From Clostridia bacterium (lineage in GTDB: Bacteria; Bacillota; Clostridia; Christensenellales; Aristaeellaceae), in assembly GCA_017404985.1 (NCBI GenBank), contig JAFRBK010000027.1, positions 62,001 through 126,000 on the forward strand: 64,000 bases of DNA, written 5' to 3'. Positions 1 to 64,000 of this stretch are shown here, piece after piece. The translations under genes were made by a program, and so were the position numbers. How positions within the stretch are numbered: the stretch's first letter is position 1; each line of letters opens with the position of its first letter. Below the pieces are notes generated by a model. The model was not told the origin of the DNA, did no database searches, and worked only from the letters and a program-made list of their open reading frames with translations.

Positions 1-2
1 TG

Positions 3-1532
3 ACGGAGGAAAGCTATTTCTTCCGGATGAGCAAATACCAGGACTGGCTGATCGACTATATTGAAACCCATCCGGATTTCATCCAGCCCTCCAAACGGGC
101 CAATGAAATGCTGACCAACTTCCTGCGGCCGGGCCTGCAGGACCTGTGCGTCAGCCGGACCAGCGTCAAATGGGGGATTCCGGTGGACTTCGACGAAAAG
201 CACACGGTCTATGTCTGGATTGACGCGCTGAGCAACTATATCACCGCCCTGGGTTACGGCACAGACCATGACGAGCTGTTCCGGAAGTACTGGCCGGCGG
301 ATGTCCACCTGGTGGGCAAGGAGATCGTGCGGTTCCATACGATTTACTGGCCGATCATGCTGCACGCGCTGGGGCTGCCGCTGCCGAAGCAGGTCTTCGG
401 ACATGGCTGGCTGCTGTTCGGCGCGGACCGGATGAGCAAATCCAAGGGCAACGTGGTTTATCCGCAGCCGATCGTCGCGCGGTACGGCGTGGATGCCCTG
501 CGCTATTACCTGATGAGGGAAATGCCCTTCGGCTCCGACGGAAACTATACCAACGAATCCTTCCTGATCCGGATGAACGCGGACCTGGCCAACGATCTGG
601 GAAACCTGGTCAGCCGGACCGTGGCGATGATCGAGAAGTATTTCGGCGGCGCCCTGCCGGCCTGGACAGGCGCAGTGGATGAGGACCTGGATACGCCCCT
701 GAAGGAGCACTGCGCCGCGCTGCCCGCCCTGGTGGAAGAGCAGATGGACAAGCTGCAGTTCTCCCAGGCCCTGACGGAAATCTGGAAGGTGATCGGCGAG
801 TGCAACAAGTATATTGACCTGACACAGCCCTGGGTGCTGGGGAAGGATCCGGAGAAAAAAGACCGGCTGGCGAACGTGATGCTGACCCTGGCGGAATGCG
901 TGCGGTTTGCCGCGGTGCTGATCGGGCCCTTCATGCCCGGAACGCCCGCGCGTATTTTCACGCAGCTGGGTATTGAAACGGAAGAGCTGACATCCTGGGA
1001 CAGCCTGAAGACCTTCGGCCTGCTGCCTGCCGGCATGCAGGTGAAGAAAGGGGAGGCCCTCTTCCCCCGCATCGACGTGAACAAGGAACTGGAAGCCCTG
1101 AGCGGCGATGGAAAGGAACAGAAGAAGGAAGACAAGGCGGCGGAAAAACAGGAAAAGAAGGAGAAAAAAGCCGAAAAGAAACATGAAGAGCCTGAATATC
1201 CCGCGGAAATCGCCGTGGATGACTTTTTCAAGTGCAAGATCCAGGCGGCCCGCGTGCTGGCCTGCGAAAAGGTGGAGAAGAGCAGCAAGCTGCTGAAGTT
1301 CCGCCTGGGCCTGGGGGACGACGGGGAACGCACCGTGGTCAGCGGCATCCAGAAATGGTATGAGCCCGAAACGCTGGTGGGCCGGCAGGTGGCCGTGATC
1401 ACGAACCTGAAAACCGCGAAGCTGGCGGGAATCGAAAGCCAGGGAATGATCCTGAGCGCTATGGATAAAAACGGGAATCTGCGCCTGGTCAGCATCGAGG
1501 AAGGCGTTGAGGACGGCGCCATCATCGGATGA
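3..1532 (+). CDS. metG: Methionine--tRNA ligase, 5'-truncated by window edge
   Basis: Charges tRNA-Met with methionine in the cytoplasm. The window opens inside the gene: 509 residues are readable in the frame beginning at base 3, and the true start lies upstream. Visible are the end of the class I catalytic core with the KMSKS-type motif RMSKS (bases 429-443), the helical anticodon-binding domain (about 540-1050), a Lys/Glu-rich linker (about 1100-1190) and a C-terminal tRNA-binding OB domain of the Trbp111/EMAP type (about 1200-1490). This long form with a C-terminal OB domain is common in Bacillota. The TGA stop overlaps the ATG of the next gene (ATGA, 1529-1532), so the two are probably translationally coupled. 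Identification is secure. Confidence 0.97.
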   Translation, partial: TEESYFFRMSKYQDWLIDYIETHPDFIQPSKRANEMLTNFLRPGLQDLCVSRTSVKWGIPVDFDEKHTVYVWIDALSNYITALGYGTDHDELFRKYWPADVHLVGKEIVRFHTIYWPIMLHALGLPLPKQVFGHGWLLFGADRMSKSKGNVVYPQPIVARYGVDALRYYLMREMPFGSDGNYTNESFLIRMNADLANDLGNLVSRTVAMIEKYFGGALPAWTGAVDEDLDTPLKEHCAALPALVEEQMDKLQFSQALTEIWKVIGECNKYIDLTQPWVLGKDPEKKDRLANVMLTLAECVRFAAVLIGPFMPGTPARIFTQLGIETEELTSWDSLKTFGLLPAGMQVKKGEALFPRIDVNKELEALSGDGKEQKKEDKAAEKQEKKEKKAEKKHEEPEYPAEIAVDDFFKCKIQAARVLACEKVEKSSKLLKFRLGLGDDGERTVVSGIQKWYEPETLVGRQVAVITNLKTAKLAGIESQGMILSAMDKNGNLRLVSIEEGVEDGAIIG

Positions 1533-2323
1533 TGGAATGGTTTGACAGCCACTGCCACGTGGACGAGGAGCGCTTTGACGGCGACCGGGAGGAAGTGCTG
1601 CGGCGGATGGCCGAAGAAGGCATCACCCGGTATGCTGTCATCGGATCGGACATGGCTACCTCCCGGCACGCGATCGCCTTCGCGCAGGAACATGACGGGG
1701 CGATTGCCGTCGGCGGCATCCATCCCCATGAAGCCAAGGGATTCCGGGAGGAAGACCCGGACGCGCTCCGGGACTGGTACCAAAGCGGGCAGATCCATGC
1801 CATCGGGGAAATCGGGCTGGACTATTATTATGACCTGAGTCCCCGGGAAACCCAGCAGGAAGTGTGCAGGAAGCAGATGGAACTGGCCTGGGAAATCGGC
1901 GCGCCGGTAGCATACCATATCCGGGATGCACACGGGGACATGCTGGACATCATGAGAAGCATGAAGGGCCGGCTGACCGGCGGCATCATCCACTGCTTTT
2001 CCGGCAGCCCGGAGACCGCGAAGGAATATCTGCGGCTTGGATATTATATTTCCTTTGCCGGGCCGCTGACCTTCAAAAAAGCGCCGAAGCTGCAGGAGAC
2101 CGCCAGGCTGGTGCCGAGGGACCGGCTGCTGATTGAGACGGACAGCCCGTACCTGGCGCCGGAGCCCATGCGGGGGCGGCGGAATGAGCCCACCTATGTG
2201 AAATATGTGGGGCTGAAGCTGGCGGAGCTGCGCGGGGAAGACCCAGAAGAGGTTGCCGCCTATACCACCGAAAACGCCATACGCGTTTATGGACTCAGGA
2301 GCGGTTCCACGGCCATCGGTTAA
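1529..2323 (+). CDS. tatD: TatD family metal-dependent hydrolase (DNase)
   Basis: A 264-residue TIM-barrel metallohydrolase of the TatD/YcfH family, expected to be a Mg-dependent 3'-5' exonuclease or deoxyribonuclease in the cytoplasm. Family metal ligands are present in order: the N-terminal HxH in DSHCHVD, the Glu in GEIGLDYYYD, His in AYHIRD, His in IIHCFSG, and the Asp in ETDSPYLAP. Length is normal for the family. Its start overlaps the metG stop by 4 bases; metG-tatD is a familiar Bacillota gene pair, which supports both calls. The next gene's long reading frame overlaps this one, but its likely real start (TTG at 2352) lies beyond this stop. Confidence 0.95.
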   Translation: MMEWFDSHCHVDEERFDGDREEVLRRMAEEGITRYAVIGSDMATSRHAIAFAQEHDGAIAVGGIHPHEAKGFREEDPDALRDWYQSGQIHAIGEIGLDYYYDLSPRETQQEVCRKQMELAWEIGAPVAYHIRDAHGDMLDIMRSMKGRLTGGIIHCFSGSPETAKEYLRLGYYISFAGPLTFKKAPKLQETARLVPRDRLLIETDSPYLAPEPMRGRRNEPTYVKYVGLKLAELRGEDPEEVAAYTTENAIRVYGLRSGSTAIG

Positions 2324-2351
2324 AAAGCGAACCAAAAGGAGACAGACAGGC

Positions 2352-3131
2352 TTGCAGGCAAACTATCATACCCATACCGTCCGCTGCCACCATGCGGAAG
2401 GAACGGAGCGGGAATACATCGAACAGGCGATTGCCCGGAAGCTGGAGACGCTGGGCTTCTCCGACCATTCACCGCAGGTTTTCGACGGCGGCTATGTCTC
2501 CGGAAAGAGAATGCTTCCGGAACAGCTGGAGGAGTATGTGGCCACCCTGCAGAGCCTTCGGGAGGAATACGCGGGACGGATTGAAATCCTGATCGGCCTG
2601 GAGGCGGAGTATTATCCGAAGTATTTTGGCCGCCTGATGGACCTGATCCGGCCGTACCATCTGGACTATCTGCTTCTGGGCCAGCATTACCTTGGCAACG
2701 AGGAGGAAGGCCTCCCGCCCTGCCCCCGCCCCACGGAGGATGAAGGGCGGCTGGAGCGATATGTCCGACAGGTGACAGAGGGGATGGAGACCGGGGCCTT
2801 CAGCTGTGTCGTTCATCCGGATATCCTCAACTATACAGGAGACAGGAAAATCAACCGGAAGTGGTATGAGAAGCTCTGCGTTCGCGCGAAAGAACTGGGG
2901 ATCCCGCTGGAAATGAACATGCTGGGCTTTGCGACAAACAGGAACTACCCAAATTCCGATTTCTTCCGGATTGTCTGCGATGTGGGCAACAAAGTGGTGC
3001 TGGGCTGCGATGCGCACGCCCCCAGCAGGGTCGCCGATCCATCGGAAATCGAACGGTGCATGGCTTTCCTGAAAGCATGCGGGATCCAGGAAACCTCCAA
3101 TCGTATGAAACTGGTTCCGCCCACCCGGTGA
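2352..3131 (+). CDS. PHP-domain histidinol-phosphatase family protein
   Basis: About 259 residues with the PHP metal-binding signature: HTH near the N-terminus (NYHTHTVRCHH), FSDHSP, GLEAEYYP, GQHYL, VVHPDIL and a C-terminal GCDAHAP. This matches the HisK/YtvP type histidinol-phosphatase family, which removes phosphate from L-histidinol phosphate; other phosphoesterase substrates are possible because no his genes are nearby. An open frame extends upstream to 2253, but that would overlap tatD. A strong Shine-Dalgarno (AAAAGGAG, 2334-2341) sits 10 bases before a TTG at 2352, placing the first metal motif right at the N-terminus as in relatives, so I chose TTG. Confidence 0.85.
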   Translation: MQANYHTHTVRCHHAEGTEREYIEQAIARKLETLGFSDHSPQVFDGGYVSGKRMLPEQLEEYVATLQSLREEYAGRIEILIGLEAEYYPKYFGRLMDLIRPYHLDYLLLGQHYLGNEEEGLPPCPRPTEDEGRLERYVRQVTEGMETGAFSCVVHPDILNYTGDRKINRKWYEKLCVRAKELGIPLEMNMLGFATNRNYPNSDFFRIVCDVGNKVVLGCDAHAPSRVADPSEIERCMAFLKACGIQETSNRMKLVPPTR

Positions 3132-3150
3132 GAAAAACAGAATATCTAAA

Positions 3151-3193
3151 AAACAATGGAGCCGTTCAGAAACAGGGAACGGCTCCATTGTTC
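3151..3193. terminator. Bidirectional rho-independent terminator
   Basis: A perfect 16-bp inverted repeat (3151-3166 with 3176-3191) around a 9-base loop, between two convergent genes. Read on the minus strand it is followed by six T's, a good terminator for the LacI operon. Read on the plus strand the T tract is poor, so termination after the PHP gene is less certain. Confidence 0.9.
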
Positions 3194-3205
3194 ATATGGC
3201 ATTGT

Positions 3206-4186
3206 TCATGTGGTTTCCCGTTCCACCAGCCGGACCGGGAAGACCGTGCTGACCGGGACGGTTTCCCCGGCCGCACAGCGGACCAGGCAGTCCACGGCAT
3301 AGCGGGCGACCTCGGCGACCGGCTGGTGGATCGTAGTCAGCGGCACAGGGCACAGGGCGGCAAACGTGGTGTCATCATAGCCCACGACCTTCAGCCGGCC
3401 CGGAATACGAATGCCGTTTTTGAGGCAGTAACGGACGATGGTTGCGGCAATCAGGTCGTTGGAGGCGAGGATTCCGTCCGTATCCGGATGCTCCTGAAAG
3501 ACCCGCCGGATCGTTTCGGAATAATCCAGGGAGACAAATTCCTCCCATTCGGCTTCCGCCAGCATCGGCTTTACAAGCCCTGCTTCGCTGCAGGCGGCGC
3601 AGAATCCCTCGTAGCGGAGGTTGGAAACGCTGTTTCTGGAGGCATTGCCGCTCAGGTACAGCAGCTTCGTGCAGCCTTTGGCGATCAGGTGCTCCGCGGC
3701 GAGGCGGCCTCCCTGCAGACTGTCCATCATGGCGTAGGGCGTTCCGTCCTCCGGCTGGCGCTCAATATAGACAACCGGAGCGCCACGGCGGGAGAGACTC
3801 TCAAATCCCTGGCTGTAGCTCGCGACGATGATGCCCCGGACCCGGTCGCCCAGCAGCGTCTGGTAATAGGCGTTTTCCTTTTCCAGTTCATGGTCTGAGA
3901 TACACAAAAGCAGCTGGCATCCCTGGGCGGCAACCGCGTTTTCCACCTCCTGAATCAGTTCGGCAAAGAAGTACTGCTTTGCCGATGGAACCATGAGGCC
4001 GATGATGTTGCTGCTTTTTTTCGCCAGGGCCCTGGCCATTTCATTGGGCCGGTAATCCAGCTCCCGCATGGCCTTTTCGATTTTTTCCCGCGTTTTCCCG
4101 CTGACTTTCACACGTCCGTTCAGCATTCGGGATACGGTTGTGACCGTTACGCCGGCACGGGCTGCCACATCCTGAAGGGTTGCCAT
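3206..4186 (-). CDS. LacI-family transcriptional regulator (locus 1)
   Basis: A 326-residue LacI/GalR regulator. It has an N-terminal helix-turn-helix (MATLQDVAARAGVTVTTVS followed by RMLNGR), a hinge helix (about residues 50-60) and a periplasmic-binding-protein-like sugar sensor domain ending in HQP and VFPVRLVER motifs. I chose the ATG at 4186 because relatives begin MATLxDVA; an in-frame extension to 4300 would overlap the upstream esterase gene. It is the last gene of the minus-strand sugar operon that starts at 9000. It shares the recognition-helix sequence GVTVTTVSRMLNGR with the second LacI at 12011-12985, and near-identical operators lie at 9076-9091 and 18276-18291. It probably represses its own operon until a sugar binds; the ligand is unknown. 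Confidence 0.95.
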   Translation of the reverse strand: MATLQDVAARAGVTVTTVSRMLNGRVKVSGKTREKIEKAMRELDYRPNEMARALAKKSSNIIGLMVPSAKQYFFAELIQEVENAVAAQGCQLLLCISDHELEKENAYYQTLLGDRVRGIIVASYSQGFESLSRRGAPVVYIERQPEDGTPYAMMDSLQGGRLAAEHLIAKGCTKLLYLSGNASRNSVSNLRYEGFCAACSEAGLVKPMLAEAEWEEFVSLDYSETIRRVFQEHPDTDGILASNDLIAATIVRYCLKNGIRIPGRLKVVGYDDTTFAALCPVPLTTIHQPVAEVARYAVDCLVRCAAGETVPVSTVFPVRLVERETT

Positions 4187-4251
4187 CCTGTTATCACATC
4201 CTGTCGGTTTTGTCGTACCGGGGCCGCCAAGGGGGAAACCCTGTTCCGGCT

Positions 4252-5037
4252 TTACCGGCCTGCCAGAAAACGGAAGGCGCTTTCCAGATGGGCGTCCCAA
4301 TACATCAGGTTATGGTCTCCGGGGCCGTCTTCCCAGGACAGCCGGGCGCCGGCACGGAGCAGCGTTTCCCTGAACCGGGAACAGGCATCGCCCACCAGCT
4401 GATCCTGTTTTCCGCAGCACATCCAGAATTCCGGCAGCGGTTTTCCTTCGGCGACATACTGTTCCACCGCTTTCGCGGGGTTCAGCCGCGGGCTGCCGGC
4501 ATAGGCCCGGCTGCCTCCGAGCAGCGTATCAAAGAGGGAGGCGGGGACGGCGCCGGGAACGTCCTCCTTTGCGGCGGACAGCAGCCGGTCCGGCTCCGCG
4601 GAGGGGGAGAACAGCACGATTTTTGAAAAGGTTTCGCTGTAGTGCAGGCCCAGGGCGGCGGCGCCGTATCCGCCCATGGAGATGCCGCCGATGAAGGTCT
4701 GCTCCCGGCTTGCGGACAGGCAGGGAAACAGGCGGCGGCTGTTCCGGAGGAGTTCATCGCCCGCGTACTGCCCCATGCAAAGGGCCCTTTCCGGGTGGTC
4801 GGTATAGAAGGCGTTTTCGCCGTCCGGAACGATGATGCCAATCCCGTACAGGGCGGACATCTGGCGGAGGGGCAGGGCGAAGATGATCTCTTCCGCGCTG
4901 CCGGAATAGCCCGGAAGGAAAACCAGGGTGGGATAGGGGCGCGGCGCATCCGGGTATCCGTCGTGGAAGGGGAGGATCACATGGAAGTCCGCCGCCCTTT
5001 GCAGGGCATTCGACTTGGCTGTGACTTTCATATACAT
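4252..5037 (-). CDS. Alpha/beta hydrolase, tributyrin/feruloyl-esterase-like
   Basis: A 261-residue esterase of the EstA/esterase D-like alpha/beta hydrolase superfamily. The nucleophile elbow is GGISMGGYG with Ser as nucleophile; a C-terminal GDHNLMYW segment carries the likely catalytic His. There is no signal peptide, so it acts in the cytoplasm. It lies 2 bases downstream of a paralogous esterase (5040-5822) in the sugar ABC operon, and another paralogue ends the second sugar operon. Esterases of this type remove acyl groups, so removing acetyl or feruloyl decoration from imported oligosaccharides is a reasonable inference; the substrate is not shown by sequence. Two esterases in a row may differ in acyl or position preference. 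Confidence 0.88.
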   Translation of the reverse strand: MYMKVTAKSNALQRAADFHVILPFHDGYPDAPRPYPTLVFLPGYSGSAEEIIFALPLRQMSALYGIGIIVPDGENAFYTDHPERALCMGQYAGDELLRNSRRLFPCLSASREQTFIGGISMGGYGAAALGLHYSETFSKIVLFSPSAEPDRLLSAAKEDVPGAVPASLFDTLLGGSRAYAGSPRLNPAKAVEQYVAEGKPLPEFWMCCGKQDQLVGDACSRFRETLLRAGARLSWEDGPGDHNLMYWDAHLESAFRFLAGR

Positions 5038-5039
5038 GC

Positions 5040-5822
5040 TTACCCCCCCTCCTTTCCGGTCAGGAAGCGGAACAGCGGGTCCATGGCCTGTTTCCAGAAG
5101 GTATGGTCATGGCCGCCTTCCGCTTCATACCATTCAGGCGCAAGCCCCGCTTCCCGGCTGAAGGCACAGAAATGCTCTGCTGCGGGATGCAGGGGATCGC
5201 TTTTGCCGACGGCCAGAAACATTTCCGGTACAGGGCTGCCATTCTTTGCCGCGGCGAGGAGGGCGTGGTTCACATCCTTATAGCTGCCGGCGTATTCCCT
5301 CCAGGGTCCCAGGGCTTCCAACACTTCCCCGGACGGAATGAGGCAGTGGTCCGGCACCCGGTCGTCCGGCTGCTTATAGCCCAGCGCCGGGGAGAGCATG
5401 CCGATTCTGGAAAAGGTTTCCCGGAAGCGCAGGCCGTTGACCAGCGCGCCGTATCCGCCCATGGAGATGCCGGCAATCCAGGTATGCTCCCTCCGACAGG
5501 AAAGCGGCAGGACGGAACGTGCTGCCTCCAGCAGCTCCTCCCCGACAAAACGGCTGAAATACGCTTCCCGCTTTTCATCATCCACATAGAAGGAGTTTTC
5601 GCCGTCCACCAGGATGACCGCCACGCCGTAACGCATCGCGAACAGGTCGATATTGCTGAACATGGCGGTTTCCACTGCGCCGCCGGAATACCCATGGAGG
5701 AATACCAGCGTCGGATAGGGCGGATCAATATCCTGCCAGTGGTTCAGGTCCGGCAGGAAAACCAGGGGATAGACGCTCCTGGCAATCATGGAGGAGCGGA
5801 AATTCATATGAATGACAGCCAC
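5040..5822 (-). CDS. Alpha/beta hydrolase, tributyrin/feruloyl-esterase-like
   Basis: A 260-residue paralogue of the neighbouring esterase. It has an oxyanion-loop region TLVFLHGYSGG, the nucleophile elbow GISMGGYGA and a late His in EGGHDHTFW, the order expected for the Ser-Asp/Glu-His triad. It is cytoplasmic, with no signal sequence. It sits 67 bases downstream of the second permease gene and 2 bases upstream of the next esterase gene, so it is almost certainly cotranscribed with the transporter. The likely role is deacylation of transported sugars. Both esterases share the GENxFYxD segment near the middle (GENAFYTD and GENSFYVD), which supports a recent duplication. Confidence 0.88.
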   Translation of the reverse strand: MAVIHMNFRSSMIARSVYPLVFLPDLNHWQDIDPPYPTLVFLHGYSGGAVETAMFSNIDLFAMRYGVAVILVDGENSFYVDDEKREAYFSRFVGEELLEAARSVLPLSCRREHTWIAGISMGGYGALVNGLRFRETFSRIGMLSPALGYKQPDDRVPDHCLIPSGEVLEALGPWREYAGSYKDVNHALLAAAKNGSPVPEMFLAVGKSDPLHPAAEHFCAFSREAGLAPEWYEAEGGHDHTFWKQAMDPLFRFLTGKEGG

Positions 5823-5889
5823 CGCGATCCTTTCCCTTCCTAATTTTTTCTGATACTTTCTTCTCTTTCTTTTCTCTGTTTTTTCCTAC

Positions 5890-6720
5890 TTATCCCTTGA
5901 CGCTTCCCTGCACCACGCCCGCCAGAATCTGCTTCTGGCAGAGCAGGTAGAAAATCAGGATCGGAGCGATGGACATGACCAGGCCGGCCATCATCGGGGA
6001 ATAATCCGTGGAATACTGCGCGCAGAAGACCCGGATCATCATCGGCAGCGTACGCATATCCTGGGTTTGCAGGAAAAGGCTGGAAAGCAGGTAGTCATTC
6101 CAGATCCCCATGGCGACAAAGACGAGCAGCGTGACCTCAATCGGAACCAGCATGGGGAAGATGATCCGGAAGAAGAGCCGGACGCTGCCGCAGCCGTCAA
6201 TCATCGCCGCCTGGTCGATTTCCAAGGGAATGCTGTTCAGGAAACCGCGGACCAGGAAAATCGAGAAGGCCATATTCAGCCCGGTGGCGATATAGATGAC
6301 CGGCAGCAGGCTGTTGGTAAAGCCCAGCTTCGCCGCGTAGAGCTTGACCAGCGGGATCATGAAGGCCTGGAAGGGGGCGCACATGGACGCGATCATCAGA
6401 TAATAGAAGAAGGAGACAAACTTTGATTTCACCCGGCTGACCACATAGGCGGCCATGGAACCGAGAATCGCAACAAAAACGCAGATGGAGACGGTCAGAA
6501 TCAGCGTGTTGCACAGGGACGACAGGAAATGCATCTGATTGAACGCCTGCGGGTAGTTTTCCGTCACGAGCCTGGTGGGAAGTGAGAAGGGGTTGGTCGT
6601 AAACTGGCCGGTGGTTTTCAGGGAGTTCATGCCCACCAGGACCAGCGGGAACAGGTAGAAGACCGTCAGCAGCAGCGCGAGGGCGAACAGCCAGTATTTC
6701 ACGGATTTCCGCTCAACCAT
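5890..6720 (-). CDS. Carbohydrate ABC transporter permease (MalG type)
   Basis: A 276-residue inner-membrane permease with about six hydrophobic segments and the cytoplasmic EAA-type loop (IDQAAMIDGCGSVRLFFRII) that docks onto the ATPase. It forms a heterodimer with the MalF-type protein encoded just upstream; its ATG overlaps that gene's TAA by one base, which is strong evidence of translational coupling and equal dosage. No ATPase gene is present in the window. As is usual in CUT1 sugar systems of Bacillota, a shared MsmK/UgpC-like ATPase encoded elsewhere would energise transport. The substrate is unknown, probably an oligosaccharide. Confidence 0.95.
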   Translation of the reverse strand: MVERKSVKYWLFALALLLTVFYLFPLVLVGMNSLKTTGQFTTNPFSLPTRLVTENYPQAFNQMHFLSSLCNTLILTVSICVFVAILGSMAAYVVSRVKSKFVSFFYYLMIASMCAPFQAFMIPLVKLYAAKLGFTNSLLPVIYIATGLNMAFSIFLVRGFLNSIPLEIDQAAMIDGCGSVRLFFRIIFPMLVPIEVTLLVFVAMGIWNDYLLSSLFLQTQDMRTLPMMIRVFCAQYSTDYSPMMAGLVMSIAPILIFYLLCQKQILAGVVQGSVKG

Positions 6721-7601
6721 TACATCTGCACCTCCCGTCTCTGGGTGAAGTAGGCCTGCAGGACCGAGATGACCGCCACAATCAGGAACAGGATAACCGC
6801 CTGCGCCTGGGCATTGCCGAACTTGAGGCTGACAAAGGCAGTATTATAAATCCGCAGCGCAATCATTTCCGTGGAGCCGAAAGGCCCGCCGTCCGTCAGG
6901 GACAGGTTGATATCGAACACCATGAAGGAGCGGACGATGGCCAGAAACAGGCAGATTGTGACGGATGGACGGATCATCGGCATCCGGACGTGCCAGAACA
7001 CGCCCCAGCTGTTCGCACCGTCCACTCTGGCCGCTTCCACCAGCTCGCCCGGCACATTGGTGAAGCCCGCCACATAAATAATCATCAGATAGGCGGAGAG
7101 CTGCCAGGAGGAAACCAGCACAAGGGCGACCATGGCCCGGTTCGGGTCGGAAAGCATGGAGGTGGACAGCGACTCGATACCGAGGGACTGGCCGATCCGG
7201 GTGAACCCGTAACTGAAGATGTACTGCCAGATATATCCCATCGCCACGCCGCCGACAACGTTCGGCACGTAGATCGCGGTCCGGAAGGCGTTCCGGCCTT
7301 TCAGGGAGCTTGTCAGCAGAAGCCCCAGCATCAGACCCAGCAGATTGCTCAGGACCACCGTGCCGACCGTATAGATCCCGGTTTTCTGCAGGGAAATCCA
7401 GAATTTGCTGGTGTTGAAGACTTTGACATAGTTTGCAGTGCCGATCAGGGTATATTCTGTGGCGATGCCGTCCCATTTCGTGAAGGAAATGAAGATTCCG
7501 TACAGGAACGGGATGACCATGGCGGTCAGCCAGATGAACAGTGCCGGGCAGAAAAAGAGAAGAATCAGCTTCCATGTATCCCAGCCGCGCCTCGTAAGCA
7601 T
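6720..7601 (-). CDS. Carbohydrate ABC transporter permease (MalF type)
   Basis: A 293-residue permease of the CUT1 family with an N-terminal membrane segment (about residues 12-34), further membrane spans and the EAA loop (EAARVDGANSWGVFWHVRMP). It pairs with the MalG-type subunit of the next gene and receives sugar from the binding protein encoded upstream. About 100 bases separate it from the binding-protein gene; that gap contains an inverted repeat that may limit read-through or protect the upstream transcript, giving more binding protein than permease. Confidence 0.95.
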   Translation of the reverse strand: MLTRRGWDTWKLILLFFCPALFIWLTAMVIPFLYGIFISFTKWDGIATEYTLIGTANYVKVFNTSKFWISLQKTGIYTVGTVVLSNLLGLMLGLLLTSSLKGRNAFRTAIYVPNVVGGVAMGYIWQYIFSYGFTRIGQSLGIESLSTSMLSDPNRAMVALVLVSSWQLSAYLMIIYVAGFTNVPGELVEAARVDGANSWGVFWHVRMPMIRPSVTICLFLAIVRSFMVFDINLSLTDGGPFGSTEMIALRIYNTAFVSLKFGNAQAQAVILFLIVAVISVLQAYFTQRREVQM

Positions 7602-7625
7602 GTTGGTTCCCTCCAGATCCGGAAA

Positions 7626-7658
7626 CGGCAGGGCAGAGTATCAGGCTCCACCCTGCCG
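7626..7658 (-). promoter_or_regulatory. Intercistronic hairpin between binding protein and permease genes
   Basis: An inverted repeat of 8 bp (7626-7633 with 7651-7658, CGGCAGGG type) lies between the binding-protein stop and the MalF-type gene. No T run follows, so it is better read as an RNA-stabilising or processing hairpin than as a full terminator. A comparable hairpin occupies the same place in the second sugar operon. Confidence 0.6.
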
Positions 7659-7698
7659 CTTCATTCAGTTCATGTTTGGTTTCCGACAGATTCCGGGA

Positions 7699-9000
7699 TC
7701 AGTCCAGATCCGCGAAGTATTCCTGGATTTCTTCCGCCAGGCCGGCACGGTCGGTCTGTCCGGCCAGGTATTTCTGCATCATGGGGCCGACCATCAGCCA
7801 GAAGTCCGTGGGCGCTTCGCACAGATAGGTGCTGCAGTCCAGGATGCGGCCGGCGTTCAGGTATTCCTGGGTGGAGACGGCCAGCGGGTTCTCGTTGACA
7901 GCGGTCACGTTGTCAAAGGGCAGGGTGGAACCGATCAGGCGGACCATGAAGTCCTCACCGGCGGGGGACAGGGCCAGCCACTGGGCCAGGAGCACGCCGG
8001 CAGCCTGCTGTTCGGGGGTATTCTGGTAGGTATCCACGCAGTAGCCCTTGGGGCAGGAGCCCAGGATCTTCAGGTTGCGCGCGTCGTTTTCATCGTTGGT
8101 CAGCGGCAGGTGCATGATGCCCAGCTCGTCGATATTCTCGAAGTTGCGGATCATCAGCCAGTTCCAGTCGCCCTGGAACATGGTGGCTACCTTGCCGTGG
8201 GCCAGCATTTCCAGATCGCCTTCCTGCGTGTCCGCCAGCGGATCCGCCTTGTTGACGTTCCGGGCCATCAGGATATCGAATACATCCATCAGGTGGTTGA
8301 AGTGCTCATTCTCGATCAGCTTATAGTTGCCGGCCTTCAGGTCCGCCATGACCTGGCGCTGGGTGGCCTTGTCGCCCAGCCACTCAGAGAACAGCTGGCA
8401 GCCGAGGTAGTGGGCGCCCAGGGCCCAGTCGGCGCTGAACACCACCGTGGAAGGATAACCGGCGGCTTCAATCTTGTCGAAGAACTCAACCAGCTTGTCT
8501 ACCGTGTTCACGGTATCCACATTGAAGTCATCCCCGAAAACCTTCTTGACGATGGTCTTGTTGTACAGGAGGCTGAAGCCCTGATAGCTGCCGGGGATGC
8601 CGTAGATCGCGGAATCCCCTTCCTTCTGGAAGAAATCGGTGCCGGAGAGCACGTGGTTAAAGAAGGAAGGATCCTCAGCCTTGGTCAGGTCCATCATATA
8701 ATCGGAATAATTCAGGATCTGGCCGCAGTCCAGCAGGGAAACGGTGGGAGCGGTATTGGCGGAATACAGGGCCAGCCAGGCAGCCAGCTGGTCATCGCCG
8801 CAGGGGTAGTAGTTCACCGTGATCCAGGGATACTCTTTCATGAATTCGTTGAGGGTGGCGACGGTTTCCTCATCCACACCGGCCTGGGTGGAATAGTAGG
8901 AGATGGTCACCGGGTTGTGCGCCTCAGACTCCGCGAACGCGGCAGTCAGGGACAGGAGCATTGCCAGAGCGGTCAGGATAGCCAGGATCTTCTTGAACAT
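7699..9000 (-). CDS. Extracellular sugar-binding protein of ABC transporter (SBP_bac_1 type)
   Basis: A 433-residue solute-binding protein. The N-terminal signal peptide (about residues 1-23, MFKKILAILTALAMLLSL then AAFAE) is followed by mature protein with typical family features, such as a GKVATMFQGDWNW segment and a central region rich in Trp and Asp. I chose the ATG at 9000 because AAAGGAG lies 8-9 bases upstream and the signal peptide begins there; the in-frame extension to 9069 would cover the promoter -10. No lipobox cysteine is visible after the signal peptide, which is unusual for a Gram-positive binding protein and suggests release, or retention by another contact. First gene of the operon, controlled from the operator at 9076-9091. 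Confidence 0.93.
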   Translation of the reverse strand: MFKKILAILTALAMLLSLTAAFAESEAHNPVTISYYSTQAGVDEETVATLNEFMKEYPWITVNYYPCGDDQLAAWLALYSANTAPTVSLLDCGQILNYSDYMMDLTKAEDPSFFNHVLSGTDFFQKEGDSAIYGIPGSYQGFSLLYNKTIVKKVFGDDFNVDTVNTVDKLVEFFDKIEAAGYPSTVVFSADWALGAHYLGCQLFSEWLGDKATQRQVMADLKAGNYKLIENEHFNHLMDVFDILMARNVNKADPLADTQEGDLEMLAHGKVATMFQGDWNWLMIRNFENIDELGIMHLPLTNDENDARNLKILGSCPKGYCVDTYQNTPEQQAAGVLLAQWLALSPAGEDFMVRLIGSTLPFDNVTAVNENPLAVSTQEYLNAGRILDCSTYLCEAPTDFWLMVGPMMQKYLAGQTDRAGLAEEIQEYFADLD

Positions 9001-9052
9001 ATTTCTTTCTCCTTTCATATGGGCGTGTTGAACGCGTCCTCCTTGTAGCTGT

Positions 9053-9081
9053 ATCTTAGCATGCGGCATTCAAAATGTCAA
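9053..9081 (-). promoter_or_regulatory. Sigma-A promoter of sugar operon 1
   Basis: On the minus strand, a perfect -35 TTGACA (9076-9081) is separated by 17 bases from -10 TAAGAT (9053-9058), upstream of the binding-protein gene. The -35 lies inside the LacI-type operator, so repressor binding would block RNA polymerase directly. Confidence 0.85.
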
Positions 9082-9091
9082 TCGGTTGTCA
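9076..9091. promoter_or_regulatory. LacI-type operator, locus 1
   Basis: The sequence TGTCAATCGGTTGTCA is an imperfect palindrome with the central CG typical of LacI/GalR sites. It differs from the operator at 18276-18291 by one base. It overlaps the -35 of the leftward operon. The expected binder is the LacI at 3206-4186, and possibly also the one at 12011-12985. Confidence 0.8.
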
Positions 9092-9175
9092 TTTCTTTTT
9101 TGTAAAATAATTTTGCCTACATCCCAAATATTCCATATTTATCTGAAATTCTCCGAAAAAAGTGGGAATATGGGC

Positions 9176-9205
9176 TTGTAATCGGCTTTTCATCTGTGAT
9201 ATAAA
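9176..9205 (+). promoter_or_regulatory. Candidate promoter for kinase/phosphorylase genes
   Basis: TTGTAA (9176-9181), an 18-base spacer and TATAAA (9200-9205) precede the rightward genes. A weaker alternative starts at TTGTCA (9086-9091), the right half of the operator. The first is the better match, but it would lie about 85 bases from the operator. Confidence 0.5.
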
Positions 9206-9229
9206 TGTCATGGGCATAACACATGTCCC

Positions 9230-9249
9230 GGCGCCCGGCCCCGGGCGCC
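9230..9249 (+). promoter_or_regulatory. GC-rich inverted repeat in the 5' leader
   Basis: GGCGCCCGG and CCGGGCGCC flank two C's, giving a perfect 9-bp stem about 25 bases before the ribosome binding site of the kinase-like gene. In RNA it could stabilise the leader; in DNA it is a possible protein site. No T tract follows, so it is not a terminator. Confidence 0.5.
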
Positions 9250-9289
9250 ACGTGAATGATTGATGAGAACCGAAAAGAGGATGAAACAA

Positions 9290-10231
9290 ATGGCCAATGC
9301 TCTGGAAAACGCGATTCAAACCTGGACGCCCCACCCTCCGGCCGGAGAAGTCATCTGCGGCGATATGCCCGGCGACTCCGTGCAGATCGGGGAGGAACAT
9401 ATCCGGAAGGCCGGCGTGATTCTGCCGGCGCTGCTGCCGCTTCTGCAAAAATGCCTGGAAGAAAACCGGGGCCGCGCAGTGATTTCTGTCTTCGGCGGTT
9501 CCGGCGTCGGGAAGAGCGAGATCGCCTCCCTGATTGCCTGCTACCTGCGTGAAACCGGGATTGGCGCCTATACGCTTTCCGGCGACAATTATCCCCGCCG
9601 GATTCCCATGTACAACGACGCGGAACGGCTGCGGATTTTCCGAACCGGCGGCGTTCGGGGACTGCTGGCGTCCGGACGGTATTCCGCCGATGCCCGCACC
9701 ACGCTGGCTGCGCTGTGGCAGGCCGGAACGGATGCCGACCCGTCGGAGACCGCGAACCATCCCTGGCTGGCAGCGTACCAGGAAGCCGGGCGGGAAGCCC
9801 TGGCAGGCTACCTGGGCCAGGACGCGGAACAGGACTTCGGCGAGCTGAAGGGCATTGTAGAGCGCTTCCGCGCCGGAGAGGAGGCGATCTGGCTGAAGCG
9901 CATGGGAAGAACGGCGGACGCCCTGTGGTATGACGAAGTGGACTTCAGCGAAACGGATGTCCTGATCATCGAATGGACCCACGGCGGCAGCGGGCGCTTC
10001 GGAAAGGTGGACCTTCCGATCCTGCTGGCCAGCACGCCGGCGGAAACCCGGGAACACCGCCGCGCCCGCGCCCGGGACGCCGGGACGGACAGCGCCTTTA
10101 CCACCATGGTACTGGAGATAGAACAGAAACTGATTGAGCAGGCCGCGCCTGACGCCGCGCTGATCGTTTCCAAGGCCGGAAAACTGATTACGCCGGAAGA
10201 ATATAAACAGGCGATGGAAGCAGGGAGGTAA
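9290..10231 (+). CDS. P-loop kinase-like NTPase
   Basis: About 313 residues with a Walker A motif GGSGVGKSE near residue 70 and a downstream acidic strand DVLIIEWTHGG. The general shape recalls small-molecule P-loop kinases (uridine kinase or adenylylsulfate kinase relatives); I cannot name a substrate. I chose the ATG at 9290, nine bases after AAAGAGG; in-frame ATGs from 9260 would put the ribosome site inside the gene. It is 5 bases upstream of the GH13_18 phosphorylase gene, so the two are coupled. Linked to a phosphorolytic enzyme, a plausible role is phosphorylating the sugar or glycerate-like moiety released from the imported glycoside. That role is inference. Confidence 0.75.
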   Translation: MANALENAIQTWTPHPPAGEVICGDMPGDSVQIGEEHIRKAGVILPALLPLLQKCLEENRGRAVISVFGGSGVGKSEIASLIACYLRETGIGAYTLSGDNYPRRIPMYNDAERLRIFRTGGVRGLLASGRYSADARTTLAALWQAGTDADPSETANHPWLAAYQEAGREALAGYLGQDAEQDFGELKGIVERFRAGEEAIWLKRMGRTADALWYDEVDFSETDVLIIEWTHGGSGRFGKVDLPILLASTPAETREHRRARARDAGTDSAFTTMVLEIEQKLIEQAAPDAALIVSKAGKLITPEEYKQAMEAGR

Positions 10232-10236
10232 CGGAC

Positions 10237-11949
10237 ATGAACCAGAAACTCCGCTTTGGGCCGATGCTGAACGCCTATCCGGACAGCATCGGGGAAACCC
10301 TGGGGGACGCTGTGGCCCTGCTGCAGTCCCCGGAAATGAACGAGGTGTTTTCCTCCTTCTACATTCTTCCCAGCCTATTCAACACGGACCTGGACCGGGG
10401 CTTCTCCGTCATCGATTACCGGCTCAATGAGCTCCTGGCCCGGAAGGAAGACCTGGAGGCCTTGCAGGCGATGGGGATCGACCTGAAACTGGACTTTATC
10501 CTGAACCATGCCTCCGTCCTTTCGCCCCAGTTCCAGGACATTCTGAAAAACGGAACCGCCTCCCAATATGCCGATTTCTTTATCAACTGGAACACCTTCT
10601 GGAAGGGCGCCGGAACCATGACGGAGCAGGGATACATCCAGCCGGATCCGGAAAAGATCCGGAACATGTTCTTCCGCAAGGCCGGCCTGCCGATTCTCAT
10701 GGTGCGGATGCCGGACGGGAAGGACGTGCCCTACTGGAACACCTTCTATCAGGAAATCCGCTATCCGACGCTGGATCCTCAGGACCTGCTGGAGATGGCG
10801 GACGGCCGGTACGGCATTGCGGAGAAACTGGCGGAAGCGGCCAACCGCGCAACGGCGGCCGGCCGGCTGCCGGAGGCCGCGGACCTGGGGAACCTGGCCG
10901 GGTGGCTGGCGCCGCTTACGGAACTGCTGGAATCCCGCCGGAGGTATCTCGGCCAGATGGACCTGAACATCCGTTCGCCCCTGGTGTGGGAATTCTATCA
11001 GGATACGCTGCAGCACCTGCATGACTACGGTGCGCGGATTGTCCGGCTGGATGCCTTTGCCTATGCGCCGAAGGAAGCCGGATCCCGGAACTTCATGAAC
11101 GATCCGGGCACCTGGGACCTGCTGGCGCGGGTGCGGGAACTGGCGGACCCGCTCTCGCTGACGCTGCTGCCGGAAATCCACGCCAGTTATGAGGAAGGCG
11201 TATACCGGACCATCGGGGAAAAGGGATATATGGTATACGACTTCTTCCTGCCCGGGCTGATCCTGGACGCGCTGGAGGAGAAAAACGGCGAGACGCTGGC
11301 TGCGTGGGCCCGGGAGATTCTTCAGCGGGGATTCCGGACGCTGAACATGCTCGGCTGCCATGACGGCATTCCGCTGCTGGACCTGAAGGGCCTCCTGCCG
11401 GAGGAGCGGATCCAGCGGCTGATCGATACCGTGGTGGCCCGGGGAGGCATGATCAAAAACCTTCACGGGGCGAAGAACGTGTATTACCAGGTGAACGCGA
11501 CCTACTACTCCGCCCTCGGGGAAGACGACCGGAAGATGCTGCTGGCCCGGGCCCTGCAGCTGTTTATGCCCGGAAAGCCGCAGATCTGGTACCTGGACCT
11601 GTTCGCGGGGCGGAACGACCTGGAAGCGGTGCGCAGGGCCGGGCCGGGAGGGCACAAAGAGATCAACCGTACGAACCTTTCCCTGGCAGACTGCAGGGCG
11701 CGCCTGGCGGAGCCGCTGGGGAAGGCCCAGCTGGCTCTGCTGAAGATGCGGAACACTTCCGCGGCCTTCTCTCCGGACGCGGACATCGCGGTTTCCTGCA
11801 ACGGTTCCACCCTGGCGATCACCTGGCGGGCCGGCGGGGAGGCAGCCGCGCTGCATGCGGACCTGGCGGAAGGTACCTTTGAGGCCCGAATTACGGACAT
11901 GGATACCGGCCGGGAAAAGGAAAGCATCACGACGGACTGCCTGCAATAA
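10237..11949 (+). CDS. GH13_18-type glycoside phosphorylase (sucrose phosphorylase family)
   Basis: A 570-residue alpha-amylase-superfamily protein. The signatures are RLDAFAYAPK (nucleophile Asp), LLPEIH (acid/base Glu), GCHDGIP (third carboxylate) and PGKPQIWYLDLFAGRND, the last typical of subfamily GH13_18. Members are sucrose, sucrose-6'-phosphate, glucosylglycerol and glucosylglycerate phosphorylases, which cleave an alpha-glucoside with phosphate to give glucose 1-phosphate. No signal peptide, so cytoplasmic. It has the length of the larger GH13_18 members. It follows the kinase-like gene by 5 bases and is divergent from a sugar ABC operon, consistent with intracellular phosphorolysis of an imported glucoside. 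Which acceptor it uses cannot be told by eye. Confidence 0.87.
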   Translation: MNQKLRFGPMLNAYPDSIGETLGDAVALLQSPEMNEVFSSFYILPSLFNTDLDRGFSVIDYRLNELLARKEDLEALQAMGIDLKLDFILNHASVLSPQFQDILKNGTASQYADFFINWNTFWKGAGTMTEQGYIQPDPEKIRNMFFRKAGLPILMVRMPDGKDVPYWNTFYQEIRYPTLDPQDLLEMADGRYGIAEKLAEAANRATAAGRLPEAADLGNLAGWLAPLTELLESRRRYLGQMDLNIRSPLVWEFYQDTLQHLHDYGARIVRLDAFAYAPKEAGSRNFMNDPGTWDLLARVRELADPLSLTLLPEIHASYEEGVYRTIGEKGYMVYDFFLPGLILDALEEKNGETLAAWAREILQRGFRTLNMLGCHDGIPLLDLKGLLPEERIQRLIDTVVARGGMIKNLHGAKNVYYQVNATYYSALGEDDRKMLLARALQLFMPGKPQIWYLDLFAGRNDLEAVRRAGPGGHKEINRTNLSLADCRARLAEPLGKAQLALLKMRNTSAAFSPDADIAVSCNGSTLAITWRAGGEAAALHADLAEGTFEARITDMDTGREKESITTDCLQ

Positions 11950-11950
11950 A

Positions 11951-12005
11951 AAACAACCTCCGTTTCCATGGCAGCAGCTGCTGCAGGAAACGGAGGCATT
12001 TTTCT
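11951..12005. terminator. Bidirectional terminator between convergent genes
   Basis: An 11-bp stem (11957-11967 with 11986-11996, CCTCCGTTTCC type) encloses an inner CAGCAGCTGCTG palindrome. It is followed by T5 on the plus strand and T6 on the minus strand, so it can end both the phosphorylase and the second LacI transcript. Confidence 0.88.
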
Positions 12006-12010
12006 GCCCA

Positions 12011-12985
12011 TCAGGTGGAGCTTCTTTCCACAAGGCGGACCGGGAGGACGGTCCGGACCGGGATGACTTCCCCGGCGGCCTGGCGGATCACCGCATCAAC
12101 GGCGTAAGCGCACATTTCCTCCACCGGCTGATGAATTACGGTCAGCGGGATTTCACAGGAGGACGCGAAAAGGGTGTCGTCATAGCCGACCACCTTCACA
12201 TCCTCCGGAACCCGTTTTCCGGTTTTCAGGCAGTAGCGGATGACCGCGGCGGCCAGCGTTTCGCTGCCGGCCACGCCGTCCGTTTCCGGATACTGCGCGA
12301 AAAAGCTGCGGATGCTTTCGTCCACATCGCCGAAGCGGTACTTCCGGATCGGGACTTCACAGCGCACGCAATCAGCGCCCAGCCGGGCGGCCGCTTCCTC
12401 GAACCCCCGGCCCCTGCGGTTTCCGTCGGCTTCCAGTTCCAGGGGCGCATCGATGAACAGCAGATGCCTGCAGCCTTTGCCGGCCAGGTGCTCCGCGGCC
12501 AGCCTTCCGCCGTTGTAATTATCCGAAACGACGGAGGGGATCGACTTCCGGGAGACGCGCTCCATGATGACCACATGGGCGTCCGGCTGAATGTATTCCT
12601 CCACCCGTGGCGTCTGGTTGCACTGGATGACGCCGGCCACCTTATTGCCCATCAGCATGGAATAACAGGCCCGTTCCTTTTCCTCATCCAGGTTGGTGAC
12701 GCACAGCAAAAGCTTATATCCCCGCTGGAAAGCGATCCGTTCCACATACTCCACGACCCGGGAAAAGAAGAACTGCTGGACGGAAGGAACGATCAGCCCG
12801 ATAAAACTGCTGGCGACAGATTTCAGGGAACGCGCCATCTCGTTGGGATAATAATCCAGCGCTTCCATGGCCTGACGGATTTTCCGCTGGGTTTTGTCGC
12901 TGACATTCGCCCGGCCGTTCAGCATGCGGGAGACCGTGGTGACGGTCACGCCTGCCAGCTGCGCCACATCTTTCAGCGTCGCCAT
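12011..12985 (-). CDS. LacI-family transcriptional regulator (locus 2)
   Basis: A 324-residue LacI/GalR repressor with an N-terminal MATLKDVAQLAGVTVTTVSR helix-turn-helix, a hinge region and a ribose-binding-like sensor domain ending in HQPVEEM and VRLVER. Its recognition-helix segment is identical to that of the regulator at 3206-4186, while the sensor domains differ clearly. The two proteins may therefore read the same operator while sensing different sugars. It is the last gene of the operon that starts at 18148, 38 bases after the esterase gene. The most likely target is the operator at 18276-18291, with possible cross-control of 9076-9091. Confidence 0.95.
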   Translation of the reverse strand: MATLKDVAQLAGVTVTTVSRMLNGRANVSDKTQRKIRQAMEALDYYPNEMARSLKSVASSFIGLIVPSVQQFFFSRVVEYVERIAFQRGYKLLLCVTNLDEEKERACYSMLMGNKVAGVIQCNQTPRVEEYIQPDAHVVIMERVSRKSIPSVVSDNYNGGRLAAEHLAGKGCRHLLFIDAPLELEADGNRRGRGFEEAAARLGADCVRCEVPIRKYRFGDVDESIRSFFAQYPETDGVAGSETLAAAVIRYCLKTGKRVPEDVKVVGYDDTLFASSCEIPLTVIHQPVEEMCAYAVDAVIRQAAGEVIPVRTVLPVRLVERSST

Positions 12986-13023
12986 TTCGCACTTCCTTTC
13001 TGACGGATTGGACTATATTGACC

Positions 13024-13824
13024 TTATTCTTCTTCGCCGCGCCACCAGGCAATGCTCTTTGCGGCCGCCGTCTCCCAGAACACAAAGTCATGGATGCCCG
13101 GCGCGGTGAACCAGACATGCTCACAGCCCATCTTCACCAGCGCGTCATGGTAGGCCAGGTTATTGGCAAAGAGGAAATCCTCCGTGCCGCAGGCCAGGAA
13201 CATCCGCGGCGTGTTGCCGGATTTCAGGCACCGGGCCGCCAGGGAAACCGGATCGTTTTCGCTGCCCCGGAAGGTTTCCGCCGGGCCGAACACATGGGTA
13301 TAGTAGGAATAGGGGATGCCCATCGCGTCGGCTGAGGCCACTTTGCCGTCCGCGAATTCCTCCGTGATCAGCGCGGAGGAATAAGCCATAAGCGTTCCGA
13401 AGGTATCCGCGTATTTGAGCCCGTTGCGGATCGCGCCGAAGCCGCCCATGGACAGCCCGCCGACCGCGGTGTCCTCCCGCCGGCCGGACAGGTTAAACAT
13501 GCCGCGGGTGACCTGAACCAGCTCCTCGCCCAGCATTGTTCCGCAGTTTTCGCCGGTAACCGGGTTATCCAGCCAGAAGCGGTTGTCCCCGTCCGGCATG
13601 ATGACCGCAATGCGGTGCTTTGCCGCGAGCATTTCGATTTTGCTGTTTCGGAGCCAGTCATTCCGGGAGCCGCTGTAGCCGTGCAGCAGGTACAGCGCCG
13701 GCCAGGGGCCGCCTTCGTAGCGGGGCGGGCCGCCCACCGGCGGAAGATCGATCGGAAGCACCGCGGAAAAGCTGCGGAAGCCCCGCATGGCCTGGGAATA
13801 GTATTCAGAACGAAGGATTGCCAT
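13024..13824 (-). CDS. Alpha/beta hydrolase (esterase D/feruloyl-esterase-like)
   Basis: A 266-residue cytoplasmic esterase. It has an oxyanion region LYLLHGYSGS, the nucleophile elbow GGLSMGGFGA and a late catalytic His in APGIHDFVFW. I chose the ATG at 13824 because AAGGAG (13833-13838) lies 8 bases upstream; the in-frame GTG at 13833 overlaps that site and the end of the upstream gene. It is related to the esterases of locus 1 and is embedded between a Nif3-like gene and a LacI gene in the second sugar operon. Likely role: removing acyl groups from an imported carbohydrate. Confidence 0.88.
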   Translation of the reverse strand: MAILRSEYYSQAMRGFRSFSAVLPIDLPPVGGPPRYEGGPWPALYLLHGYSGSRNDWLRNSKIEMLAAKHRIAVIMPDGDNRFWLDNPVTGENCGTMLGEELVQVTRGMFNLSGRREDTAVGGLSMGGFGAIRNGLKYADTFGTLMAYSSALITEEFADGKVASADAMGIPYSYYTHVFGPAETFRGSENDPVSLAARCLKSGNTPRMFLACGTEDFLFANNLAYHDALVKMGCEHVWFTAPGIHDFVFWETAAAKSIAWWRGEEE

Positions 13825-13829
13825 TTTGC

Positions 13830-14687
13830 TCACTCCTTGATTGCTTCATGAAAGGTTCCGAAGGGCTCTTCCGCGTCCAGGAACAGCACCGGAATCTCCG
13901 GCAGGAAGGAAGCCGTCCATCGGCCCAGGAATTTCATGCCCGGTTCCTCGCTGCGCTCATGCCCGAGGACGACAATGCCCTTGTTCATCCCCAGCTGGGA
14001 AGCATCGCGGACATAGGCGGGAAGCGTCCATTCCGTCAGGTCCCCGCAGATGATGACATCCAGGTTCCGCTGCTTCATCAGCTGCATCGGCATGACTTCC
14101 ACGCCGAGGCCCAGGCTGCCGCCGCCGGGAAGCAGGGCCACCCGTTCCACCGGCATATCGGGATTGCCGATATAGCGCATATCGGGCATGGAGAAGGTTT
14201 TCTGCAGGAATTCCGCCAGCCCCTTCAGCGTCGTCGGCGGAATCTGATAGCAGCCGTCAAAGTGGATTCCCTTGAATACCGGGTGTTCCCGGTCCGGCGG
14301 CATCCGGTATTCCCACCAGCCGGTTTCCAGGTCAAAGCCGCGGTAGATGCCGTCCTCCCGGCCCATATGCATATGGTCATGGAAGCGCCAGATCGCGATG
14401 CCGCTTTCCTCAATCAGCTTTTTCTTCGCCAGGTAGACCGGGTCGTCCTCTGCCCATTCCGATTCATCCGGCCCGTTGAACCAGGTCGGCTCATGGGTGA
14501 TAATCATGTCCACCCCGGCTTCCGCCGCCCGGCGGATGACATCCACGGTGGCCATGAAGGTGGAGCCGATGCGGGTGACCTCCTGGTCCATGGATCCCGC
14601 GATCAGCCGGTCGCAGGTCTGCTCCCAGGGAAGGGGGGTGAGGCCGGTGCCGCCGATGACCCTGTCGATCACTTCACGTACTTTCAT
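13830..14687 (-). CDS. Nif3-like dinuclear metal centre protein
   Basis: A 285-residue protein of the NIF3/YbgI family. It has the early His motif IITHEPTWFN, which holds the metal ligands, a second His cluster FHDHMHMGR and a C-terminal GHERSEEPG segment with further ligands. Members form hexameric rings with two metals per subunit and are annotated loosely as GTP cyclohydrolase-like or metal-binding hydrolases; no firm reaction is established. The unusual point is its place inside a sugar ABC operon, between a permease and an esterase, which suggests a hydrolytic step on a sugar derivative. The ATG at 14687 begins the conserved N-terminus; the stop lies 6 bases before the esterase start. 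Confidence 0.85.
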   Translation of the reverse strand: MKVREVIDRVIGGTGLTPLPWEQTCDRLIAGSMDQEVTRIGSTFMATVDVIRRAAEAGVDMIITHEPTWFNGPDESEWAEDDPVYLAKKKLIEESGIAIWRFHDHMHMGREDGIYRGFDLETGWWEYRMPPDREHPVFKGIHFDGCYQIPPTTLKGLAEFLQKTFSMPDMRYIGNPDMPVERVALLPGGGSLGLGVEVMPMQLMKQRNLDVIICGDLTEWTLPAYVRDASQLGMNKGIVVLGHERSEEPGMKFLGRWTASFLPEIPVLFLDAEEPFGTFHEAIKE

Positions 14688-14694
14688 CGAAAAA

Positions 14695-15606
14695 TTATCC
14701 TTTCACAGCGCCGAGGACGACGCCCTTCACAAAGTATTTCTGGACAAAGGGGAAAATGACCAGGATGGGCAGAATGCCGATGACGGCCATCGCCATCCGG
14801 ACAGAGGTGCCCGGCAGGTCCACGACCCTTCCGCCGAGCAGGGCGGCGTTGCTGCCCGTCTTCAGGAACTGGATATTGTTCATGATGCGGATCAGCAGGT
14901 TCTGGATGCCGAACAGCTCCGGATTGGAGATATAGTACAGGCCGTTGGTCCAGTCATTCCAGTAGGTCAGGCCGGTGAAGAGCGCGACGGTCGCCAGCAC
15001 CGGAACGGCCAGCGGGAGCATGATCCGGACAAAGATGGTCAGCTCTTTCGCGCCGTCGATCTTCGCGGACTCGATCAGCGCGGTCGGAATGCTGTTGGCA
15101 TAATAGTTCCTGACCAGGAAAACATTGAAAGCGGTGACCAGGTAGTTCGGCAGGATCAGGGCAAAAATCGTATCCTTGATGCCGAAGATGCTGCTCCACA
15201 TGATGTAGGAGGAAACCACGCCGCCGTTGAACAGCATGGTGAAGAACACCAGGAAGCTCAGCGCGCCGCTCCATTTGAAGTCCTTTCTGGACATGGGGTA
15301 GGCCAGCGTTGTGGTCAGCAGAATACTGCCGAGGGTTCCGACCACGGTGACCAGCAGGGTGATGCCGTAGGAGCGCATGATCATCGGCCCCTGTTTCACC
15401 ATGTAGTAATAGCTGTCCAGGCTGAGCTTCCGCGGGAAGTAGTTATACCCGTCCGCCAGGAGGACTTTTTCATCCGTGAAGGACGCAACCACGATCAGGA
15501 TGATGGGCAGGAGCGTGATCACGGTCAGCACCGTCAGCGCGATCGTGGCGAAGAGGCGGAAGCTTTTAACATCGTTGCGAATTCTGATTTTTTCAGTCTT
15601 TTCCAT
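14695..15606 (-). CDS. Carbohydrate ABC transporter permease (LplC/YtcP type)
   Basis: A 303-residue permease with several hydrophobic spans and an EAA loop (ESAKIDGAKELTIFVRIMLP), ending in the KYFVKGVVLGAVKG tail common to the LplC/YtcP group. The ATG at 15606 was chosen because AGAGGAG lies 8 bases upstream; the in-frame GTG at 15615 overlaps that site. It pairs with the LplB-type permease upstream (gap 14 bases) and works with the LplA-like binding protein. No ATPase gene is nearby, so a shared ATPase is likely. This permease group often serves complex oligosaccharides. Confidence 0.94.
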   Translation of the reverse strand: MEKTEKIRIRNDVKSFRLFATIALTVLTVITLLPIILIVVASFTDEKVLLADGYNYFPRKLSLDSYYYMVKQGPMIMRSYGITLLVTVVGTLGSILLTTTLAYPMSRKDFKWSGALSFLVFFTMLFNGGVVSSYIMWSSIFGIKDTIFALILPNYLVTAFNVFLVRNYYANSIPTALIESAKIDGAKELTIFVRIMLPLAVPVLATVALFTGLTYWNDWTNGLYYISNPELFGIQNLLIRIMNNIQFLKTGSNAALLGGRVVDLPGTSVRMAMAVIGILPILVIFPFVQKYFVKGVVLGAVKG

Positions 15607-15620
15607 GCTTTCCACTCCTC

Positions 15621-16565
15621 TCAGAACAGCGCGTTCTCTTTGTCAATCTTCCGGACCAGGCCGTTGGCGGCCAGCACCAGCAGGAAGCCCACCACAGACT
15701 GGTACAGCGCGGCGGCGGCGGACATGCCCACGTCGTTGCGCTCCATCAGGCCCCGGTAGACATAGGTATCGATGGTCTGGGTCACGTCAAAGAGGCGGCC
15801 GGAGTTCGCAGGCACCTGGTAGAAGAGGCCGAAGTCCGAATAGAAGATCCGGCCGATGGCCATCAGGGTCAGGGTGATGATTGTGGGCTTAAGCATGGGG
15901 ACGGTGATATGCAGAATCTGCTTCACCTTGGAAGCGCCGTCCAGCTGCGCCGCCTCGAAGATCTCCTGGTCAATGCCGGCGATGCCGGCGACATAGATGA
16001 TGGAATTCGTCCCGACGAACTTCCACAGATAGACCAGGATCAGGATAAACGGCCAGGGATCCTTATAGGAATACCAGCTGACCGGTTCCAGCCCGAGGCC
16101 CTTGTAGACGGTCTTGTTGATGAAGCCGTTATCCGCGTTCAGGAATGCGTAAACGATGAAGCCGACCACGACCCAGGACAGCAGGTTCGGCAGCATCAGG
16201 GACGCCTGGAAGAACTTGACCCGGCGCTTTTTCCCCAGCTCATGGATCAGGATGGCCACAAAAATGGCAAAGATCGTTCCCAGAACGATGAACGCGGCAT
16301 TGTATAAAAGCGTGTTCCGGGTCATGATCCAGGCATCTTTCGTCCTGAACAGGAACTCAAAGTTGTCCAGCCCGTTCCACTTGCTGCCGAAAATGCCTTT
16401 GACATAGCTGTAATCCTTGAAAGCGAGGAACACGCCGAACATCGGCAGGTAGTTGTTGATCAGCAGATAGATGAGGCCGGGCAGCGCAATCAGCATCAGC
16501 GGAAGCGTCTGGGCTGTGCTGCTTTTTTTCTTCACGCGCGGTTTCTTCACGGCTGCGGTTGTCAT
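15621..16565 (-). CDS. Carbohydrate ABC transporter permease (LplB type)
   Basis: A 314-residue permease with a basic N-terminus (KKPRVKKKSS), a first membrane span (about residues 20-45, LPLMLIALPGLIYLLINNYL) and an EAA loop (EAAQLDGASKVKQILHITVP). It is the partner subunit of the LplC-type permease. Together with the following DUF3502-type binding protein this defines an LplABC-like importer, distinct from the CUT1 set of locus 1. The SD AAGGAGG lies 6-7 bases upstream of the ATG. Confidence 0.94.
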   Translation of the reverse strand: MTTAAVKKPRVKKKSSTAQTLPLMLIALPGLIYLLINNYLPMFGVFLAFKDYSYVKGIFGSKWNGLDNFEFLFRTKDAWIMTRNTLLYNAAFIVLGTIFAIFVAILIHELGKKRRVKFFQASLMLPNLLSWVVVGFIVYAFLNADNGFINKTVYKGLGLEPVSWYSYKDPWPFILILVYLWKFVGTNSIIYVAGIAGIDQEIFEAAQLDGASKVKQILHITVPMLKPTIITLTLMAIGRIFYSDFGLFYQVPANSGRLFDVTQTIDTYVYRGLMERNDVGMSAAAALYQSVVGFLLVLAANGLVRKIDKENALF

Positions 16566-16614
16566 GGGTGAGCCTCCTTGTTTTTCCGGTCTGCAGGGGT
16601 TTCAGGGTAAAAAA

Positions 16615-16644
16615 GCGGCGGAGAGGACAGACCTCTCCGCCCGC
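16615..16644 (-). promoter_or_regulatory. Intercistronic hairpin/attenuator after binding-protein gene
   Basis: A 10-bp stem (16617-16626 with 16632-16641, GGCGGAGAGG type) has a 5-base loop. On the minus strand it is followed by GC and six T's, so it looks like a partial terminator that lets only part of the transcription reach the permease genes. Confidence 0.75.
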
Positions 16645-16654
16645 AGGGAAACGA

Positions 16655-18148
16655 TTACTTGTTGGCGGCGACCCAGGCATCCAGCTGCTCCTGCTTGGCA
16701 GCGATGATGTCCTGCATGCCGGCGTCGTTCAGGCGCTCAATGAATTCCGGGATATCCGCTTCGGGATCCACGCTGCCGCAGACCAGGCCGGGCAGGTACT
16801 GGCTGATGACGTTGGCCACCGCGGTGTACTGGCTCTTGACCCGGCTGTTGTCGAAGGTGAAGCCCATGGCGACGGAGGTCTTGGCTTCCTTGTTCTGCTT
16901 CAGCTCCCAGTCCAGGGATTCCAGGCTGGTTCCTTCCATCGGGTACATGAGGAAGAAGTTGCCCAGCGTGCCGCAGGAAAGCTGCGCGGTGTAGGGAACG
17001 GTGTTGGGATCCTGGCCATCCGGATAATTCACGGTGCCGTCGTCCTTCTTCACATAGTCACGGCCTTCGATGCCGTAGATCAGCAGGTTGATGACGTCCT
17101 TGTCGGTGAAGGTCAGGTCCAGGAACTTCAGGGCGGCTTCCGGCACCTTGCTGGTGGAAGCAACGCACCAGGTCAGGGCGTTGATGGCAGAGGTGTCCAG
17201 GAAGGCGGAACCGATGATCTTCGCTCCCAGGGGATAGCCGCCGGACTGGGCTTCCAGGCTCTTGGCGGTGTCTTCTTCGGGATAGCTGTAGCTGGCGATG
17301 TAGCAGAAGTAGTTGCCGGTGGAAGCCAGCTCGGCGGCGGTGGAGGAGGTCGTGGCGGCATCCTTCATCACCAGGTCTTCCAGGTACCAGGTCCGGGCCA
17401 GGTCGCAGATGGCTTTGAACTCATCCGTGGCATAGAAATCTTTCACAACCAGTTCGTCATTCATGATGACGCCCTTGGGGGTGTAGTAGTCGTCAGACAG
17501 ATAGTCGGTGTTCGGAACGGTCAGCTGCAGGCCGATGTTGCCGGTGTTCACGGCGGCCACAGGGGTCATTTCCGGATGGGCGGCCTTCACCTGGCGGAAG
17601 ATGTCGGTCAGGTCGGCAGGGGTGTTGACCTTGCTGAAGTCCAGATTCAGTTCTTCGGCGATATCCTTGCGGTAAATGATCATGGGGGTCAGGGCGATGG
17701 GCTTCATGGTCGGAATGCCGTAAATGGAACCGTTGAAGCTGCAGGCCGCAAGCCAGTCGGCACCGACGGTTTCCTTCGCGCCGGCGGCGCAGGTGTCGAT
17801 CAGGCTCGTGATGTCCAGCGCCATGTCGGTGCTGACGGCCACGTTGAAGTCACCCAGCGTCTGGAAAACATCGATCTGGTCACCGCCCTGCAGGGAACGG
17901 CTGACGGTGGACGAGTAGTCCCAGATGGAGATGGGCTTCAGCTCCACTTCAACGCCGATCTTTTCCCGGGTGATGGCGTTGATGGCTTCTTCGATGGAAG
18001 CCTTGACTTCATTGGTAGGAATGTTGTTGAAGGTCGCGTAGGCGTAGACGACCTTGTCATAGCCGTCCGCCGCGGCAAAGGAACATACTGACAGGCACAG
18101 CGCCAGTACAAGCACCAGGGAAACCAAGGTACGGGACAGTTTCTTCAT
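16655..18148 (-). CDS. LplA-like extracellular binding protein (DUF3502 type)
   Basis: A 497-residue solute-binding protein for an oligosaccharide ABC importer. Signal peptide about residues 1-27 (MKKLSRTLVSLVLVLALCLS, then FAAADG); two Cys lie in it but neither forms a canonical lipobox, so anchoring is uncertain. Two-lobed family features include QGGDQIDVFQTLGDF near residue 90 and a C-terminal region (GFTFDNSRVKSQYTAV onward) typical of the DUF3502 end of LplA proteins. The ATG at 18148 has AAAGGAG 9 bases upstream. It is the first gene of the operon, so it is expected to be made in excess because an attenuator-like hairpin follows. Confidence 0.93.
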   Translation of the reverse strand: MKKLSRTLVSLVLVLALCLSVCSFAAADGYDKVVYAYATFNNIPTNEVKASIEEAINAITREKIGVEVELKPISIWDYSSTVSRSLQGGDQIDVFQTLGDFNVAVSTDMALDITSLIDTCAAGAKETVGADWLAACSFNGSIYGIPTMKPIALTPMIIYRKDIAEELNLDFSKVNTPADLTDIFRQVKAAHPEMTPVAAVNTGNIGLQLTVPNTDYLSDDYYTPKGVIMNDELVVKDFYATDEFKAICDLARTWYLEDLVMKDAATTSSTAAELASTGNYFCYIASYSYPEEDTAKSLEAQSGGYPLGAKIIGSAFLDTSAINALTWCVASTSKVPEAALKFLDLTFTDKDVINLLIYGIEGRDYVKKDDGTVNYPDGQDPNTVPYTAQLSCGTLGNFFLMYPMEGTSLESLDWELKQNKEAKTSVAMGFTFDNSRVKSQYTAVANVISQYLPGLVCGSVDPEADIPEFIERLNDAGMQDIIAAKQEQLDAWVAANK

Positions 18149-18252
18149 GGGGTTTCACTCCTTTTCTTTTTCCCGGAAACCACGGGGATTCCGGCCTTAT
18201 GGAAGTCCATTTCGCAATGCCGTGCATTCGGCGATTGCTTCCTGATGGGACC

Positions 18253-18281
18253 AATATAACATGCGCGTCATAAAATGTCAA
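18253..18281 (-). promoter_or_regulatory. Sigma-A promoter of sugar operon 2
   Basis: On the minus strand, TTGACA (18276-18281), a 17-base spacer and TATATT (18253-18258), about 105 bases before the binding-protein ATG. The -35 is the left half of the LacI operator. Confidence 0.9.
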
Positions 18282-18291
18282 TCGGTTGACA
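18276..18291. promoter_or_regulatory. LacI-type operator, locus 2
   Basis: TGTCAATCGGTTGACA is a TGTCAA-NCGN-TTGACA palindrome. Its two halves are also the -35 elements of two divergent promoters, so one bound repressor can shut both directions. The near-identical operator of locus 1 (9076-9091) lies in the same AAAATGTCAATCGGTTG context. Confidence 0.88.
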
Positions 18292-18314
18292 AAATTATTT
18301 TTTTCTGGTATCCT
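18286..18314 (+). promoter_or_regulatory. Sigma-A promoter of serine hydrolase gene
   Basis: TTGACA (18286-18291), a 17-base spacer and TATCCT (18309-18314), reading rightward. The -35 is the right half of the LacI operator. About 135 bases of leader follow to the ATG at 18451. Confidence 0.8.
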
Positions 18315-18450
18315 CTCCATTGAACATGCATGCTTCCATCCGGGGGAACTGAAAAAGAATACGGCCCTTCGGGCGCTTCCGCCTGATCAGGGAACCGGAC
18401 GGGCAGACGATGCGATCCGGACAAATACAGAAAACGGGAGAGGAATCCAT

Positions 18451-19626
18451 ATGGCATTCGACCAATTGACAGCATTTCTGGACAGCCTGAAAGAACAATA
18501 TGGGATACCGGGGTACGACATCATCATTACCAGGGGACATGAAACCGTCTACCGGCATGCCGGCGGGCACAGCGATTATGAAGGGTGCGTTCCCGTAAAC
18601 GGCAGCGAACTCTACTATATTTATTCCGCCACCAAGGTGATCACCATGACGGCCGCGATGCAGCTGATCCAGGCAGGCAAAATGGGGCTCGATGACCCGG
18701 TGAGCCAGTACCTGCCGGAGTATGCGCAGATGCAGGTGGCGGACCGCTGCCAGCTGGGAATCTGGCCGCCGGACGTTCCCACCCTGAAGGACCCGCACCA
18801 TCCGGCACGGACTCCCATCACTTTGCGGATGCTGATGGCGATGACGGCCGGCCTGAATTACGATATTGCCGGGGAACCGATCCGGAAGATGAAGGAAGCG
18901 ACCGGCAACCGGGCCACCACCCGGGAGATGGTGGGCGCCATCGCTGAGATGCCGCTGTGCTTTGAACCCGGAACCCGCTGGTCCTACTGCCTCGGGCACG
19001 ACGTGATCGCCGCCGTGATTGAAGTGGTTTCCGGCATGCGCTTTTCCGAGTATCTGGCCAGGAACATTTTCGAACCGCTGGGCATTCGGGAAATGTATTT
19101 TCATCCGACGGAAGCCCAGCGCGCCCGGCTGATGGCCCAGTATCTCGCCGGCCCGCAGCCGGGACAGATGAAACCGGTGCCGCAGGAAAACAGCTTCTGC
19201 CTTTCCGAATGCTACGAGAGCGGCGGCGCGGGCATCTGCTGCTCGGCGGAGGCCTACAGCGCGTTCATGGAGGCGCTGGTAAACGGCGGCGTCGGGCGGA
19301 ACGGCGCGCAGATCCTCACCCCGGCAGGTATTGCCCTGCTGTCGGAGAACCAGTTGAGCGAAGGGATTCTTCCCGATTTCCAGACCGCCTGGCGGAAGGA
19401 ATACGGATACGCGCTGGGCGTGCGCACGATGCTTCAGCCGGTGACGGCGCTGTCCCCGGTCGGGGAGTTCGGCTGGGACGGGGCAGCGGGAGCCTATGCC
19501 CTGGCGGACCCTGTGAACCGGATCAGCATCTTCTACGCCCAGGAAGTGCTGGGCATGAACATCGTTTACCAGGAGGTCCATCCGAAACTGCGGGACCTGA
19601 CCTACAAGGCGATGGGGCTGGCCTGA
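18451..19626 (+). CDS. Serine hydrolase, beta-lactamase/EstB-like family
   Basis: A 391-residue penicillin-binding-like serine hydrolase. The SxxK motif is in YYIYSATKVI (catalytic Ser and Lys), the Tyr motif is RWSYCLGHD, and a C-terminal GWDGAAGAY replaces the KTG triad, as in EstB-type esterases of this family. No signal peptide, so a cytoplasmic esterase or amidase is more likely than antibiotic resistance. The ATG at 18451 follows GGGAGAGGAAT; the longer in-frame ORF would start inside the operator. It is divergent from the LplABC-like operon and shares its operator, which points to a role in metabolising the imported compound. Confidence 0.88.
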   Translation: MAFDQLTAFLDSLKEQYGIPGYDIIITRGHETVYRHAGGHSDYEGCVPVNGSELYYIYSATKVITMTAAMQLIQAGKMGLDDPVSQYLPEYAQMQVADRCQLGIWPPDVPTLKDPHHPARTPITLRMLMAMTAGLNYDIAGEPIRKMKEATGNRATTREMVGAIAEMPLCFEPGTRWSYCLGHDVIAAVIEVVSGMRFSEYLARNIFEPLGIREMYFHPTEAQRARLMAQYLAGPQPGQMKPVPQENSFCLSECYESGGAGICCSAEAYSAFMEALVNGGVGRNGAQILTPAGIALLSENQLSEGILPDFQTAWRKEYGYALGVRTMLQPVTALSPVGEFGWDGAAGAYALADPVNRISIFYAQEVLGMNIVYQEVHPKLRDLTYKAMGLA

Positions 19627-19726
19627 AGGGAAAACGGACCTGATTGACTTCATATTTCCGGAATTGTATAATTCTGATGTCAGCAAACTGAAAAACCGAT
19701 ATACCACTATGGTCGGAGGCAGCAGG

Positions 19727-20404
19727 ATGGACTGGAAAAAATTCGCGGATCGGTTTGATGCGATGACGTGTGTGCTGTCCGTTGAAAAGAAGCCGGACGG
19801 GCGGTGCGGCACGGTCCGCATCGTGACGGGGAATGACAAATACCTCGATTCCCTGGAGCTGGCCGGGGGAGACGTCAATCTGGGCAGCGAGAAAAAGGTG
19901 GAGTTTGTTCCGAACAGCGAATACACGCGCTACATCCCGAAAGACCTGAACTTTGAGGATGTCTGTTTCCGGAGCGCCGTTATGAAACAACCGATCCACA
20001 ATGTGGTCCATGCGCCCCGATATCCGTTTGACATCATGGTCTACATGATGCCGCTGGAAAGCGGGGACGAGTCCATCGGCTACTGTACCTTCACCCAGGT
20101 GCTGATTCCGAAAACCGACAACAACCTGATGGCGATGAACATTTCCCAAGAAACGGCCATGGAGATCATCGGAACCTGCATCAAGCTGCGGGAAAACAAA
20201 CCCTTCCGCGAGATTATGCAGGAAGTGATCGAGGATATCCGGCGCATCAGCGGGGCGGAGTTCTGCTGCGTTTTGCTGATGGATGAAAGCCAGCGGAAAT
20301 GCTCCGTGATGGGTGAGGCGAGGGCGCTGGCGGAGGCGGATTCCCGCATGTACAAGGACAAGGAAAACTGCTACCGTCTGAACCCGAAACTGAAAAGAGA
20401 CTGA
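19727..20404 (+). pseudogene. Truncated diguanylate-cyclase-type signalling protein (internal deletion)
   Basis: The readable 225-residue frame starts at the ATG at 19727 (GGAGG 7 bases upstream). The N-terminal 130 residues look like a PAS-like sensory region, followed by the start of a GAF-like domain (REIMQEVIEDIRRISGAEFCCVLLM, here broken at 20 residues by description only: REIMQEVIEDIRRISGAEF). At about residue 200 the sequence jumps to EARALAEADSRMYKDKE, the usual last helix of a GGDEF domain. The rest of the GAF domain and nearly all of GGDEF, including the active-site loop, are missing, so no cyclase activity is possible. The frame stays open across the join. I read it as an in-frame internal deletion; a functional short sensor is less likely. 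Confidence 0.65.
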
Positions 20405-20433
20405 TTCCCGGCCGTCAGAACTGCTGAAGGCTT

Positions 20434-20461
20434 TTGCGATTGGCAATCCACCCGATAATAA
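20434..20461 (+). promoter_or_regulatory. Candidate promoter of radical-SAM gene
   Basis: TTGCGA (20434-20439), a 16-base spacer and TAATAA (20456-20461), 30 bases upstream of the ATG at 20492. A moderate match to the sigma-A consensus. Confidence 0.45.
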
Positions 20462-20491
20462 ATACAGACCGAGCGAAAGGGAATATGCTCT

Positions 20492-21619
20492 ATGCCTCCT
20501 GTCAGCGTCCTGATCAAGCCGGCTTCCGGCATGTGCAACATGCGGTGCGGCTACTGCTTTTACTGCGATGAGGCCGCCAAGCGGCAGCAGCCTTCCTATG
20601 GCATGATGGCACCGGAAACGCTGAAACAGGTGATCCGGAAGTGCGTGATTCCGGCAGAGGGCTCCTGCACGATTGCCTTTCAGGGCGGGGAGCCGACGCT
20701 GTGCGGTCTGCCTTTCTTTGAACAGGCTGTGGAATATGCGGAGCATTTCAACCGGAACAGGGTTCCGGTTCATTTTGCCCTGCAGACCAACGGTTACGGG
20801 ATCACGGAGGAATGGTGCCGGTTTTTCGCCCGGAACCATTTTCTGGTGGGAATATCGGTGGACGGGATCCGGGAGACCCATGACCGCTGGCGGCGCGGAA
20901 AAAACGGTGAAGCGACCTACGGGCGGGTGCTGCAGGCTGTGGAACTGCTGGATCAGTTTCAGGTAGAGTACAACATCCTGACGGTGGTACACCGGGATAC
21001 CGCGGAACGAATCCGCGAAATCTACCGGGATTACAGGCGGCGGGGATGGAACTGGCTGCAGTTTATCCCCTGCCTGGACCCACTGGGGGAAGAACGGGGA
21101 AAACAGCCCTGGTCACTGCTGCCGGAAGCGTACGGGCAGTTTCTGATGGAACTGTTCGACGAATGGCAGGCGGATTACCGAAAGGGAAGGGCGCCCTATA
21201 TCCGACAGTTTGACAACTGGATCGGGCTTGCCGCCGGCATGACGCCGGAGTCCTGCGAGCAGAAGGGGGAATGCGGCCTGCAGCTTGCGGTGGAGGCAGA
21301 CGGCAGCGTTTATCCCTGCGATTTCTACGTGCTGGATGAATGGCGGCTCGGCAATTTCAACCGGGACCGGCTGGCGCAGATCCGCGGGCGGGGGGAGGAG
21401 CTGGGGTTCTGCGCCCGGTCCCGCAGCCTGCCCGCGGAATGCCGGGAATGCAGATGGCTGTCCCTCTGCCGCGGCGGCTGCTTTCGCAACCGGATCGAAA
21501 CAGGGACAGCCATGGGGAAAAATTATTTCTGCCGGGCATACAGCATGTTCTTTGAACGATGGGCAGAGACGATCCGGGAGATCGGGCGGCAGGCGGCCAA
21601 ACGAGCAGAAAAATGGTGA
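20492..21619 (+). CDS. Radical SAM/SPASM protein, anaerobic sulfatase-maturase type
   Basis: A 375-residue radical SAM enzyme. The cluster motif is CNMRCGYC (CxxxCxxC) in the N-terminal IKPASGMCNMRCGYCFYC context that is characteristic of anaerobic sulfatase-maturating enzymes. A C-terminal SPASM region has CGLQLAVEADGSVYPCDFYV and CRECRWLSLCRGGC, which hold two auxiliary iron-sulfur clusters. Known members oxidise an active-site Cys or Ser of sulfatases to formylglycine. No sulfatase gene lies in this window, so the partner is encoded elsewhere or the enzyme modifies another peptide. Length is normal. The start is supported by AAAGGGAA about 10 bases upstream. Confidence 0.88.
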   Translation: MPPVSVLIKPASGMCNMRCGYCFYCDEAAKRQQPSYGMMAPETLKQVIRKCVIPAEGSCTIAFQGGEPTLCGLPFFEQAVEYAEHFNRNRVPVHFALQTNGYGITEEWCRFFARNHFLVGISVDGIRETHDRWRRGKNGEATYGRVLQAVELLDQFQVEYNILTVVHRDTAERIREIYRDYRRRGWNWLQFIPCLDPLGEERGKQPWSLLPEAYGQFLMELFDEWQADYRKGRAPYIRQFDNWIGLAAGMTPESCEQKGECGLQLAVEADGSVYPCDFYVLDEWRLGNFNRDRLAQIRGRGEELGFCARSRSLPAECRECRWLSLCRGGCFRNRIETGTAMGKNYFCRAYSMFFERWAETIREIGRQAAKRAEKW

Positions 21620-21637
21620 GGCAGAAACCTGATCTGA

Positions 21638-22990
21638 TTATTCGATTTCCCTGGAAGAGAATACGTAGGTGCTGATGCTGTTGCCGGGCTGAAGGGCGGG
21701 CCAGACGCGGCCGTTCAGGCGGAGGAAGAATGGGATGGGTTCCGAACCGGGGTTCATGACGACGGAACAGATGGAACCGTCGGGGTTCTGCGCCGCGGTA
21801 ACCTCCAGGCAGTCCCCGAAGCGGCTCATGCCGATGCGCCGGGCGCCGGGCTGAATGAAGCGGCTGAAGTGCGAAATATAATCGAAGGACAGGTTGCGGG
21901 ACAGGATCCCGGTTTGGGTATTGTACATGATCGGCGCATCGCAGAAATTGTTCACATGGTTAGGCCCGCCCTGCTCATCCAGCAGCATGTTCCAGTCCAG
22001 GAACAGGTTCATGCCGTGGTTCAGGCTGCCGATGATCTCATGGGCGTACATCCGGGCGTTGCGCAGCTGGTTGTCATTCTTATAGAGGCTGTATTCCACG
22101 CAGGCTTCCGAGAACACAATCGTTTTTTCAGGGAAGCGGTCCCGGATCATCTGCAGCGCTTCAAAATGGTCACCGCTGTACCAGTGCACGGCCACGCCGC
22201 CCACCATCCGGTCCATTTCGGCATCGGAGATGGTTTCCACGGCCCGGTCAAACGCCCGCTCCTTGTTATGGTCCCAGATCAGGATGGAAATGTCGGAAAG
22301 CCCGTTTTTCTGCAATGCAGGATACAGATGGTGCCGGACGAATTCCTGTTCCTCCGCCGCTGTAAACAGGCAGGAGTCCCAGGTCTGGGAGGCGTGGGGC
22401 TCATTCTGGACGGAAAGGAAGCGGGGCACCATGCCGGCTTTTTTCGCTTCCTGCAGGTAGCGGCAGACATATTCCGCCCACAGGGCATAGCATTCCTTTT
22501 TCAGGCGCCCGCCGCCTGTACGGGAACCATTGGTTTTCATCCAGGCGGGAGGAGACCAGGGCGTGAACATCATGCGGATGGGCTTTCCCGCCGTTTCCTG
22601 CGCCCGGAGCAGCAGGGGCAGAACATACTGCATGGGGCGGGACATGTCAAAATGGGGGAAGGGCGGGTTTTCCGGCGTGTCATCCGCCGCGTACATGCCG
22701 CAGGAGAAGTCACAGCTGTCCACAGAGGTGCGCCCGAAGGAATAGTTCAGGCCTTTCGGGGAGAAACAGTCCGTAAGAAACTGCTCCTGCAGTTCAGCCG
22801 GCATCAGGGAAAACACATACCCGGCGGCATCGGTGAAGGCGCCGCCGAAGCCTTCAATCTGCTGGTAGCGGATTTGCGGATACAGGTTTACCAGATCCCT
22901 TTCCCGGTCGGTTTCCTTCTGATCAGCAAACAACTCCAGCTCCCGGGATTCTTTTTTTCCATTTTGGAAAAGCGTGGTGAACTGTTTCAT
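21638..22990 (-). CDS. GH30 family glycoside hydrolase (glucosylceramidase-like)
   Basis: A 450-residue glycoside hydrolase family 30 enzyme. Visible are the N-terminal QIEGFGGAFTDAAG signature, the acid/base Glu in SVQNEPHASQTWDS, the nucleophile Glu in TIVFSEACVE and a C-terminal beta-sandwich part. No signal peptide, so it would act inside the cell on imported oligosaccharides. Possible activities are beta-glucosidase, beta-1,6-glucanase or beta-xylosidase. I chose the ATG at 22990 with AAAGGA 9 bases upstream; a much longer in-frame extension to 23224 has no family similarity and covers the promoter area. Confidence 0.92.
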   Translation of the reverse strand: MKQFTTLFQNGKKESRELELFADQKETDRERDLVNLYPQIRYQQIEGFGGAFTDAAGYVFSLMPAELQEQFLTDCFSPKGLNYSFGRTSVDSCDFSCGMYAADDTPENPPFPHFDMSRPMQYVLPLLLRAQETAGKPIRMMFTPWSPPAWMKTNGSRTGGGRLKKECYALWAEYVCRYLQEAKKAGMVPRFLSVQNEPHASQTWDSCLFTAAEEQEFVRHHLYPALQKNGLSDISILIWDHNKERAFDRAVETISDAEMDRMVGGVAVHWYSGDHFEALQMIRDRFPEKTIVFSEACVEYSLYKNDNQLRNARMYAHEIIGSLNHGMNLFLDWNMLLDEQGGPNHVNNFCDAPIMYNTQTGILSRNLSFDYISHFSRFIQPGARRIGMSRFGDCLEVTAAQNPDGSICSVVMNPGSEPIPFFLRLNGRVWPALQPGNSISTYVFSSREIE

Positions 22991-23196
22991 CGATGGTTTT
23001 CCTTTCTGTTTTTCTGACGGAGTGGTTATGGGGGAGAATTCGAACATCAAGTTAAGACGTATCTCACCGGAATGGCGTACGATGCTCCTTTTCGGTAACT
23101 TTAAAATGATTGTATCACAAGAGGATGATGATTGGTAGGTGGGTGGTGAAATAAAAATGCAGGCTCTGCATTTCGGTTGCCCCTTCGTTTCGGTTC

Positions 23197-23225
23197 TTGC
23201 GGGGATGGGGGTTATGAGATACAAT
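23197..23225 (+). promoter_or_regulatory. Sigma-A promoter of acetyltransferase gene
   Basis: TTGCGG (23197-23202), a 17-base spacer and TACAAT (23220-23225), 34 bases upstream of the ATG. The rest of 22991-23196 shows no clear element; a TACAAT on the minus strand near 23112 could be the -10 for the GH30 gene, but lacks a good -35. Confidence 0.55.
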
Positions 23226-23259
23226 CAGGGGAAGAAGTGAGGATGGGGGAATGTGAGCT

Positions 23260-24432
23260 ATGATGATTCGGAAACTGGAGCAGCATGAGAAATTTGATGC
23301 ACGGTTGGTTATGACTTTGGCGTTTCACCAGCGGATGGAGGATCCGGAAAAGGAAAAACGGGAGAGCGAAACGGACCCGGTGGAGGATTGGGGCGCTTTT
23401 GACGAGGACGGGCGGCTGATGGCCCTTATCGTCCACCATCGGTTTTCCTTCCGGATGGACGGGCAATGGATTCCCGGCGGAGGTATCGGCGGGGTGTCGA
23501 CCCTGCCGGAATACCGGGACCGGGGCGCAGTCCGCGAGATTTTCGGGGAGCTGCTGGCGGACGCGTACCGGGAAGGGCAGGTTCTTTCCGCCCTGTATCC
23601 GTTCAACCATGCTTTTTACCGGAAATTCGGATACGAAACCGTCCGCTGGCGGGATGAATACAGCTTTCCGCCGTCGCTGCTGCGGGAGTACCGGTTTACG
23701 GGAAAGGCCGTGCAGTGGCAGGCCGGTCAGCCGGTCAGCGAATATACTGCTTTATATGAAGCTTTTGCTTCCGGGTTCAACCTGGCGATCCGCCGGGACG
23801 ACAAAAAGATGCAGGGGGAGCATATGAAGGGGGAGTGGCACAAGGACCGCCGCTTCAGCTATATGCTGTATGAAGAAAACAAGGCCATTGCCTATGTGAC
23901 CTTCCAGGATATCCGGCATGACCCGGCGGCGATTCTGGCGGTGCAGGATTATGCCTGGGACGGGCCTGCAGGATTTCGGGCCATACTGGGATTCCTCAGC
24001 CGGTTTACTGCTGATTACGGAAGCATTGAAATCGGGCTCCCGACCTGCCTGGAACTGGCCTCCGTGATTCACGCGAAGGACGCTTACGATATCCGCCAGA
24101 CCGGCACCCAGTGCTATATGGTCCGCGTGGTGAACGTGGAAAAACTGCTGGAAACCCTAGAAAAACCGGAAGGATGCGCATTTACTGTCAAGGCAAGCGA
24201 TTCGATGATTCCGGAGAACAACGGAACCTGGCTGGTACGGAAGGACTCAGTGAGGCGCACGGAAGCCCTGCCGGACCTGGAAGTATCCGTGCAGGCGCTG
24301 GGACAGCTGGCCTGCGGAAGTACCAACCTGGCGGAGGCTAAGCTTCGGGAGGATGTGCGGATAAGCGGCAATGAAGAAATATTGAAGAAAGTGTTTGTGA
24401 GGAAGCCTATTCTGGTTGCTGACCACTACTGA
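23260..24432 (+). CDS. GNAT N-acetyltransferase, Eis-like
   Basis: A 390-residue protein with an N-terminal GNAT fold (IGGVSTLPEYRDRGAVREIF, the acetyl-CoA pyrophosphate loop), a second GNAT-like half and a C-terminal SCP2-like domain. This is the three-part layout of Eis proteins, which acetylate aminoglycosides or other amines. The PFNHAFYRKFGYE segment is typical of the family. Length matches the family (about 400). It stands alone between divergent and convergent genes. The natural substrate is unknown; resistance function cannot be inferred from sequence. Confidence 0.88.
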   Translation: MMIRKLEQHEKFDARLVMTLAFHQRMEDPEKEKRESETDPVEDWGAFDEDGRLMALIVHHRFSFRMDGQWIPGGGIGGVSTLPEYRDRGAVREIFGELLADAYREGQVLSALYPFNHAFYRKFGYETVRWRDEYSFPPSLLREYRFTGKAVQWQAGQPVSEYTALYEAFASGFNLAIRRDDKKMQGEHMKGEWHKDRRFSYMLYEENKAIAYVTFQDIRHDPAAILAVQDYAWDGPAGFRAILGFLSRFTADYGSIEIGLPTCLELASVIHAKDAYDIRQTGTQCYMVRVVNVEKLLETLEKPEGCAFTVKASDSMIPENNGTWLVRKDSVRRTEALPDLEVSVQALGQLACGSTNLAEAKLREDVRISGNEEILKKVFVRKPILVADHY

Positions 24433-24434
24433 AG

Positions 24435-24566
24435 CTACGTCGGTTTTAGGAAAAGCGAAACGAAAAAGACCGTCCCTCCGTTTCGGTTCAGTTTTTCCAC
24501 CCGAAGGACGCGGAGCGCCTGGGCATAATCTTCACCGATGTCCGCGTACAGTTTCTGAAGCGTCAT
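24435..24566 (-). pseudogene. Truncated Hpt-domain gene remnant
   Basis: A 43-codon frame starts at an ATG (24566) with AGGAGG 11-12 bases upstream. It begins MTLQKLYADIGEDYAQALR, resembling the first helices of histidine phosphotransfer (Hpt) proteins, which normally run to about 100 residues. After about 26 residues the similarity stops; the remaining codons run through an inverted repeat and end at TAG. The phosphorylated His region is absent. I read it as a gene start left after deletion of the rest. Confidence 0.5.
24456..24497 (+). terminator. Possible weak terminator after acetyltransferase gene
   Basis: CGAAACG (24456-24462) and CGTTTCG (24479-24485) form a 7-bp stem with a 16-base loop, followed shortly by five T's. 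Weak because of the long loop. Confidence 0.4.
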
Positions 24567-24627
24567 AGTTGTTCTGTCCCTCCTGTACCAAAAGATTTCA
24601 GCATGAATTCAACGGGCTTTCAAGAAG

Positions 24628-25461
24628 TCAGCCCATGAGGACCGCGCCGGAAGCGTTCTTCCGGTCCTCTAGGAACCAGTCCAGCACGTGCACGATTTCC
24701 CGGTCCCAGAAAGCCCAGTCATGGCCGCCGGGGCCTTCGGTGCTGGTGAGATTGCAGCCCATGGCTTTGAACCGGTCCCGGACATCGCAGTTCATCGGGT
24801 AGAGGAAGTCCTCCGTTCCGCAGGCCTGGTACAGGGCGGGAACGCATCCAGCCTCCGCGCAGCGCTTATACTGGGCGAAAAGGTCCGCATGGGAGCCGGC
24901 CAGGGAGCCCGTATCGCCGAGCAGGACCTTCCAGTTAAAGACGCCGGCAGCGGGAACCGATTCCTGATGCTCCACCAGAGACTGAAGATCCAGCGCGCCG
25001 GACAGGCTGGCGGCTTTGCTGTAGCGCTCCGGCGCGGAAAGGGCCAGGTGCCACGCGCCGTAGCCGCCCATGGAGAAACCGCCGATAAAGGTATCCTCCC
25101 GGCGGGGGGAGACGGGGAACAGGGCGCAGATATAGGCGGGGAGCTCCCGGGTGAAGAAGGTTTCCCAGCTGAGCCCGCCGGGGATATTCTGGTAAAAATT
25201 GTTGCCCGCGGAACAGGACACCACTGCGATGCGCCGGTCCTGGGCATACCGGTCGATGCTGGAATAGCGAATCCAGGAACTGGCGTCGCCGAACATGCCG
25301 TGCAGCAGGTAGGCCACTGGCAGGCCTTCATCATACCCGAAATCCCGCTTCAGGGTGGCATAATTCACCTTGTCCCCGCTGGAGGGGGTGGGGAGGCTTA
25401 CGTAGAAGGAAATGTTGCTGAACAGCGTGTGGCTGTACATGTAGCAATCCAGAAGCGCCAT
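24628..25461 (-). CDS. Alpha/beta hydrolase, esterase D-like
   Basis: A 277-residue cytoplasmic esterase. It has an oxyanion-loop region AYLLHGMFGDASSW, the nucleophile elbow GGFSMGGYGAW and a late His in EGPGGHDWAFWD. It is related to the esterases of both sugar loci (same GGxSMGG elbow and HD-FW ending). The ATG at 25461 was chosen because the protein similarity starts there and a purine-rich ribosome site precedes it; the in-frame extension to 25482 has no support. It is divergent from another hydrolase gene and driven by a near-consensus promoter at 25565-25594. Likely an acyl-sugar or carboxyl esterase. Confidence 0.87.
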   Translation of the reverse strand: MALLDCYMYSHTLFSNISFYVSLPTPSSGDKVNYATLKRDFGYDEGLPVAYLLHGMFGDASSWIRYSSIDRYAQDRRIAVVSCSAGNNFYQNIPGGLSWETFFTRELPAYICALFPVSPRREDTFIGGFSMGGYGAWHLALSAPERYSKAASLSGALDLQSLVEHQESVPAAGVFNWKVLLGDTGSLAGSHADLFAQYKRCAEAGCVPALYQACGTEDFLYPMNCDVRDRFKAMGCNLTSTEGPGGHDWAFWDREIVHVLDWFLEDRKNASGAVLMG

Positions 25462-25564
25462 AAAAGGATCCCCCTTTTTCAATTTTGGGTTCCATGGAAA
25501 CCGGGAAACCAGCCGTTTCCTTCCGCCGGGCGGAGAGGGAAAACGGAATCATTGTGTTGGGCTG

Positions 25565-25594
25565 ATTATACCAATTACCAATATCTGCTGTCAA
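25565..25594 (-). promoter_or_regulatory. Strong sigma-A promoter for leftward esterase gene
   Basis: On the minus strand, consensus TTGACA (25589-25594), an 18-base spacer and consensus TATAAT (25565-25570). The spacer and -10 contain a direct repeat of ATTGGTA, a possible activator or repressor site. Confidence 0.85.
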
Positions 25595-25618
25595 CGTTCC
25601 GGCCGCGACGGAAGCCTG

Positions 25619-25647
25619 TTGTTTTCCGGCTGCGAATTTGGTATAGT
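25619..25647 (+). promoter_or_regulatory. Promoter for rightward hydrolase gene
   Basis: TTGTTT (25619-25624), a 17-base spacer and TATAGT (25642-25647), 33 bases before the ATG at 25681. It is back to back with the leftward promoter at 25565-25594. Confidence 0.7.
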
Positions 25648-25680
25648 GAAGGCAGAAAACAACGAAAAAGAGGGGCGTTT

Positions 25681-26697
25681 ATGGCAGCATATACAATTTC
25701 GGGCGAAACCACCATCGGCGAACTGGTGAAGAGCGGGCAGTACGGGGAATTCGGCCATACCATTTTTACCTATATGACGCCGGACCACTGGAACAACAAA
25801 CTGTCTTCCTACGGCTTTCATACGGTGGGCTTTGAGCCGGGACTTCAGCGGATGCAGGAACTGGCGGAAAAAAGCGCCGAGCTGCATATTCCTGTTTATT
25901 CCGAGGAGGAGCGGCTGGCTTCCTGGGACAAGGATACCGTCCGGCTGGAATTCTTTCCCGCGGATCCGGCCGGCCCCAGCCGGCCCTATGTGCTGATTCT
26001 TCCCGGCGGAGGGTTTAACCGGCAGTGGGGATTCATCGAAGGCCAGGCCGTCGCGGCCCGGGCGAATACCCTGGGATATCCGGCCTTTGTGCTCTATTAC
26101 CGGGTCAAGCAGGAGCCCCTGATGCCCCTGCCGGTGGAGGACCTGTGCCGGGCCGTCCGGCTGATTGACGAAAACGCCGACCGGTTCCATGTGCTGCCGG
26201 GACAGTATATGGTGGGCGGATTCTCGGCCGGCGCGGCGATTGCCGCCTGCCTGCTGACGGAGCATTTCGGCTGGGAGGCGGGAGGGATTCCGAAGCCCAC
26301 GGCCTTGTTCCTCGGCTACGGGCCCATGCGGTACGATGAGTTTTACAAGGCCTGGGAGGAGGCGCCGGCAGGCTCCGCGGCCAAAGAAGGCGGCGCGGCC
26401 GTGCTGCGGAGGGTCGGCGGGCCGAATTTTTCCATGGAAACCCTGCGGCCCTACAACATCATTGACCAGGTCCGCTCCGACGCGCCGTCGGTTTACGTGA
26501 CCGCCAACCTGGATGATCCCATTGTGCCGCCCGTGAACAGCCTGAAGCTGATTGAGCGGCTGAAAGAAAAAGGGATCCCCTGCAAAGAGAGGATCGGAAA
26601 AAGCGGCGGCCACAGCTACGGCCTGGGATACGGGCTGGAGGCAGAGGGATGGTTCGACGAGGCGCTGGCTATGCTTTTCTCCGGTCAATGCCGGTGA
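25681..26697 (+). CDS. Alpha/beta hydrolase, acetyl-esterase-like
   Basis: A 338-residue hydrolase of the BD-FAE/acetyl-xylan-esterase-like group. It has the oxyanion motif YVLILPGGGFN, the nucleophile elbow VGGFSAGAAIA, a catalytic Asp in TANLDDPIVPP and a His in KSGGHSYGLG. The frame is open from 24688, but only codons from 25681 resemble the family, and an AGAGGGG ribosome site precedes that ATG, so the upstream part is a chance open frame antisense to the esterase. No signal peptide. Its last 29 bases overlap, convergently, the end of the GGDEF gene. Likely deacetylates oligosaccharides. Confidence 0.86.
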   Translation: MAAYTISGETTIGELVKSGQYGEFGHTIFTYMTPDHWNNKLSSYGFHTVGFEPGLQRMQELAEKSAELHIPVYSEEERLASWDKDTVRLEFFPADPAGPSRPYVLILPGGGFNRQWGFIEGQAVAARANTLGYPAFVLYYRVKQEPLMPLPVEDLCRAVRLIDENADRFHVLPGQYMVGGFSAGAAIAACLLTEHFGWEAGGIPKPTALFLGYGPMRYDEFYKAWEEAPAGSAAKEGGAAVLRRVGGPNFSMETLRPYNIIDQVRSDAPSVYVTANLDDPIVPPVNSLKLIERLKEKGIPCKERIGKSGGHSYGLGYGLEAEGWFDEALAMLFSGQCR

Positions 26698-27730
26698 TCT
26701 GGTAATAGGCTTTCTTATCCATATACATTCTGGATTCCGCCAGGACGGCCAGCTCGTTGATGACCAGCTGGTCTTTTTTCTCCACGGCGATACCGGAAGA
26801 AATATGATACCCGAGTTCCTCCAGCTTCCTGTTAACTTCCTTCATATCGGCTTCCGTCGTTTCCTGCGGGACGTCCATCCGGAATACGACAAATTCATCC
26901 CCGCCGATGCGGAAGGTGAACTCCTTGCCGAACTGCTCCATCAGAACGCGGGCGACCTGGCGGAGCATTTCGTCTCCCGCCGCATGGCCCTTGCTGTCAT
27001 TCAGGGCATGGAGGCCGTTCACATCCACATAAATACAGGTCACGCTCTCGTAGCAGTTGGCCTCATAGCGGTGCAGCCGGCGCTCATAGGAATTGCGGTT
27101 GCAGGCCCCGGTCAGCAGGTCGGTTTCACTGTAGTACTTCAGCTGGTGGGACATGAGCCGGAACCGGTAGCGGCGGTGCATCAGGAACAGCGCGCAAACC
27201 ATGCTGGCGGAACCGAAGATGAGGGCATTGGAAATGTCAATCAGGGCCACTTCACGGGCCTTTTTCACCCAGGCGAGAATGCAGAAGGCAAGCACGCACA
27301 GCGCCAGGCTGCCGATCAGGCAGGCCGGACGGTCTGTCACCAGAAAGGGAATCAGCAGAAGGACCGCGATTACGGTCACCGCGGGATATTCCGGCCGGCG
27401 CAGGGAAATGATCATGCAGAAGGCGATCATCAGGAAGAAATAAAGATACAGAACCGGCTTGACCGCCCCGGGGAAGCGGGGGAGAATATGGCGCGTGAAC
27501 AGGAAAACAATGAGGCTGACGCCCGCCGCCTCACAGTAGATGACCAGATTGCTTTCCAGCAGCCCGCGGAAAAACAGGCCCAGCACAAACAGCCCGCCGA
27601 AAAGAACCGCACAAATCATGGAGCAGACGCGCAGGTTGTTGCGGTTCTCCTCGCGGATTTCCTCCTCGAGAAGGTTAAACTGGTCCTTTTCCAGCCCGGC
27701 AAAAAGAATCAGATTCAAAAATTGCTTCAC
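26669..27730 (-). CDS. Membrane-bound GGDEF diguanylate cyclase
   Basis: A 353-residue protein. The N-terminal part has about six hydrophobic segments (residues about 38-195), so it sits in the membrane; a C-terminal GGDEF domain starts at TDLLTGACNRNSYE. The active-site loop RIGGDEF is intact, so it probably makes cyclic di-GMP from GTP. The DVNGLHALND metal-binding segment is also present. The upstream RxxD inhibitory site is not obvious. It ends convergently, overlapping the hydrolase gene by 29 bases. It lies directly before the adhesin island on the opposite strand; control of surface structures by cyclic di-GMP is common, but a link here is only inference. Confidence 0.92.
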   Translation of the reverse strand: MKQFLNLILFAGLEKDQFNLLEEEIREENRNNLRVCSMICAVLFGGLFVLGLFFRGLLESNLVIYCEAAGVSLIVFLFTRHILPRFPGAVKPVLYLYFFLMIAFCMIISLRRPEYPAVTVIAVLLLIPFLVTDRPACLIGSLALCVLAFCILAWVKKAREVALIDISNALIFGSASMVCALFLMHRRYRFRLMSHQLKYYSETDLLTGACNRNSYERRLHRYEANCYESVTCIYVDVNGLHALNDSKGHAAGDEMLRQVARVLMEQFGKEFTFRIGGDEFVVFRMDVPQETTEADMKEVNRKLEELGYHISSGIAVEKKDQLVINELAVLAESRMYMDKKAYYQITGIDRRKA

Positions 27731-27811
27731 ACAAAACCCTTTCGGATCCGCCGCAGGGATCCAGTCAGAAGAGGCGGCCGCCTGCCGCCCGAATTACGGG
27801 GGAACGCCTTC

Positions 27812-27841
27812 AGTATAAAGCGTTACGGCCGGTTCCGTCAA
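27812..27841 (-). promoter_or_regulatory. Promoter of GGDEF gene
   Basis: On the minus strand, TTGACG (27836-27841), an 18-base spacer and TATACT (27812-27817), about 80 bases upstream of the ATG. Confidence 0.75.
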
Positions 27842-27935
27842 GGAGAACCCAGAATTGGAAGAAAATAACAAAAAAATGAAAAAGAAAATGACCCCAAATC
27901 GTAAAATTGTAAACGAAAAATAATAATCAAAAGGC

Positions 27936-28133
27936 TTGTTCCGCAAGGATTTTTTTGGTAAAATAACTTTGTGGAAGTATTTCTGTTTTGCTATGTAACC
28001 AAGCAGACGGAAAACGACCCTGAATTGAGGTAAAATGTCCAAAAGTTGCCTCAAAAGTTACATGAGAGAGCTTCCGGTTACTTATTAACGAAAAGTTCGG
28101 GAGCGGGAGCGTGCGTCGGACGGGAAGGCAGGC
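27936..28133 (+). promoter_or_regulatory. Promoter and conserved leader, adhesin unit 1
   Basis: The promoter is TTGTTC (27936-27941), a 17-base spacer and TAAAAT (27959-27964). An about 160-base leader follows. It carries ATGTAAC (27993-27999) and, 64 bases on, its complement GTTACAT (28057-28063), enclosing TGAGG/CCTCA. The same arrangement, at about three-quarters identity and with the same 64-base spacing, recurs at 52579-52760 before adhesin unit 2. The ATGTAAC/GTTACAT pair could close an RNA structure or be a bipartite protein site. The AT-rich stretch 27842-27935 shows nothing else clear. Confidence 0.75.
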
Positions 28134-29039
28134 ATGAAGAAAGAGAAGAAGGGGCAAAAGAAGAAGAGCCATCGGGGTACCAACCTGCTGCTGGTTCTGA
28201 TTCTGCTCGTCGGGATCGCGATCGCCGGATACCCGGCCTTCAGCGAATACTGGAACAGCCTGCACCAGTCCAGGGCCATCATGGGGTATGCGGAACGTGT
28301 GGCCGAGCTGTCCAACGAGGACTATGAGAAGATCTGGACGGCGGCCCTCGGGTACAACTGGCGGATCCGCCGAACGGAAAACCGCTGGAGCGTGGAAAAG
28401 GACGACAAGATGCTGGACGACTACGAGAGCCAGCTGAACGTGGACGCCACCGGGAACATGGGGTTCATTTCCATTCCCAAGATCGACGTGAACCTGCCGA
28501 TCTACCACGGCACCAGCGAAGCAGTTCTCCAGACCTCCATCGGCCACATTCCGGGAACCTCCCTGCCGGCCGGAAGCACGCACACAGACGAGGAAAACTT
28601 CGAAAAAGCGGATTTTCCCTCCCACTGCGTGCTGAGCGGACACCGGGGCCTTCCCAGCGCCAAGCTCTTCAGCGACCTGGACGCCATGGAAATCGGAGAC
28701 GTTTTCTATCTTACGATCCTGGACCAGACTCTGACCTACATGGTCGACAAGATCACGGTCATTGAGCCTGATGATACCTCCGAAATGGAGATTATTAAAG
28801 GAAAGGATTTATGCACCCTGATGACCTGCACCCCCTACGGGATCAACACGCACCGGCTGCTGGTGCGGGGGACGCGGGTCGAGAACGAAAAGCAGCTCCT
28901 GAACGTCCGCATCACCGCGGATGCCATCAAGGTTGATCCTCTGTATGTTGCTCCCTTTATTGCGGCCGGTGTTTTCTTCTTCATGATCCTCTGGGTCCTG
29001 TTCATGACCGGGGGAAGCAAAAAGAAACGCCGTGCATGA
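28134..29039 (+). CDS. Class C (pilin-polymerising) sortase, active-site intact
   Basis: A 301-residue membrane transpeptidase that would join LPxTG pilins or attach them to each other at the outer membrane face. N-terminal membrane segment about residues 17-34, and a C-terminal one about residues 272-291, the class C topology. Active site: His170 in VLSGHRGLP, Cys232 in LMTCTPYGINTHRLLV and Arg241 in the same motif. The usual DPW/DPF lid motif is not visible; the corresponding region reads TENRWSVE. It is followed 72 bases later by the giant adhesin start. It is the only intact sortase seen in the window and the probable polymerase for the pilin at 48275-49705. Confidence 0.95.
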   Translation: MKKEKKGQKKKSHRGTNLLLVLILLVGIAIAGYPAFSEYWNSLHQSRAIMGYAERVAELSNEDYEKIWTAALGYNWRIRRTENRWSVEKDDKMLDDYESQLNVDATGNMGFISIPKIDVNLPIYHGTSEAVLQTSIGHIPGTSLPAGSTHTDEENFEKADFPSHCVLSGHRGLPSAKLFSDLDAMEIGDVFYLTILDQTLTYMVDKITVIEPDDTSEMEIIKGKDLCTLMTCTPYGINTHRLLVRGTRVENEKQLLNVRITADAIKVDPLYVAPFIAAGVFFFMILWVLFMTGGSKKKRRA

Positions 29040-29111
29040 CCGGATTGCCCGACATTTTCCCGATCGGCTGAGCCGATGACTGCCTTCTGGATGAAGAAAG
29101 GACGATGTGTA

Positions 29112-32100
29112 ATGAAGCGTTCTGAACGGAAGAATCTGAACCAAATCAGCGGAAGGAGGATCACTGCGCTGCTGGCTGCAGTGGCGATGCTGCTTTCCTC
29201 CTGCGGGTCGCTGGCGGAGTACCACAGCTCTACCTGGGAGTCGAAACCACTCCTTGTTTCGGAATCCTATAAACTTCCGCTGGAGGAAGTGGACGATGAC
29301 GGGGTTCAGACGGAACCGGAGGACGGGGATCCGGATGCGACCGCCGATCCGGACGCAACGGTTGACCCGGACGCCACGCCGGACCCCGACGCGGCGCCGG
29401 ATCCGGACGCATCGGCCGAACCGGAAGAAACCGAAGAGCCGACGCCGGAACCCGAACCGACGGAGGACCTTTCCGCCCTCTATCCGGCAGGGACGCTAAC
29501 CTATGCCGGCAACGGATACAGCCTGACGGCGACCTTCCCCACGGAAGCCCGGATCCCTGCAGGATCAAGCTTGGGAGCCACGGAGCCCGATGAACTGGCC
29601 TTCTATGAATATATAGATGCCCTGCAAAACAGACTGAATTCCCAAAACCCCGACGCGCCCTGGCAGGACTTCATTTCCGATGTGATCTTCCTGAATCCGG
29701 TGTTCACGGACGCGGAAGGGAACACGGTGATTCCGGAAAACGGCGTGGTTCTGACCGTACAGTATGACGGCGCTCCCGCCCAGATCTACCGGCTCGGCGG
29801 ACGGACCGAAGAACTGGCCGAAGACGCCAACACCGCTGAAATCAACGACTACACGGTTGGCATGATTGCCATCTTCCATACAGAAAAGACCCAAGTCGGT
29901 TATGACGTGCTCGAATACCGCGGCAACGACTACAAGGTGACCGTGGGCTACGCCCCGGACGCGGGCTTCCCGGCGGATGTGCAGCTGAAGGTCCGGGAGA
30001 TTATGCCCGGCACCGCGGAATACCGGCAGTACAATAACCAGACCGAAGCGATGCTCGATGAAAACTGGGAGCAGGTGGAGGAGTTCGCCCGGTACTTCGA
30101 CATCACCTTCGAAAATGGCGCGGGCGAGAAGATTGAACCCAAGGCCTATATTGATGTAGAAATCCTCTTCGACGACGTGATCGATGTCGCGGAGGAAAGC
30201 ATCGATGTTCAGGCCATCCACTTTAATGAAGAAACCGGCATCGAGGTCATCAAGTCCGAAACCGACTCCAACGAGGCCGCCGCCAACAACAGCGATGCCA
30301 TCGACACGGTGTCCTTCTCCTCCGATACCTTCTCCGTGTACGCGGTCGTGCGCACCTCCAAGATGACGGAGAAGTTCATCACGAAGAGAGGATGGACGTA
30401 TCAGATCACCGTGACCTACGGCGAGGAAGCCCAAATCCCTTCAGACGCAAAACTGCAGATCCGGGAAATCCTGCCCGGCACAGAGGAATACGAGCTCTAC
30501 CGCAGCCAGACGGCTGCGGCGCTCGAGTCTGATGACGTTCAGACCCCCGGCATGTTCGACATCACCATCGTCGACGGTGAGGGGAATGAAGTGGAACCCA
30601 AGGCCCCCGTCGACGTCAACATCACGCTCCTCCGCACCACCATCAACCAGGCGGAAGAACTCCACGTGGTCCACTTCAAGGAAGAAGCCACCACCACCGC
30701 CGAGGAAGGCAAGGCTGAATCCGAAATCCTGGAAAACGATGTGGACGGCAACAGCGTTACCTTCAAGACGGGTTCCTTTTCCGTCTACGTCCTGGCTTAT
30801 ACCGTAAACTTCGAATACATGGGCCGCAGCTACGAGATGCTGGGCAATTCCGAAATCCTGCTCTCGAAGCTGCTGGAAGTGCTGGAAACCGGTGTCACGC
30901 TCAGCGACATTACCGGAGTTTCCTATACCGGCACATCCGTGGAACTGACGGAAACGGACAACAACGACTGCCTGATCAAGATCATTCCCAATGCGGACGA
31001 GCAATCCGTCCTGACCATCAATACTGCTGACAAGGTGATCGAGATTGAAGTCGCCGCCACCGGCAAAGAATCTGTCGACCTCGGCGATGCCGTCATCTCT
31101 TCCGCCGACGGCGTATACCTTCCAAATGACGCCACCGGCAGCATCGAGTACGCCGGCGCGCATGAAGAAGTCATCTCCCTGATCCAGGAAAGCACCGCTG
31201 AAGCCGCAGCTGCGGAACCGGCGGCTGAACCGGAAACCACCGAACAGGCGGAAGCCCCGGCCCTGGAACCCGCTGAACAGGCGGAAGCTCTGGCGGACGC
31301 CGAAGAAAAGAACGAAGAAAAGAAAACAGAAGAAACAGCTACGGCCAGCCAGACCTTTTACCAGGTCTATGATATCAACCTGGAAAACGTGGACGCGGAA
31401 AACTATGAATCCGGCTTCCAGGTCGAAATGAAACTGAGCGAGGAAGTTCAGGGCAATGACATTCACCTGTATCACGTTCATGACGGCCAGGTGACTGAAA
31501 TCACCGAGTTCGAACTGGTAGGGGACAGTCTGTCCTTCGTTACCGAAAACTTTTCCTATTTTGTCCTTTCCTATACTGTTGACTTCCACTATGAAGGCAT
31601 TGATTACAGTATTGAAGGAAACAGCCAGATTCTGCTGTCTGAGTTGATCCAGATCCTGAATATTCGGGTCGACAAACATGAAAGCGACGAAGAAGTACGT
31701 CCCGATGCAGACACAGACTCTGAAAAGGAAGGCGAGGAGAAAAAAGGGACCGAAAACGAAGAAAAGGGAGAAACTGAAGCCGAAGAAAAGGATACAACTG
31801 AAGGCGAACTCCTGAATGTTGTTGACGTGGCCTCTGTCACCTTCACGAATGAGCATTTGGTGAGCGTTGAAGAAGTCAACGGCATCATCTCATATAACGG
31901 ATCAGAAAACGTCGATGTCGGGGAAAAAGACTTCCTGCTTACCAGTCTTGAACCATTTACGAGCGATGAAAAACTGACAATTACTCTGACAGATGGAACC
32001 GTTATTGTTGTGGGAGTGACGGATGCTCAGAATCCTCCTCATTATACGGTGATGGTCAATGACAATAATGCTGGTTATGTTACAATTCGACAAGGAACGG

Positions 32101-35100
32101 GTAGTTCTGCTACCTATACAGATTATTCATCGTATACGGAAGATACTTCTCTTTACGATGCCGGATATGCGTTTTATAATGCTGTACCTGCGAACAGCAA
32201 GGATGGGTATGACTTCCAATATTGGATCAGAGACGATGGAGCAGCTCCAGTTGTCATTAGCAACAACCAGCTTCGAGGAACGAATGGCGCCACCACATAC
32301 AATGTCCTTGATCGTGATACAACATACGTCGCATTCTTTGCACCTACAGGCAAGAAAATTGTTCGTGTGAACTGGCCTGCCAGTGGGGGAGGAGTTGGCG
32401 TCAAGGAAGGTGGACCTGCACCCAGATCGGTGACCACACCAACAAATTATCAATTCCTGTATTATTACACATCGGATAATGTAACTATTACTGCTACATC
32501 GTATGATAATTATGTATTTGTTGGTTGGTATGATGGGGATACGCTTGTCTCCACTTCTTCGGAATTGGATGTAAAAACATTAAAAGCAAATTATAGTCTA
32601 ACTCCTGTTTTTGAACCGGATGAGGGGCATCGTGACTATTACCATGTATGGTTCGATGGATCCAATGGATTATACGGAGGTGATATGTCCTCCGCGCGGA
32701 CGCTTTACTCCTACATTTCCGGCGGAACTGTGGTAGGAAGCACTTCCACATATCAAGCGGTAGATAAAAACAACAACACTATAAACCTGCCTACATCCGC
32801 GGAGCTGCCGGCGAATGCTGCCAAGACCCATTACGAGCTTCAGGGCTGGTACGATATCTATAACAAGCAGTATTATTCAAAAGGTGCTCAGGTGAAGATT
32901 ACTGCTGACAGCGTATTCTATGCGGATTGGTTCCCAACGAGCTATAATTTCGGCGGCGGTGACGCCATCAATTCCACGGATACCAGCAGCTTTATCACGA
33001 CATACGTCTATGACTACAATAACCTGTTCAACATGGAGAGCATTAAGCTCACCAGCAACTCTCAGATCAACTCCGCCGGAAACTATGAGTACTGGGAGAT
33101 GAACGGCAATTCCACAGACTTCATCTTCATGACCGCACACACAGGTTCCGGACGGTCTATTAATCCCTATAACAGAGCTTCGGAAGGCTGGAACTGCAAT
33201 CAAGATTCCAGAACAACAGATCTTTACGGTTCTGTTGCTCCAATCAGTCGCCTGTTCTCTACTTCTTCTAACATTTTAGGCCAGCGTTACGTTGGTCAAG
33301 GCAATTATCTCTATACATACGATGCTTCAACTGGATATTATTATTACGACAGCTCTAGAAACGCCGCGTCGTATTCCAACGGAAGATTTTATGTGCACAG
33401 CTACACAAATCAAACCAGCGCAAACGGAAGCTCAGACGACTTCCTTCCTTTCAATTCCGGCAGTGGAACTTTTAATGAAGACGACGGTTCCACGAACTAC
33501 TGGTTCGGCATGCAGTCCAAGATCAATTTCTTCCTGCCGAATAACACAGGATATGTTGATGAGGATGGAAAGACCGGCAACCGCTCCATTAAGGGCGATG
33601 AAATGGTCTATCGTTTCTCCGGTGACGATGACGTCTGGGTGGTGGTGGACGGTAATCAGTTGCTGCTGGATCTGGGTGGCGTTCACGGAAAGATTTCCGG
33701 GGAAATCAATTTCTCCACGGGAGTTGTCAAAGTCGGAACGCAAACCAGTACTTTCTCTCTGCCATGGGGTGAACATACCCTGACGCTGTATTATCTGGAA
33801 CGCGGTACTTCCCAGTCCAACTGCTCCATTTATTTCAATATCGCTCCGAAGTATAACCTTCGGATTATCAAGAAGGATGCCGCTACCGGTACCGGCCTCG
33901 GAGGCGCTGAGTTTGGTATCTATTCCGATCCGGAATGCACTCAAAGCGCGAATCTTCAGGGCCTTTATGATAATACCGCTCACGAGACATTTACAACCGG
34001 GGATGATGGACTGAAGCATTGTAAGGGTCTTATTGCTGGCCATACCTATTATCTGAAAGAATTGACAGCTCCATCCGGGTATCCAGATGTTTTAGATCAG
34101 ATCATTACACTAATCCTTAAATCTGACGGCAGCGCACGCGTTGAAACCACGTCAGGAATTTCCGCCAGTGTTTCTACATCTGCATTTGATCATATGATTA
34201 TTCTCTCAGCGTATAACACGGAGAACCCGATCAAGGTAAAGCTCCGGAAATATGTTCCTGCCTCCAATAGCCCCAGCACAAAGGTAAGGAATATTCAGGG
34301 CATTCGATTCAAGATTTATCCTACACTGGAGGATTATCAGAACAAGACCAACGCCATTGATCTTGGCGCCACTGATGTTTACTTTGACGAGGAAACCAAT
34401 GAGTACATTACCGATAGTGTCGGCAAATTCTACGAGGGAACCATCAATCCCGGTACGTATTATCTGGAAGAGACGCAGGTGCCTTACGGTATCGTGAAGC
34501 AAACCTCGGTGATCAAGATTACTATCGGATACGATAAACAACAACAGAAGGTTTATTACTCCATTAATGACGGAAACAAAATTTACAAAAATAGTAGTAA
34601 CGATTATAATGACATAGAGATCCCAAACGAGATTGCAACAGGCTCTGTTTCCATTACAAAAACGTGGTTTGATGACACCGGCGCCACTGCAGTGCTTTTA
34701 ACCATGGGTCGTATCGCCAACAATGTGGATGACGGCGCGATTGATCCATCCGCATTTACAGTGAGCGGCGGAGATGTCTATACCTACAATAACGTTAAGT
34801 ATATCAGAATTCAGAAGAATGGCACGACTTGGCCGACAGTAACAGTTTCCGGTCTCCCGATGCTGAAAGCAGTCAGAGATTCTTCGGCAGAAGCGGTTTA
34901 TGAGTATCATTATTATGTGACAGAATTTGCTTATATCAACGCAAGTAATCAGGTTGTTGAAACTACTTCCGATGATTTTGGATGGACGCCGATATATTCC
35001 GGTACCAACAGTACTGAACTGCTGGACAAAGTGACTGTTCTTGCCAAGGCGGCCACTGACACTCCGGATCAGTTGACGGTGAATAACTCTGAAACTGTTG

Positions 35101-38100
35101 AGACTGTTGACATTGGGGTTTCGAAACTGTGGAGGAATAATAACGGAACCGACATGACGGAGGGCATGCCTGCCAGCGCTACGTTCAAACTGAAGAGATA
35201 TTATACATATGAGGCCCAGTCTTCATCAGGAAATAATGGAGGTGGGGAAACAGGAACATGTACTGTATATCTCAAATCACAGGACGGCATCATTACGTAT
35301 GACACAAAGACAAATGTTCCTATTGGTAGTACGATTACTTTCTCGGTTGTGATTAGATCCTGGCACGCGACCGAAGGAGAAAAGCTTACTTTTTCAGCGG
35401 GTAGTGTCACAGGAGAGCTTACACTTGCAAATGTTGTCGAGGACAGAACTTATACAAGCATTGCAATTCCCGTGAACGGTAATTTGACAATCAATCTCCA
35501 GAAAAAGGGCAACACTGAGATTAATCAATGGAATAGTAATCCTGGCGACTCATTTAAAACAACTCCATACATAAATGAGCCTATTACTGCATCAGGTACT
35601 TCTAATAATACTGAAACTGTTATCACGACAATTGAAGATGAAGCATTCAACAGTTCCAACCAAACGCTGACACTTCCGATTTCCGGCAATTGGTTTGGAT
35701 CCTTCACCAATCTTCCGAAGAAGGGAACTGTAACAATTGGTGGAGAAGAAAAGGAAGTCTACTATTATTACCACGTTGAAGAGCAAGGTGTTAATACAGC
35801 CCTCTGGACTGTAACAGATGAAAATAATGCTGGTTTGAACGAGTCTGGAACAATCACTGTTACGAATACAAGCACTTTGATTCCGACTGGATCTGTGAAA
35901 CTGAACAAAACCTTTACCGGTGTTGCGGCAAGTCAAATTCCCACGAGCTACCAGATTACAGCAACATGGAACGGGCATGACTATGTGCTGCCAAGGTCTT
36001 ATCCGGCGGGATTTATCCTTGGCGAGGGTAATTTGGATAATTATCCAGTTGATACAGGATTTGGCGCCACGCTATATGGCCCGTATACAAAAGAATACTG
36101 GGAAGCGTGCGGAAACACCGAAGAAATCAATGCGAAACCAGACTATTCCTGGGTTATTGATGGACTGCCTGTTGGTACGGTTGTGAGCTTTAATGAGCAG
36201 AACGGCGACATTGACGGGAAGGATTGGACAGCAACCGTTGTTAACGGAGATGGTTCGACTGCGGAGGGAAAGACTGCCACAGCAACATCTTCCGAAACAC
36301 AGCAGACTGCGGCCTTTACCAATGCCTATACGAACGTAGGCACCCTGACACTGAATAAAACCGTCGATGCGAATTCTGATGAACCCGTGAACGGCGATAT
36401 GACGAAGACAAACGGATACTACACCTTCACGATCACAGGACCGACGAATCCTGTAACCGAGGAAGCCTATTCGAAGGTTGTAACGATCAAAGCTGTTACC
36501 AGCGGCAGCAGCACTGTGTATACATACATCGTGTCTGATGATATTCTCGTGGATGCTTCGAAAAACCTTTGGAACGATGCAAATGCTGCAGCAGTTCCAG
36601 CAGCAGGTGTAGCACTGACTGAACTGGAAATCGGTACTTATGAAATCGTTGAAGCGGAACCTGTTCTGATGAATGCACTTGATGCTGATACCGGGATGTA
36701 TCTGCAGAACATCGAGGTGGAAGGCGGCGGGGAAGGAACAACCGCAAACAAGGCAGAACGGAAAGCCACAGTTGTGATTTCTGCCGATACAACAATTGAA
36801 GCACCATCCGCAACCTTTAACAATATCATAGAACCGAACATTATCTCTGTGGATAAACTGGTGCTTGACATCAACGATTCAAGTATTAATTCCAATGCCT
36901 CTTCTGTCCTCGACTACACATGGGGCTATAGCGCTGACTACGATGTGAACGATGAGGTTCCGTTCCGTGTGGATATCAACCTGCCGTCCGAGGCGTATCG
37001 TTCAGAGAGCACCTATACGTTGGCGATCAATGATGTCATGGAAAACATGACCTATTCCAGCGGTCGCGTATATGCCTATGTGAAATCTGACTCGGAATCG
37101 ACCGGCACATGGTATGATGTGACGGATTGCTTCACGATGCCTTCAGCAGGTGTAAGCACCATCGAAATTTCGAAGAACCTGAAAGATGTTTCCACCAACA
37201 AAAAGGTCAGTGATTGGTCGAACGTTGATACACATAACAAGCTGTATCCGTACACTTATCCTGTGCCAGTGGCGGAAGGAGACAGCTTCGATTCGAATGA
37301 TATCCGCGTTCTGGAGTTCCGCTACAAGGCCATCCTGACCGAAAACGCTGAAATCGGCAAGAATGGGAACGATAATACAGTTACGGTCACCTACACAGCA
37401 GGAAGCGGCATAGAGGGAACGAAGACCGCGAAAAACCGCGTATACACTTATCAGCTGAAGGTCAACAAACAGGATCATGAATCGCAAGCTCTTGAAGGCG
37501 CGTCATTCCAGTTGTACAAGAAGTACAACAATGCGGCGTCTGTTCTGGGCGCCAAGGCCAATGACACAGCCAGTATTACATCCAACGGTATCAGTATTCA
37601 TGACAATGATCGGCTGGATGGCATAACCCTTGACCTGGAGCCGCTGAACGGCAAAACTTCGGGCGACTTCTTCTATGTGGGTGACGCAACAGTTTCCGGC
37701 GCTGTGTTTACCTGGGACCGGATTGATGACGGCGTTTATATGCTGATCGAAACAGAAGCACCTGAAGGTTTCATTCTGCCTGCTACGCCGACCCTCATCA
37801 CGGTTACCGTGAACCACGATGAAACAAATAAGGCCCTGCCGGCGATCTCTGGATCTGTATCCACATGGCCGACCGAGGTGTCTGCAGACTTTGACGGATC
37901 AAAGGATCTGTATCCCTGCGTTGTTACGCTGACAAATGAGCCGCTGGGATCTCTGAAGATCACCAAGAAAGTGACAGTCAACGGTGTAGCATGGACCAAT
38001 TCCAGCGAGTCCCCTGCAGACGGTACGTATACCTTTGTGATCAAGGATGAAAACGACGAAGCTGCAGAAGGGATGGTGGACGATACCCCATTGGTAGAAG

Positions 38101-41100
38101 GTAAGGTCACCATAACAATTACCAACGGTGTATCTGAAACTGTGGAAGTCAAAAACCTATTGCCGGGAACATATACTGTTACCGAAGCCGCCGAAAACAC
38201 GCACGGTACCGGTCTGATTGATGCAGCGATCGGGACTGAGGAAGAAGCCACCGGCGAGGACGAGCCTGAAGAAGGTGATACCACTTCTGACGTTGGCGAT
38301 GATACCACGAGCGGTGAAGATGCCGGCAGTGAGACACCTGGCAGTGGTGATACAGCCGGTAGCGATGCTGCCAGTGAACCTGCTGTTGCTCCGAGCAGAA
38401 CCATTACGCTTACAGTTGTCGGCGGTGAAACCGGTGATGATGTGGCTCCTGCCGGATGCGTGACGTTCACGAACGATTATTCCATCAGGAATATCGTGGT
38501 CAGCAAGGCATGGAGTAACGATAATGACACTTCCTGGCCGATGAATATCTACTCTGTTGTTGTTGGACTGTATGTTGGGGATAATCCGGTTCAGAAGAAT
38601 AATGCTGACTATACTCTCGAACTGACCAACGGGCTCGCTGAAGAAAATAGGACCTTCACGGAACTGCCTGTATATGATAATACCGGCAAGGAAATTGAAT
38701 ACAGCGTGAAGGAACTCGGCGTGCGCCTGACTGACGGTGCGGAGATTACGCCGGTCACAGGAACCAATCTGACACTGACAAGCGGGTCAGACACGGTGAT
38801 CTGGCAGGTGGCGAACGGAGCGGTCGAAAACGGCGCCGCAACAATAACAAACTCTACCGGCCGCCTGGATGTTGTTCACGTGATTAAGAATTGGACAGAT
38901 GCTTACGGCAATCCTGTGAATGAACTGGGTGGAGATGTGCATATTCAGTTGATTCGCAAGCAACCTAACAAAGTACTTGCCGACCAGGACATCGAACCCG
39001 GCAAGACATACGTTTTCACGATTGACGATTACAGCAAGTATCCGAATGCTGAGTATTATGTCGTTGAAACGGATCATAAGTACGGTGACCGCTTCAGTAC
39101 GTACTTTGAGACAATTTACTATCATCAGGAACTTGGAGAGACGGAACGCAGCCGCGGAATGAACTACAATACGCCCAACGAAAGCACGGTACATGCAGGT
39201 GGAACACTGTATATTGATAATGCTCTAAAACGTTCTGGTGCGCAGACCGTGTTCCATAAAAAGTGGATCGTGTTCGGAAGCGTCAATGGAAATTTCAACA
39301 ACGGAGAATTCTATTTCGGCCAGCTGGATGGTGAAGACACAAGTGGAACGGCCAAATACCAAAGCAGTATGCAGCTGGACGTTCAGTTCCTTTGCGACAT
39401 CTATGATGCTCAAACTGGCCAACTGATTAAGCCGGATCAGATTGCTGCCAGAGACTATAACAGGGCTGCGAGGGGAATCACACAATACGCAGATGATTCG
39501 TCCCTGATTCGTGTCTGGTTTGCAACAACGGAACATCCAGCAGAATACCTTGTTTTGACAAATGAAATCACGAAGGACGGAAAGGACTTGCGCCTGTACT
39601 ATGTTGGGAATGGTTCCGACTGGAAATGGGGCTTCCTGGAAAACAGCGGATCCGGTCAGGCAGGTATTGGATACGACGGAAGGCTACCGATGTACGGATA
39701 TCTGCAGGACGATAATGGAAATGCCATTCTGGATTCGGATGGTAAAGCACGACTTGTTACGTATAAGTATTACTTTAAGGAAATTCGTATCTACGACGGA
39801 TCTAAACACACGGTTGACGGGGTTAGCTACAATTGGCAGAATCCTGAGGAAGTGACAGATAAGTGGTGGAAGATTAACGATAAACCTGAAGGTGTTGAAT
39901 CGCTGATCGAGAACCGTCCGTTGGGTCTGCCTGTTGTTAAGTCATGGGAAGGCATGCCGGGTTCTGGTAGGACGGCTGTTATGACGAAGGAAGAACTGTA
40001 TGAGTTTGATAAAATCGGTGTAACTCTATATGGCCGGACTACGATGAATGGAACTCAATATACATGGATACAAGATTCTCTGATCCTTTATCGTGACAGC
40101 GGTTGGTCTGATACTTTCAAGAATCTTGAACGCCATGTAGAAAACAAGACTGTTAACTTAGTTGGTGGCGGTACAGCAGTTGTAACAGGTGATGTTGTAT
40201 ACGGACTGACTGAGGATCTAAATCCTTGGACATATGCAGGAAGGTTCTATATTACAACAGATACGACAACCGGCGAACAGGTTGGCAATCTGGTAAATAT
40301 TGTGACACCAGAAGGGAAGATCCGGATCAAGAAATCCTGGAAAGACGATGAGGATTATGGGAATACGGGTGTACTGCTGAAACTGTACTACTTCAAAAAC
40401 GACAATGAAACTGTTGATTTTACTCCTGACTTGGTACGCACACCTACTGCCTATGGCTTGAATGCGGAACAGTTCAGAGCGTTGAATGGGACATCCTACC
40501 TGTATGTGAAAAAGGACGCAACTGAGGCCTGGACACTTGAAATTGACGGCCTGCATTCCAAAATCGTAACACATTCCAATCAAACGTCTGATTGCTACTA
40601 TTTCATTCAGGAAGTTGGCTATGTAGATTCTTACGGAATTGCTCACGTGATTCCCGATGAATGGAATGTGGTGTACTCCGGTGAGAAGACCCAGACGAAG
40701 AATTATGATGGTAACCAGATTCCTGCAGCACTTCCTCAGGAAGAAGCCGGATCTGTTCCAACCCTGAAGGTTGAAAACGAGGCTTCGGAAATTCCTGGCA
40801 CGTTGACTGTAACCAAGACCGTGAGCGGAGATTACACTACGGGAGAAAACGAGATTTTCGAATTCACTGTAAAGGTTGGCAACGAGTTTGTTGCAGCTGT
40901 ACAGCAGGATGATCAGACTATATATGTATTCTCCGAGCTTACAGAAACAGAGAAGAAATATAGCGTGAAGAAGGATCAGACCATCACCTTTGTGAATCTG
41001 CCGGATGGAGCTTATACGGTGACTGAAGACGAAGAAGACGCAGCCAGGACGGGCTATAAGCTGACAACCACCTATCAGATTGGAGGAGAAACTGCTTCGA

Positions 41101-41669
41101 CTACACCTGCGGCGGCGATTGTAACCGCAGGAACAACTACAGCGGTTACAATCAACAATGAATATGCTCTCGGTGAGGTTCAGGTAAGTAAGGTATTCAG
41201 AGATCTGCCTGAAAGCGCAACATTGAATGATTTCGTGATTACGGCAAGCTGGACTGTGGAAGGACAGGCACCGGAGACACGGACACTGTCCAGGACAGGC
41301 AATCTACCCGCAGATGTGACCAGAACCGGTGACGGAACAGAAGGCAGCCCCTATATTTGGACAATTTCCGGGCTTCCAATCGGCACAGAAGTCAAATTCG
41401 TGGAAACTGGATACGACGGTGTTGCCGGGTATATCTGGTCCGGTACAGTGAACGGAGAAGTACCGGAAAACGGGATAATGGAGGGAACGGCTACTGTATC
41501 CGATATTGAGACGGCTAAGGTTGCCTTTGTCAACATCTACACCGCAGGTGTGGAGCTTCCTTCCACCGGCGGATCCGGTACCCTGATCTACACGGTTGCG
41601 GGCCTGGCACTGATCACTCTGGCGGGCGTGCTGCTGACCACCCGGAAACGGAGAAACAACGAGGGTTGA
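29112..41669 (+). CDS. Giant LPSTG-anchored pilus adhesin A (4,185 residues)
   Basis: Signal peptide residues 1-35, containing LSSC (Cys31), a possible lipobox. Residues 73-102 are five DPDATx repeats. N-terminal modules (about 257-975) are shared with adhesin B, including two copies of the YEMLGNSEILLSKLLEVLE-type module. Residues about 976-1270 have InlB-like repeats, and about 1463-1580 a fibro-slime/PA14-like region (RFSGDDDVWVVVDG, LGGVHG). Then follow many SpaA/CnaB-type isopeptide domains, for example IIKKDAATGTGLGGAEFGI with E-box YLKELTAPSG. The end is LPSTGG (41556-41573), a hydrophobic span and KRRNN. The ATG at 29112 has AAAGGA 9 bases upstream and matches the start of adhesin B; an earlier in-frame ATG (29076) is not conserved. 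Base composition drops toward AT from about 32000, unlike the N-terminal part. Probable tip or stalk adhesin; ligand unknown. Confidence 0.92.
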   Translation: MKRSERKNLNQISGRRITALLAAVAMLLSSCGSLAEYHSSTWESKPLLVSESYKLPLEEVDDDGVQTEPEDGDPDATADPDATVDPDATPDPDAAPDPDASAEPEETEEPTPEPEPTEDLSALYPAGTLTYAGNGYSLTATFPTEARIPAGSSLGATEPDELAFYEYIDALQNRLNSQNPDAPWQDFISDVIFLNPVFTDAEGNTVIPENGVVLTVQYDGAPAQIYRLGGRTEELAEDANTAEINDYTVGMIAIFHTEKTQVGYDVLEYRGNDYKVTVGYAPDAGFPADVQLKVREIMPGTAEYRQYNNQTEAMLDENWEQVEEFARYFDITFENGAGEKIEPKAYIDVEILFDDVIDVAEESIDVQAIHFNEETGIEVIKSETDSNEAAANNSDAIDTVSFSSDTFSVYAVVRTSKMTEKFITKRGWTYQITVTYGEEAQIPSDAKLQIREILPGTEEYELYRSQTAAALESDDVQTPGMFDITIVDGEGNEVEPKAPVDVNITLLRTTINQAEELHVVHFKEEATTTAEEGKAESEILENDVDGNSVTFKTGSFSVYVLAYTVNFEYMGRSYEMLGNSEILLSKLLEVLETGVTLSDITGVSYTGTSVELTETDNNDCLIKIIPNADEQSVLTINTADKVIEIEVAATGKESVDLGDAVISSADGVYLPNDATGSIEYAGAHEEVISLIQESTAEAAAAEPAAEPETTEQAEAPALEPAEQAEALADAEEKNEEKKTEETATASQTFYQVYDINLENVDAENYESGFQVEMKLSEEVQGNDIHLYHVHDGQVTEITEFELVGDSLSFVTENFSYFVLSYTVDFHYEGIDYSIEGNSQILLSELIQILNIRVDKHESDEEVRPDADTDSEKEGEEKKGTENEEKGETEAEEKDTTEGELLNVVDVASVTFTNEHLVSVEEVNGIISYNGSENVDVGEKDFLLTSLEPFTSDEKLTITLTDGTVIVVGVTDAQNPPHYTVMVNDNNAGYVTIRQGTGSSATYTDYSSYTEDTSLYDAGYAFYNAVPANSKDGYDFQYWIRDDGAAPVVISNNQLRGTNGATTYNVLDRDTTYVAFFAPTGKKIVRVNWPASGGGVGVKEGGPAPRSVTTPTNYQFLYYYTSDNVTITATSYDNYVFVGWYDGDTLVSTSSELDVKTLKANYSLTPVFEPDEGHRDYYHVWFDGSNGLYGGDMSSARTLYSYISGGTVVGSTSTYQAVDKNNNTINLPTSAELPANAAKTHYELQGWYDIYNKQYYSKGAQVKITADSVFYADWFPTSYNFGGGDAINSTDTSSFITTYVYDYNNLFNMESIKLTSNSQINSAGNYEYWEMNGNSTDFIFMTAHTGSGRSINPYNRASEGWNCNQDSRTTDLYGSVAPISRLFSTSSNILGQRYVGQGNYLYTYDASTGYYYYDSSRNAASYSNGRFYVHSYTNQTSANGSSDDFLPFNSGSGTFNEDDGSTNYWFGMQSKINFFLPNNTGYVDEDGKTGNRSIKGDEMVYRFSGDDDVWVVVDGNQLLLDLGGVHGKISGEINFSTGVVKVGTQTSTFSLPWGEHTLTLYYLERGTSQSNCSIYFNIAPKYNLRIIKKDAATGTGLGGAEFGIYSDPECTQSANLQGLYDNTAHETFTTGDDGLKHCKGLIAGHTYYLKELTAPSGYPDVLDQIITLILKSDGSARVETTSGISASVSTSAFDHMIILSAYNTENPIKVKLRKYVPASNSPSTKVRNIQGIRFKIYPTLEDYQNKTNAIDLGATDVYFDEETNEYITDSVGKFYEGTINPGTYYLEETQVPYGIVKQTSVIKITIGYDKQQQKVYYSINDGNKIYKNSSNDYNDIEIPNEIATGSVSITKTWFDDTGATAVLLTMGRIANNVDDGAIDPSAFTVSGGDVYTYNNVKYIRIQKNGTTWPTVTVSGLPMLKAVRDSSAEAVYEYHYYVTEFAYINASNQVVETTSDDFGWTPIYSGTNSTELLDKVTVLAKAATDTPDQLTVNNSETVETVDIGVSKLWRNNNGTDMTEGMPASATFKLKRYYTYEAQSSSGNNGGGETGTCTVYLKSQDGIITYDTKTNVPIGSTITFSVVIRSWHATEGEKLTFSAGSVTGELTLANVVEDRTYTSIAIPVNGNLTINLQKKGNTEINQWNSNPGDSFKTTPYINEPITASGTSNNTETVITTIEDEAFNSSNQTLTLPISGNWFGSFTNLPKKGTVTIGGEEKEVYYYYHVEEQGVNTALWTVTDENNAGLNESGTITVTNTSTLIPTGSVKLNKTFTGVAASQIPTSYQITATWNGHDYVLPRSYPAGFILGEGNLDNYPVDTGFGATLYGPYTKEYWEACGNTEEINAKPDYSWVIDGLPVGTVVSFNEQNGDIDGKDWTATVVNGDGSTAEGKTATATSSETQQTAAFTNAYTNVGTLTLNKTVDANSDEPVNGDMTKTNGYYTFTITGPTNPVTEEAYSKVVTIKAVTSGSSTVYTYIVSDDILVDASKNLWNDANAAAVPAAGVALTELEIGTYEIVEAEPVLMNALDADTGMYLQNIEVEGGGEGTTANKAERKATVVISADTTIEAPSATFNNIIEPNIISVDKLVLDINDSSINSNASSVLDYTWGYSADYDVNDEVPFRVDINLPSEAYRSESTYTLAINDVMENMTYSSGRVYAYVKSDSESTGTWYDVTDCFTMPSAGVSTIEISKNLKDVSTNKKVSDWSNVDTHNKLYPYTYPVPVAEGDSFDSNDIRVLEFRYKAILTENAEIGKNGNDNTVTVTYTAGSGIEGTKTAKNRVYTYQLKVNKQDHESQALEGASFQLYKKYNNAASVLGAKANDTASITSNGISIHDNDRLDGITLDLEPLNGKTSGDFFYVGDATVSGAVFTWDRIDDGVYMLIETEAPEGFILPATPTLITVTVNHDETNKALPAISGSVSTWPTEVSADFDGSKDLYPCVVTLTNEPLGSLKITKKVTVNGVAWTNSSESPADGTYTFVIKDENDEAAEGMVDDTPLVEGKVTITITNGVSETVEVKNLLPGTYTVTEAAENTHGTGLIDAAIGTEEEATGEDEPEEGDTTSDVGDDTTSGEDAGSETPGSGDTAGSDAASEPAVAPSRTITLTVVGGETGDDVAPAGCVTFTNDYSIRNIVVSKAWSNDNDTSWPMNIYSVVVGLYVGDNPVQKNNADYTLELTNGLAEENRTFTELPVYDNTGKEIEYSVKELGVRLTDGAEITPVTGTNLTLTSGSDTVIWQVANGAVENGAATITNSTGRLDVVHVIKNWTDAYGNPVNELGGDVHIQLIRKQPNKVLADQDIEPGKTYVFTIDDYSKYPNAEYYVVETDHKYGDRFSTYFETIYYHQELGETERSRGMNYNTPNESTVHAGGTLYIDNALKRSGAQTVFHKKWIVFGSVNGNFNNGEFYFGQLDGEDTSGTAKYQSSMQLDVQFLCDIYDAQTGQLIKPDQIAARDYNRAARGITQYADDSSLIRVWFATTEHPAEYLVLTNEITKDGKDLRLYYVGNGSDWKWGFLENSGSGQAGIGYDGRLPMYGYLQDDNGNAILDSDGKARLVTYKYYFKEIRIYDGSKHTVDGVSYNWQNPEEVTDKWWKINDKPEGVESLIENRPLGLPVVKSWEGMPGSGRTAVMTKEELYEFDKIGVTLYGRTTMNGTQYTWIQDSLILYRDSGWSDTFKNLERHVENKTVNLVGGGTAVVTGDVVYGLTEDLNPWTYAGRFYITTDTTTGEQVGNLVNIVTPEGKIRIKKSWKDDEDYGNTGVLLKLYYFKNDNETVDFTPDLVRTPTAYGLNAEQFRALNGTSYLYVKKDATEAWTLEIDGLHSKIVTHSNQTSDCYYFIQEVGYVDSYGIAHVIPDEWNVVYSGEKTQTKNYDGNQIPAALPQEEAGSVPTLKVENEASEIPGTLTVTKTVSGDYTTGENEIFEFTVKVGNEFVAAVQQDDQTIYVFSELTETEKKYSVKKDQTITFVNLPDGAYTVTEDEEDAARTGYKLTTTYQIGGETASTTPAAAIVTAGTTTAVTINNEYALGEVQVSKVFRDLPESATLNDFVITASWTVEGQAPETRTLSRTGNLPADVTRTGDGTEGSPYIWTISGLPIGTEVKFVETGYDGVAGYIWSGTVNGEVPENGIMEGTATVSDIETAKVAFVNIYTAGVELPSTGGSGTLIYTVAGLALITLAGVLLTTRKRRNNEG
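29328..29417 (+). repeat. Five 18-bp tandem repeats (DPDATx)
   Basis: In-frame 18-base units encode DPDATA, DPDATV, DPDATP, DPDAAP and DPDASA just after the signal peptide. The paralogous adhesin has six units at 53086-53193, so the copy number varies. Confidence 0.85.
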
Positions 41670-41694
41670 AAAAAGAAGCATAATTCGGTACAAT
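41666..41694 (+). promoter_or_regulatory. Internal promoter at the adhesin A stop codon
   Basis: TTGAAA (41666-41671) overlaps the TGA stop; a 17-base spacer is followed by TACAAT (41689-41694). It could drive the following genes independently of the 12.6-kb adhesin gene. Confidence 0.65.
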
Positions 41695-41769
41695 AATTTG
41701 TTGGGCAATACCGGACGATGAAACGCTGAGACATTCTCAGGAAGTCTTTCGGAAGCGGGGAGTGAGACG

Positions 41770-42432
41770 ATGGAGATCTATCATCCCAAAGACGAAGAGC
41801 TGCTGCGGGAAATGAAGCGTGTTCGTCGTGTCGCGAAACGGAAGCGCTGGCTGTGGGGAACCCTGATTTTCATGATGCTTGGTGCGCTTTTCGGATGGTT
41901 TGTCTTCAGCAAGTACCTGACTCTGGCCACCATGCACGGAAGCGCCATGGGCAGCACGCTGCCGGACGGCAGCCTGGTGGTGGTCTACCGGGATGACGCC
42001 CATGAATACCAGCGGGGCGACATCATCCTGTACGAAACCGACACGGGATATAAGATGAAGCGAGTGACCGCCGTGGCCGGCGAACGCGTGGTCGTCAACC
42101 CGGTGGGCACCACCCGCGTCAACGGCGAGGACGAGGAGGAATCCTACCTGACCGGCCGAAGCGCGGATGCAGGCCTGAAGGCAAAGCGCCTGACGGTCGA
42201 GAACCAGCAATTGTTTGTGGAGGGAGACCAGCGGAGCCTTTCCGTGGACTGCCGGTATCCGGATGTGGAACCGATCGACCAGGAGAAGGTGGTCGGTCGG
42301 GCCGTGCTGACCGTGTGGCCCCTATACAACATCCAGACGCTGACGCCGGCCGGACGGGTCGACGTGCCCAGGCAGGCAACGGACAAAACCGCTGCCCAGA
42401 CTGACGGCACCACGCAGGAGGGCACGCCATGA
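41770..42432 (+). CDS. Signal peptidase I homologue lacking the catalytic serine
   Basis: A 220-residue protein with one N-terminal membrane span (about residues 27-47) and the S26 peptidase fold. Active enzymes read GxSMxPTL; here residues 57-64 are GSAMGSTL, so Ala59 stands where the catalytic Ser should be. The general-base Lys is kept (Lys97 in KMKRVTAVAGE). Ser58 is next to it but out of register. Known precedent: the pilus-island SipA of Streptococcus pyogenes lacks catalytic residues and works as a pilus assembly factor. A non-catalytic chaperone role is the likeliest reading. Its stop overlaps the start of the pseudo-sortase gene (ATGA), so both are made together. Confidence 0.85.
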   Translation: MEIYHPKDEELLREMKRVRRVAKRKRWLWGTLIFMMLGALFGWFVFSKYLTLATMHGSAMGSTLPDGSLVVVYRDDAHEYQRGDIILYETDTGYKMKRVTAVAGERVVVNPVGTTRVNGEDEEESYLTGRSADAGLKAKRLTVENQQLFVEGDQRSLSVDCRYPDVEPIDQEKVVGRAVLTVWPLYNIQTLTPAGRVDVPRQATDKTAAQTDGTTQEGTP

Positions 42433-43448
42433 AGAAATTTCTGATTGTGCTGGCTATTCTGCTGGTGATTGCAGCCGGGGTTGGGTACCTGGTTTATCCG
42501 GTAGTTTCCAATCAGGTGGCCAAGGGGAATGACGCCGCCCTGATCCGGGACTACCACAAAACGGTCAAAGCCATGGACAGCGCGGCGATTAACGAAGAGC
42601 TGCAAAAGGCGGTCACCTATAACAACGAGCTCAACGAAGGGGAAGACAAGAAGTTCGAAGTCGGGAATCCCTTCGCTGCATCCATTAACCCAGGAACCCA
42701 TTATTATGAGAGCATCCTGAGCTTCTCGAACGGGATCATCGGGGAGATGGGCATTCCGGCGATCAGCGTGGCGCTGCCGATTTACCACTCCACGATGGCC
42801 AACCGGGGGACAAATACCTTGGTTCACCAGGAAACCACGCACCTGCCCACCGGCACAGGCGGAACCCAGACGGTGCTGGCCGGGCCCGGTATTCAACCGG
42901 CAGAAGGCTTCTTCGGGCAGATCGGGCTGACGGACGAGCGGATGCTGGAAGACCTGGACCGGGTCATTCCCGGAAACCTGATCTATCTCAACATCCTGGA
43001 TCGGACCTTCGCTTACCTGGTGGACGATGTGAAAAACTTGTCCACGAGCGGGCTGGCCAGCCTGGACCTTTCTCCCGTCGAGGGGGAAGACCGGCTGACC
43101 GTGATGACCGAGAAGAAGGGACATCTGGTGCTGGTCCAGGCCCGGCGGGTGGCTGTATCCGATATCCAGGAACTGCTGGAGCATCAGGACCAGGGAACGA
43201 TCCCGCCGAGCTGGGAAATCATCATGATTCTGGGGTTGCCGGTGCTGCTGCTGGGATTTGTGATCCTGGCCATTATCGGGCGGATCAAGCGGAGAAAGTA
43301 CATGCTGCCGACGGAAGGCAGAGACAAGAAAAAACAGGAACCTGTATTCCCCGAGGACGGGGACGAACCCAAACCTACGGATGACAAGAACAAAGAAACC
43401 GAAGCCACCGCCGCCGAGACGGACGGGACAGAAGGGAAAAGGGATTGA
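42429..43448 (+). CDS. Cysteine-free sortase homologue (pseudo-sortase)
   Basis: A 339-residue protein with class C sortase layout: N-terminal membrane span (residues 3-24), the sortase barrel starting at GEMGIPAISVALPIYHST, a second membrane span (about 263-288) and a charged tail. All three catalytic residues are replaced: the His of SGHRG is Pro153 (LAGPGIQ), the Cys of TCTPYG is Glu228 (MTEKKG) and the Arg of HRLL is Leu233 (HLVL). There is no Cys anywhere in the protein. The rest of the fold, the length and the reading frame are kept, which argues against simple decay. Translationally coupled to the inactive signal peptidase homologue. Probable scaffold or substrate-binding partner in pilus assembly. 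Confidence 0.85.
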   Translation: MKKFLIVLAILLVIAAGVGYLVYPVVSNQVAKGNDAALIRDYHKTVKAMDSAAINEELQKAVTYNNELNEGEDKKFEVGNPFAASINPGTHYYESILSFSNGIIGEMGIPAISVALPIYHSTMANRGTNTLVHQETTHLPTGTGGTQTVLAGPGIQPAEGFFGQIGLTDERMLEDLDRVIPGNLIYLNILDRTFAYLVDDVKNLSTSGLASLDLSPVEGEDRLTVMTEKKGHLVLVQARRVAVSDIQELLEHQDQGTIPPSWEIIMILGLPVLLLGFVILAIIGRIKRRKYMLPTEGRDKKKQEPVFPEDGDEPKPTDDKNKETEATAAETDGTEGKRD

Positions 43449-43453
43449 GCGCC

Positions 43454-44443
43454 ATGAAAAAGAACACACTGAGGCATCTGAGCCGGATAATGGCTGCTGT
43501 ACTGCTGGCAAGCCTTGTGCTGAGCCTGTGGGGGACAGCTATGTCTGATGGAGACGGAACTTTGACGGTCAAAATCGGGTCCGGCAACAACATTCTCCCA
43601 AAGGATGAGATTCGGATTTCGATTTACCAGATCGGCGTGGAGGACAACACCTCGCCCAGTTACTGGCGGATTTCGGATATCTTCAGCGGAATCAAGATCG
43701 TGGAAGCAAAGACATCCGCTGAGATTGACGCGGCGGCCAACCAGGTGGCAGCAATCCTGCACAGCCGGAATTCCAGCGCCAGGGCCAGCGGCACACCGAA
43801 TGGGGACGGTGTGATCCGATTCACCGGGCTGGAACATGGCGTATACTACGGCGAAGTAAGCAAGGGACCGGAAGGGCTTGCTGCGCAGAACTTCATCGTC
43901 ACAATTCCGGACCTGAACATCCAACCGGTTTCCTATGACGCTACAGTGGTCATGAAGTACAACTTCGTTCCGACGCCGACGCCTACGCCGGAACCGACAC
44001 CAGAACCGACGCCATCACCGACGCCGACCCCAACGCCGGAAGCCCCGCCGCCTCCTCCCAACGTTACGGCGACTCCGACGGTGACTCCGGACTGGTTCAA
44101 TCCGACCCCCTCGCCGGTTGTGACGAATACGCCTGAACCTACCATGCCACCTCATCCCTACACCCTGACGATCTATTATATATATGAAGACGGATCGCAG
44201 GCATGGGAGACCTACCAGGAGGTACTGTGGCCGGGGACTGAATATGATGTCGTAAGCCCCGTGATACCGGGATACCGGGCCACTATCCTCGAAGTGCAGG
44301 GCGTGATGCCGCACCACGATATGGAATATGTCGTCATTTACATCCCGAAACAGGCAGGCAAGAACTATATCAATATGGATGACTACGAGACTGCGTTAGG
44401 CCTTGGAGATATCCAGATCCACGTCGGTGTCTGCTTCGAATAA
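43454..44443 (+). CDS. Secreted SpaA-like/MucBP-type surface protein without LPxTG
   Basis: About 329 residues. Signal peptide residues 1-29 (MKKNTLRHLSRIMAAVLLAS on). An N-terminal SpaA-like beta domain (GTLTVKIGSG to about residue 170) is followed by a Pro/Thr/Glu stalk (bases 43972-44060, PTPTPEPTPEPT type) and a C-terminal MucBP-like domain (YTLTIYYIYEDGSQAWETY). No LPxTG motif or C-terminal membrane span, so its attachment is unknown; it may be bound by the adhesins or pilus. I chose the ATG at 43454 with AAAAGGG 10 bases upstream; it begins 5 bases after the pseudo-sortase stop. A nearly identical start recurs at 63777 after adhesin B. Confidence 0.8.
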   Translation: MKKNTLRHLSRIMAAVLLASLVLSLWGTAMSDGDGTLTVKIGSGNNILPKDEIRISIYQIGVEDNTSPSYWRISDIFSGIKIVEAKTSAEIDAAANQVAAILHSRNSSARASGTPNGDGVIRFTGLEHGVYYGEVSKGPEGLAAQNFIVTIPDLNIQPVSYDATVVMKYNFVPTPTPTPEPTPEPTPSPTPTPTPEAPPPPPNVTATPTVTPDWFNPTPSPVVTNTPEPTMPPHPYTLTIYYIYEDGSQAWETYQEVLWPGTEYDVVSPVIPGYRATILEVQGVMPHHDMEYVVIYIPKQAGKNYINMDDYETALGLGDIQIHVGVCFE

Positions 44444-44475
44444 AACAGGCTGCGTTAACCGGAAAGGACATGCCT

Positions 44476-46596
44476 ATGAAAAGACTGATTTCGCTGCTTC
44501 TCTGTCTGGCGCTGCTTCTGGGCGGGAACTGTGTTTTTGCCGAGGAAGCCGAAAACCTTCCGAAAGAAAACCAGACAGAAGAAAACCAGGCAGAAGAATA
44601 CAGCCATGAGGAACTCCGGGTTGGGAACCCGACGCCCATGGACGGCAAGTTTTTCACGGGCCTGTGGGGCAACTCTACCACCGACATCGATGTCCGGTCG
44701 ATTGTGAACAGCTACTACCTGACGGTCTGGGGCTATGATACCGGTATTTTCCGGGAAAACAAAACGGTGGTCAGCAGCCTGAATATCGCGGAGGATACGA
44801 AGAGCGGCGACAGGACCTATCTGGTGACTTTGTACCGCGACCTGTTCTATTCAGACGGATCGCCGATTACCGCATGGGATTATGCCTTCTCCGTCCTCTT
44901 CCAGATTGACCCGGTGATTGCCGAACTGGGCGGCGTGCCGTTGGATATGAGCTATTTTGACGGATACAAGGAGTATATCAGCGGCGAACGCCCGTATCTT
45001 TCCGGCATCCGCATTCTGAACGACTACATGATCGAGTTCTCGGTCAACCATGAATACCTGCCGTACTTTTTCGAACTCTTCCGGATCGGCATCCTGCCGT
45101 ATCCGATCCATGAGATTGCTCCCGGCTGCAAGGTTTACGACGACGGCCAGGGCGTCTATATCGGAAACGAGGACAAGAGCATCGCGGAACCGCTGTTCAC
45201 CAAGGAACTGCTGGAAGCAACCGTGATGGATCCCGACACGGGATACCTTTCCCATCCGACCGTCGGCAGCGGCCCCTATGTGCTGACCTCCTGGGACGGA
45301 GAAAGTTGCACTTTTGAGATTAACCCGTATTTCAAGGGCGATGAGGACGGGAACAAGCCGTCCATTCCGAAGATTCATTTTACCCTGGCGAAAAATGAGG
45401 ACATGATCCAAAAGCTGGAGGAACGGGAGTTTGACCTGCTGAACAAGGTGACCCGGGAGGACACCATCCTGAGCGGCCTGCAGCTGGTTTCCGGGCCGTT
45501 TGCCATGCAGAACTATCCGCGGATCGGCCTGACATTCATCGTTTTCACGCCGGACCGGAAAGCCCTGCAGGAAAAGAACGTCCGGAAAGCCATTAATTAC
45601 TGCATGGATACCACGACCATTGTGCGCGATTACACCAGCGGCTTCGGCATCCAGATGGATATCTTCGCCGGCGTGGGCCAGTGGATGTATTCCATTGCCC
45701 AGGGATCCCTGGACTATCCGATTTCCGTGGAGCTGACAGACCAGAGCTCAGCAGCGGACAAGGCGCAGTACGAGAAGGAATACGCCGAGTGGGAAGCCAT
45801 TACCCTGGACAACGTGCTCCACTACGACCTGAACGTGGATCACGCGATCCGGCTGCTGGAAGAAAATGGCTGGACCCTGAACGCGCAGGGCGGGACCTAC
45901 ACACCCGGGGTGGATGAATACCGCTGTAAGATGATTGACGGGGAATTGGTAGCCCTGAACATGACCTGCGCCTATCCGGAAACGAACCGGACGGCAGTTT
46001 CTATGGAAACCCTTTTCATCCCGTATCTGGAGGAAGCGGGCATCAAGCTGACCCTGATCCCGATGGACATGAAGACACTGCTGCGTTCCTACAACGACCG
46101 GGACATTGAGCAGATCGACATGTTCTATCTGGGGGACGACTTCAACATCGAATTTGACCCGCAGCTGTTCTTCCTTCCCGGAGACCCGACGGCGCCGGAA
46201 GAGGACAATCTGGCCTGGGTGCATGCCCAGATGTACGAATATGCCCGCCTGATGTGCGAAACAGACCCGCACGATACCCTCGGCTTCATGCGCAAATGGG
46301 TGACCTTCCAGGAGAAGTTCAGCGACATGCTGCCGATGATTCCGATATACTCCAATGTGTATTTCGATTTCTACACCAAAGAGCTGCTGAACTACGAGAT
46401 CCGGAAACCGGTTACCTGGGGTGACGCGATCGTGCCGGCCAGCATGGGCCTGTTTGTGCTCGAACAGGAGGCGGCAGAAGCTGCCGCGGCTGCTGCTGGA
46501 GAAGAGGAAGCAGGCTCGGACGATTTCGAAACGGATGACTTCGAGACCGACGACTTCGATGACGACAGTTTTGACGATTCGGATTTCGAGGATTAA
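44476..46596 (+). CDS. Oligopeptide-binding-type protein (SBP_bac_5 family) with acidic tail
   Basis: A 706-residue protein with a signal peptide (about residues 1-22; Cys in LGGNC is not a perfect lipobox). The body matches the family-5 solute-binding fold: LNIAEDTKSGDRTYLVTLY, LFYSDGSPITAWDYAFSV, VGSGPYVLTSWDGESCTFEI and NVRKAINYCMDTTTIV. The last 30 residues are almost all Asp, Glu and Phe (DDFETDDFETDDF). No permease or ATPase genes accompany it, and it sits between pilus genes, so a role other than transport, such as a peptide sensor or surface chaperone, is possible. The ATG at 44476 follows AAAGGA by 7 bases. Confidence 0.85.
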   Translation: MKRLISLLLCLALLLGGNCVFAEEAENLPKENQTEENQAEEYSHEELRVGNPTPMDGKFFTGLWGNSTTDIDVRSIVNSYYLTVWGYDTGIFRENKTVVSSLNIAEDTKSGDRTYLVTLYRDLFYSDGSPITAWDYAFSVLFQIDPVIAELGGVPLDMSYFDGYKEYISGERPYLSGIRILNDYMIEFSVNHEYLPYFFELFRIGILPYPIHEIAPGCKVYDDGQGVYIGNEDKSIAEPLFTKELLEATVMDPDTGYLSHPTVGSGPYVLTSWDGESCTFEINPYFKGDEDGNKPSIPKIHFTLAKNEDMIQKLEEREFDLLNKVTREDTILSGLQLVSGPFAMQNYPRIGLTFIVFTPDRKALQEKNVRKAINYCMDTTTIVRDYTSGFGIQMDIFAGVGQWMYSIAQGSLDYPISVELTDQSSAADKAQYEKEYAEWEAITLDNVLHYDLNVDHAIRLLEENGWTLNAQGGTYTPGVDEYRCKMIDGELVALNMTCAYPETNRTAVSMETLFIPYLEEAGIKLTLIPMDMKTLLRSYNDRDIEQIDMFYLGDDFNIEFDPQLFFLPGDPTAPEEDNLAWVHAQMYEYARLMCETDPHDTLGFMRKWVTFQEKFSDMLPMIPIYSNVYFDFYTKELLNYEIRKPVTWGDAIVPASMGLFVLEQEAAEAAAAAAGEEEAGSDDFETDDFETDDFDDDSFDDSDFED

Positions 46597-46652
46597 GGAC
46601 CAAACCGGCACACCTGCTGGCAGATTCATTCGATCCGGAGGAGGATACGCGG

Positions 46653-47129
46653 ATGGCCAAAAACATGCTGAAGAACTACGGCAGGTTTGAGCTGCTGGAG
46701 CTGATCTACGCGATGCGCAAGGAAAACCTGGAACTGAAGGAACGGTGCGCACAGGCGGAGGAACAGGTCCGGGAGATCAAGGAGGACGCCGAGCGCCGGA
46801 TCGAAAACAACCGCCGGGACTACGAGAACCGCATCGAGGAACTGCGGATGCAAGGCGCTGCGAAAGACCTGCAGATCCGCATGAAGAAGATTGAAGAGCA
46901 GTTGCGCGTGATGCAGAAGCTGACATCGGTGGACGTGGACCTGAGCGAGATGCCGACTGACGCGGAGATCAGGAAACTGAAGAAACAGGAAGAAAAGGCC
47001 AAGGCAGCGGTTAAACCGGAGGAGAAGCCCAAGACGGCCGATAAACCGGCAGAGAAGGAAAAGGACAAAGTCGCAGAGCAGCCGGAAGAAAAGAAGAAGC
47101 CACCCAAAGGGGTTGACTACGAGTTTTAA
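46653..47129 (+). CDS. Small cytoplasmic coiled-coil protein of unknown function
   Basis: 158 residues. Residues about 15-95 form a strongly charged coiled coil (RKENLELKERCAQAEEQVRE), followed by a Lys/Glu/Pro-rich tail ending PKGVDYEF. No signal peptide or membrane span. GGAGGAGG lies about 10 bases before the ATG. I do not recognise a named family. Its position between the oligopeptide-binding-type gene and signal peptidase gene suggests a cytoplasmic helper of the pilus operon. Confidence 0.75.
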   Translation: MAKNMLKNYGRFELLELIYAMRKENLELKERCAQAEEQVREIKEDAERRIENNRRDYENRIEELRMQGAAKDLQIRMKKIEEQLRVMQKLTSVDVDLSEMPTDAEIRKLKKQEEKAKAAVKPEEKPKTADKPAEKEKDKVAEQPEEKKKPPKGVDYEF

Positions 47130-47159
47130 CACAGCGAGCGGGGGAACGGGGAAGTAACA

Positions 47160-47750
47160 ATGGCGAAGAAGCCGATGGAAGTATTTCCGGATTTACAGGA
47201 AATCGAAACCGAGATGAGCCAGGTCCGCAGCAAGGGCCGGTTTCGACAGGCACTGAAGGGAACGGCCGGCACGGTGATTGTTGTCGCGGCCCTGGCGGTG
47301 CTGGTGGCGACGATTATGCTGCCTGTTTTGCGGGTGACCGGTACTTCCATGCAGCCCGGATTCCAGCCGGGGGACATCATCGCGTGTTACAAAACCCAGG
47401 AGTTCAAGCAGGGTGACATCTGCGCGTTTTATTTCAACAATAAGCTGATCATCAAGCGAGTGATCGCAATTGGCGGCGATCTAGTGGAGATCGATGAGGA
47501 AGGGCATGTGTCGGTCAATAAGGTTCAGCTGGAAGAATCCGATTACATCTCCGAATATGCACTTGGGATGTGCGATATCGAATTCCCCTTTCAGGTGCCG
47601 CTCAATTCCTACTTCGTGATGGGGGATAACCGGGACAACTCCGTGGACAGCCGTGCAACGAATTTCGGCTGCATCAAGGGTGAGGAAATGGTTGGCAAAA
47701 TTCTGGTCCGGATTTATCCCTTCAACAGCCTCACGTACTTCGGAATGTAG
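47160..47750 (+). CDS. Signal peptidase I, catalytic residues intact
   Basis: A 196-residue S26 serine protease with one N-terminal membrane span (about residues 38-56). The catalytic Ser63 is in VTGTSMQPGF and the general-base Lys99 in IKRVIAIGGD; the C-terminal box reads MGDNRDNSVDSR. It should cleave signal peptides outside the membrane. Placed just before the pilin leader, it is likely the processing enzyme for pilin and adhesins, in contrast to the Ser-less homologue at 41770-42432. It lies 30 bases downstream of the coiled-coil gene. Confidence 0.94.
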   Translation: MAKKPMEVFPDLQEIETEMSQVRSKGRFRQALKGTAGTVIVVAALAVLVATIMLPVLRVTGTSMQPGFQPGDIIACYKTQEFKQGDICAFYFNNKLIIKRVIAIGGDLVEIDEEGHVSVNKVQLEESDYISEYALGMCDIEFPFQVPLNSYFVMGDNRDNSVDSRATNFGCIKGEEMVGKILVRIYPFNSLTYFGM

Positions 47751-48274
47751 AGAGAGGTGAAATGTAACCCAAAATGTAATTGGGAAAAATTTTTTCAAGT
47801 CAAAAAGATGACGAAATTGTGACAAAAAGCTGCTAATGAGAAGAAAATGACACAAATTGTCAAGGATTGAAAGCAAAGGGCAAAGCAGAGCCCGGGCTGC
47901 CGCGAGAAGGGTTACATCAAGAAAGGGGGAAAGAGAAATTATCCACAGAAAAACGGCGATTTTGGAAAATGAGGTTACATTCCAAAATCGGGCATTTGGC
48001 GGCCATTTTACCCCAAAACCTTGACAAAAGGAATAAATTCCCATAAAATCTCAGTGTAAAGTTACAAGAGTGGGAGAACCCTGTGAAAAGAGTGTCTTCC
48101 CGCTCGAAGGACGACGGACGAGGCAGTCTGAAGACCGCCGGAGAGGAGGGAGCCGAACAATCAATTCAACATTGAGGGAAACGGTATCCCAATTTGGCGA
48201 AACCTACTGCCCCAGGAAACAACTTAGGGAACAATGAATTCCAAATAAACGAAAAGGAAAGAGGTAAAGCAAAC
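47751..48274 (+). promoter_or_regulatory. Long control region and leader of the major pilin gene
   Basis: A 524-base AT-rich region without a clear gene. A weak stem CCCAA/TTGGG (47768-47772 with 47780-47784) followed by A5T6 may end the signal-peptidase transcript. The motif ATGTAAC or GTTACAT occurs at 47762-47768, 47911-47917 and 47974-47980, with near matches at 47774-47780 and 48061-48067. The promoter is TTGACA (48021-48026), a 17-base spacer holding the palindrome GGAATAAATTCC (48030-48041), and TAAAAT (48044-48049). A 30-codon GTG frame at 48083-48175 could be a leader peptide, but this is speculative. The transcript leader is about 220 bases. Confidence 0.75.
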
Positions 48275-49705
48275 ATGAAGAAACTTATTGCTCTGGTACT
48301 TGCCCTGGCTCTGGTAATGGCAGTTGCTGTTGCTTCTGCTGCGCAGATCACGATCGAAAAGACAAATAAAGACCAAGTTTATGAAATCTATAAGCTGTTT
48401 GATGCAGTTGTGGATCCTCAGAGAGTGGACGGTGGAAGTGGTATCAGCTACAAACTGCGTAGCGACAAAGAAGACTTTAAAGCTACCGTAAATGGTACGG
48501 AAGTAGATGGTGCTACTTCTTGGTTCGAACTTGATTCTGCTGGTAACGTCAAGGGACAATCTGGATTAACTGAAACAGTTCTGAAGTCTGATGATTTCAA
48601 GGCGTGGGCAATGGCCTATGGTAAGAAACTGACTGACAAAACTGTTACAGGTGACGGCAACGACCAGACCATTACTGGCTTGGATGATGGTTACTATTTC
48701 ATCACCACAACAACTGGTACTTTGGTAACAATCGACAGTATTGGTCCTGATGAAACTGTTCAGGATAAGAACCCGCCCACCACTATTGACAAGGAGATCA
48801 CCGGTGTGGCTGATGGCGATGTCACTACTGATAAAGAAAAGGCTCTTGCTCAGGTTGGTACTGAAGTCAATTTTGAAGTGCGCATTCCGATTGCCAACGG
48901 CGCTGTGAATTACTCTTTCGAAGATGACATGAGCGCAGGACTGACTAATAGCAAGAATGCTACCGTATATCTGGTTGAAAAGGATGCTGCGGTTGCTGAA
49001 GGCGCAACTGCGGAAACTGCGTACGGCACTCTCAGCTATCCGACCGAAGGCAACCTCGATATCGTGATCGCTTTTGACAACGCCTGGCTGAAGAACAACA
49101 TTGGAAAGGACATTATTGTTAAATACTCTGCGACGGTTAACGCTGATGCCGTTATCGCTGATGCTGCGAACCCCAATAAGGCCACCATCAAGTGGGGCAA
49201 TACCGATAAGCCTCTGACTCATGAAGACACAGTTGAAGTTTGGTCCGCTAAGATTACTGTTAAGAAGGTTGACGGTGCTGGTAATGCACTGGATGGAGCT
49301 GGCTTCGTTCTGAAGAATGAAGACGGCAAGTACTACAAGAATACTGATGGTATTGTTTCTTGGGTGGATACAGAAGCTGCAGCTACCGAGATCTTCCCTG
49401 TAAAGGCGAACGATGAAGCCACTGTAGCTGCCGCTACCTTTACTGGGTTGGCTAATGGTACATACACTTTGGTAGAAAAAACAGTCCCGAAGGGATATAA
49501 CAAGGCTGCTGATTCTACTCTGACCATTAAAGATGCTGATGCGGAAGATCTGAATCTGGCTATTGAAACCACTGTTACGAACAACCAGGGCACCGAGCTG
49601 CCCAGCACCGGTGGTATCGGTACTACGATCTTCTACATCCTGGGTGGTGTGCTGATCGTTGGTGCCGCGATCATACTGGTGGCTCGCCGTAAGGCTCATG
49701 ACTAA
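48275..49705 (+). CDS. LPSTG-anchored major pilin, SpaA-type isopeptide backbone
   Basis: A 476-residue pilin. Signal peptide residues 1-23 (MKKLIALVLALALVMAVAVA, SAA). A backbone domain starts near residue 167 (PPTTIDKEITG), and a CnaB domain carries Lys in ITVKKVDGAGNALDGAGF (about residue 326) and the E-box Glu in YTLVEKTVPKGYN (about 397), expected to form an internal isopeptide bond. The sorting signal is LPSTGG (49598-49615) plus a hydrophobic span and RRKAHD. The ATG at 48275 has AGAGG 13 bases upstream. Codon choice differs from its neighbours (many ACT, GGT, GCT), as in very highly expressed genes. Likely polymerised by the class C sortase at 28134. Confidence 0.93.
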   Translation: MKKLIALVLALALVMAVAVASAAQITIEKTNKDQVYEIYKLFDAVVDPQRVDGGSGISYKLRSDKEDFKATVNGTEVDGATSWFELDSAGNVKGQSGLTETVLKSDDFKAWAMAYGKKLTDKTVTGDGNDQTITGLDDGYYFITTTTGTLVTIDSIGPDETVQDKNPPTTIDKEITGVADGDVTTDKEKALAQVGTEVNFEVRIPIANGAVNYSFEDDMSAGLTNSKNATVYLVEKDAAVAEGATAETAYGTLSYPTEGNLDIVIAFDNAWLKNNIGKDIIVKYSATVNADAVIADAANPNKATIKWGNTDKPLTHEDTVEVWSAKITVKKVDGAGNALDGAGFVLKNEDGKYYKNTDGIVSWVDTEAAATEIFPVKANDEATVAAATFTGLANGTYTLVEKTVPKGYNKAADSTLTIKDADAEDLNLAIETTVTNNQGTELPSTGGIGTTIFYILGGVLIVGAAIILVARRKAHD

Positions 49706-49745
49706 TCCTTCAACGGATTAATCTGAACAACGGTTAAACCAAACG

Positions 49746-49777
49746 TCCCGGTCCTCTTCACAGGGGATCGGGATTTT
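49746..49777 (+). terminator. Rho-independent terminator after the pilin gene
   Basis: An 11-bp stem with two wobble pairs (49746-49756 with 49763-49773), a 6-base loop, then T4. It isolates the pilin transcript. From here to about 49950 I see no other feature. Confidence 0.85.
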
Positions 49778-49950
49778 CTATATGCTGGGAAAAGGAAACG
49801 TATATATGAACGGGTCATTGACTCAGCCAGCCGGACATAAAGCACCGGAGGTATCGATACGTGGGGCTTCGACTGCAAGGCGGGCAATTTGGTCCAAATT
49901 CTGATGATGAAAAAACCCCACTCAGGCGTTTTGCTTGGGCGGGGATGATA

Positions 49951-50067
49951 TCAGACTTTTACGACGCATTTTTCATTGTAATAGTCAATCTTTGAATCGT
50001 GGGTGATGAAGGAATAGTTTTCTGCCTTCGCCTGTGCGACAAGAAGTCTATCAAATCCAGAAGAGGT
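49951..50067 (-). pseudogene. C-terminal remnant of a PIN-domain (VapC-type) toxin
   Basis: On the minus strand, 38 codons read SGFDRLLVAQAKAENYSFIT then HDSKIDYYNEK, the typical end of PIN-domain toxins (the DRLLVAQA and ITHD motifs). The start codon that would overlap the antitoxin stop (ATG at 50071) leads only to six codons, so the N-terminal two thirds, with the first catalytic Asp residues, is missing. The toxin is therefore dead. Confidence 0.7.
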
Positions 50068-50313
50068 TCATAAGCTACCTTTCATGAAAAGGTCGGTAAT
50101 ATAATCGTTATCGGCGTCAAAATTATCAGGCATCGTGAACTTCCCTTCGGCTACACCGATTCTTCTGGATACGGGCTTCTTCTCGATAGCGGTGATTTTC
50201 ACAACAGGTCTGCCGTTACGGGCAACTCTGATTTCATCTTCACGGTTTGTTTCGATCAGTCGGATGAGCTTTGAAAAATCAGTTTTTGCTTCAAGGACGT
50301 TAACCTGCATCAT
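50068..50313 (-). CDS. Phd/YefM-type antitoxin
   Basis: An 81-residue protein beginning MMQVNVLEAKTDFSKLIRLI and containing VARNGRPVVKIT, the standard Phd/YefM antitoxin fold. It would bind its own promoter and neutralise a toxin. I chose the ATG at 50313 with a GGGGG-rich ribosome site 10 bases upstream; a longer frame to 50451 has no family similarity. The cognate PIN toxin next to it is truncated, so the gene is an orphan antitoxin. Confidence 0.85.
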   Translation of the reverse strand: MMQVNVLEAKTDFSKLIRLIETNREDEIRVARNGRPVVKITAIEKKPVSRRIGVAEGKFTMPDNFDADNDYITDLFMKGSL

Positions 50314-50452
50314 GCAATTTGCACCCCCTGTTACCAAATGACTAAGCAGACCAGAGTAGTCTTCCTGACTAAAGTATAAGGGGATGTAAGGATAAAAGGC
50401 AAGTACATTTTTAAGGAGACGAGGCGTCCATGGCAGGAAGCAAAATATCAAA

Positions 50453-50480
50453 TTGTGTTTTTGGGAACTCGTGGTATAAT
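50453..50480 (+). promoter_or_regulatory. Promoter of transglutaminase-like gene
   Basis: TTGTGT (50453-50458), a 16-base spacer and consensus TATAAT (50475-50480), 38 bases before the ATG at 50518. Confidence 0.7.
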
Positions 50481-50517
50481 TTACTTGTTTGAATCTTTAG
50501 GGTCAAGGGTGGGGACG

Positions 50518-52527
50518 ATGAAACGAAAACTGATCTTTGGAATACTGACGGTGAGCCTGATTGTCCTGCTGGCTGTGGGTGCGGCCTGCGCCGGGGCTTA
50601 TCAGACAGTCGAGGGAGCCGTTGTGGGGATTATCGGGGAGATGCATGCTGCCGGGATTACAGGAGAGTATAACCAGGCGTTATGGCTGCATGACTGGCTG
50701 ACCGGGCACGCGAACTATGATGAAAGCAATTATTGGTTCGATCCTGAGGGCGTTTTGCTCCATGGGGCCGGCGTCTGCCAGAGTTATACAGATGCCTATG
50801 CTTTATTGCTGACTGCAGCCGGCATAGAAAACGATACGATGGGCTCCGAATCCATGGATCACTCATGGAACGTTGTCAAGCTGGATGGCGAGTGGTGCTA
50901 TATAGATGTGACCTGGGATGATCCTACGGGCGGCGGCAAGGAAAACCATTTTTACTTTGGCATGAATGAAGCGCTGTTTTCCCGGGACCATACCCTAGTA
51001 AATCCCCCTTATGCCTGTACGACGCTGGACAATTATTATCCGCTTCGGAACAATGAAGGGGTTCTGCTGGCCAGCAACAAAGAGGAAATGATCCAAGAGT
51101 TGAATAGGGTGATTCCGACCCGTCCGACTGTGATCCGTCTGAACTATTACGGGACCGATCCGACCTTTTCCGTGGTGGGAGCGTTTGTTGAATGGGCAGA
51201 ATCTGTCAATTATCGATACGGCATTCTCGGGTTTAACGCGGATTATCATAACTTCCTTGCGACCTTCACTATGGAATATACGGATCCATGGGAAAAGCCG
51301 GCAACTGTTCTGGAGCAGCCGGTGACGATTGATCCGTTTACCATGGACGGTCCGTCTGGAACTTACAGGCTGTCGAACTATGCTGGAAACGGGGTCGTAC
51401 TGGTTTTCGGACGGGAGGATTGTTTTAACACAAAATCTTTTCTGAAAGGGTTCCGCCCCGAAGCTGAGGGACTGGCCAGCGTCGGCGTTGAAACCTTGGT
51501 GAGCGTGGTTAACGCAAACGGGGTCGAGGATATTCTTTCGATGGAAGCAACGCTTGCGGGAAATGGGGTCAATCCCGGATACAATCTGCTCTATGATCAG
51601 ATTGGCGTGATGTGGAATTACCTGCATGCGGTCGGGTTTGATACTACGACAAGTGTGTCATTCCCCTGCGTCTTTCTGATCAACGCATCCGGGCAGATTG
51701 TCAGCTATTCCACCGGATTTGTGAGCAACATGACGGAGACCATCGCCTCCGCTTATGCACTTGGAACCGGGAAACCGCTGCCCAAGCCGGAACAGACAAA
51801 TCCGCATGAAATTGAAAACGGAAGCGGAAACGTAAGCCAGTTAAGCGGGCATTCCCAAATCAGCGCGATCAAGTCCGCTGTTGCAAGTGGAAAATATGTT
51901 GTTTTCCTATGCAACCAGGCGATCAACTACAACAGTACGCAGAGCTTCCTTCAGAGTTGGGAAAACAAGCATGGACTGTATGAAGCGTTGGGGATCGATC
52001 TGATTGTGGCGCTGAAGGAGATGACGGCTGATCTTCAGAATACGTATCCGCATGTGCAGTTTGTGAATTACAGTGACAATGATTCTGATTTCTGGACGCT
52101 GTTGCAGAATGCGGGATTCGACGGGACTTCAGCCAGTTCTTTATGCAATTTCTTCTATGCGCCGGACGGACACTGCATCGCCTACAGCAACGGAAGTACC
52201 CTGAACCTGAACAGCTGCGCGCTGCTGACGGTTGCTGACGAGAATTTTGATATGGTTCTTCCGGTAGAACTGGTCGAAATTGGGGATGGCGCGTTTGCCG
52301 GAAGCAGCTTCCGGAACGTGGATCTGACCACGGCACCGCTGACGCGGATCGGGGCGGGAGCTTTTGCCGGATGTACCGGGCTGCATCTGGTGAATGTTCC
52401 CGCCAGTGTGATGCATATCGGAGATGGCGCATTCAACGGGTGCGAAAACGCGATCCTGATTTGTCCGGCAACCAGCGAAGCGTGCAAGTATGCTATCCAG
52501 AACAACATACTGTATCTGAACCGATAG
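50518..52527 (+). CDS. Secreted transglutaminase-like protein with BspA-type leucine-rich repeats
   Basis: A 669-residue exported protein. N-terminal hydrophobic signal residues 6-26. The transglutaminase-like Cys/His/Asp triad is visible: Cys87 in GAGVCQSYTDAYALL, His115 in MDHSWNVV and Asp130 in YIDVTWDDP. The middle holds two thioredoxin-like segments (NGVVLVFGREDCFNTKS, and GKYVVFLCNQAINYNS), neither with a CxxC pair. The C-terminus has BspA-type leucine-rich repeats (IGDGAFAGSSFRNVDL, IGAGAFAGCTGLHLV). The ATG at 50518 starts the signal peptide and follows AGGGTGGGGA. Proteins of this build occur near adhesins in Clostridia. A role in cross-linking or trimming surface proteins is inference. 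Confidence 0.82.
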   Translation: MKRKLIFGILTVSLIVLLAVGAACAGAYQTVEGAVVGIIGEMHAAGITGEYNQALWLHDWLTGHANYDESNYWFDPEGVLLHGAGVCQSYTDAYALLLTAAGIENDTMGSESMDHSWNVVKLDGEWCYIDVTWDDPTGGGKENHFYFGMNEALFSRDHTLVNPPYACTTLDNYYPLRNNEGVLLASNKEEMIQELNRVIPTRPTVIRLNYYGTDPTFSVVGAFVEWAESVNYRYGILGFNADYHNFLATFTMEYTDPWEKPATVLEQPVTIDPFTMDGPSGTYRLSNYAGNGVVLVFGREDCFNTKSFLKGFRPEAEGLASVGVETLVSVVNANGVEDILSMEATLAGNGVNPGYNLLYDQIGVMWNYLHAVGFDTTTSVSFPCVFLINASGQIVSYSTGFVSNMTETIASAYALGTGKPLPKPEQTNPHEIENGSGNVSQLSGHSQISAIKSAVASGKYVVFLCNQAINYNSTQSFLQSWENKHGLYEALGIDLIVALKEMTADLQNTYPHVQFVNYSDNDSDFWTLLQNAGFDGTSASSLCNFFYAPDGHCIAYSNGSTLNLNSCALLTVADENFDMVLPVELVEIGDGAFAGSSFRNVDLTTAPLTRIGAGAFAGCTGLHLVNVPASVMHIGDGAFNGCENAILICPATSEACKYAIQNNILYLNR

Positions 52528-52546
52528 AGAAAAATGACAGGGAACG

Positions 52547-52560
52547 AATGATTAATCATT
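52547..52560. promoter_or_regulatory. Perfect 14-bp palindrome upstream of adhesin unit 2 promoter
   Basis: AATGATTAATCATT is an exact palindrome, 18 bases before the -35 of the unit 2 promoter. It is not present before unit 1. A possible regulator-binding site, or part of a weak terminator for the preceding gene. Confidence 0.5.
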
Positions 52561-52578
52561 ACATATCTGCTAAAACAC

Positions 52579-52760
52579 TTGTTAAATAAGGCATTTTTTG
52601 GTAAAATAACTTCGTAGGAGTATGCTTGTTTTACCATGTAACTAAGCAGGCGGAAAACCGCCGTAAAATGGGGCAAAATTTCAAAAAGTTGCCTCGAAAG
52701 TTACATAAAAAAGCATCTAATTACTTTTCGACGAAAAGTTCGGGAGTGTGCGTCTGACGG
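52579..52760 (+). promoter_or_regulatory. Promoter and conserved leader, adhesin unit 2
   Basis: TTGTTA (52579-52584), a 17-base spacer and TAAAAT (52602-52607). The leader repeats that of unit 1, with ATGTAAC at 52636-52642 and GTTACAT at 52700-52706. Inside lie a GGCGG/CCGCC hairpin and a GGGGCAA/TTGCCTC pair. Similarity to unit 1 continues to the point where the sortase gene would start. Confidence 0.75.
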
Positions 52761-52775
52761 GAACGAGTTACCGAA

Positions 52776-52792
52776 CGAAACGCTGCGCCTGA
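52776..52792 (+). pseudogene. Remnant of the deleted sortase gene's 3' end
   Basis: The bases AAACGC-TGC-GCC-TGA align with the last codons (KRRA, stop) of the unit 1 sortase at 29025-29039. Upstream bases align with sequence before the sortase start and downstream bases with the sortase-adhesin gap, so the body of the sortase gene has been deleted here. Confidence 0.7.
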
Positions 52793-52863
52793 CCGAACTG
52801 CCCGATATTTCCGATCGGCCAAGCCGATGAATGCCTTCTGGATGAAGAAAGGACGATGCGTAA

Positions 52864-55800
52864 ATGAAGCGTCTGGAACGGAAGAATCTGAACCGAATCA
52901 ATGGAAGGAGAATCACTGCCCTGCTGGCTGCAGTGACGATGCTGCTTTCTTCCTGCGGATCGCTGGCGGAGTCAGAGTATCACAGCTCCATCTGGGATTC
53001 GAACCCGCTACTTGTTTCGGATCCGTACAAAGTCCCGCGGGAAAATGTGGACGAGGAAGGGATTCAGACGGAACCGGAGGACGGGAATCCGGATGCGACA
53101 GCCGATCCGGACGCAACCGTAGATCCGGATGCCACTCCGGATCCTGACGCGACACCAGACCCCGATGCAACGCCGGATCCGAACGCATCGACCGAACCGG
53201 AGGAAACCGAGGAACCGACACCGGAACCTGAACCCACGGAGGATCTTTCCGCCATTTATCCGGCGGGGACGCTGACCTATACCGGAAACGGATACAGCCT
53301 GACGGCAACCTTCCCGACAGATGCCCGGATTCCTGCGGGATCAAGCCTGGGAGCCACAGAGCCCGATGAACTGGCCTTCTATGATTATGTGGATGCCCTG
53401 CAAAACAGACTGAATTCCCAAAATCCCGACGCCCCTTGGCAGGACTACATTTCTGACGTGATCTTCCTGAGTCCTACGTTCACGGACGCGGAAGGAAACA
53501 AAGTGATTCCGGAAAACGGCGTGGTTCTGACCGTTCAGTACGACGGAAAACCCGCTCACTTCTACCGGGTCGGCGGACGGACCGAAGAACTGGCCGAAAA
53601 CGCCAACACCATTGAAATCAACGGCTACACGGTTGGCATGATTGCTATCTTCCATACAGAAAAGACCCAAGTCGGTTATGACGTGCTCGAATACCGCGGC
53701 AAAGACTACAAGGTGACCGTAGGCTATGCCCCGGACGCGGGTTTTCCGGCGGATGTGCAGCTGAAGGTTCGGGAGATTATGCCCGGCACCGCGGAATACC
53801 GGCAGTACAACAACCAGACCGAAGCGATGCTCGATGAAAACTGGGAGCAAGTGACCGAGTTTGCCCGGTACTTCGACATCACCTTCGAAAACGGCGCCGG
53901 CGAGAAGATCGAGCCCAAGGCCTATATTGATGTAGAAGTCCTCTTCGACGACGTGATTGGCGTCGCGGAGGAAACCGCCGATATCCAGGCCATCCATTTT
54001 AATGAAGAAACCGGCATCGAAGTTATCAAGGCCGAAACCGACTCCAACGAAGCCGCCGCCAACAACAGCGACGCCATTGATACGATTTCCTTCTCCTCCG
54101 ACACCTTCTCCGTGTATGCATTTGTGAAGACTACCAAGATGACGGAGAAGTTCATCACGAAGAGAGGGTGGACGTATCAGATCACTGTGACCTACGGAGA
54201 GGAAGCCAGAATCCCTTCAGACGCAAAACTGCAGATCCGGGAAATCCGGCCCGGCACAGAGGAATACGAGCTTTACCGCAGCCAGACCGCTGCGGCTTTG
54301 AAATCTGATGACGTCGAGACTCCCGGCATGTTCGACATCACCATCGTCGACAGTGAGGCGAATGAAGTGGAGCCCAAGGCTCCGGTTGATGTCAACATCA
54401 CGCTCCTCCGGACTACCATCAACCAGGCGGAAGAACTTCACGTGGTCCACTTTACGGAAGAAGCCACGACCACTGCCGAGGAAGGAAAAGCAGCTTCTGA
54501 AATCCTGGAAAACGATGTGGATGGCAACAGTGTTTCCTTTCAGACGGATTCCTTTTCCGTCTACGTCCTGGCCTATACCGTGAACTTCGAATACATGGGC
54601 CGCAGCTACGAGATGCTGGGCAATTCCGAGATCCTGCTTTCGAAGCTCTTGGAAGTGTTGGAAACCGGCGTCACGATCAGCGATATCACCGGCGTTTCCT
54701 ACACCGGAACTTCCGTGGAATTGAAGGAAACAGAGGGCAACGACTGCCTGATCAAGATCATTCCCCATGCGGACGAGGAATCTGTCCTGACCATCAACAC
54801 TGCTGACAAGATCATCGAGGTCCAAGTTGCCGCTACCGGCAAGGAATCTGTCGATCTCGGCGATGCTGTCATCTCTTCTGCCGACGATGTATATCTTCCC
54901 AATGACGCTACCGGCAGTATCGAGTATGTCGGCGACCGCGAGGAAGTTATCTCCAAGATTCAGGAAAGCACCGCTGAACAGGCAGATGCTTCCAAAGAAA
55001 AACCGGAAGAAACGGGTGTGGAAAGCCAGACCTTTTATCAGGTCTATGATATCAACCTGAAAAACGTGGATACGGATAACTATGAATCCGGCTTCCAGGT
55101 TGAGATGAAACTGAATGAGGAAGTCCAGGGCGACGATATTCACCTCTATCATGTTCACGACGACCAGGTGAAAGAAATCACTGAGTTTGATCTGGCAGGG
55201 GACAGTCTGTCCTTCGTTACTGAAAACTTCTCCTATTTTGTTGTTTCCTATACCGTAAACTTCGAATATATGGGCCGCAGCTACGAGATGCTGGGCAACT
55301 CCGAGATTCTGCTCTCGAAGCTGCTGGAAGTGCTGGAAACCGGCACCACGATCAGCGACATTACTGGCGTATCCTACACCGGCACATCCGTGGCGCTGAC
55401 GGAGACAGACAACAACGACCGCCTGATCAGGGTCATACCCAATGCGGACGAGGAATCTGTCCTGACCATCAACACCGCTGACAAAGTGATCGAAATTAAC
55501 GTCGCTGCCACCGGCAAGGAATCTGTCGATCTTGGCGATGCTGTCATCTCTTCCGCCGATGGCGTGTATCTTCCCAACGAAGCCACCGGCAGCATCGAGT
55601 ATGCCGGCGAGAACGAAGAAGTCATCTCCCTGATTCAGGAAAACACCGCCGAAACAGCAACAACGGAAACAGCTGCGACCGAATTGGAAGCTTCCGAGAA
55701 AACAGCAGAACAAACAATGGAACAAGCCGAAGAGCAAACAAGAGAACAGGAAGATGATTTAAAGGAAGCATCAGAAAACAGATCGGCTGAACAGTCCGTT

Positions 55801-58800
55801 GTTACCCGCACTTTTTATCAGGTGTATGATATCAGTTTGGAAAATGTGGATGCGGAAAATTATGCCGCTGGCTTCCAGGTTGAAATGAAACTGAGTGAAA
55901 AAGTAGAAGGCGACAATATTCACCTCTATCATGTTCATGATGATCAGGTTTCTGAGATCAAGGAGTTCAACCTGATTGATGATAAACTAGCTTTTGTCAC
56001 TGAGAATTTCTCTTATTTCGTCGTTTCCTATACTGTGGATTTTGAGTATATAGATGAAGTGGGCGAAGTCCACACCTGGAAGCTCCCTGGCAACGGTAGC
56101 TACAAACTCAGAGAGGTACTGACGGCCCTGGAGATCGAGTTTGAGACTATCACAGATGCTGAGTTGCAGCTGGTTGAGGGCGAGGAGCACGAGGGCGCAC
56201 TGTACCTCGACAATGATGAGGACGGCGACATCACCATCAACAGCGATATTGCGTTTACAGATGTCTATCGGTTGACCGTGATCGCGGATAAAAAGTCATA
56301 TGAGATCACGGTGACGGACTTTATAGAGTACAACGTGGCGAAGCTGGTTTCCAAGACCTACGACAACAATGATACGTCGTTTGCGTGGGACATGAATACC
56401 TACAGGCTGTACTGGTATGTCCGCTATCAATATAACGGTGAATACTATTATGCCGTTCAGCAGGTAGGATCCGAAGCCATTCCTGAGCTCAAGCTTAGCT
56501 ATTTGGTGAAGGACGGAAACATGAACAACTCGACTAGCCCCAATGCCATACAGTGTCCTGATCCTGCTCAGACAAATCTAGACGTGTGGATGGTTGCTGG
56601 CAGGGGCCAGGATGCTCCTTTTGACGGTGTGAACCCAAAGGGTACGACAATTATTCTCACTGGCGAGAACAACAGCTTCGGCGGGTACACCTTCGGTGTA
56701 GGCAGCAAAGTGAACAGCATATATGAGGTCACCGCAAAGAAAAATAAGCCGTATGTTGTAGAAATCAAATTCCTGGATAGCAGCTTTAGAGAGACAACAC
56801 CCAGCGAAACTGGTAGTGGCTACAAGGTTTATGCCATGTTTGCCAAGGACGATGGCACCGGAACCATTCACAATTATTATTATCTGACTGATGAAGTATC
56901 GCTTAACAGTGAGGTAACAAATGTAAATCTGAGCCGTTTCCGCTATAACGAGCAGGATCATGAACCTGAGCAGTACTACAGTGGCCAGGAGGAGGTTTTT
57001 GTTTGCATTGTGCAGAACGGAACTGTCGACAACGATGGGTCACTCAACGGCGGAATGACGCTTTCCAAGGGCGACACAGTCGGCACTTATGAGCTTGCCT
57101 CCATAAATCAGGATGTCGAAAACGGCAAGACGACCATCATATTCCGCGCGGTGACTCCGTACAATACCAGTTTCAATGCCCTGGCGACGGATGGTGCGAC
57201 CGCGGAAAATGTCGATTTGTCGGACAGCGGCATGAACGACGACAACTGGTACATGGTCACCAAGCTGACAAAGAACAATACCGGCAAGATTTATTATTTC
57301 GTGCGGACTCTTGGTAACTTGCACGGCAATGGTGAAGTCGCTGTTACCGGAACCATTGACTGGTTCTATGAGAATGGCGATATTTACTCTGCAAACAAAG
57401 CCGTGTATGTCAGTGGGGACGTAGGCGAAACCCGCTTGGTTCACATGAGCGAAAGCGGCAAGTCCAATTCTGAAATCGTGGGTGTTTTCAATCAAATTGG
57501 AAACGACGGCAAGAACGAAAAGGCAGAGAGCAAGTATTTCACAGGTGGCGATGGCCTGTATAAGTACACTGTGCGTACTATGGACAGCAGCGGTATGGCT
57601 TCTGTAACGCTTACGCAGGCAGTGACGCCTGAAGTTACGGTGAATGCATATGACACCGATGGTATTACGGGAATAGCCAACCTGCTCACAGAAAGCGGCG
57701 CAGATAATTATTATCTGTATGCTCGTTTAACAGATGAACCGGAGTATGGCTTCCTGCAGAAACTGGACAATTCTGTTGCAACAAAGGTATACAGCATTCC
57801 TGTATTTCAGAAGGAACAAGATGGTACTTTGCTAGACAAGTATCTTACCGGTTCATATTCCTATGAAGCCTGGATCATCAGAAAGGAAGATAATAGCGAT
57901 ATTTCCTCTCTGAAAACTGTTTATGAGCGTATGGCTTATGGTGAAGGTGTAGGGGGAATCACGGTTTATCAGGACGGTGAAACAACAGGGTGCGCTGTAC
58001 TTGATCGAACCAACGCACGGGGTGACACAAATACGAATGCTGTCATCAATATGACAAAAGTTCCAGTGTTAACCTTGAACAGTAAGATTTTTACGGACAA
58101 GGTTACAACTACACCGGCCGCGGACAGTTCGCTGACGAGAAACTATTACATCCTACTGACCATGCAGGAGAAAGGGCAACCTGTCTATCATCTCCAGAAA
58201 CTAAATCCAAACACTGAGGCAACAGAAACTGTTACGATTAATAATCTGACAAAGGCAGATGGATCAGGAAAGTATTACTATATTCCCGGCAAGAATATGA
58301 CCATGCAGCTGTTGACCTCAAATGATGAGCTTGCGCTGAATAATGCAGCCTATTCAGGACAACAGTTCACGAATGGCCTTGTGACAGGTGATCTTTATCA
58401 GGTAAAGCTAACCCAGGACAACTATATTCTGACATCCGAATTAAGAAAACTGGATTCAGCTGCGAATACATCCCATAAAATCAATACCTATTTCTATGGT
58501 GCGGATAAGGTTACGCTTGATACCATCGATCCACCCTTGGGAACAACGGCTGATCAGGATGAGGGTCATAAGTATTATTTCCTGGCGATGCTGAAGACAA
58601 AGGGCTCTGATAAAGCAGCTGCATATAAGATTGCTGCGCTCAATATGGCAGATACGGACGGAATGATTGAAACGACTCTTGAAGATAAGTATCATATTAT
58701 TGATACGAACGGAAACAATATTGGTACTGACATAGGCTATGATCCGGATGTGTTTGACATCGCGGTACGCCTGTATCACAAGAGCGGAGATATTCCGACT

Positions 58801-61800
58801 GATTACATGAATGCTGCAGTGAACGGATCGCCCAGTGACTTGGTGCCGGGTTATGACTTTATGTCCAATAACAAAATCGACGGACAGGAAGTCACCGAGG
58901 TGAAGCTGCATAAAGCATATAACAAGGATTACAAAGTGCAGCTGATTTTCGATCCTTCAAGTCCTGAGATAACCGCCGGAGATAAACTCTATCTTCGTGT
59001 AAAGCTGGTGCATCAGACCACAGGTACAGAATATGGAATTACTCTCCTCGAAAGCATTCCAGAGGGTTCGGTCTCGGTGGATTATGACAGCTTAACATGG
59101 TATAAAGATGCTGGAAGCGGATGGACAGAAAGCTCAGTCACCATCACCGGAAATGAAACTGCTACAGTTCGGCTGCTCCGTGCTAACAGCGATGATTTTG
59201 ACGCAACAAAGGCAATCAACGGAGAAAACTGCACAATTATTGGAGAAGGTGACATTGCCAAGGCTTACATTGTCAGTTATGCTGAGGAACAGAGCCGTGT
59301 GGACGAAAACAACAATGCCACCCATATCACTGATTATGTTAAACTAACTAAAATTATTACCAACAGCGATTACAGCTTTACCGATATCCTTGGACAGGGG
59401 GTCTACTACGGCATCAATGCCAATGTGTTTAATCAGCAAAACCACATTCAGTCCAATTTTGCAGTGAATACATACTATGGCAATGGGCAACCGATTGAGG
59501 CGGACTTGGCAAGCGAGGCTGGTGCATTTGTCGTTACCAGAATTATTGACAGTATGTTTATCGGCAACAATCATTCTGGTGATGTGCTGCTGTATGTGCG
59601 CGAAGAAGATAAAGATAAGGCTCCAAGAGATCCCCGTTCCTTCGTATATAAAATGATTACTCCTGAGGCGGAACTGAAGGCTCAGGTTGACGCGATTCTG
59701 AGTCATGGCGCATCTATGTCCGATGCACTGGCTACTCATGCACCGACATTCACTCCGAAAGGACCGACCGGTAACTACTATGAGATTGACACCTACGATT
59801 TCCCGGACAACGCCACCATCTATCTTGACGGAGACGCACTGAGAAACTATATCGCTACTACAAGCGGTATCAAACTGACAAAGAAACCCAATCAGATGAT
59901 TGTGTTCAATTTCCAGGATAGCGATCCGGTTAAATTAGCCAAGTTTGAATATCGCTATGGACGTGGAGATGCATATATGCATACCGAGAGTCCAGTCGGT
60001 CATGGTGAGGAACAAAATGATAACGTCGATCTGATTGCCAAGCATATTGTATGGAATATACAAAATGCAACCATGGTGGATATCAATACCTGTACCGGCA
60101 TGTACCTGATTCCGGAAGCCACAGCCAAGACTGTAGTCAGCGGTACATCTTCCGGCTGGATTATTGCGTGTGGTGAGGTGACCAACACCAGCGGTGAATG
60201 GCATAGCGTATACGGTGAACTGCCTTCTGTGTCCAAAACCAACCTGAATGTCGGTAAGACGATTGATGGAAAAACCCCCAATGGCAGCCAGCTGTTTAAT
60301 TTCACCGTGGATCATTTTGTGCAGGGCTCTGCCGAACCGTGGAAACTGATTGCTTCTGTTCAGAACACCAATGGTACTCTGAAAGAAGAGAATATTACCG
60401 AAATGCAGCCCGGTTGGAACATTTATCGCATTAAAGAGAGTGTCACCATTCCGGCTATCACTCAGACAACCGGTGAGTATACTGTTGACAGTCGGGCAAT
60501 TTATGCAGTCGTCCAGTATGTTAAGAAAACAGCGGCTGGGTACAGCACTGCCTGGATTGCAACCAACCCTGTTTATTATATGGAAGACAGAAACGGGACA
60601 ATCGTCTTTAATGAAAGTAATTGGAATCCTGCAGCAGCAAGTATTACAGAGGCTTTCGGTAGTGCCGGCAATGGCATCAGGTTGACCCGGCAAACCCGGC
60701 CCGCATTTGAAAATACAACGAAAAAAGACCGCTTAAGCATTTCCAAGGTGGTTACCGGCACTACGGACAATACAAAAGTATTCAATTTCACGCTGAAGGT
60801 TGAGGTTGGGGATCCCAATAATAACACTTTTACTCCATGGCAGGGCACAACAGAAACCACAGGTGATGAAGCATTTACTATCCTGATTACCGGTTCAAAT
60901 TCCACCATGACAACTCCCGTTCATGTATATGGCGAGAGTGAATCAGGATATGCGAGCGCCCAGTTTAAACTGAACTCCTTGGGCGAAGTTACTTTCAGCC
61001 TGAAAGCAGGTCAGACGGCAGCATTTAACGGCTTGCCGGATCTTCACCGATACTATATTACGGAGAATAATCCGTCGGTGAATCCCGGCTATGCGATCAA
61101 AGAAGGCACAGAAACCAGCATAGGGCCGGTAGTTGTTGAGAAGGGTGTCAATAATACGAATACATTCACGAATGTATATAGAGCAAGTGGGTCTGTACCG
61201 CTGACCGGTATTAAGACACTTGTGAACGCAAATGACAAAACAAAGCATCGCAATTTTGTCGCTGCCCAGTTTGGATTTGAACTGAGTCAGGGAAGCGACA
61301 CCATAAAAACCGTATACAATACAGCAGAAGGGAATATTGACTTTGGCACTATCGGCTATACCCAGGATGACATGATCGGTGCAACAGCGATTCTGGATAG
61401 TAACGACAATCCTACCGGACAGCGTGAAAAGATTATTGAGTATACGATCCATGAGATTGACGGAAATGCGGAAAATGCGACAGAATTGAACGCCGGGATT
61501 ACTTTCGCTTCTGATCAGACTGTGAAGGTGAAACTGGTTGATAATGGCGCGGGCACAATCACTGCAAAGGTTATTGAGATCAAGGACAATTCGAATACCA
61601 TTACACGCCCCTTTGATGCGGCAGATTCCGTACCTGTATTGACCTTCAGCATGGAAAACACATACATCGAGAAGACGGAAGGTACTATTACCGGTGTGAA
61701 GAAGCTGACAGGACGTGATTTGGAGGCAGAAGAATTTAGCTTCCAGGCAGTTCTGACGCAGATTGACGATGTACCTATCGCAGATCCAACAGAAGTAACA

Positions 61801-63687
61801 GAAACCGCCCCAACGACTGTGACTGGAACAAATGTAGCAGCAACAGCTGTTGATGACCAGGGTGCAATGGTAGCCACTGCGAACATCACATTCCAGACGA
61901 TCGAATATTTCAAAGCAGGTGTGTATACATATACTGTTACGGAGATTATCCCTGCTGCAGGAGAAAAACTGTCCGGGGTGACATATGACACAAATAGCTA
62001 TACGGTAACCGTGACAGTTACAGAAGATGCTCAGACAGGTGAGTTGGCCATTGATCCGACCAACGGGATTGCTTACTCAGAGGATATGGTGTTCAATAAC
62101 ACTTGGGAAGAGAACGGTATCAGCTTTACTGTCACAAAAGAATGGAAGCAGGAAGGTGTTGCTGTATTTGCACCCAGAACGATCACCTTCTCCGTTAAAA
62201 AAGATGGCGTAGATTTTGACCTTACGGACGTGACAATTGAGCAGATGAACATAGGCATTGGTAGCTTTACCAAGAACGGTAACAATACCGTGACGCTGAC
62301 GGCAGGCGAGTCCGGATGGCCCATTGTGAAGTTTGTGGATGTGCCTGAGGCAAGCTATGTCGTAACTGAAACATTGTACACCGGAGAAGGTACTGGGAAT
62401 GACTTTTCTATCAATTATGCGCTGAACAGCTCAGATAAAGCTTCAAATGCTGAAGCAGCAGCGACACAGGATGAAGATGAGATTCTGATCAAGAACAGCG
62501 AAACAATTCCCGGTAACAACAGAGCAGAGCTGATTTTGAAGAAGGTGTGGGATCCCACTGAATTTTCCAACGATGCTGATAAAAGAACTGTTACCTATGA
62601 ATTATATCAGGTTGCGGCAAGTGGGACGAGTGGAGGGACTAGTACAGGAAGTAAAAGTATCAATGTTATTGTTCACCAAGGAGAAAACACTCCAGCGAGT
62701 ATTACTTTTAATGCTGATGTTGGCGATAGTGTAACAGTTGCATTTAGCGGTTTTGCTGGCGTTGGTGATAACAAGATTTACTGCTATACTCCTTCTTTTG
62801 CTATTGATATAGATAACGAAGGTAAGGGCGAATACACATTTGTTATTGGCGAATATTATACACAGTACGATTTGTATATTACCCATATTACTTATGGCAG
62901 GGAAACAGATTATAATAGTAGTAACCATAATTTGTCAATTAAAGGCACTGTCCCTATTATCATTGAACAGCTAACTGCTGAACCAAAATCACGTCAGGAA
63001 ATCGAAGCTTTGGGATTTACCGCTACTAAATATGGTGAATATGAACTTGATCAGGATCATTGGAGTGGTATTACTATATCAGTACCTAAGACTACGGGTT
63101 CCACAAGTTGGCAGTATTATGTGGTTGAGAAGGATGGAGATTCCTATGAGGCAGAGTATACCCAGGGTAGCAATAATACTCTGATTGTCACCAATAAAAA
63201 ATGTTCACTTGGTTCTGTTCGGGTAACCAAGACCTTCTCTGGCATTGAGGCAGGACAGATCCCCAGCAGCTTCCGGATTACGGCAACATGGGGAACCGGT
63301 GCAGGAGCACAGACAAGACAGCTTGCAATTAATAGTAATGGTTTTGTGGATGGTGAAAGCTACTCAGATGTCAGCATTGACAACAATGGCTTGACGTGCA
63401 CTTGGACAATCAGCAATCTGCCGCTTGGTACTGAAGTGACATTCGAAGAGAGCGGCTATGGGATTAATGGCTATAATGTCGAGGCGACATATAGCCCAGG
63501 TGATGGAAAGGCAACCGCAGCAGCTACTCCGGGAACAGTTACGATCAGGAACGAATACACCGCGGGCGTCGAACTTCCGGCGACCGGCGGACCCGGTACG
63601 TTGATCTACACGGTTGCGGGTTTGATGCTGATTACCCTGGCCGGGGTGCTGTTGGTGGCACGGAAACGGAAAGCCAACCAGGAGTGA
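52864..63687 (+). CDS. Giant LPATG-anchored pilus adhesin B (3,607 residues)
   Basis: Paralogue of adhesin A with the same signal peptide, LSSC motif and N-terminal modules (to about residue 1,050), then different content. Residues 75-110 are six DPDATx-type repeats. Three YEMLGNSEILL-type modules start near 573, 798 and 1057. Residues about 1,160-2,160 hold about seven divergent, roughly 145-residue segments. Residues about 2,160-2,455 resemble choice-of-anchor-A domains (YGINANVFNQQN, INTCTGMYLIPEA). Then come DUF7601/FctA-type pilin isopeptide domains (GVKKLTGRDLEAEEFSFQA, YTYTVTEI). The end is LPATGG (63574-63591), a membrane span and KRKANQE. The ATG at 52864 has AAAGGA about 10 bases upstream. 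It lacks a local sortase, so it must share the unit 1 sortase or a housekeeping one. Confidence 0.92.
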   Translation: MKRLERKNLNRINGRRITALLAAVTMLLSSCGSLAESEYHSSIWDSNPLLVSDPYKVPRENVDEEGIQTEPEDGNPDATADPDATVDPDATPDPDATPDPDATPDPNASTEPEETEEPTPEPEPTEDLSAIYPAGTLTYTGNGYSLTATFPTDARIPAGSSLGATEPDELAFYDYVDALQNRLNSQNPDAPWQDYISDVIFLSPTFTDAEGNKVIPENGVVLTVQYDGKPAHFYRVGGRTEELAENANTIEINGYTVGMIAIFHTEKTQVGYDVLEYRGKDYKVTVGYAPDAGFPADVQLKVREIMPGTAEYRQYNNQTEAMLDENWEQVTEFARYFDITFENGAGEKIEPKAYIDVEVLFDDVIGVAEETADIQAIHFNEETGIEVIKAETDSNEAAANNSDAIDTISFSSDTFSVYAFVKTTKMTEKFITKRGWTYQITVTYGEEARIPSDAKLQIREIRPGTEEYELYRSQTAAALKSDDVETPGMFDITIVDSEANEVEPKAPVDVNITLLRTTINQAEELHVVHFTEEATTTAEEGKAASEILENDVDGNSVSFQTDSFSVYVLAYTVNFEYMGRSYEMLGNSEILLSKLLEVLETGVTISDITGVSYTGTSVELKETEGNDCLIKIIPHADEESVLTINTADKIIEVQVAATGKESVDLGDAVISSADDVYLPNDATGSIEYVGDREEVISKIQESTAEQADASKEKPEETGVESQTFYQVYDINLKNVDTDNYESGFQVEMKLNEEVQGDDIHLYHVHDDQVKEITEFDLAGDSLSFVTENFSYFVVSYTVNFEYMGRSYEMLGNSEILLSKLLEVLETGTTISDITGVSYTGTSVALTETDNNDRLIRVIPNADEESVLTINTADKVIEINVAATGKESVDLGDAVISSADGVYLPNEATGSIEYAGENEEVISLIQENTAETATTETAATELEASEKTAEQTMEQAEEQTREQEDDLKEASENRSAEQSVVTRTFYQVYDISLENVDAENYAAGFQVEMKLSEKVEGDNIHLYHVHDDQVSEIKEFNLIDDKLAFVTENFSYFVVSYTVDFEYIDEVGEVHTWKLPGNGSYKLREVLTALEIEFETITDAELQLVEGEEHEGALYLDNDEDGDITINSDIAFTDVYRLTVIADKKSYEITVTDFIEYNVAKLVSKTYDNNDTSFAWDMNTYRLYWYVRYQYNGEYYYAVQQVGSEAIPELKLSYLVKDGNMNNSTSPNAIQCPDPAQTNLDVWMVAGRGQDAPFDGVNPKGTTIILTGENNSFGGYTFGVGSKVNSIYEVTAKKNKPYVVEIKFLDSSFRETTPSETGSGYKVYAMFAKDDGTGTIHNYYYLTDEVSLNSEVTNVNLSRFRYNEQDHEPEQYYSGQEEVFVCIVQNGTVDNDGSLNGGMTLSKGDTVGTYELASINQDVENGKTTIIFRAVTPYNTSFNALATDGATAENVDLSDSGMNDDNWYMVTKLTKNNTGKIYYFVRTLGNLHGNGEVAVTGTIDWFYENGDIYSANKAVYVSGDVGETRLVHMSESGKSNSEIVGVFNQIGNDGKNEKAESKYFTGGDGLYKYTVRTMDSSGMASVTLTQAVTPEVTVNAYDTDGITGIANLLTESGADNYYLYARLTDEPEYGFLQKLDNSVATKVYSIPVFQKEQDGTLLDKYLTGSYSYEAWIIRKEDNSDISSLKTVYERMAYGEGVGGITVYQDGETTGCAVLDRTNARGDTNTNAVINMTKVPVLTLNSKIFTDKVTTTPAADSSLTRNYYILLTMQEKGQPVYHLQKLNPNTEATETVTINNLTKADGSGKYYYIPGKNMTMQLLTSNDELALNNAAYSGQQFTNGLVTGDLYQVKLTQDNYILTSELRKLDSAANTSHKINTYFYGADKVTLDTIDPPLGTTADQDEGHKYYFLAMLKTKGSDKAAAYKIAALNMADTDGMIETTLEDKYHIIDTNGNNIGTDIGYDPDVFDIAVRLYHKSGDIPTDYMNAAVNGSPSDLVPGYDFMSNNKIDGQEVTEVKLHKAYNKDYKVQLIFDPSSPEITAGDKLYLRVKLVHQTTGTEYGITLLESIPEGSVSVDYDSLTWYKDAGSGWTESSVTITGNETATVRLLRANSDDFDATKAINGENCTIIGEGDIAKAYIVSYAEEQSRVDENNNATHITDYVKLTKIITNSDYSFTDILGQGVYYGINANVFNQQNHIQSNFAVNTYYGNGQPIEADLASEAGAFVVTRIIDSMFIGNNHSGDVLLYVREEDKDKAPRDPRSFVYKMITPEAELKAQVDAILSHGASMSDALATHAPTFTPKGPTGNYYEIDTYDFPDNATIYLDGDALRNYIATTSGIKLTKKPNQMIVFNFQDSDPVKLAKFEYRYGRGDAYMHTESPVGHGEEQNDNVDLIAKHIVWNIQNATMVDINTCTGMYLIPEATAKTVVSGTSSGWIIACGEVTNTSGEWHSVYGELPSVSKTNLNVGKTIDGKTPNGSQLFNFTVDHFVQGSAEPWKLIASVQNTNGTLKEENITEMQPGWNIYRIKESVTIPAITQTTGEYTVDSRAIYAVVQYVKKTAAGYSTAWIATNPVYYMEDRNGTIVFNESNWNPAAASITEAFGSAGNGIRLTRQTRPAFENTTKKDRLSISKVVTGTTDNTKVFNFTLKVEVGDPNNNTFTPWQGTTETTGDEAFTILITGSNSTMTTPVHVYGESESGYASAQFKLNSLGEVTFSLKAGQTAAFNGLPDLHRYYITENNPSVNPGYAIKEGTETSIGPVVVEKGVNNTNTFTNVYRASGSVPLTGIKTLVNANDKTKHRNFVAAQFGFELSQGSDTIKTVYNTAEGNIDFGTIGYTQDDMIGATAILDSNDNPTGQREKIIEYTIHEIDGNAENATELNAGITFASDQTVKVKLVDNGAGTITAKVIEIKDNSNTITRPFDAADSVPVLTFSMENTYIEKTEGTITGVKKLTGRDLEAEEFSFQAVLTQIDDVPIADPTEVTETAPTTVTGTNVAATAVDDQGAMVATANITFQTIEYFKAGVYTYTVTEIIPAAGEKLSGVTYDTNSYTVTVTVTEDAQTGELAIDPTNGIAYSEDMVFNNTWEENGISFTVTKEWKQEGVAVFAPRTITFSVKKDGVDFDLTDVTIEQMNIGIGSFTKNGNNTVTLTAGESGWPIVKFVDVPEASYVVTETLYTGEGTGNDFSINYALNSSDKASNAEAAATQDEDEILIKNSETIPGNNRAELILKKVWDPTEFSNDADKRTVTYELYQVAASGTSGGTSTGSKSINVIVHQGENTPASITFNADVGDSVTVAFSGFAGVGDNKIYCYTPSFAIDIDNEGKGEYTFVIGEYYTQYDLYITHITYGRETDYNSSNHNLSIKGTVPIIIEQLTAEPKSRQEIEALGFTATKYGEYELDQDHWSGITISVPKTTGSTSWQYYVVEKDGDSYEAEYTQGSNNTLIVTNKKCSLGSVRVTKTFSGIEAGQIPSSFRITATWGTGAGAQTRQLAINSNGFVDGESYSDVSIDNNGLTCTWTISNLPLGTEVTFEESGYGINGYNVEATYSPGDGKATAAATPGTVTIRNEYTAGVELPATGGPGTLIYTVAGLMLITLAGVLLVARKRKANQE
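53086..53193 (+). repeat. Six 18-bp tandem repeats (DPDATx)
   Basis: In-frame units encode NPDATA, DPDATV, three DPDATP-type units and DPNAST. One unit more than in adhesin A (29328-29417). Confidence 0.85.
54580..55929 (+). repeat. Tandem internal duplication of a 675-bp adhesin module
   Basis: The unit beginning VNFEYMGRSYEMLGNSEILL at 54580 recurs at 55255, exactly 675 bases on, with high nucleotide identity over at least the first 400 bases. A third, diverged copy starts near 56034. Adhesin A has only two copies (30804 and 31578). Confidence 0.8.
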
Positions 63688-63703
63688 AATCAGGTGCCTG
63701 ATT

Positions 63704-63771
63704 CGAAGAAAGTACATGCTGCCGACGGAAGGCAGGGGAAGACGGACGGGACAGAAGGGAAAAAGGATTGA
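63704..63771 (+). pseudogene. Remnant of the deleted pseudo-sortase gene's 3' end
   Basis: Bases encoding RKYMLPTEGR, then bases matching the TDGTEGK coding segment in another frame, reproduce two parts of the pseudo-sortase tail (43296-43322 and 43420-43448). Everything between is missing, as are the signal-peptidase homologue and the body of the pseudo-sortase. The join shifts the frame. Confidence 0.75.
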
Positions 63772-63776
63772 GCGCC

Positions 63777-64000
63777 ATGAAGAAGAACACACTGAGACAC
63801 CTGAGCCGGATAATGGCCGCTGTACTGCTGGCGAGCCTTGTACTGAGCCTGTGGGGCACCGCAGTCTCCTCCGGAGACGGCACCCTGACGGTCAACATCG
63901 GATCCGGCAATACCATTCTCCCAAAGGGTGATATCCGGATTTCGATTTACCAGATCGGCGTGGAGGATAACACCTCGCCCAGTTACTGGCGGATTTCTGA
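63777..64000 (+). CDS. Second SpaA-like/MucBP-type surface protein, cut by window end
   Basis: The first 74 residues are visible and the gene runs past the window end. They are almost identical to the protein at 43454-44443: signal peptide MKKNTLRHLSRIMAAVLLAS, then GTLTVNIGSGNTILPKG and IRISIYQIGVEDNTSPSYWR. It begins 90 bases after adhesin B, directly after the pseudo-sortase remnant, with AAAAAGG about 10 bases upstream. It shows that unit 2 continues beyond the window in the same gene order as unit 1. Confidence 0.88.
   Translation, partial: MKKNTLRHLSRIMAAVLLASLVLSLWGTAVSSGDGTLTVNIGSGNTILPKGDIRISIYQIGVEDNTSPSYWRIS

Follow-up and report, generated by a model that had tools for sequence, protein, structure and literature searches.

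Signal peptidase I homologues named SipA or LepA occur in streptococcal pilus operons, namely in S. pyogenes FCT-2/3/4, pneumococcal PI-2 and GBS PI-2b, according to the available parts of two papers (PMC4049620, PMC7900414). The same parts state that in S. pyogenes SipA has no catalytic dyad and that pilus assembly depends on this protein. No activity was found for SipA in the accessible part of PMC4049620, and pull-downs of SipA with pilin and with sortase were negative in that of PMC7900414, a 2021 review that calls unknown the way in which SipA-type dead peptidases aid pilus assembly. Pneumococcal PI-2, in the available text of PMC3178606, consists of pitA, sipA, pitB, srtG1 and srtG2, with one sortase being a pseudogene in most pneumococci.

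We analyzed a locus in which a dead signal peptidase I homologue (dSP) is directly followed by a dead class C sortase homologue (dSRT). It lies in a 64,000-nucleotide stretch of a Clostridia genome (contig JAFRBK010000027.1), and this whole stretch is called the window. Its features, in window coordinates, are:

28134..29039, + strand: class C sortase SrtC, with His, Cys and Arg present
29076..41669, + strand: giant LPxTG adhesin 1, 4197 aa
41666..41694, + strand: sigma-70-type promoter-like site TTGAAA-17-TACAAT, 10/12, assigned by sequence motif
41770..42432, + strand: dSP (P0001), 220 aa, Ser replaced by Ala, Lys kept
42429..43448, + strand: dSRT (P0002), 339 aa, His, Cys and Arg absent, cytosolic RxYxLP motif
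43445..44443, + strand: Cna332, the secreted pilin-like third gene, ending in the tail HVGVCFE-stop and without a sorting signal
44470..46596, + strand: extracellular solute-binding protein family 5 (SBP), directly 3' of the tail protein
46653..47129, + strand: cc158, a small charged coiled-coil-like protein without a TM helix, the coiled coil being judged by eye
47160..47750, + strand: second signal peptidase I, its Ser and Lys both present in the window's genome
48194..49705, + strand: backbone-type pilin with an LPSTG anchor
52864..63687, + strand: giant LPxTG adhesin 2, 3607 aa
63704..63763, + strand: deletion scar, two remnants of the dead-sortase gene 3' end
63768..64000, + strand: second copy of the third (tail) gene, start only, extending beyond the window end

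With both an intact SrtC and an LPxTG backbone pilin, the locus qualifies as a sortase-assembled pilus locus. The gene order dSP, dSRT, Cna332, SBP, cc158, signal peptidase is recurrent, often with a pilin after it, and the spacing suggests that this set would form one operon. For Cna332, the more probable start is the ATG at 43454, and the protein matches a major-pilin model weakly (E 6e-4). Also inside the pilus region, positions 50455-52527 encode a protein with transglutaminase-like, AhpC/TSA-like and leucine-rich-repeat matches.

Both Peptidase_S26 (E 1.1e-18) and sigpep_I_bact (8.7e-20) recognize the dSP protein. When aligned, it has Ala at the Ser position of GxSM and still carries the Lys of KRV, leaving the Ser-Lys dyad of active signal peptidase I (S26) incomplete. 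Among the dead peptidases the Ser is replaced by Ala or Gly, neither of them consistently. The Lys is retained in nearly all dSP of the clade-A type, the window's clade (Arg in L086 and L158), and is Arg in clade B. The most conserved of the dSP stretches scored are the cytosolic N-tail, MEIYHPxDEELLREMxRVRR (0.77), and box D (0.76), compared with an ectodomain mean of 0.615; boxes B and E are also above the mean. The N-tail motif is present in 12/12 loci found by whole-protein search, and in loci L151-L166, which were found with patterns including part of this N-tail, its presence is partly by construction. One lineage carries a SpaA prealbumin-like (pilin-type) domain inserted ahead of the Lys box of dSP; the insert passes the Pfam cut-off in 3/3 tested of the eight loci that carry it:

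L064:785-1708: dSP with SpaA insert
L073:4846-5769: dSP with SpaA insert
L163:10001-10924: dSP with SpaA insert

For the residue comparison, signal peptidases were read in 60 regions around sortase matches, from a set of 153 genomes. The second signal peptidase also varies. Its orthologues have Ser replaced by Asn and Lys by Arg in G132, G066, G185, G163, G112, L161, L163 and L164, so that neither peptidase of those loci looks able to cut. In G784 the Ser is Thr and the Lys is retained.

The second half of the pair, dSRT, matches the class_C_sortase model (E 6.8e-32) with 111 bits, which is below the NCBIfam cut-off of 160, and passes the broader sortase_fam model (45.5 bits, cut-off 39.35). 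It has the class C sortase fold and two predicted TM helices. The catalytic His-Cys-Arg set is gone: the protein has no His at the site, no cysteine at all and Leu in place of Arg, and most of the TPYGxNxH stretch and of the Cys loop are gone as well. An insertion loosens the clade-A alignment at the His column; the absence of the His was additionally read by eye. Conservation around the former His exceeds that of the ectodomain (+0.07; SrtC +0.06), and part of the former site may therefore remain important; around the former Cys there is little excess (+0.03; SrtC +0.10). After the second TM helix, 20/22 clade-A-type dSRT carry the cytosolic motif RxYxLP, which occurs in 0/57 other sortases, the fragment L072_2_502 being counted among the 57. 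The clade-B dead sortases (L080, L081, L089-L093, L118) have another cytosolic C-terminus, with a basic stretch and a final Leu.

The two genes are not pseudogenes, and both are under purifying selection. For six pairs from four genus genomes, dN/dS is 0.06-0.16 for dSP and 0.09-0.22 for dSRT, compared with 0.08-0.10 for SrtC; the rate of evolution of dSRT thus exceeds that of dSP and, in most comparisons, that of SrtC.

The sequence-only reading had described two overlapping open reading frames for inactive homologues with a candidate promoter of their own, and took them to share one function. The frames, the 4-base ATGA overlap and both residue losses are indeed there. In 14/21 loci, with start codons chosen by pattern, the overlap is kept; 29-52 bases separate the two genes in the remaining 7. 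The candidate promoter scores 10/12, and sites of at least 10/12 occur within 150 bases upstream of dSP in 10/20 loci, the window included (0.41 expected from letter shuffles). The other ten comprise G091, with a 9/12 site, and nine loci without one, including L152 and L154 (G482 and G502 of the same genus). Separate occurrence of the two genes in most genomes would have counted against a unit. By strong profile matches, both genes occur in 14 of the 45 genomes of the genus, neither in 31 and one alone in none, counts that include shared ancestry. In all 14 pair-bearing genomes the genes are adjacent, the residues of both are lost and SrtC is intact (His, Cys and Arg). In G488, SrtC occurs without the pair at a contig end, where a pair could be missed. 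A scan of named genomes gave 16 loci with an adjacent dead pair in 16/16, of which 12 come from genomes also in the other samples (7 family, 5 genus) and L155, L157, L158 and L159 were not matched to them. All 16 records are uncultured or MAG, and six name a host (sheep, goat, water buffalo or red deer).

In the family sample, 46/200 genomes have a P0002-like match and 22 a Cys-less sortase. All 22 Cys-less sortases adjoin a signal-peptidase-like gene, and the Ser is absent from 21 of these; the exception is G120, where the peptidase-like gene still bears it. Beyond the family, no dead pair was found in the 297 order-sample genomes: 18 genomes of other families have sortase matches, and the best of these bears both His and Cys in 17 genomes, the eighteenth (G365) yielding a 154-aa fragment; the further sortase matches read outside the family have both residues. 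The pair is not strictly required for the rest of the locus, since G189 (L107) has SrtC, the tail gene, SBP, cc158, SPase and pilin in this order without it.

The trees were computed after dropping duplicate rows (L075, overlapping regions L061-L071), as were the counts, and the sortase tree excludes fragment L072_2_502. All 22 dead proteins are separated from the other sortases in 72% of the 200 bootstrap replicates, a grouping that is unsafe because of long branches; the branch support for a single origin of the dead sortases is 70/0. A topology test rejected a group formed by the seven dead sortases of g17 and its two live second sortases (p 0.022), but not once L118 was added (p 0.127). 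The signal-peptidase tree implies two changes for Ser to Ala/Gly plus one for Ser to Asn (second peptidase, five genomes), although the starred branches alone force fewer changes and the counts give no direction. The VIA-align comparison holds among the 50 entries listed.

Comparison of the loci showed that where the sortase chemistry is lost, the neighbouring sorting signal is changed or lost. In two g17 loci the peptidase Ser is already Gly next to a live second sortase, and there the C-terminus encoded by the third gene consists of [LM]KTG followed by a TM helix and a basic tail:

L079:11218-12754: intermediate state, peptidase Ser replaced by Gly next to a second class C sortase with His, Cys and Arg
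L088:9282-10833: the same intermediate state

In the seven complete clade-B loci the third gene ends in [ML]LGTG, a TM helix and a basic tail, and in L083 (G120) it has ILGTG. All 19 complete clade-A-type loci (three contig-cut loci, and L152, where the contig ends before the gene, are left out) have no sorting signal and end in HVG[VD]C[FY][ED]-stop. As an exception to the rule, an LLGTG end is found beside a lone live SrtC in L113, whose genome (G016) has a dead pair elsewhere.

The extended tail mostly reads YxT[PA]LGxxxxxxHVG[VD]C[FY][ED]-stop. A DNA pattern for the tail including the stop has 4 matches in the window's genome (reversed control 0) and 54 in 29/200 genomes of the family sample (control 0). 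It is present in 29/37 genus genomes versus 0/24 others, and the class sample adds none in its 290 other genomes. Within the family sample, every one of the 13 clade-A genomes matches, compared with 0/8 clade-B genomes, and 16 genomes match without a clade-A pair; thus the tail is independent of the dead pair, but the clade-A pair comes with the tail. Outside the genus, family-sample matches were read as genes in G056, G094, G150, G186 and G189. Most of the tail bearers read are long, the longest having 3368 residues, and Pfam finds Cna_B repeats in the single non-pilus bearer that was scanned. An SBP gene mostly follows the tail genes, examples of which are:

43445-44443: tail gene in the window (Cna332)
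L167:1768-2766: tail gene
L168, to 2324: tail gene
L169:10720-12786: tail gene

For the 64 distinct tail sites with at least 1 kb downstream, a P0012-type SBP lies within 2.5 kb at 43, directly next to the tail gene at 41 of them, and the remaining 21 have none in the stretch examined. The window's genome contains this SBP subfamily twice, both times directly 3' of a tail gene; its other two tail genes are without it. No match reaching the C-terminus was found in Pfam (P0011, the copy and one further protein) or NCBIfam (P0011 and three more), and a text search of the open-licence literature for HVGDC, NHVGD and HVGVC found no paper. We regard the invariant tail as a candidate for a new sorting or docking signal.

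What, then, does the pair do? With slightly more belief than doubt, we read dSP and dSRT as a non-catalytic membrane scaffold that would serve SrtC, the sortase half having become a non-covalent holder. The residues read in all 14 pair-bearing genus genomes support this scaffold. The peptidase half, which keeps the box motifs and not the nucleophile, would probably present pilin to the active SrtC, by analogy with streptococcal SipA. The sortase half would derive from a second class C sortase. Because its own catalysis is lost and the neighbouring subunit has no sorting signal, it would most likely be a membrane holder in the same complex, where it would keep hold of a subunit no longer subject to cleavage. 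Both halves have conserved cytosolic tails, which suggests that they may also contact each other or a cytosolic partner. What the sequences show is the gene layout, the lost residues, the linkage, the purifying selection and the loss of the sorting signal; we infer that such a complex forms, what it binds and that it affects assembly.

The same tails would suit a regulator, in which the pair senses or brakes SrtC or secretion and signals through them. The N-tail and box D head the dSP conservation scores, dSRT has its special cytosolic motif and a TM-less charged protein is encoded within the gene cluster. We nevertheless consider a regulator unlikely: profile searches found no signalling domain, purifying selection acts on the whole genes and one lineage has its pilin-type insert on the dSP ectodomain. 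The faster evolution of dSRT (dN/dS up to 0.22) would fit a SipA-like chaperone in which the peptidase half works alone and the sortase is a decaying paralogue. We give little credence to such a passenger, however, as dSRT is still under purifying selection, is never found apart from dSP in the 45 genomes and has a conserved C-tail absent from other sortases. Hidden catalysis through other residues could be argued from the Lys kept in nearly all clade-A-type dSP, but it is extremely improbable, given that no residue consistently substitutes for the Ser, P0002 has no cysteine, clade B has Arg for Lys and, in the accessible part of PMC4049620, SipA has no activity.

The sequence-only reading had itself proposed that the pair holds a giant adhesin at its signal-peptide and LPxTG ends and delivers it to SrtC. 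In its favour, the pair lies directly 3' of giant adhesin 1 in the window, dSP retains the peptidase boxes and some conservation is left around the former His of dSRT. The position is not conserved, however: SrtC precedes the pair in G091, G149 and L152. A special link to giant adhesins did not hold up either, because mechanically called ORFs of at least 1500 aa occur at 16/31 dead-pair loci versus 10/27 comparison loci (25 lacking the pair and 2 that combine a dead peptidase with an adjacent live second sortase; Fisher p 0.30), in regions of unequal length, many of them cut. Binding of an LPxTG end is not supported, given that dSRT has lost its catalytic residues together with most of the TPYGxNxH stretch and of the Cys loop, and the third gene, the nearest genetic partner, has no LPxTG. 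We therefore judge delivery of a giant adhesin very unlikely. The same reading took the loss of both genes from unit 2 as a sign of one function. The loss is confirmed by dead-sortase 3' scraps between the end of giant gene 2 (63687) and the third-gene copy (from 63768), in 63688-63767: 63704-63735 matches 43290-43321 in 31/32 bases and 63740-63763 matches 43417-43440, with a local score of 59 versus a maximum of 32 in 500 shuffles. The dead pair remains once in the window's genome. Joint loss is weak evidence for one function, though, since it looks like one deletion event across two adjacent genes.

A selected pair of dead look-alikes thus suggests a holding or scaffolding role in surface-fibre building. 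Beyond the scaffold, we tentatively raise the possibility, itself doubtful, of a sortase-free surface retention in which the fixed tail of long secreted proteins would be read by a dedicated SBP whose gene mostly adjoins theirs, and in which the pseudo-pair of the pilus locus would dock the tail protein non-covalently. If this is true, an anchoring enzyme and its substrate together traded chemistry for binding, and the tail with its SBP partner, should both function in this way, would constitute a novel surface-display route for these gut bacteria.

Compared with the described systems, dSP resembles SipA/LepA in being a homologue of signal peptidase I that lacks the dyad and is encoded in a pilus locus. 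The two differ in their residues: SipA has Asp/Gly for Ser/Lys in the published account available to us, whereas dSP has Ala or Gly for the Ser and the window's protein keeps the Lys. Although phmmer E-values for SipA and active SPases are nearly tied, the dSP profile is nearer to the active SPase 4nv4 (6e-15) than to SipA 4n31 (1e-9), and SipA is thus an analogy for dSP. PI-2 is alike in combining SipA with two sortases, but in the accessible text of PMC3178606 srtG2 is a pseudogene or intact, and not a selected Cys-less protein like dSRT. With class C (pilin) sortases dSRT shares the fold and the two TM helices, and it differs from them in the missing His and Cys and in its cytosolic tail motif. 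The available parts of PMC4049620 and PMC7900414 mention no dead sortase partner for SipA/LepA, and none was among the results listed by searches of open-licence PMC papers. The pair had been presented as a possible new pilus assembly module; since dead signal peptidases in pilus operons were already known, the novelty narrows to the dead sortase partner under selection, together with the C-terminal tail that accompanies the loss of the sorting signal. The SipA-like theme thus extends outside the streptococci, here with an added pseudo-sortase. The loci offer three natural states, a live second sortase with a sorting signal, a dead one with a weak signal and a dead one with none, so that the role of the dead peptidase becomes testable by comparison.
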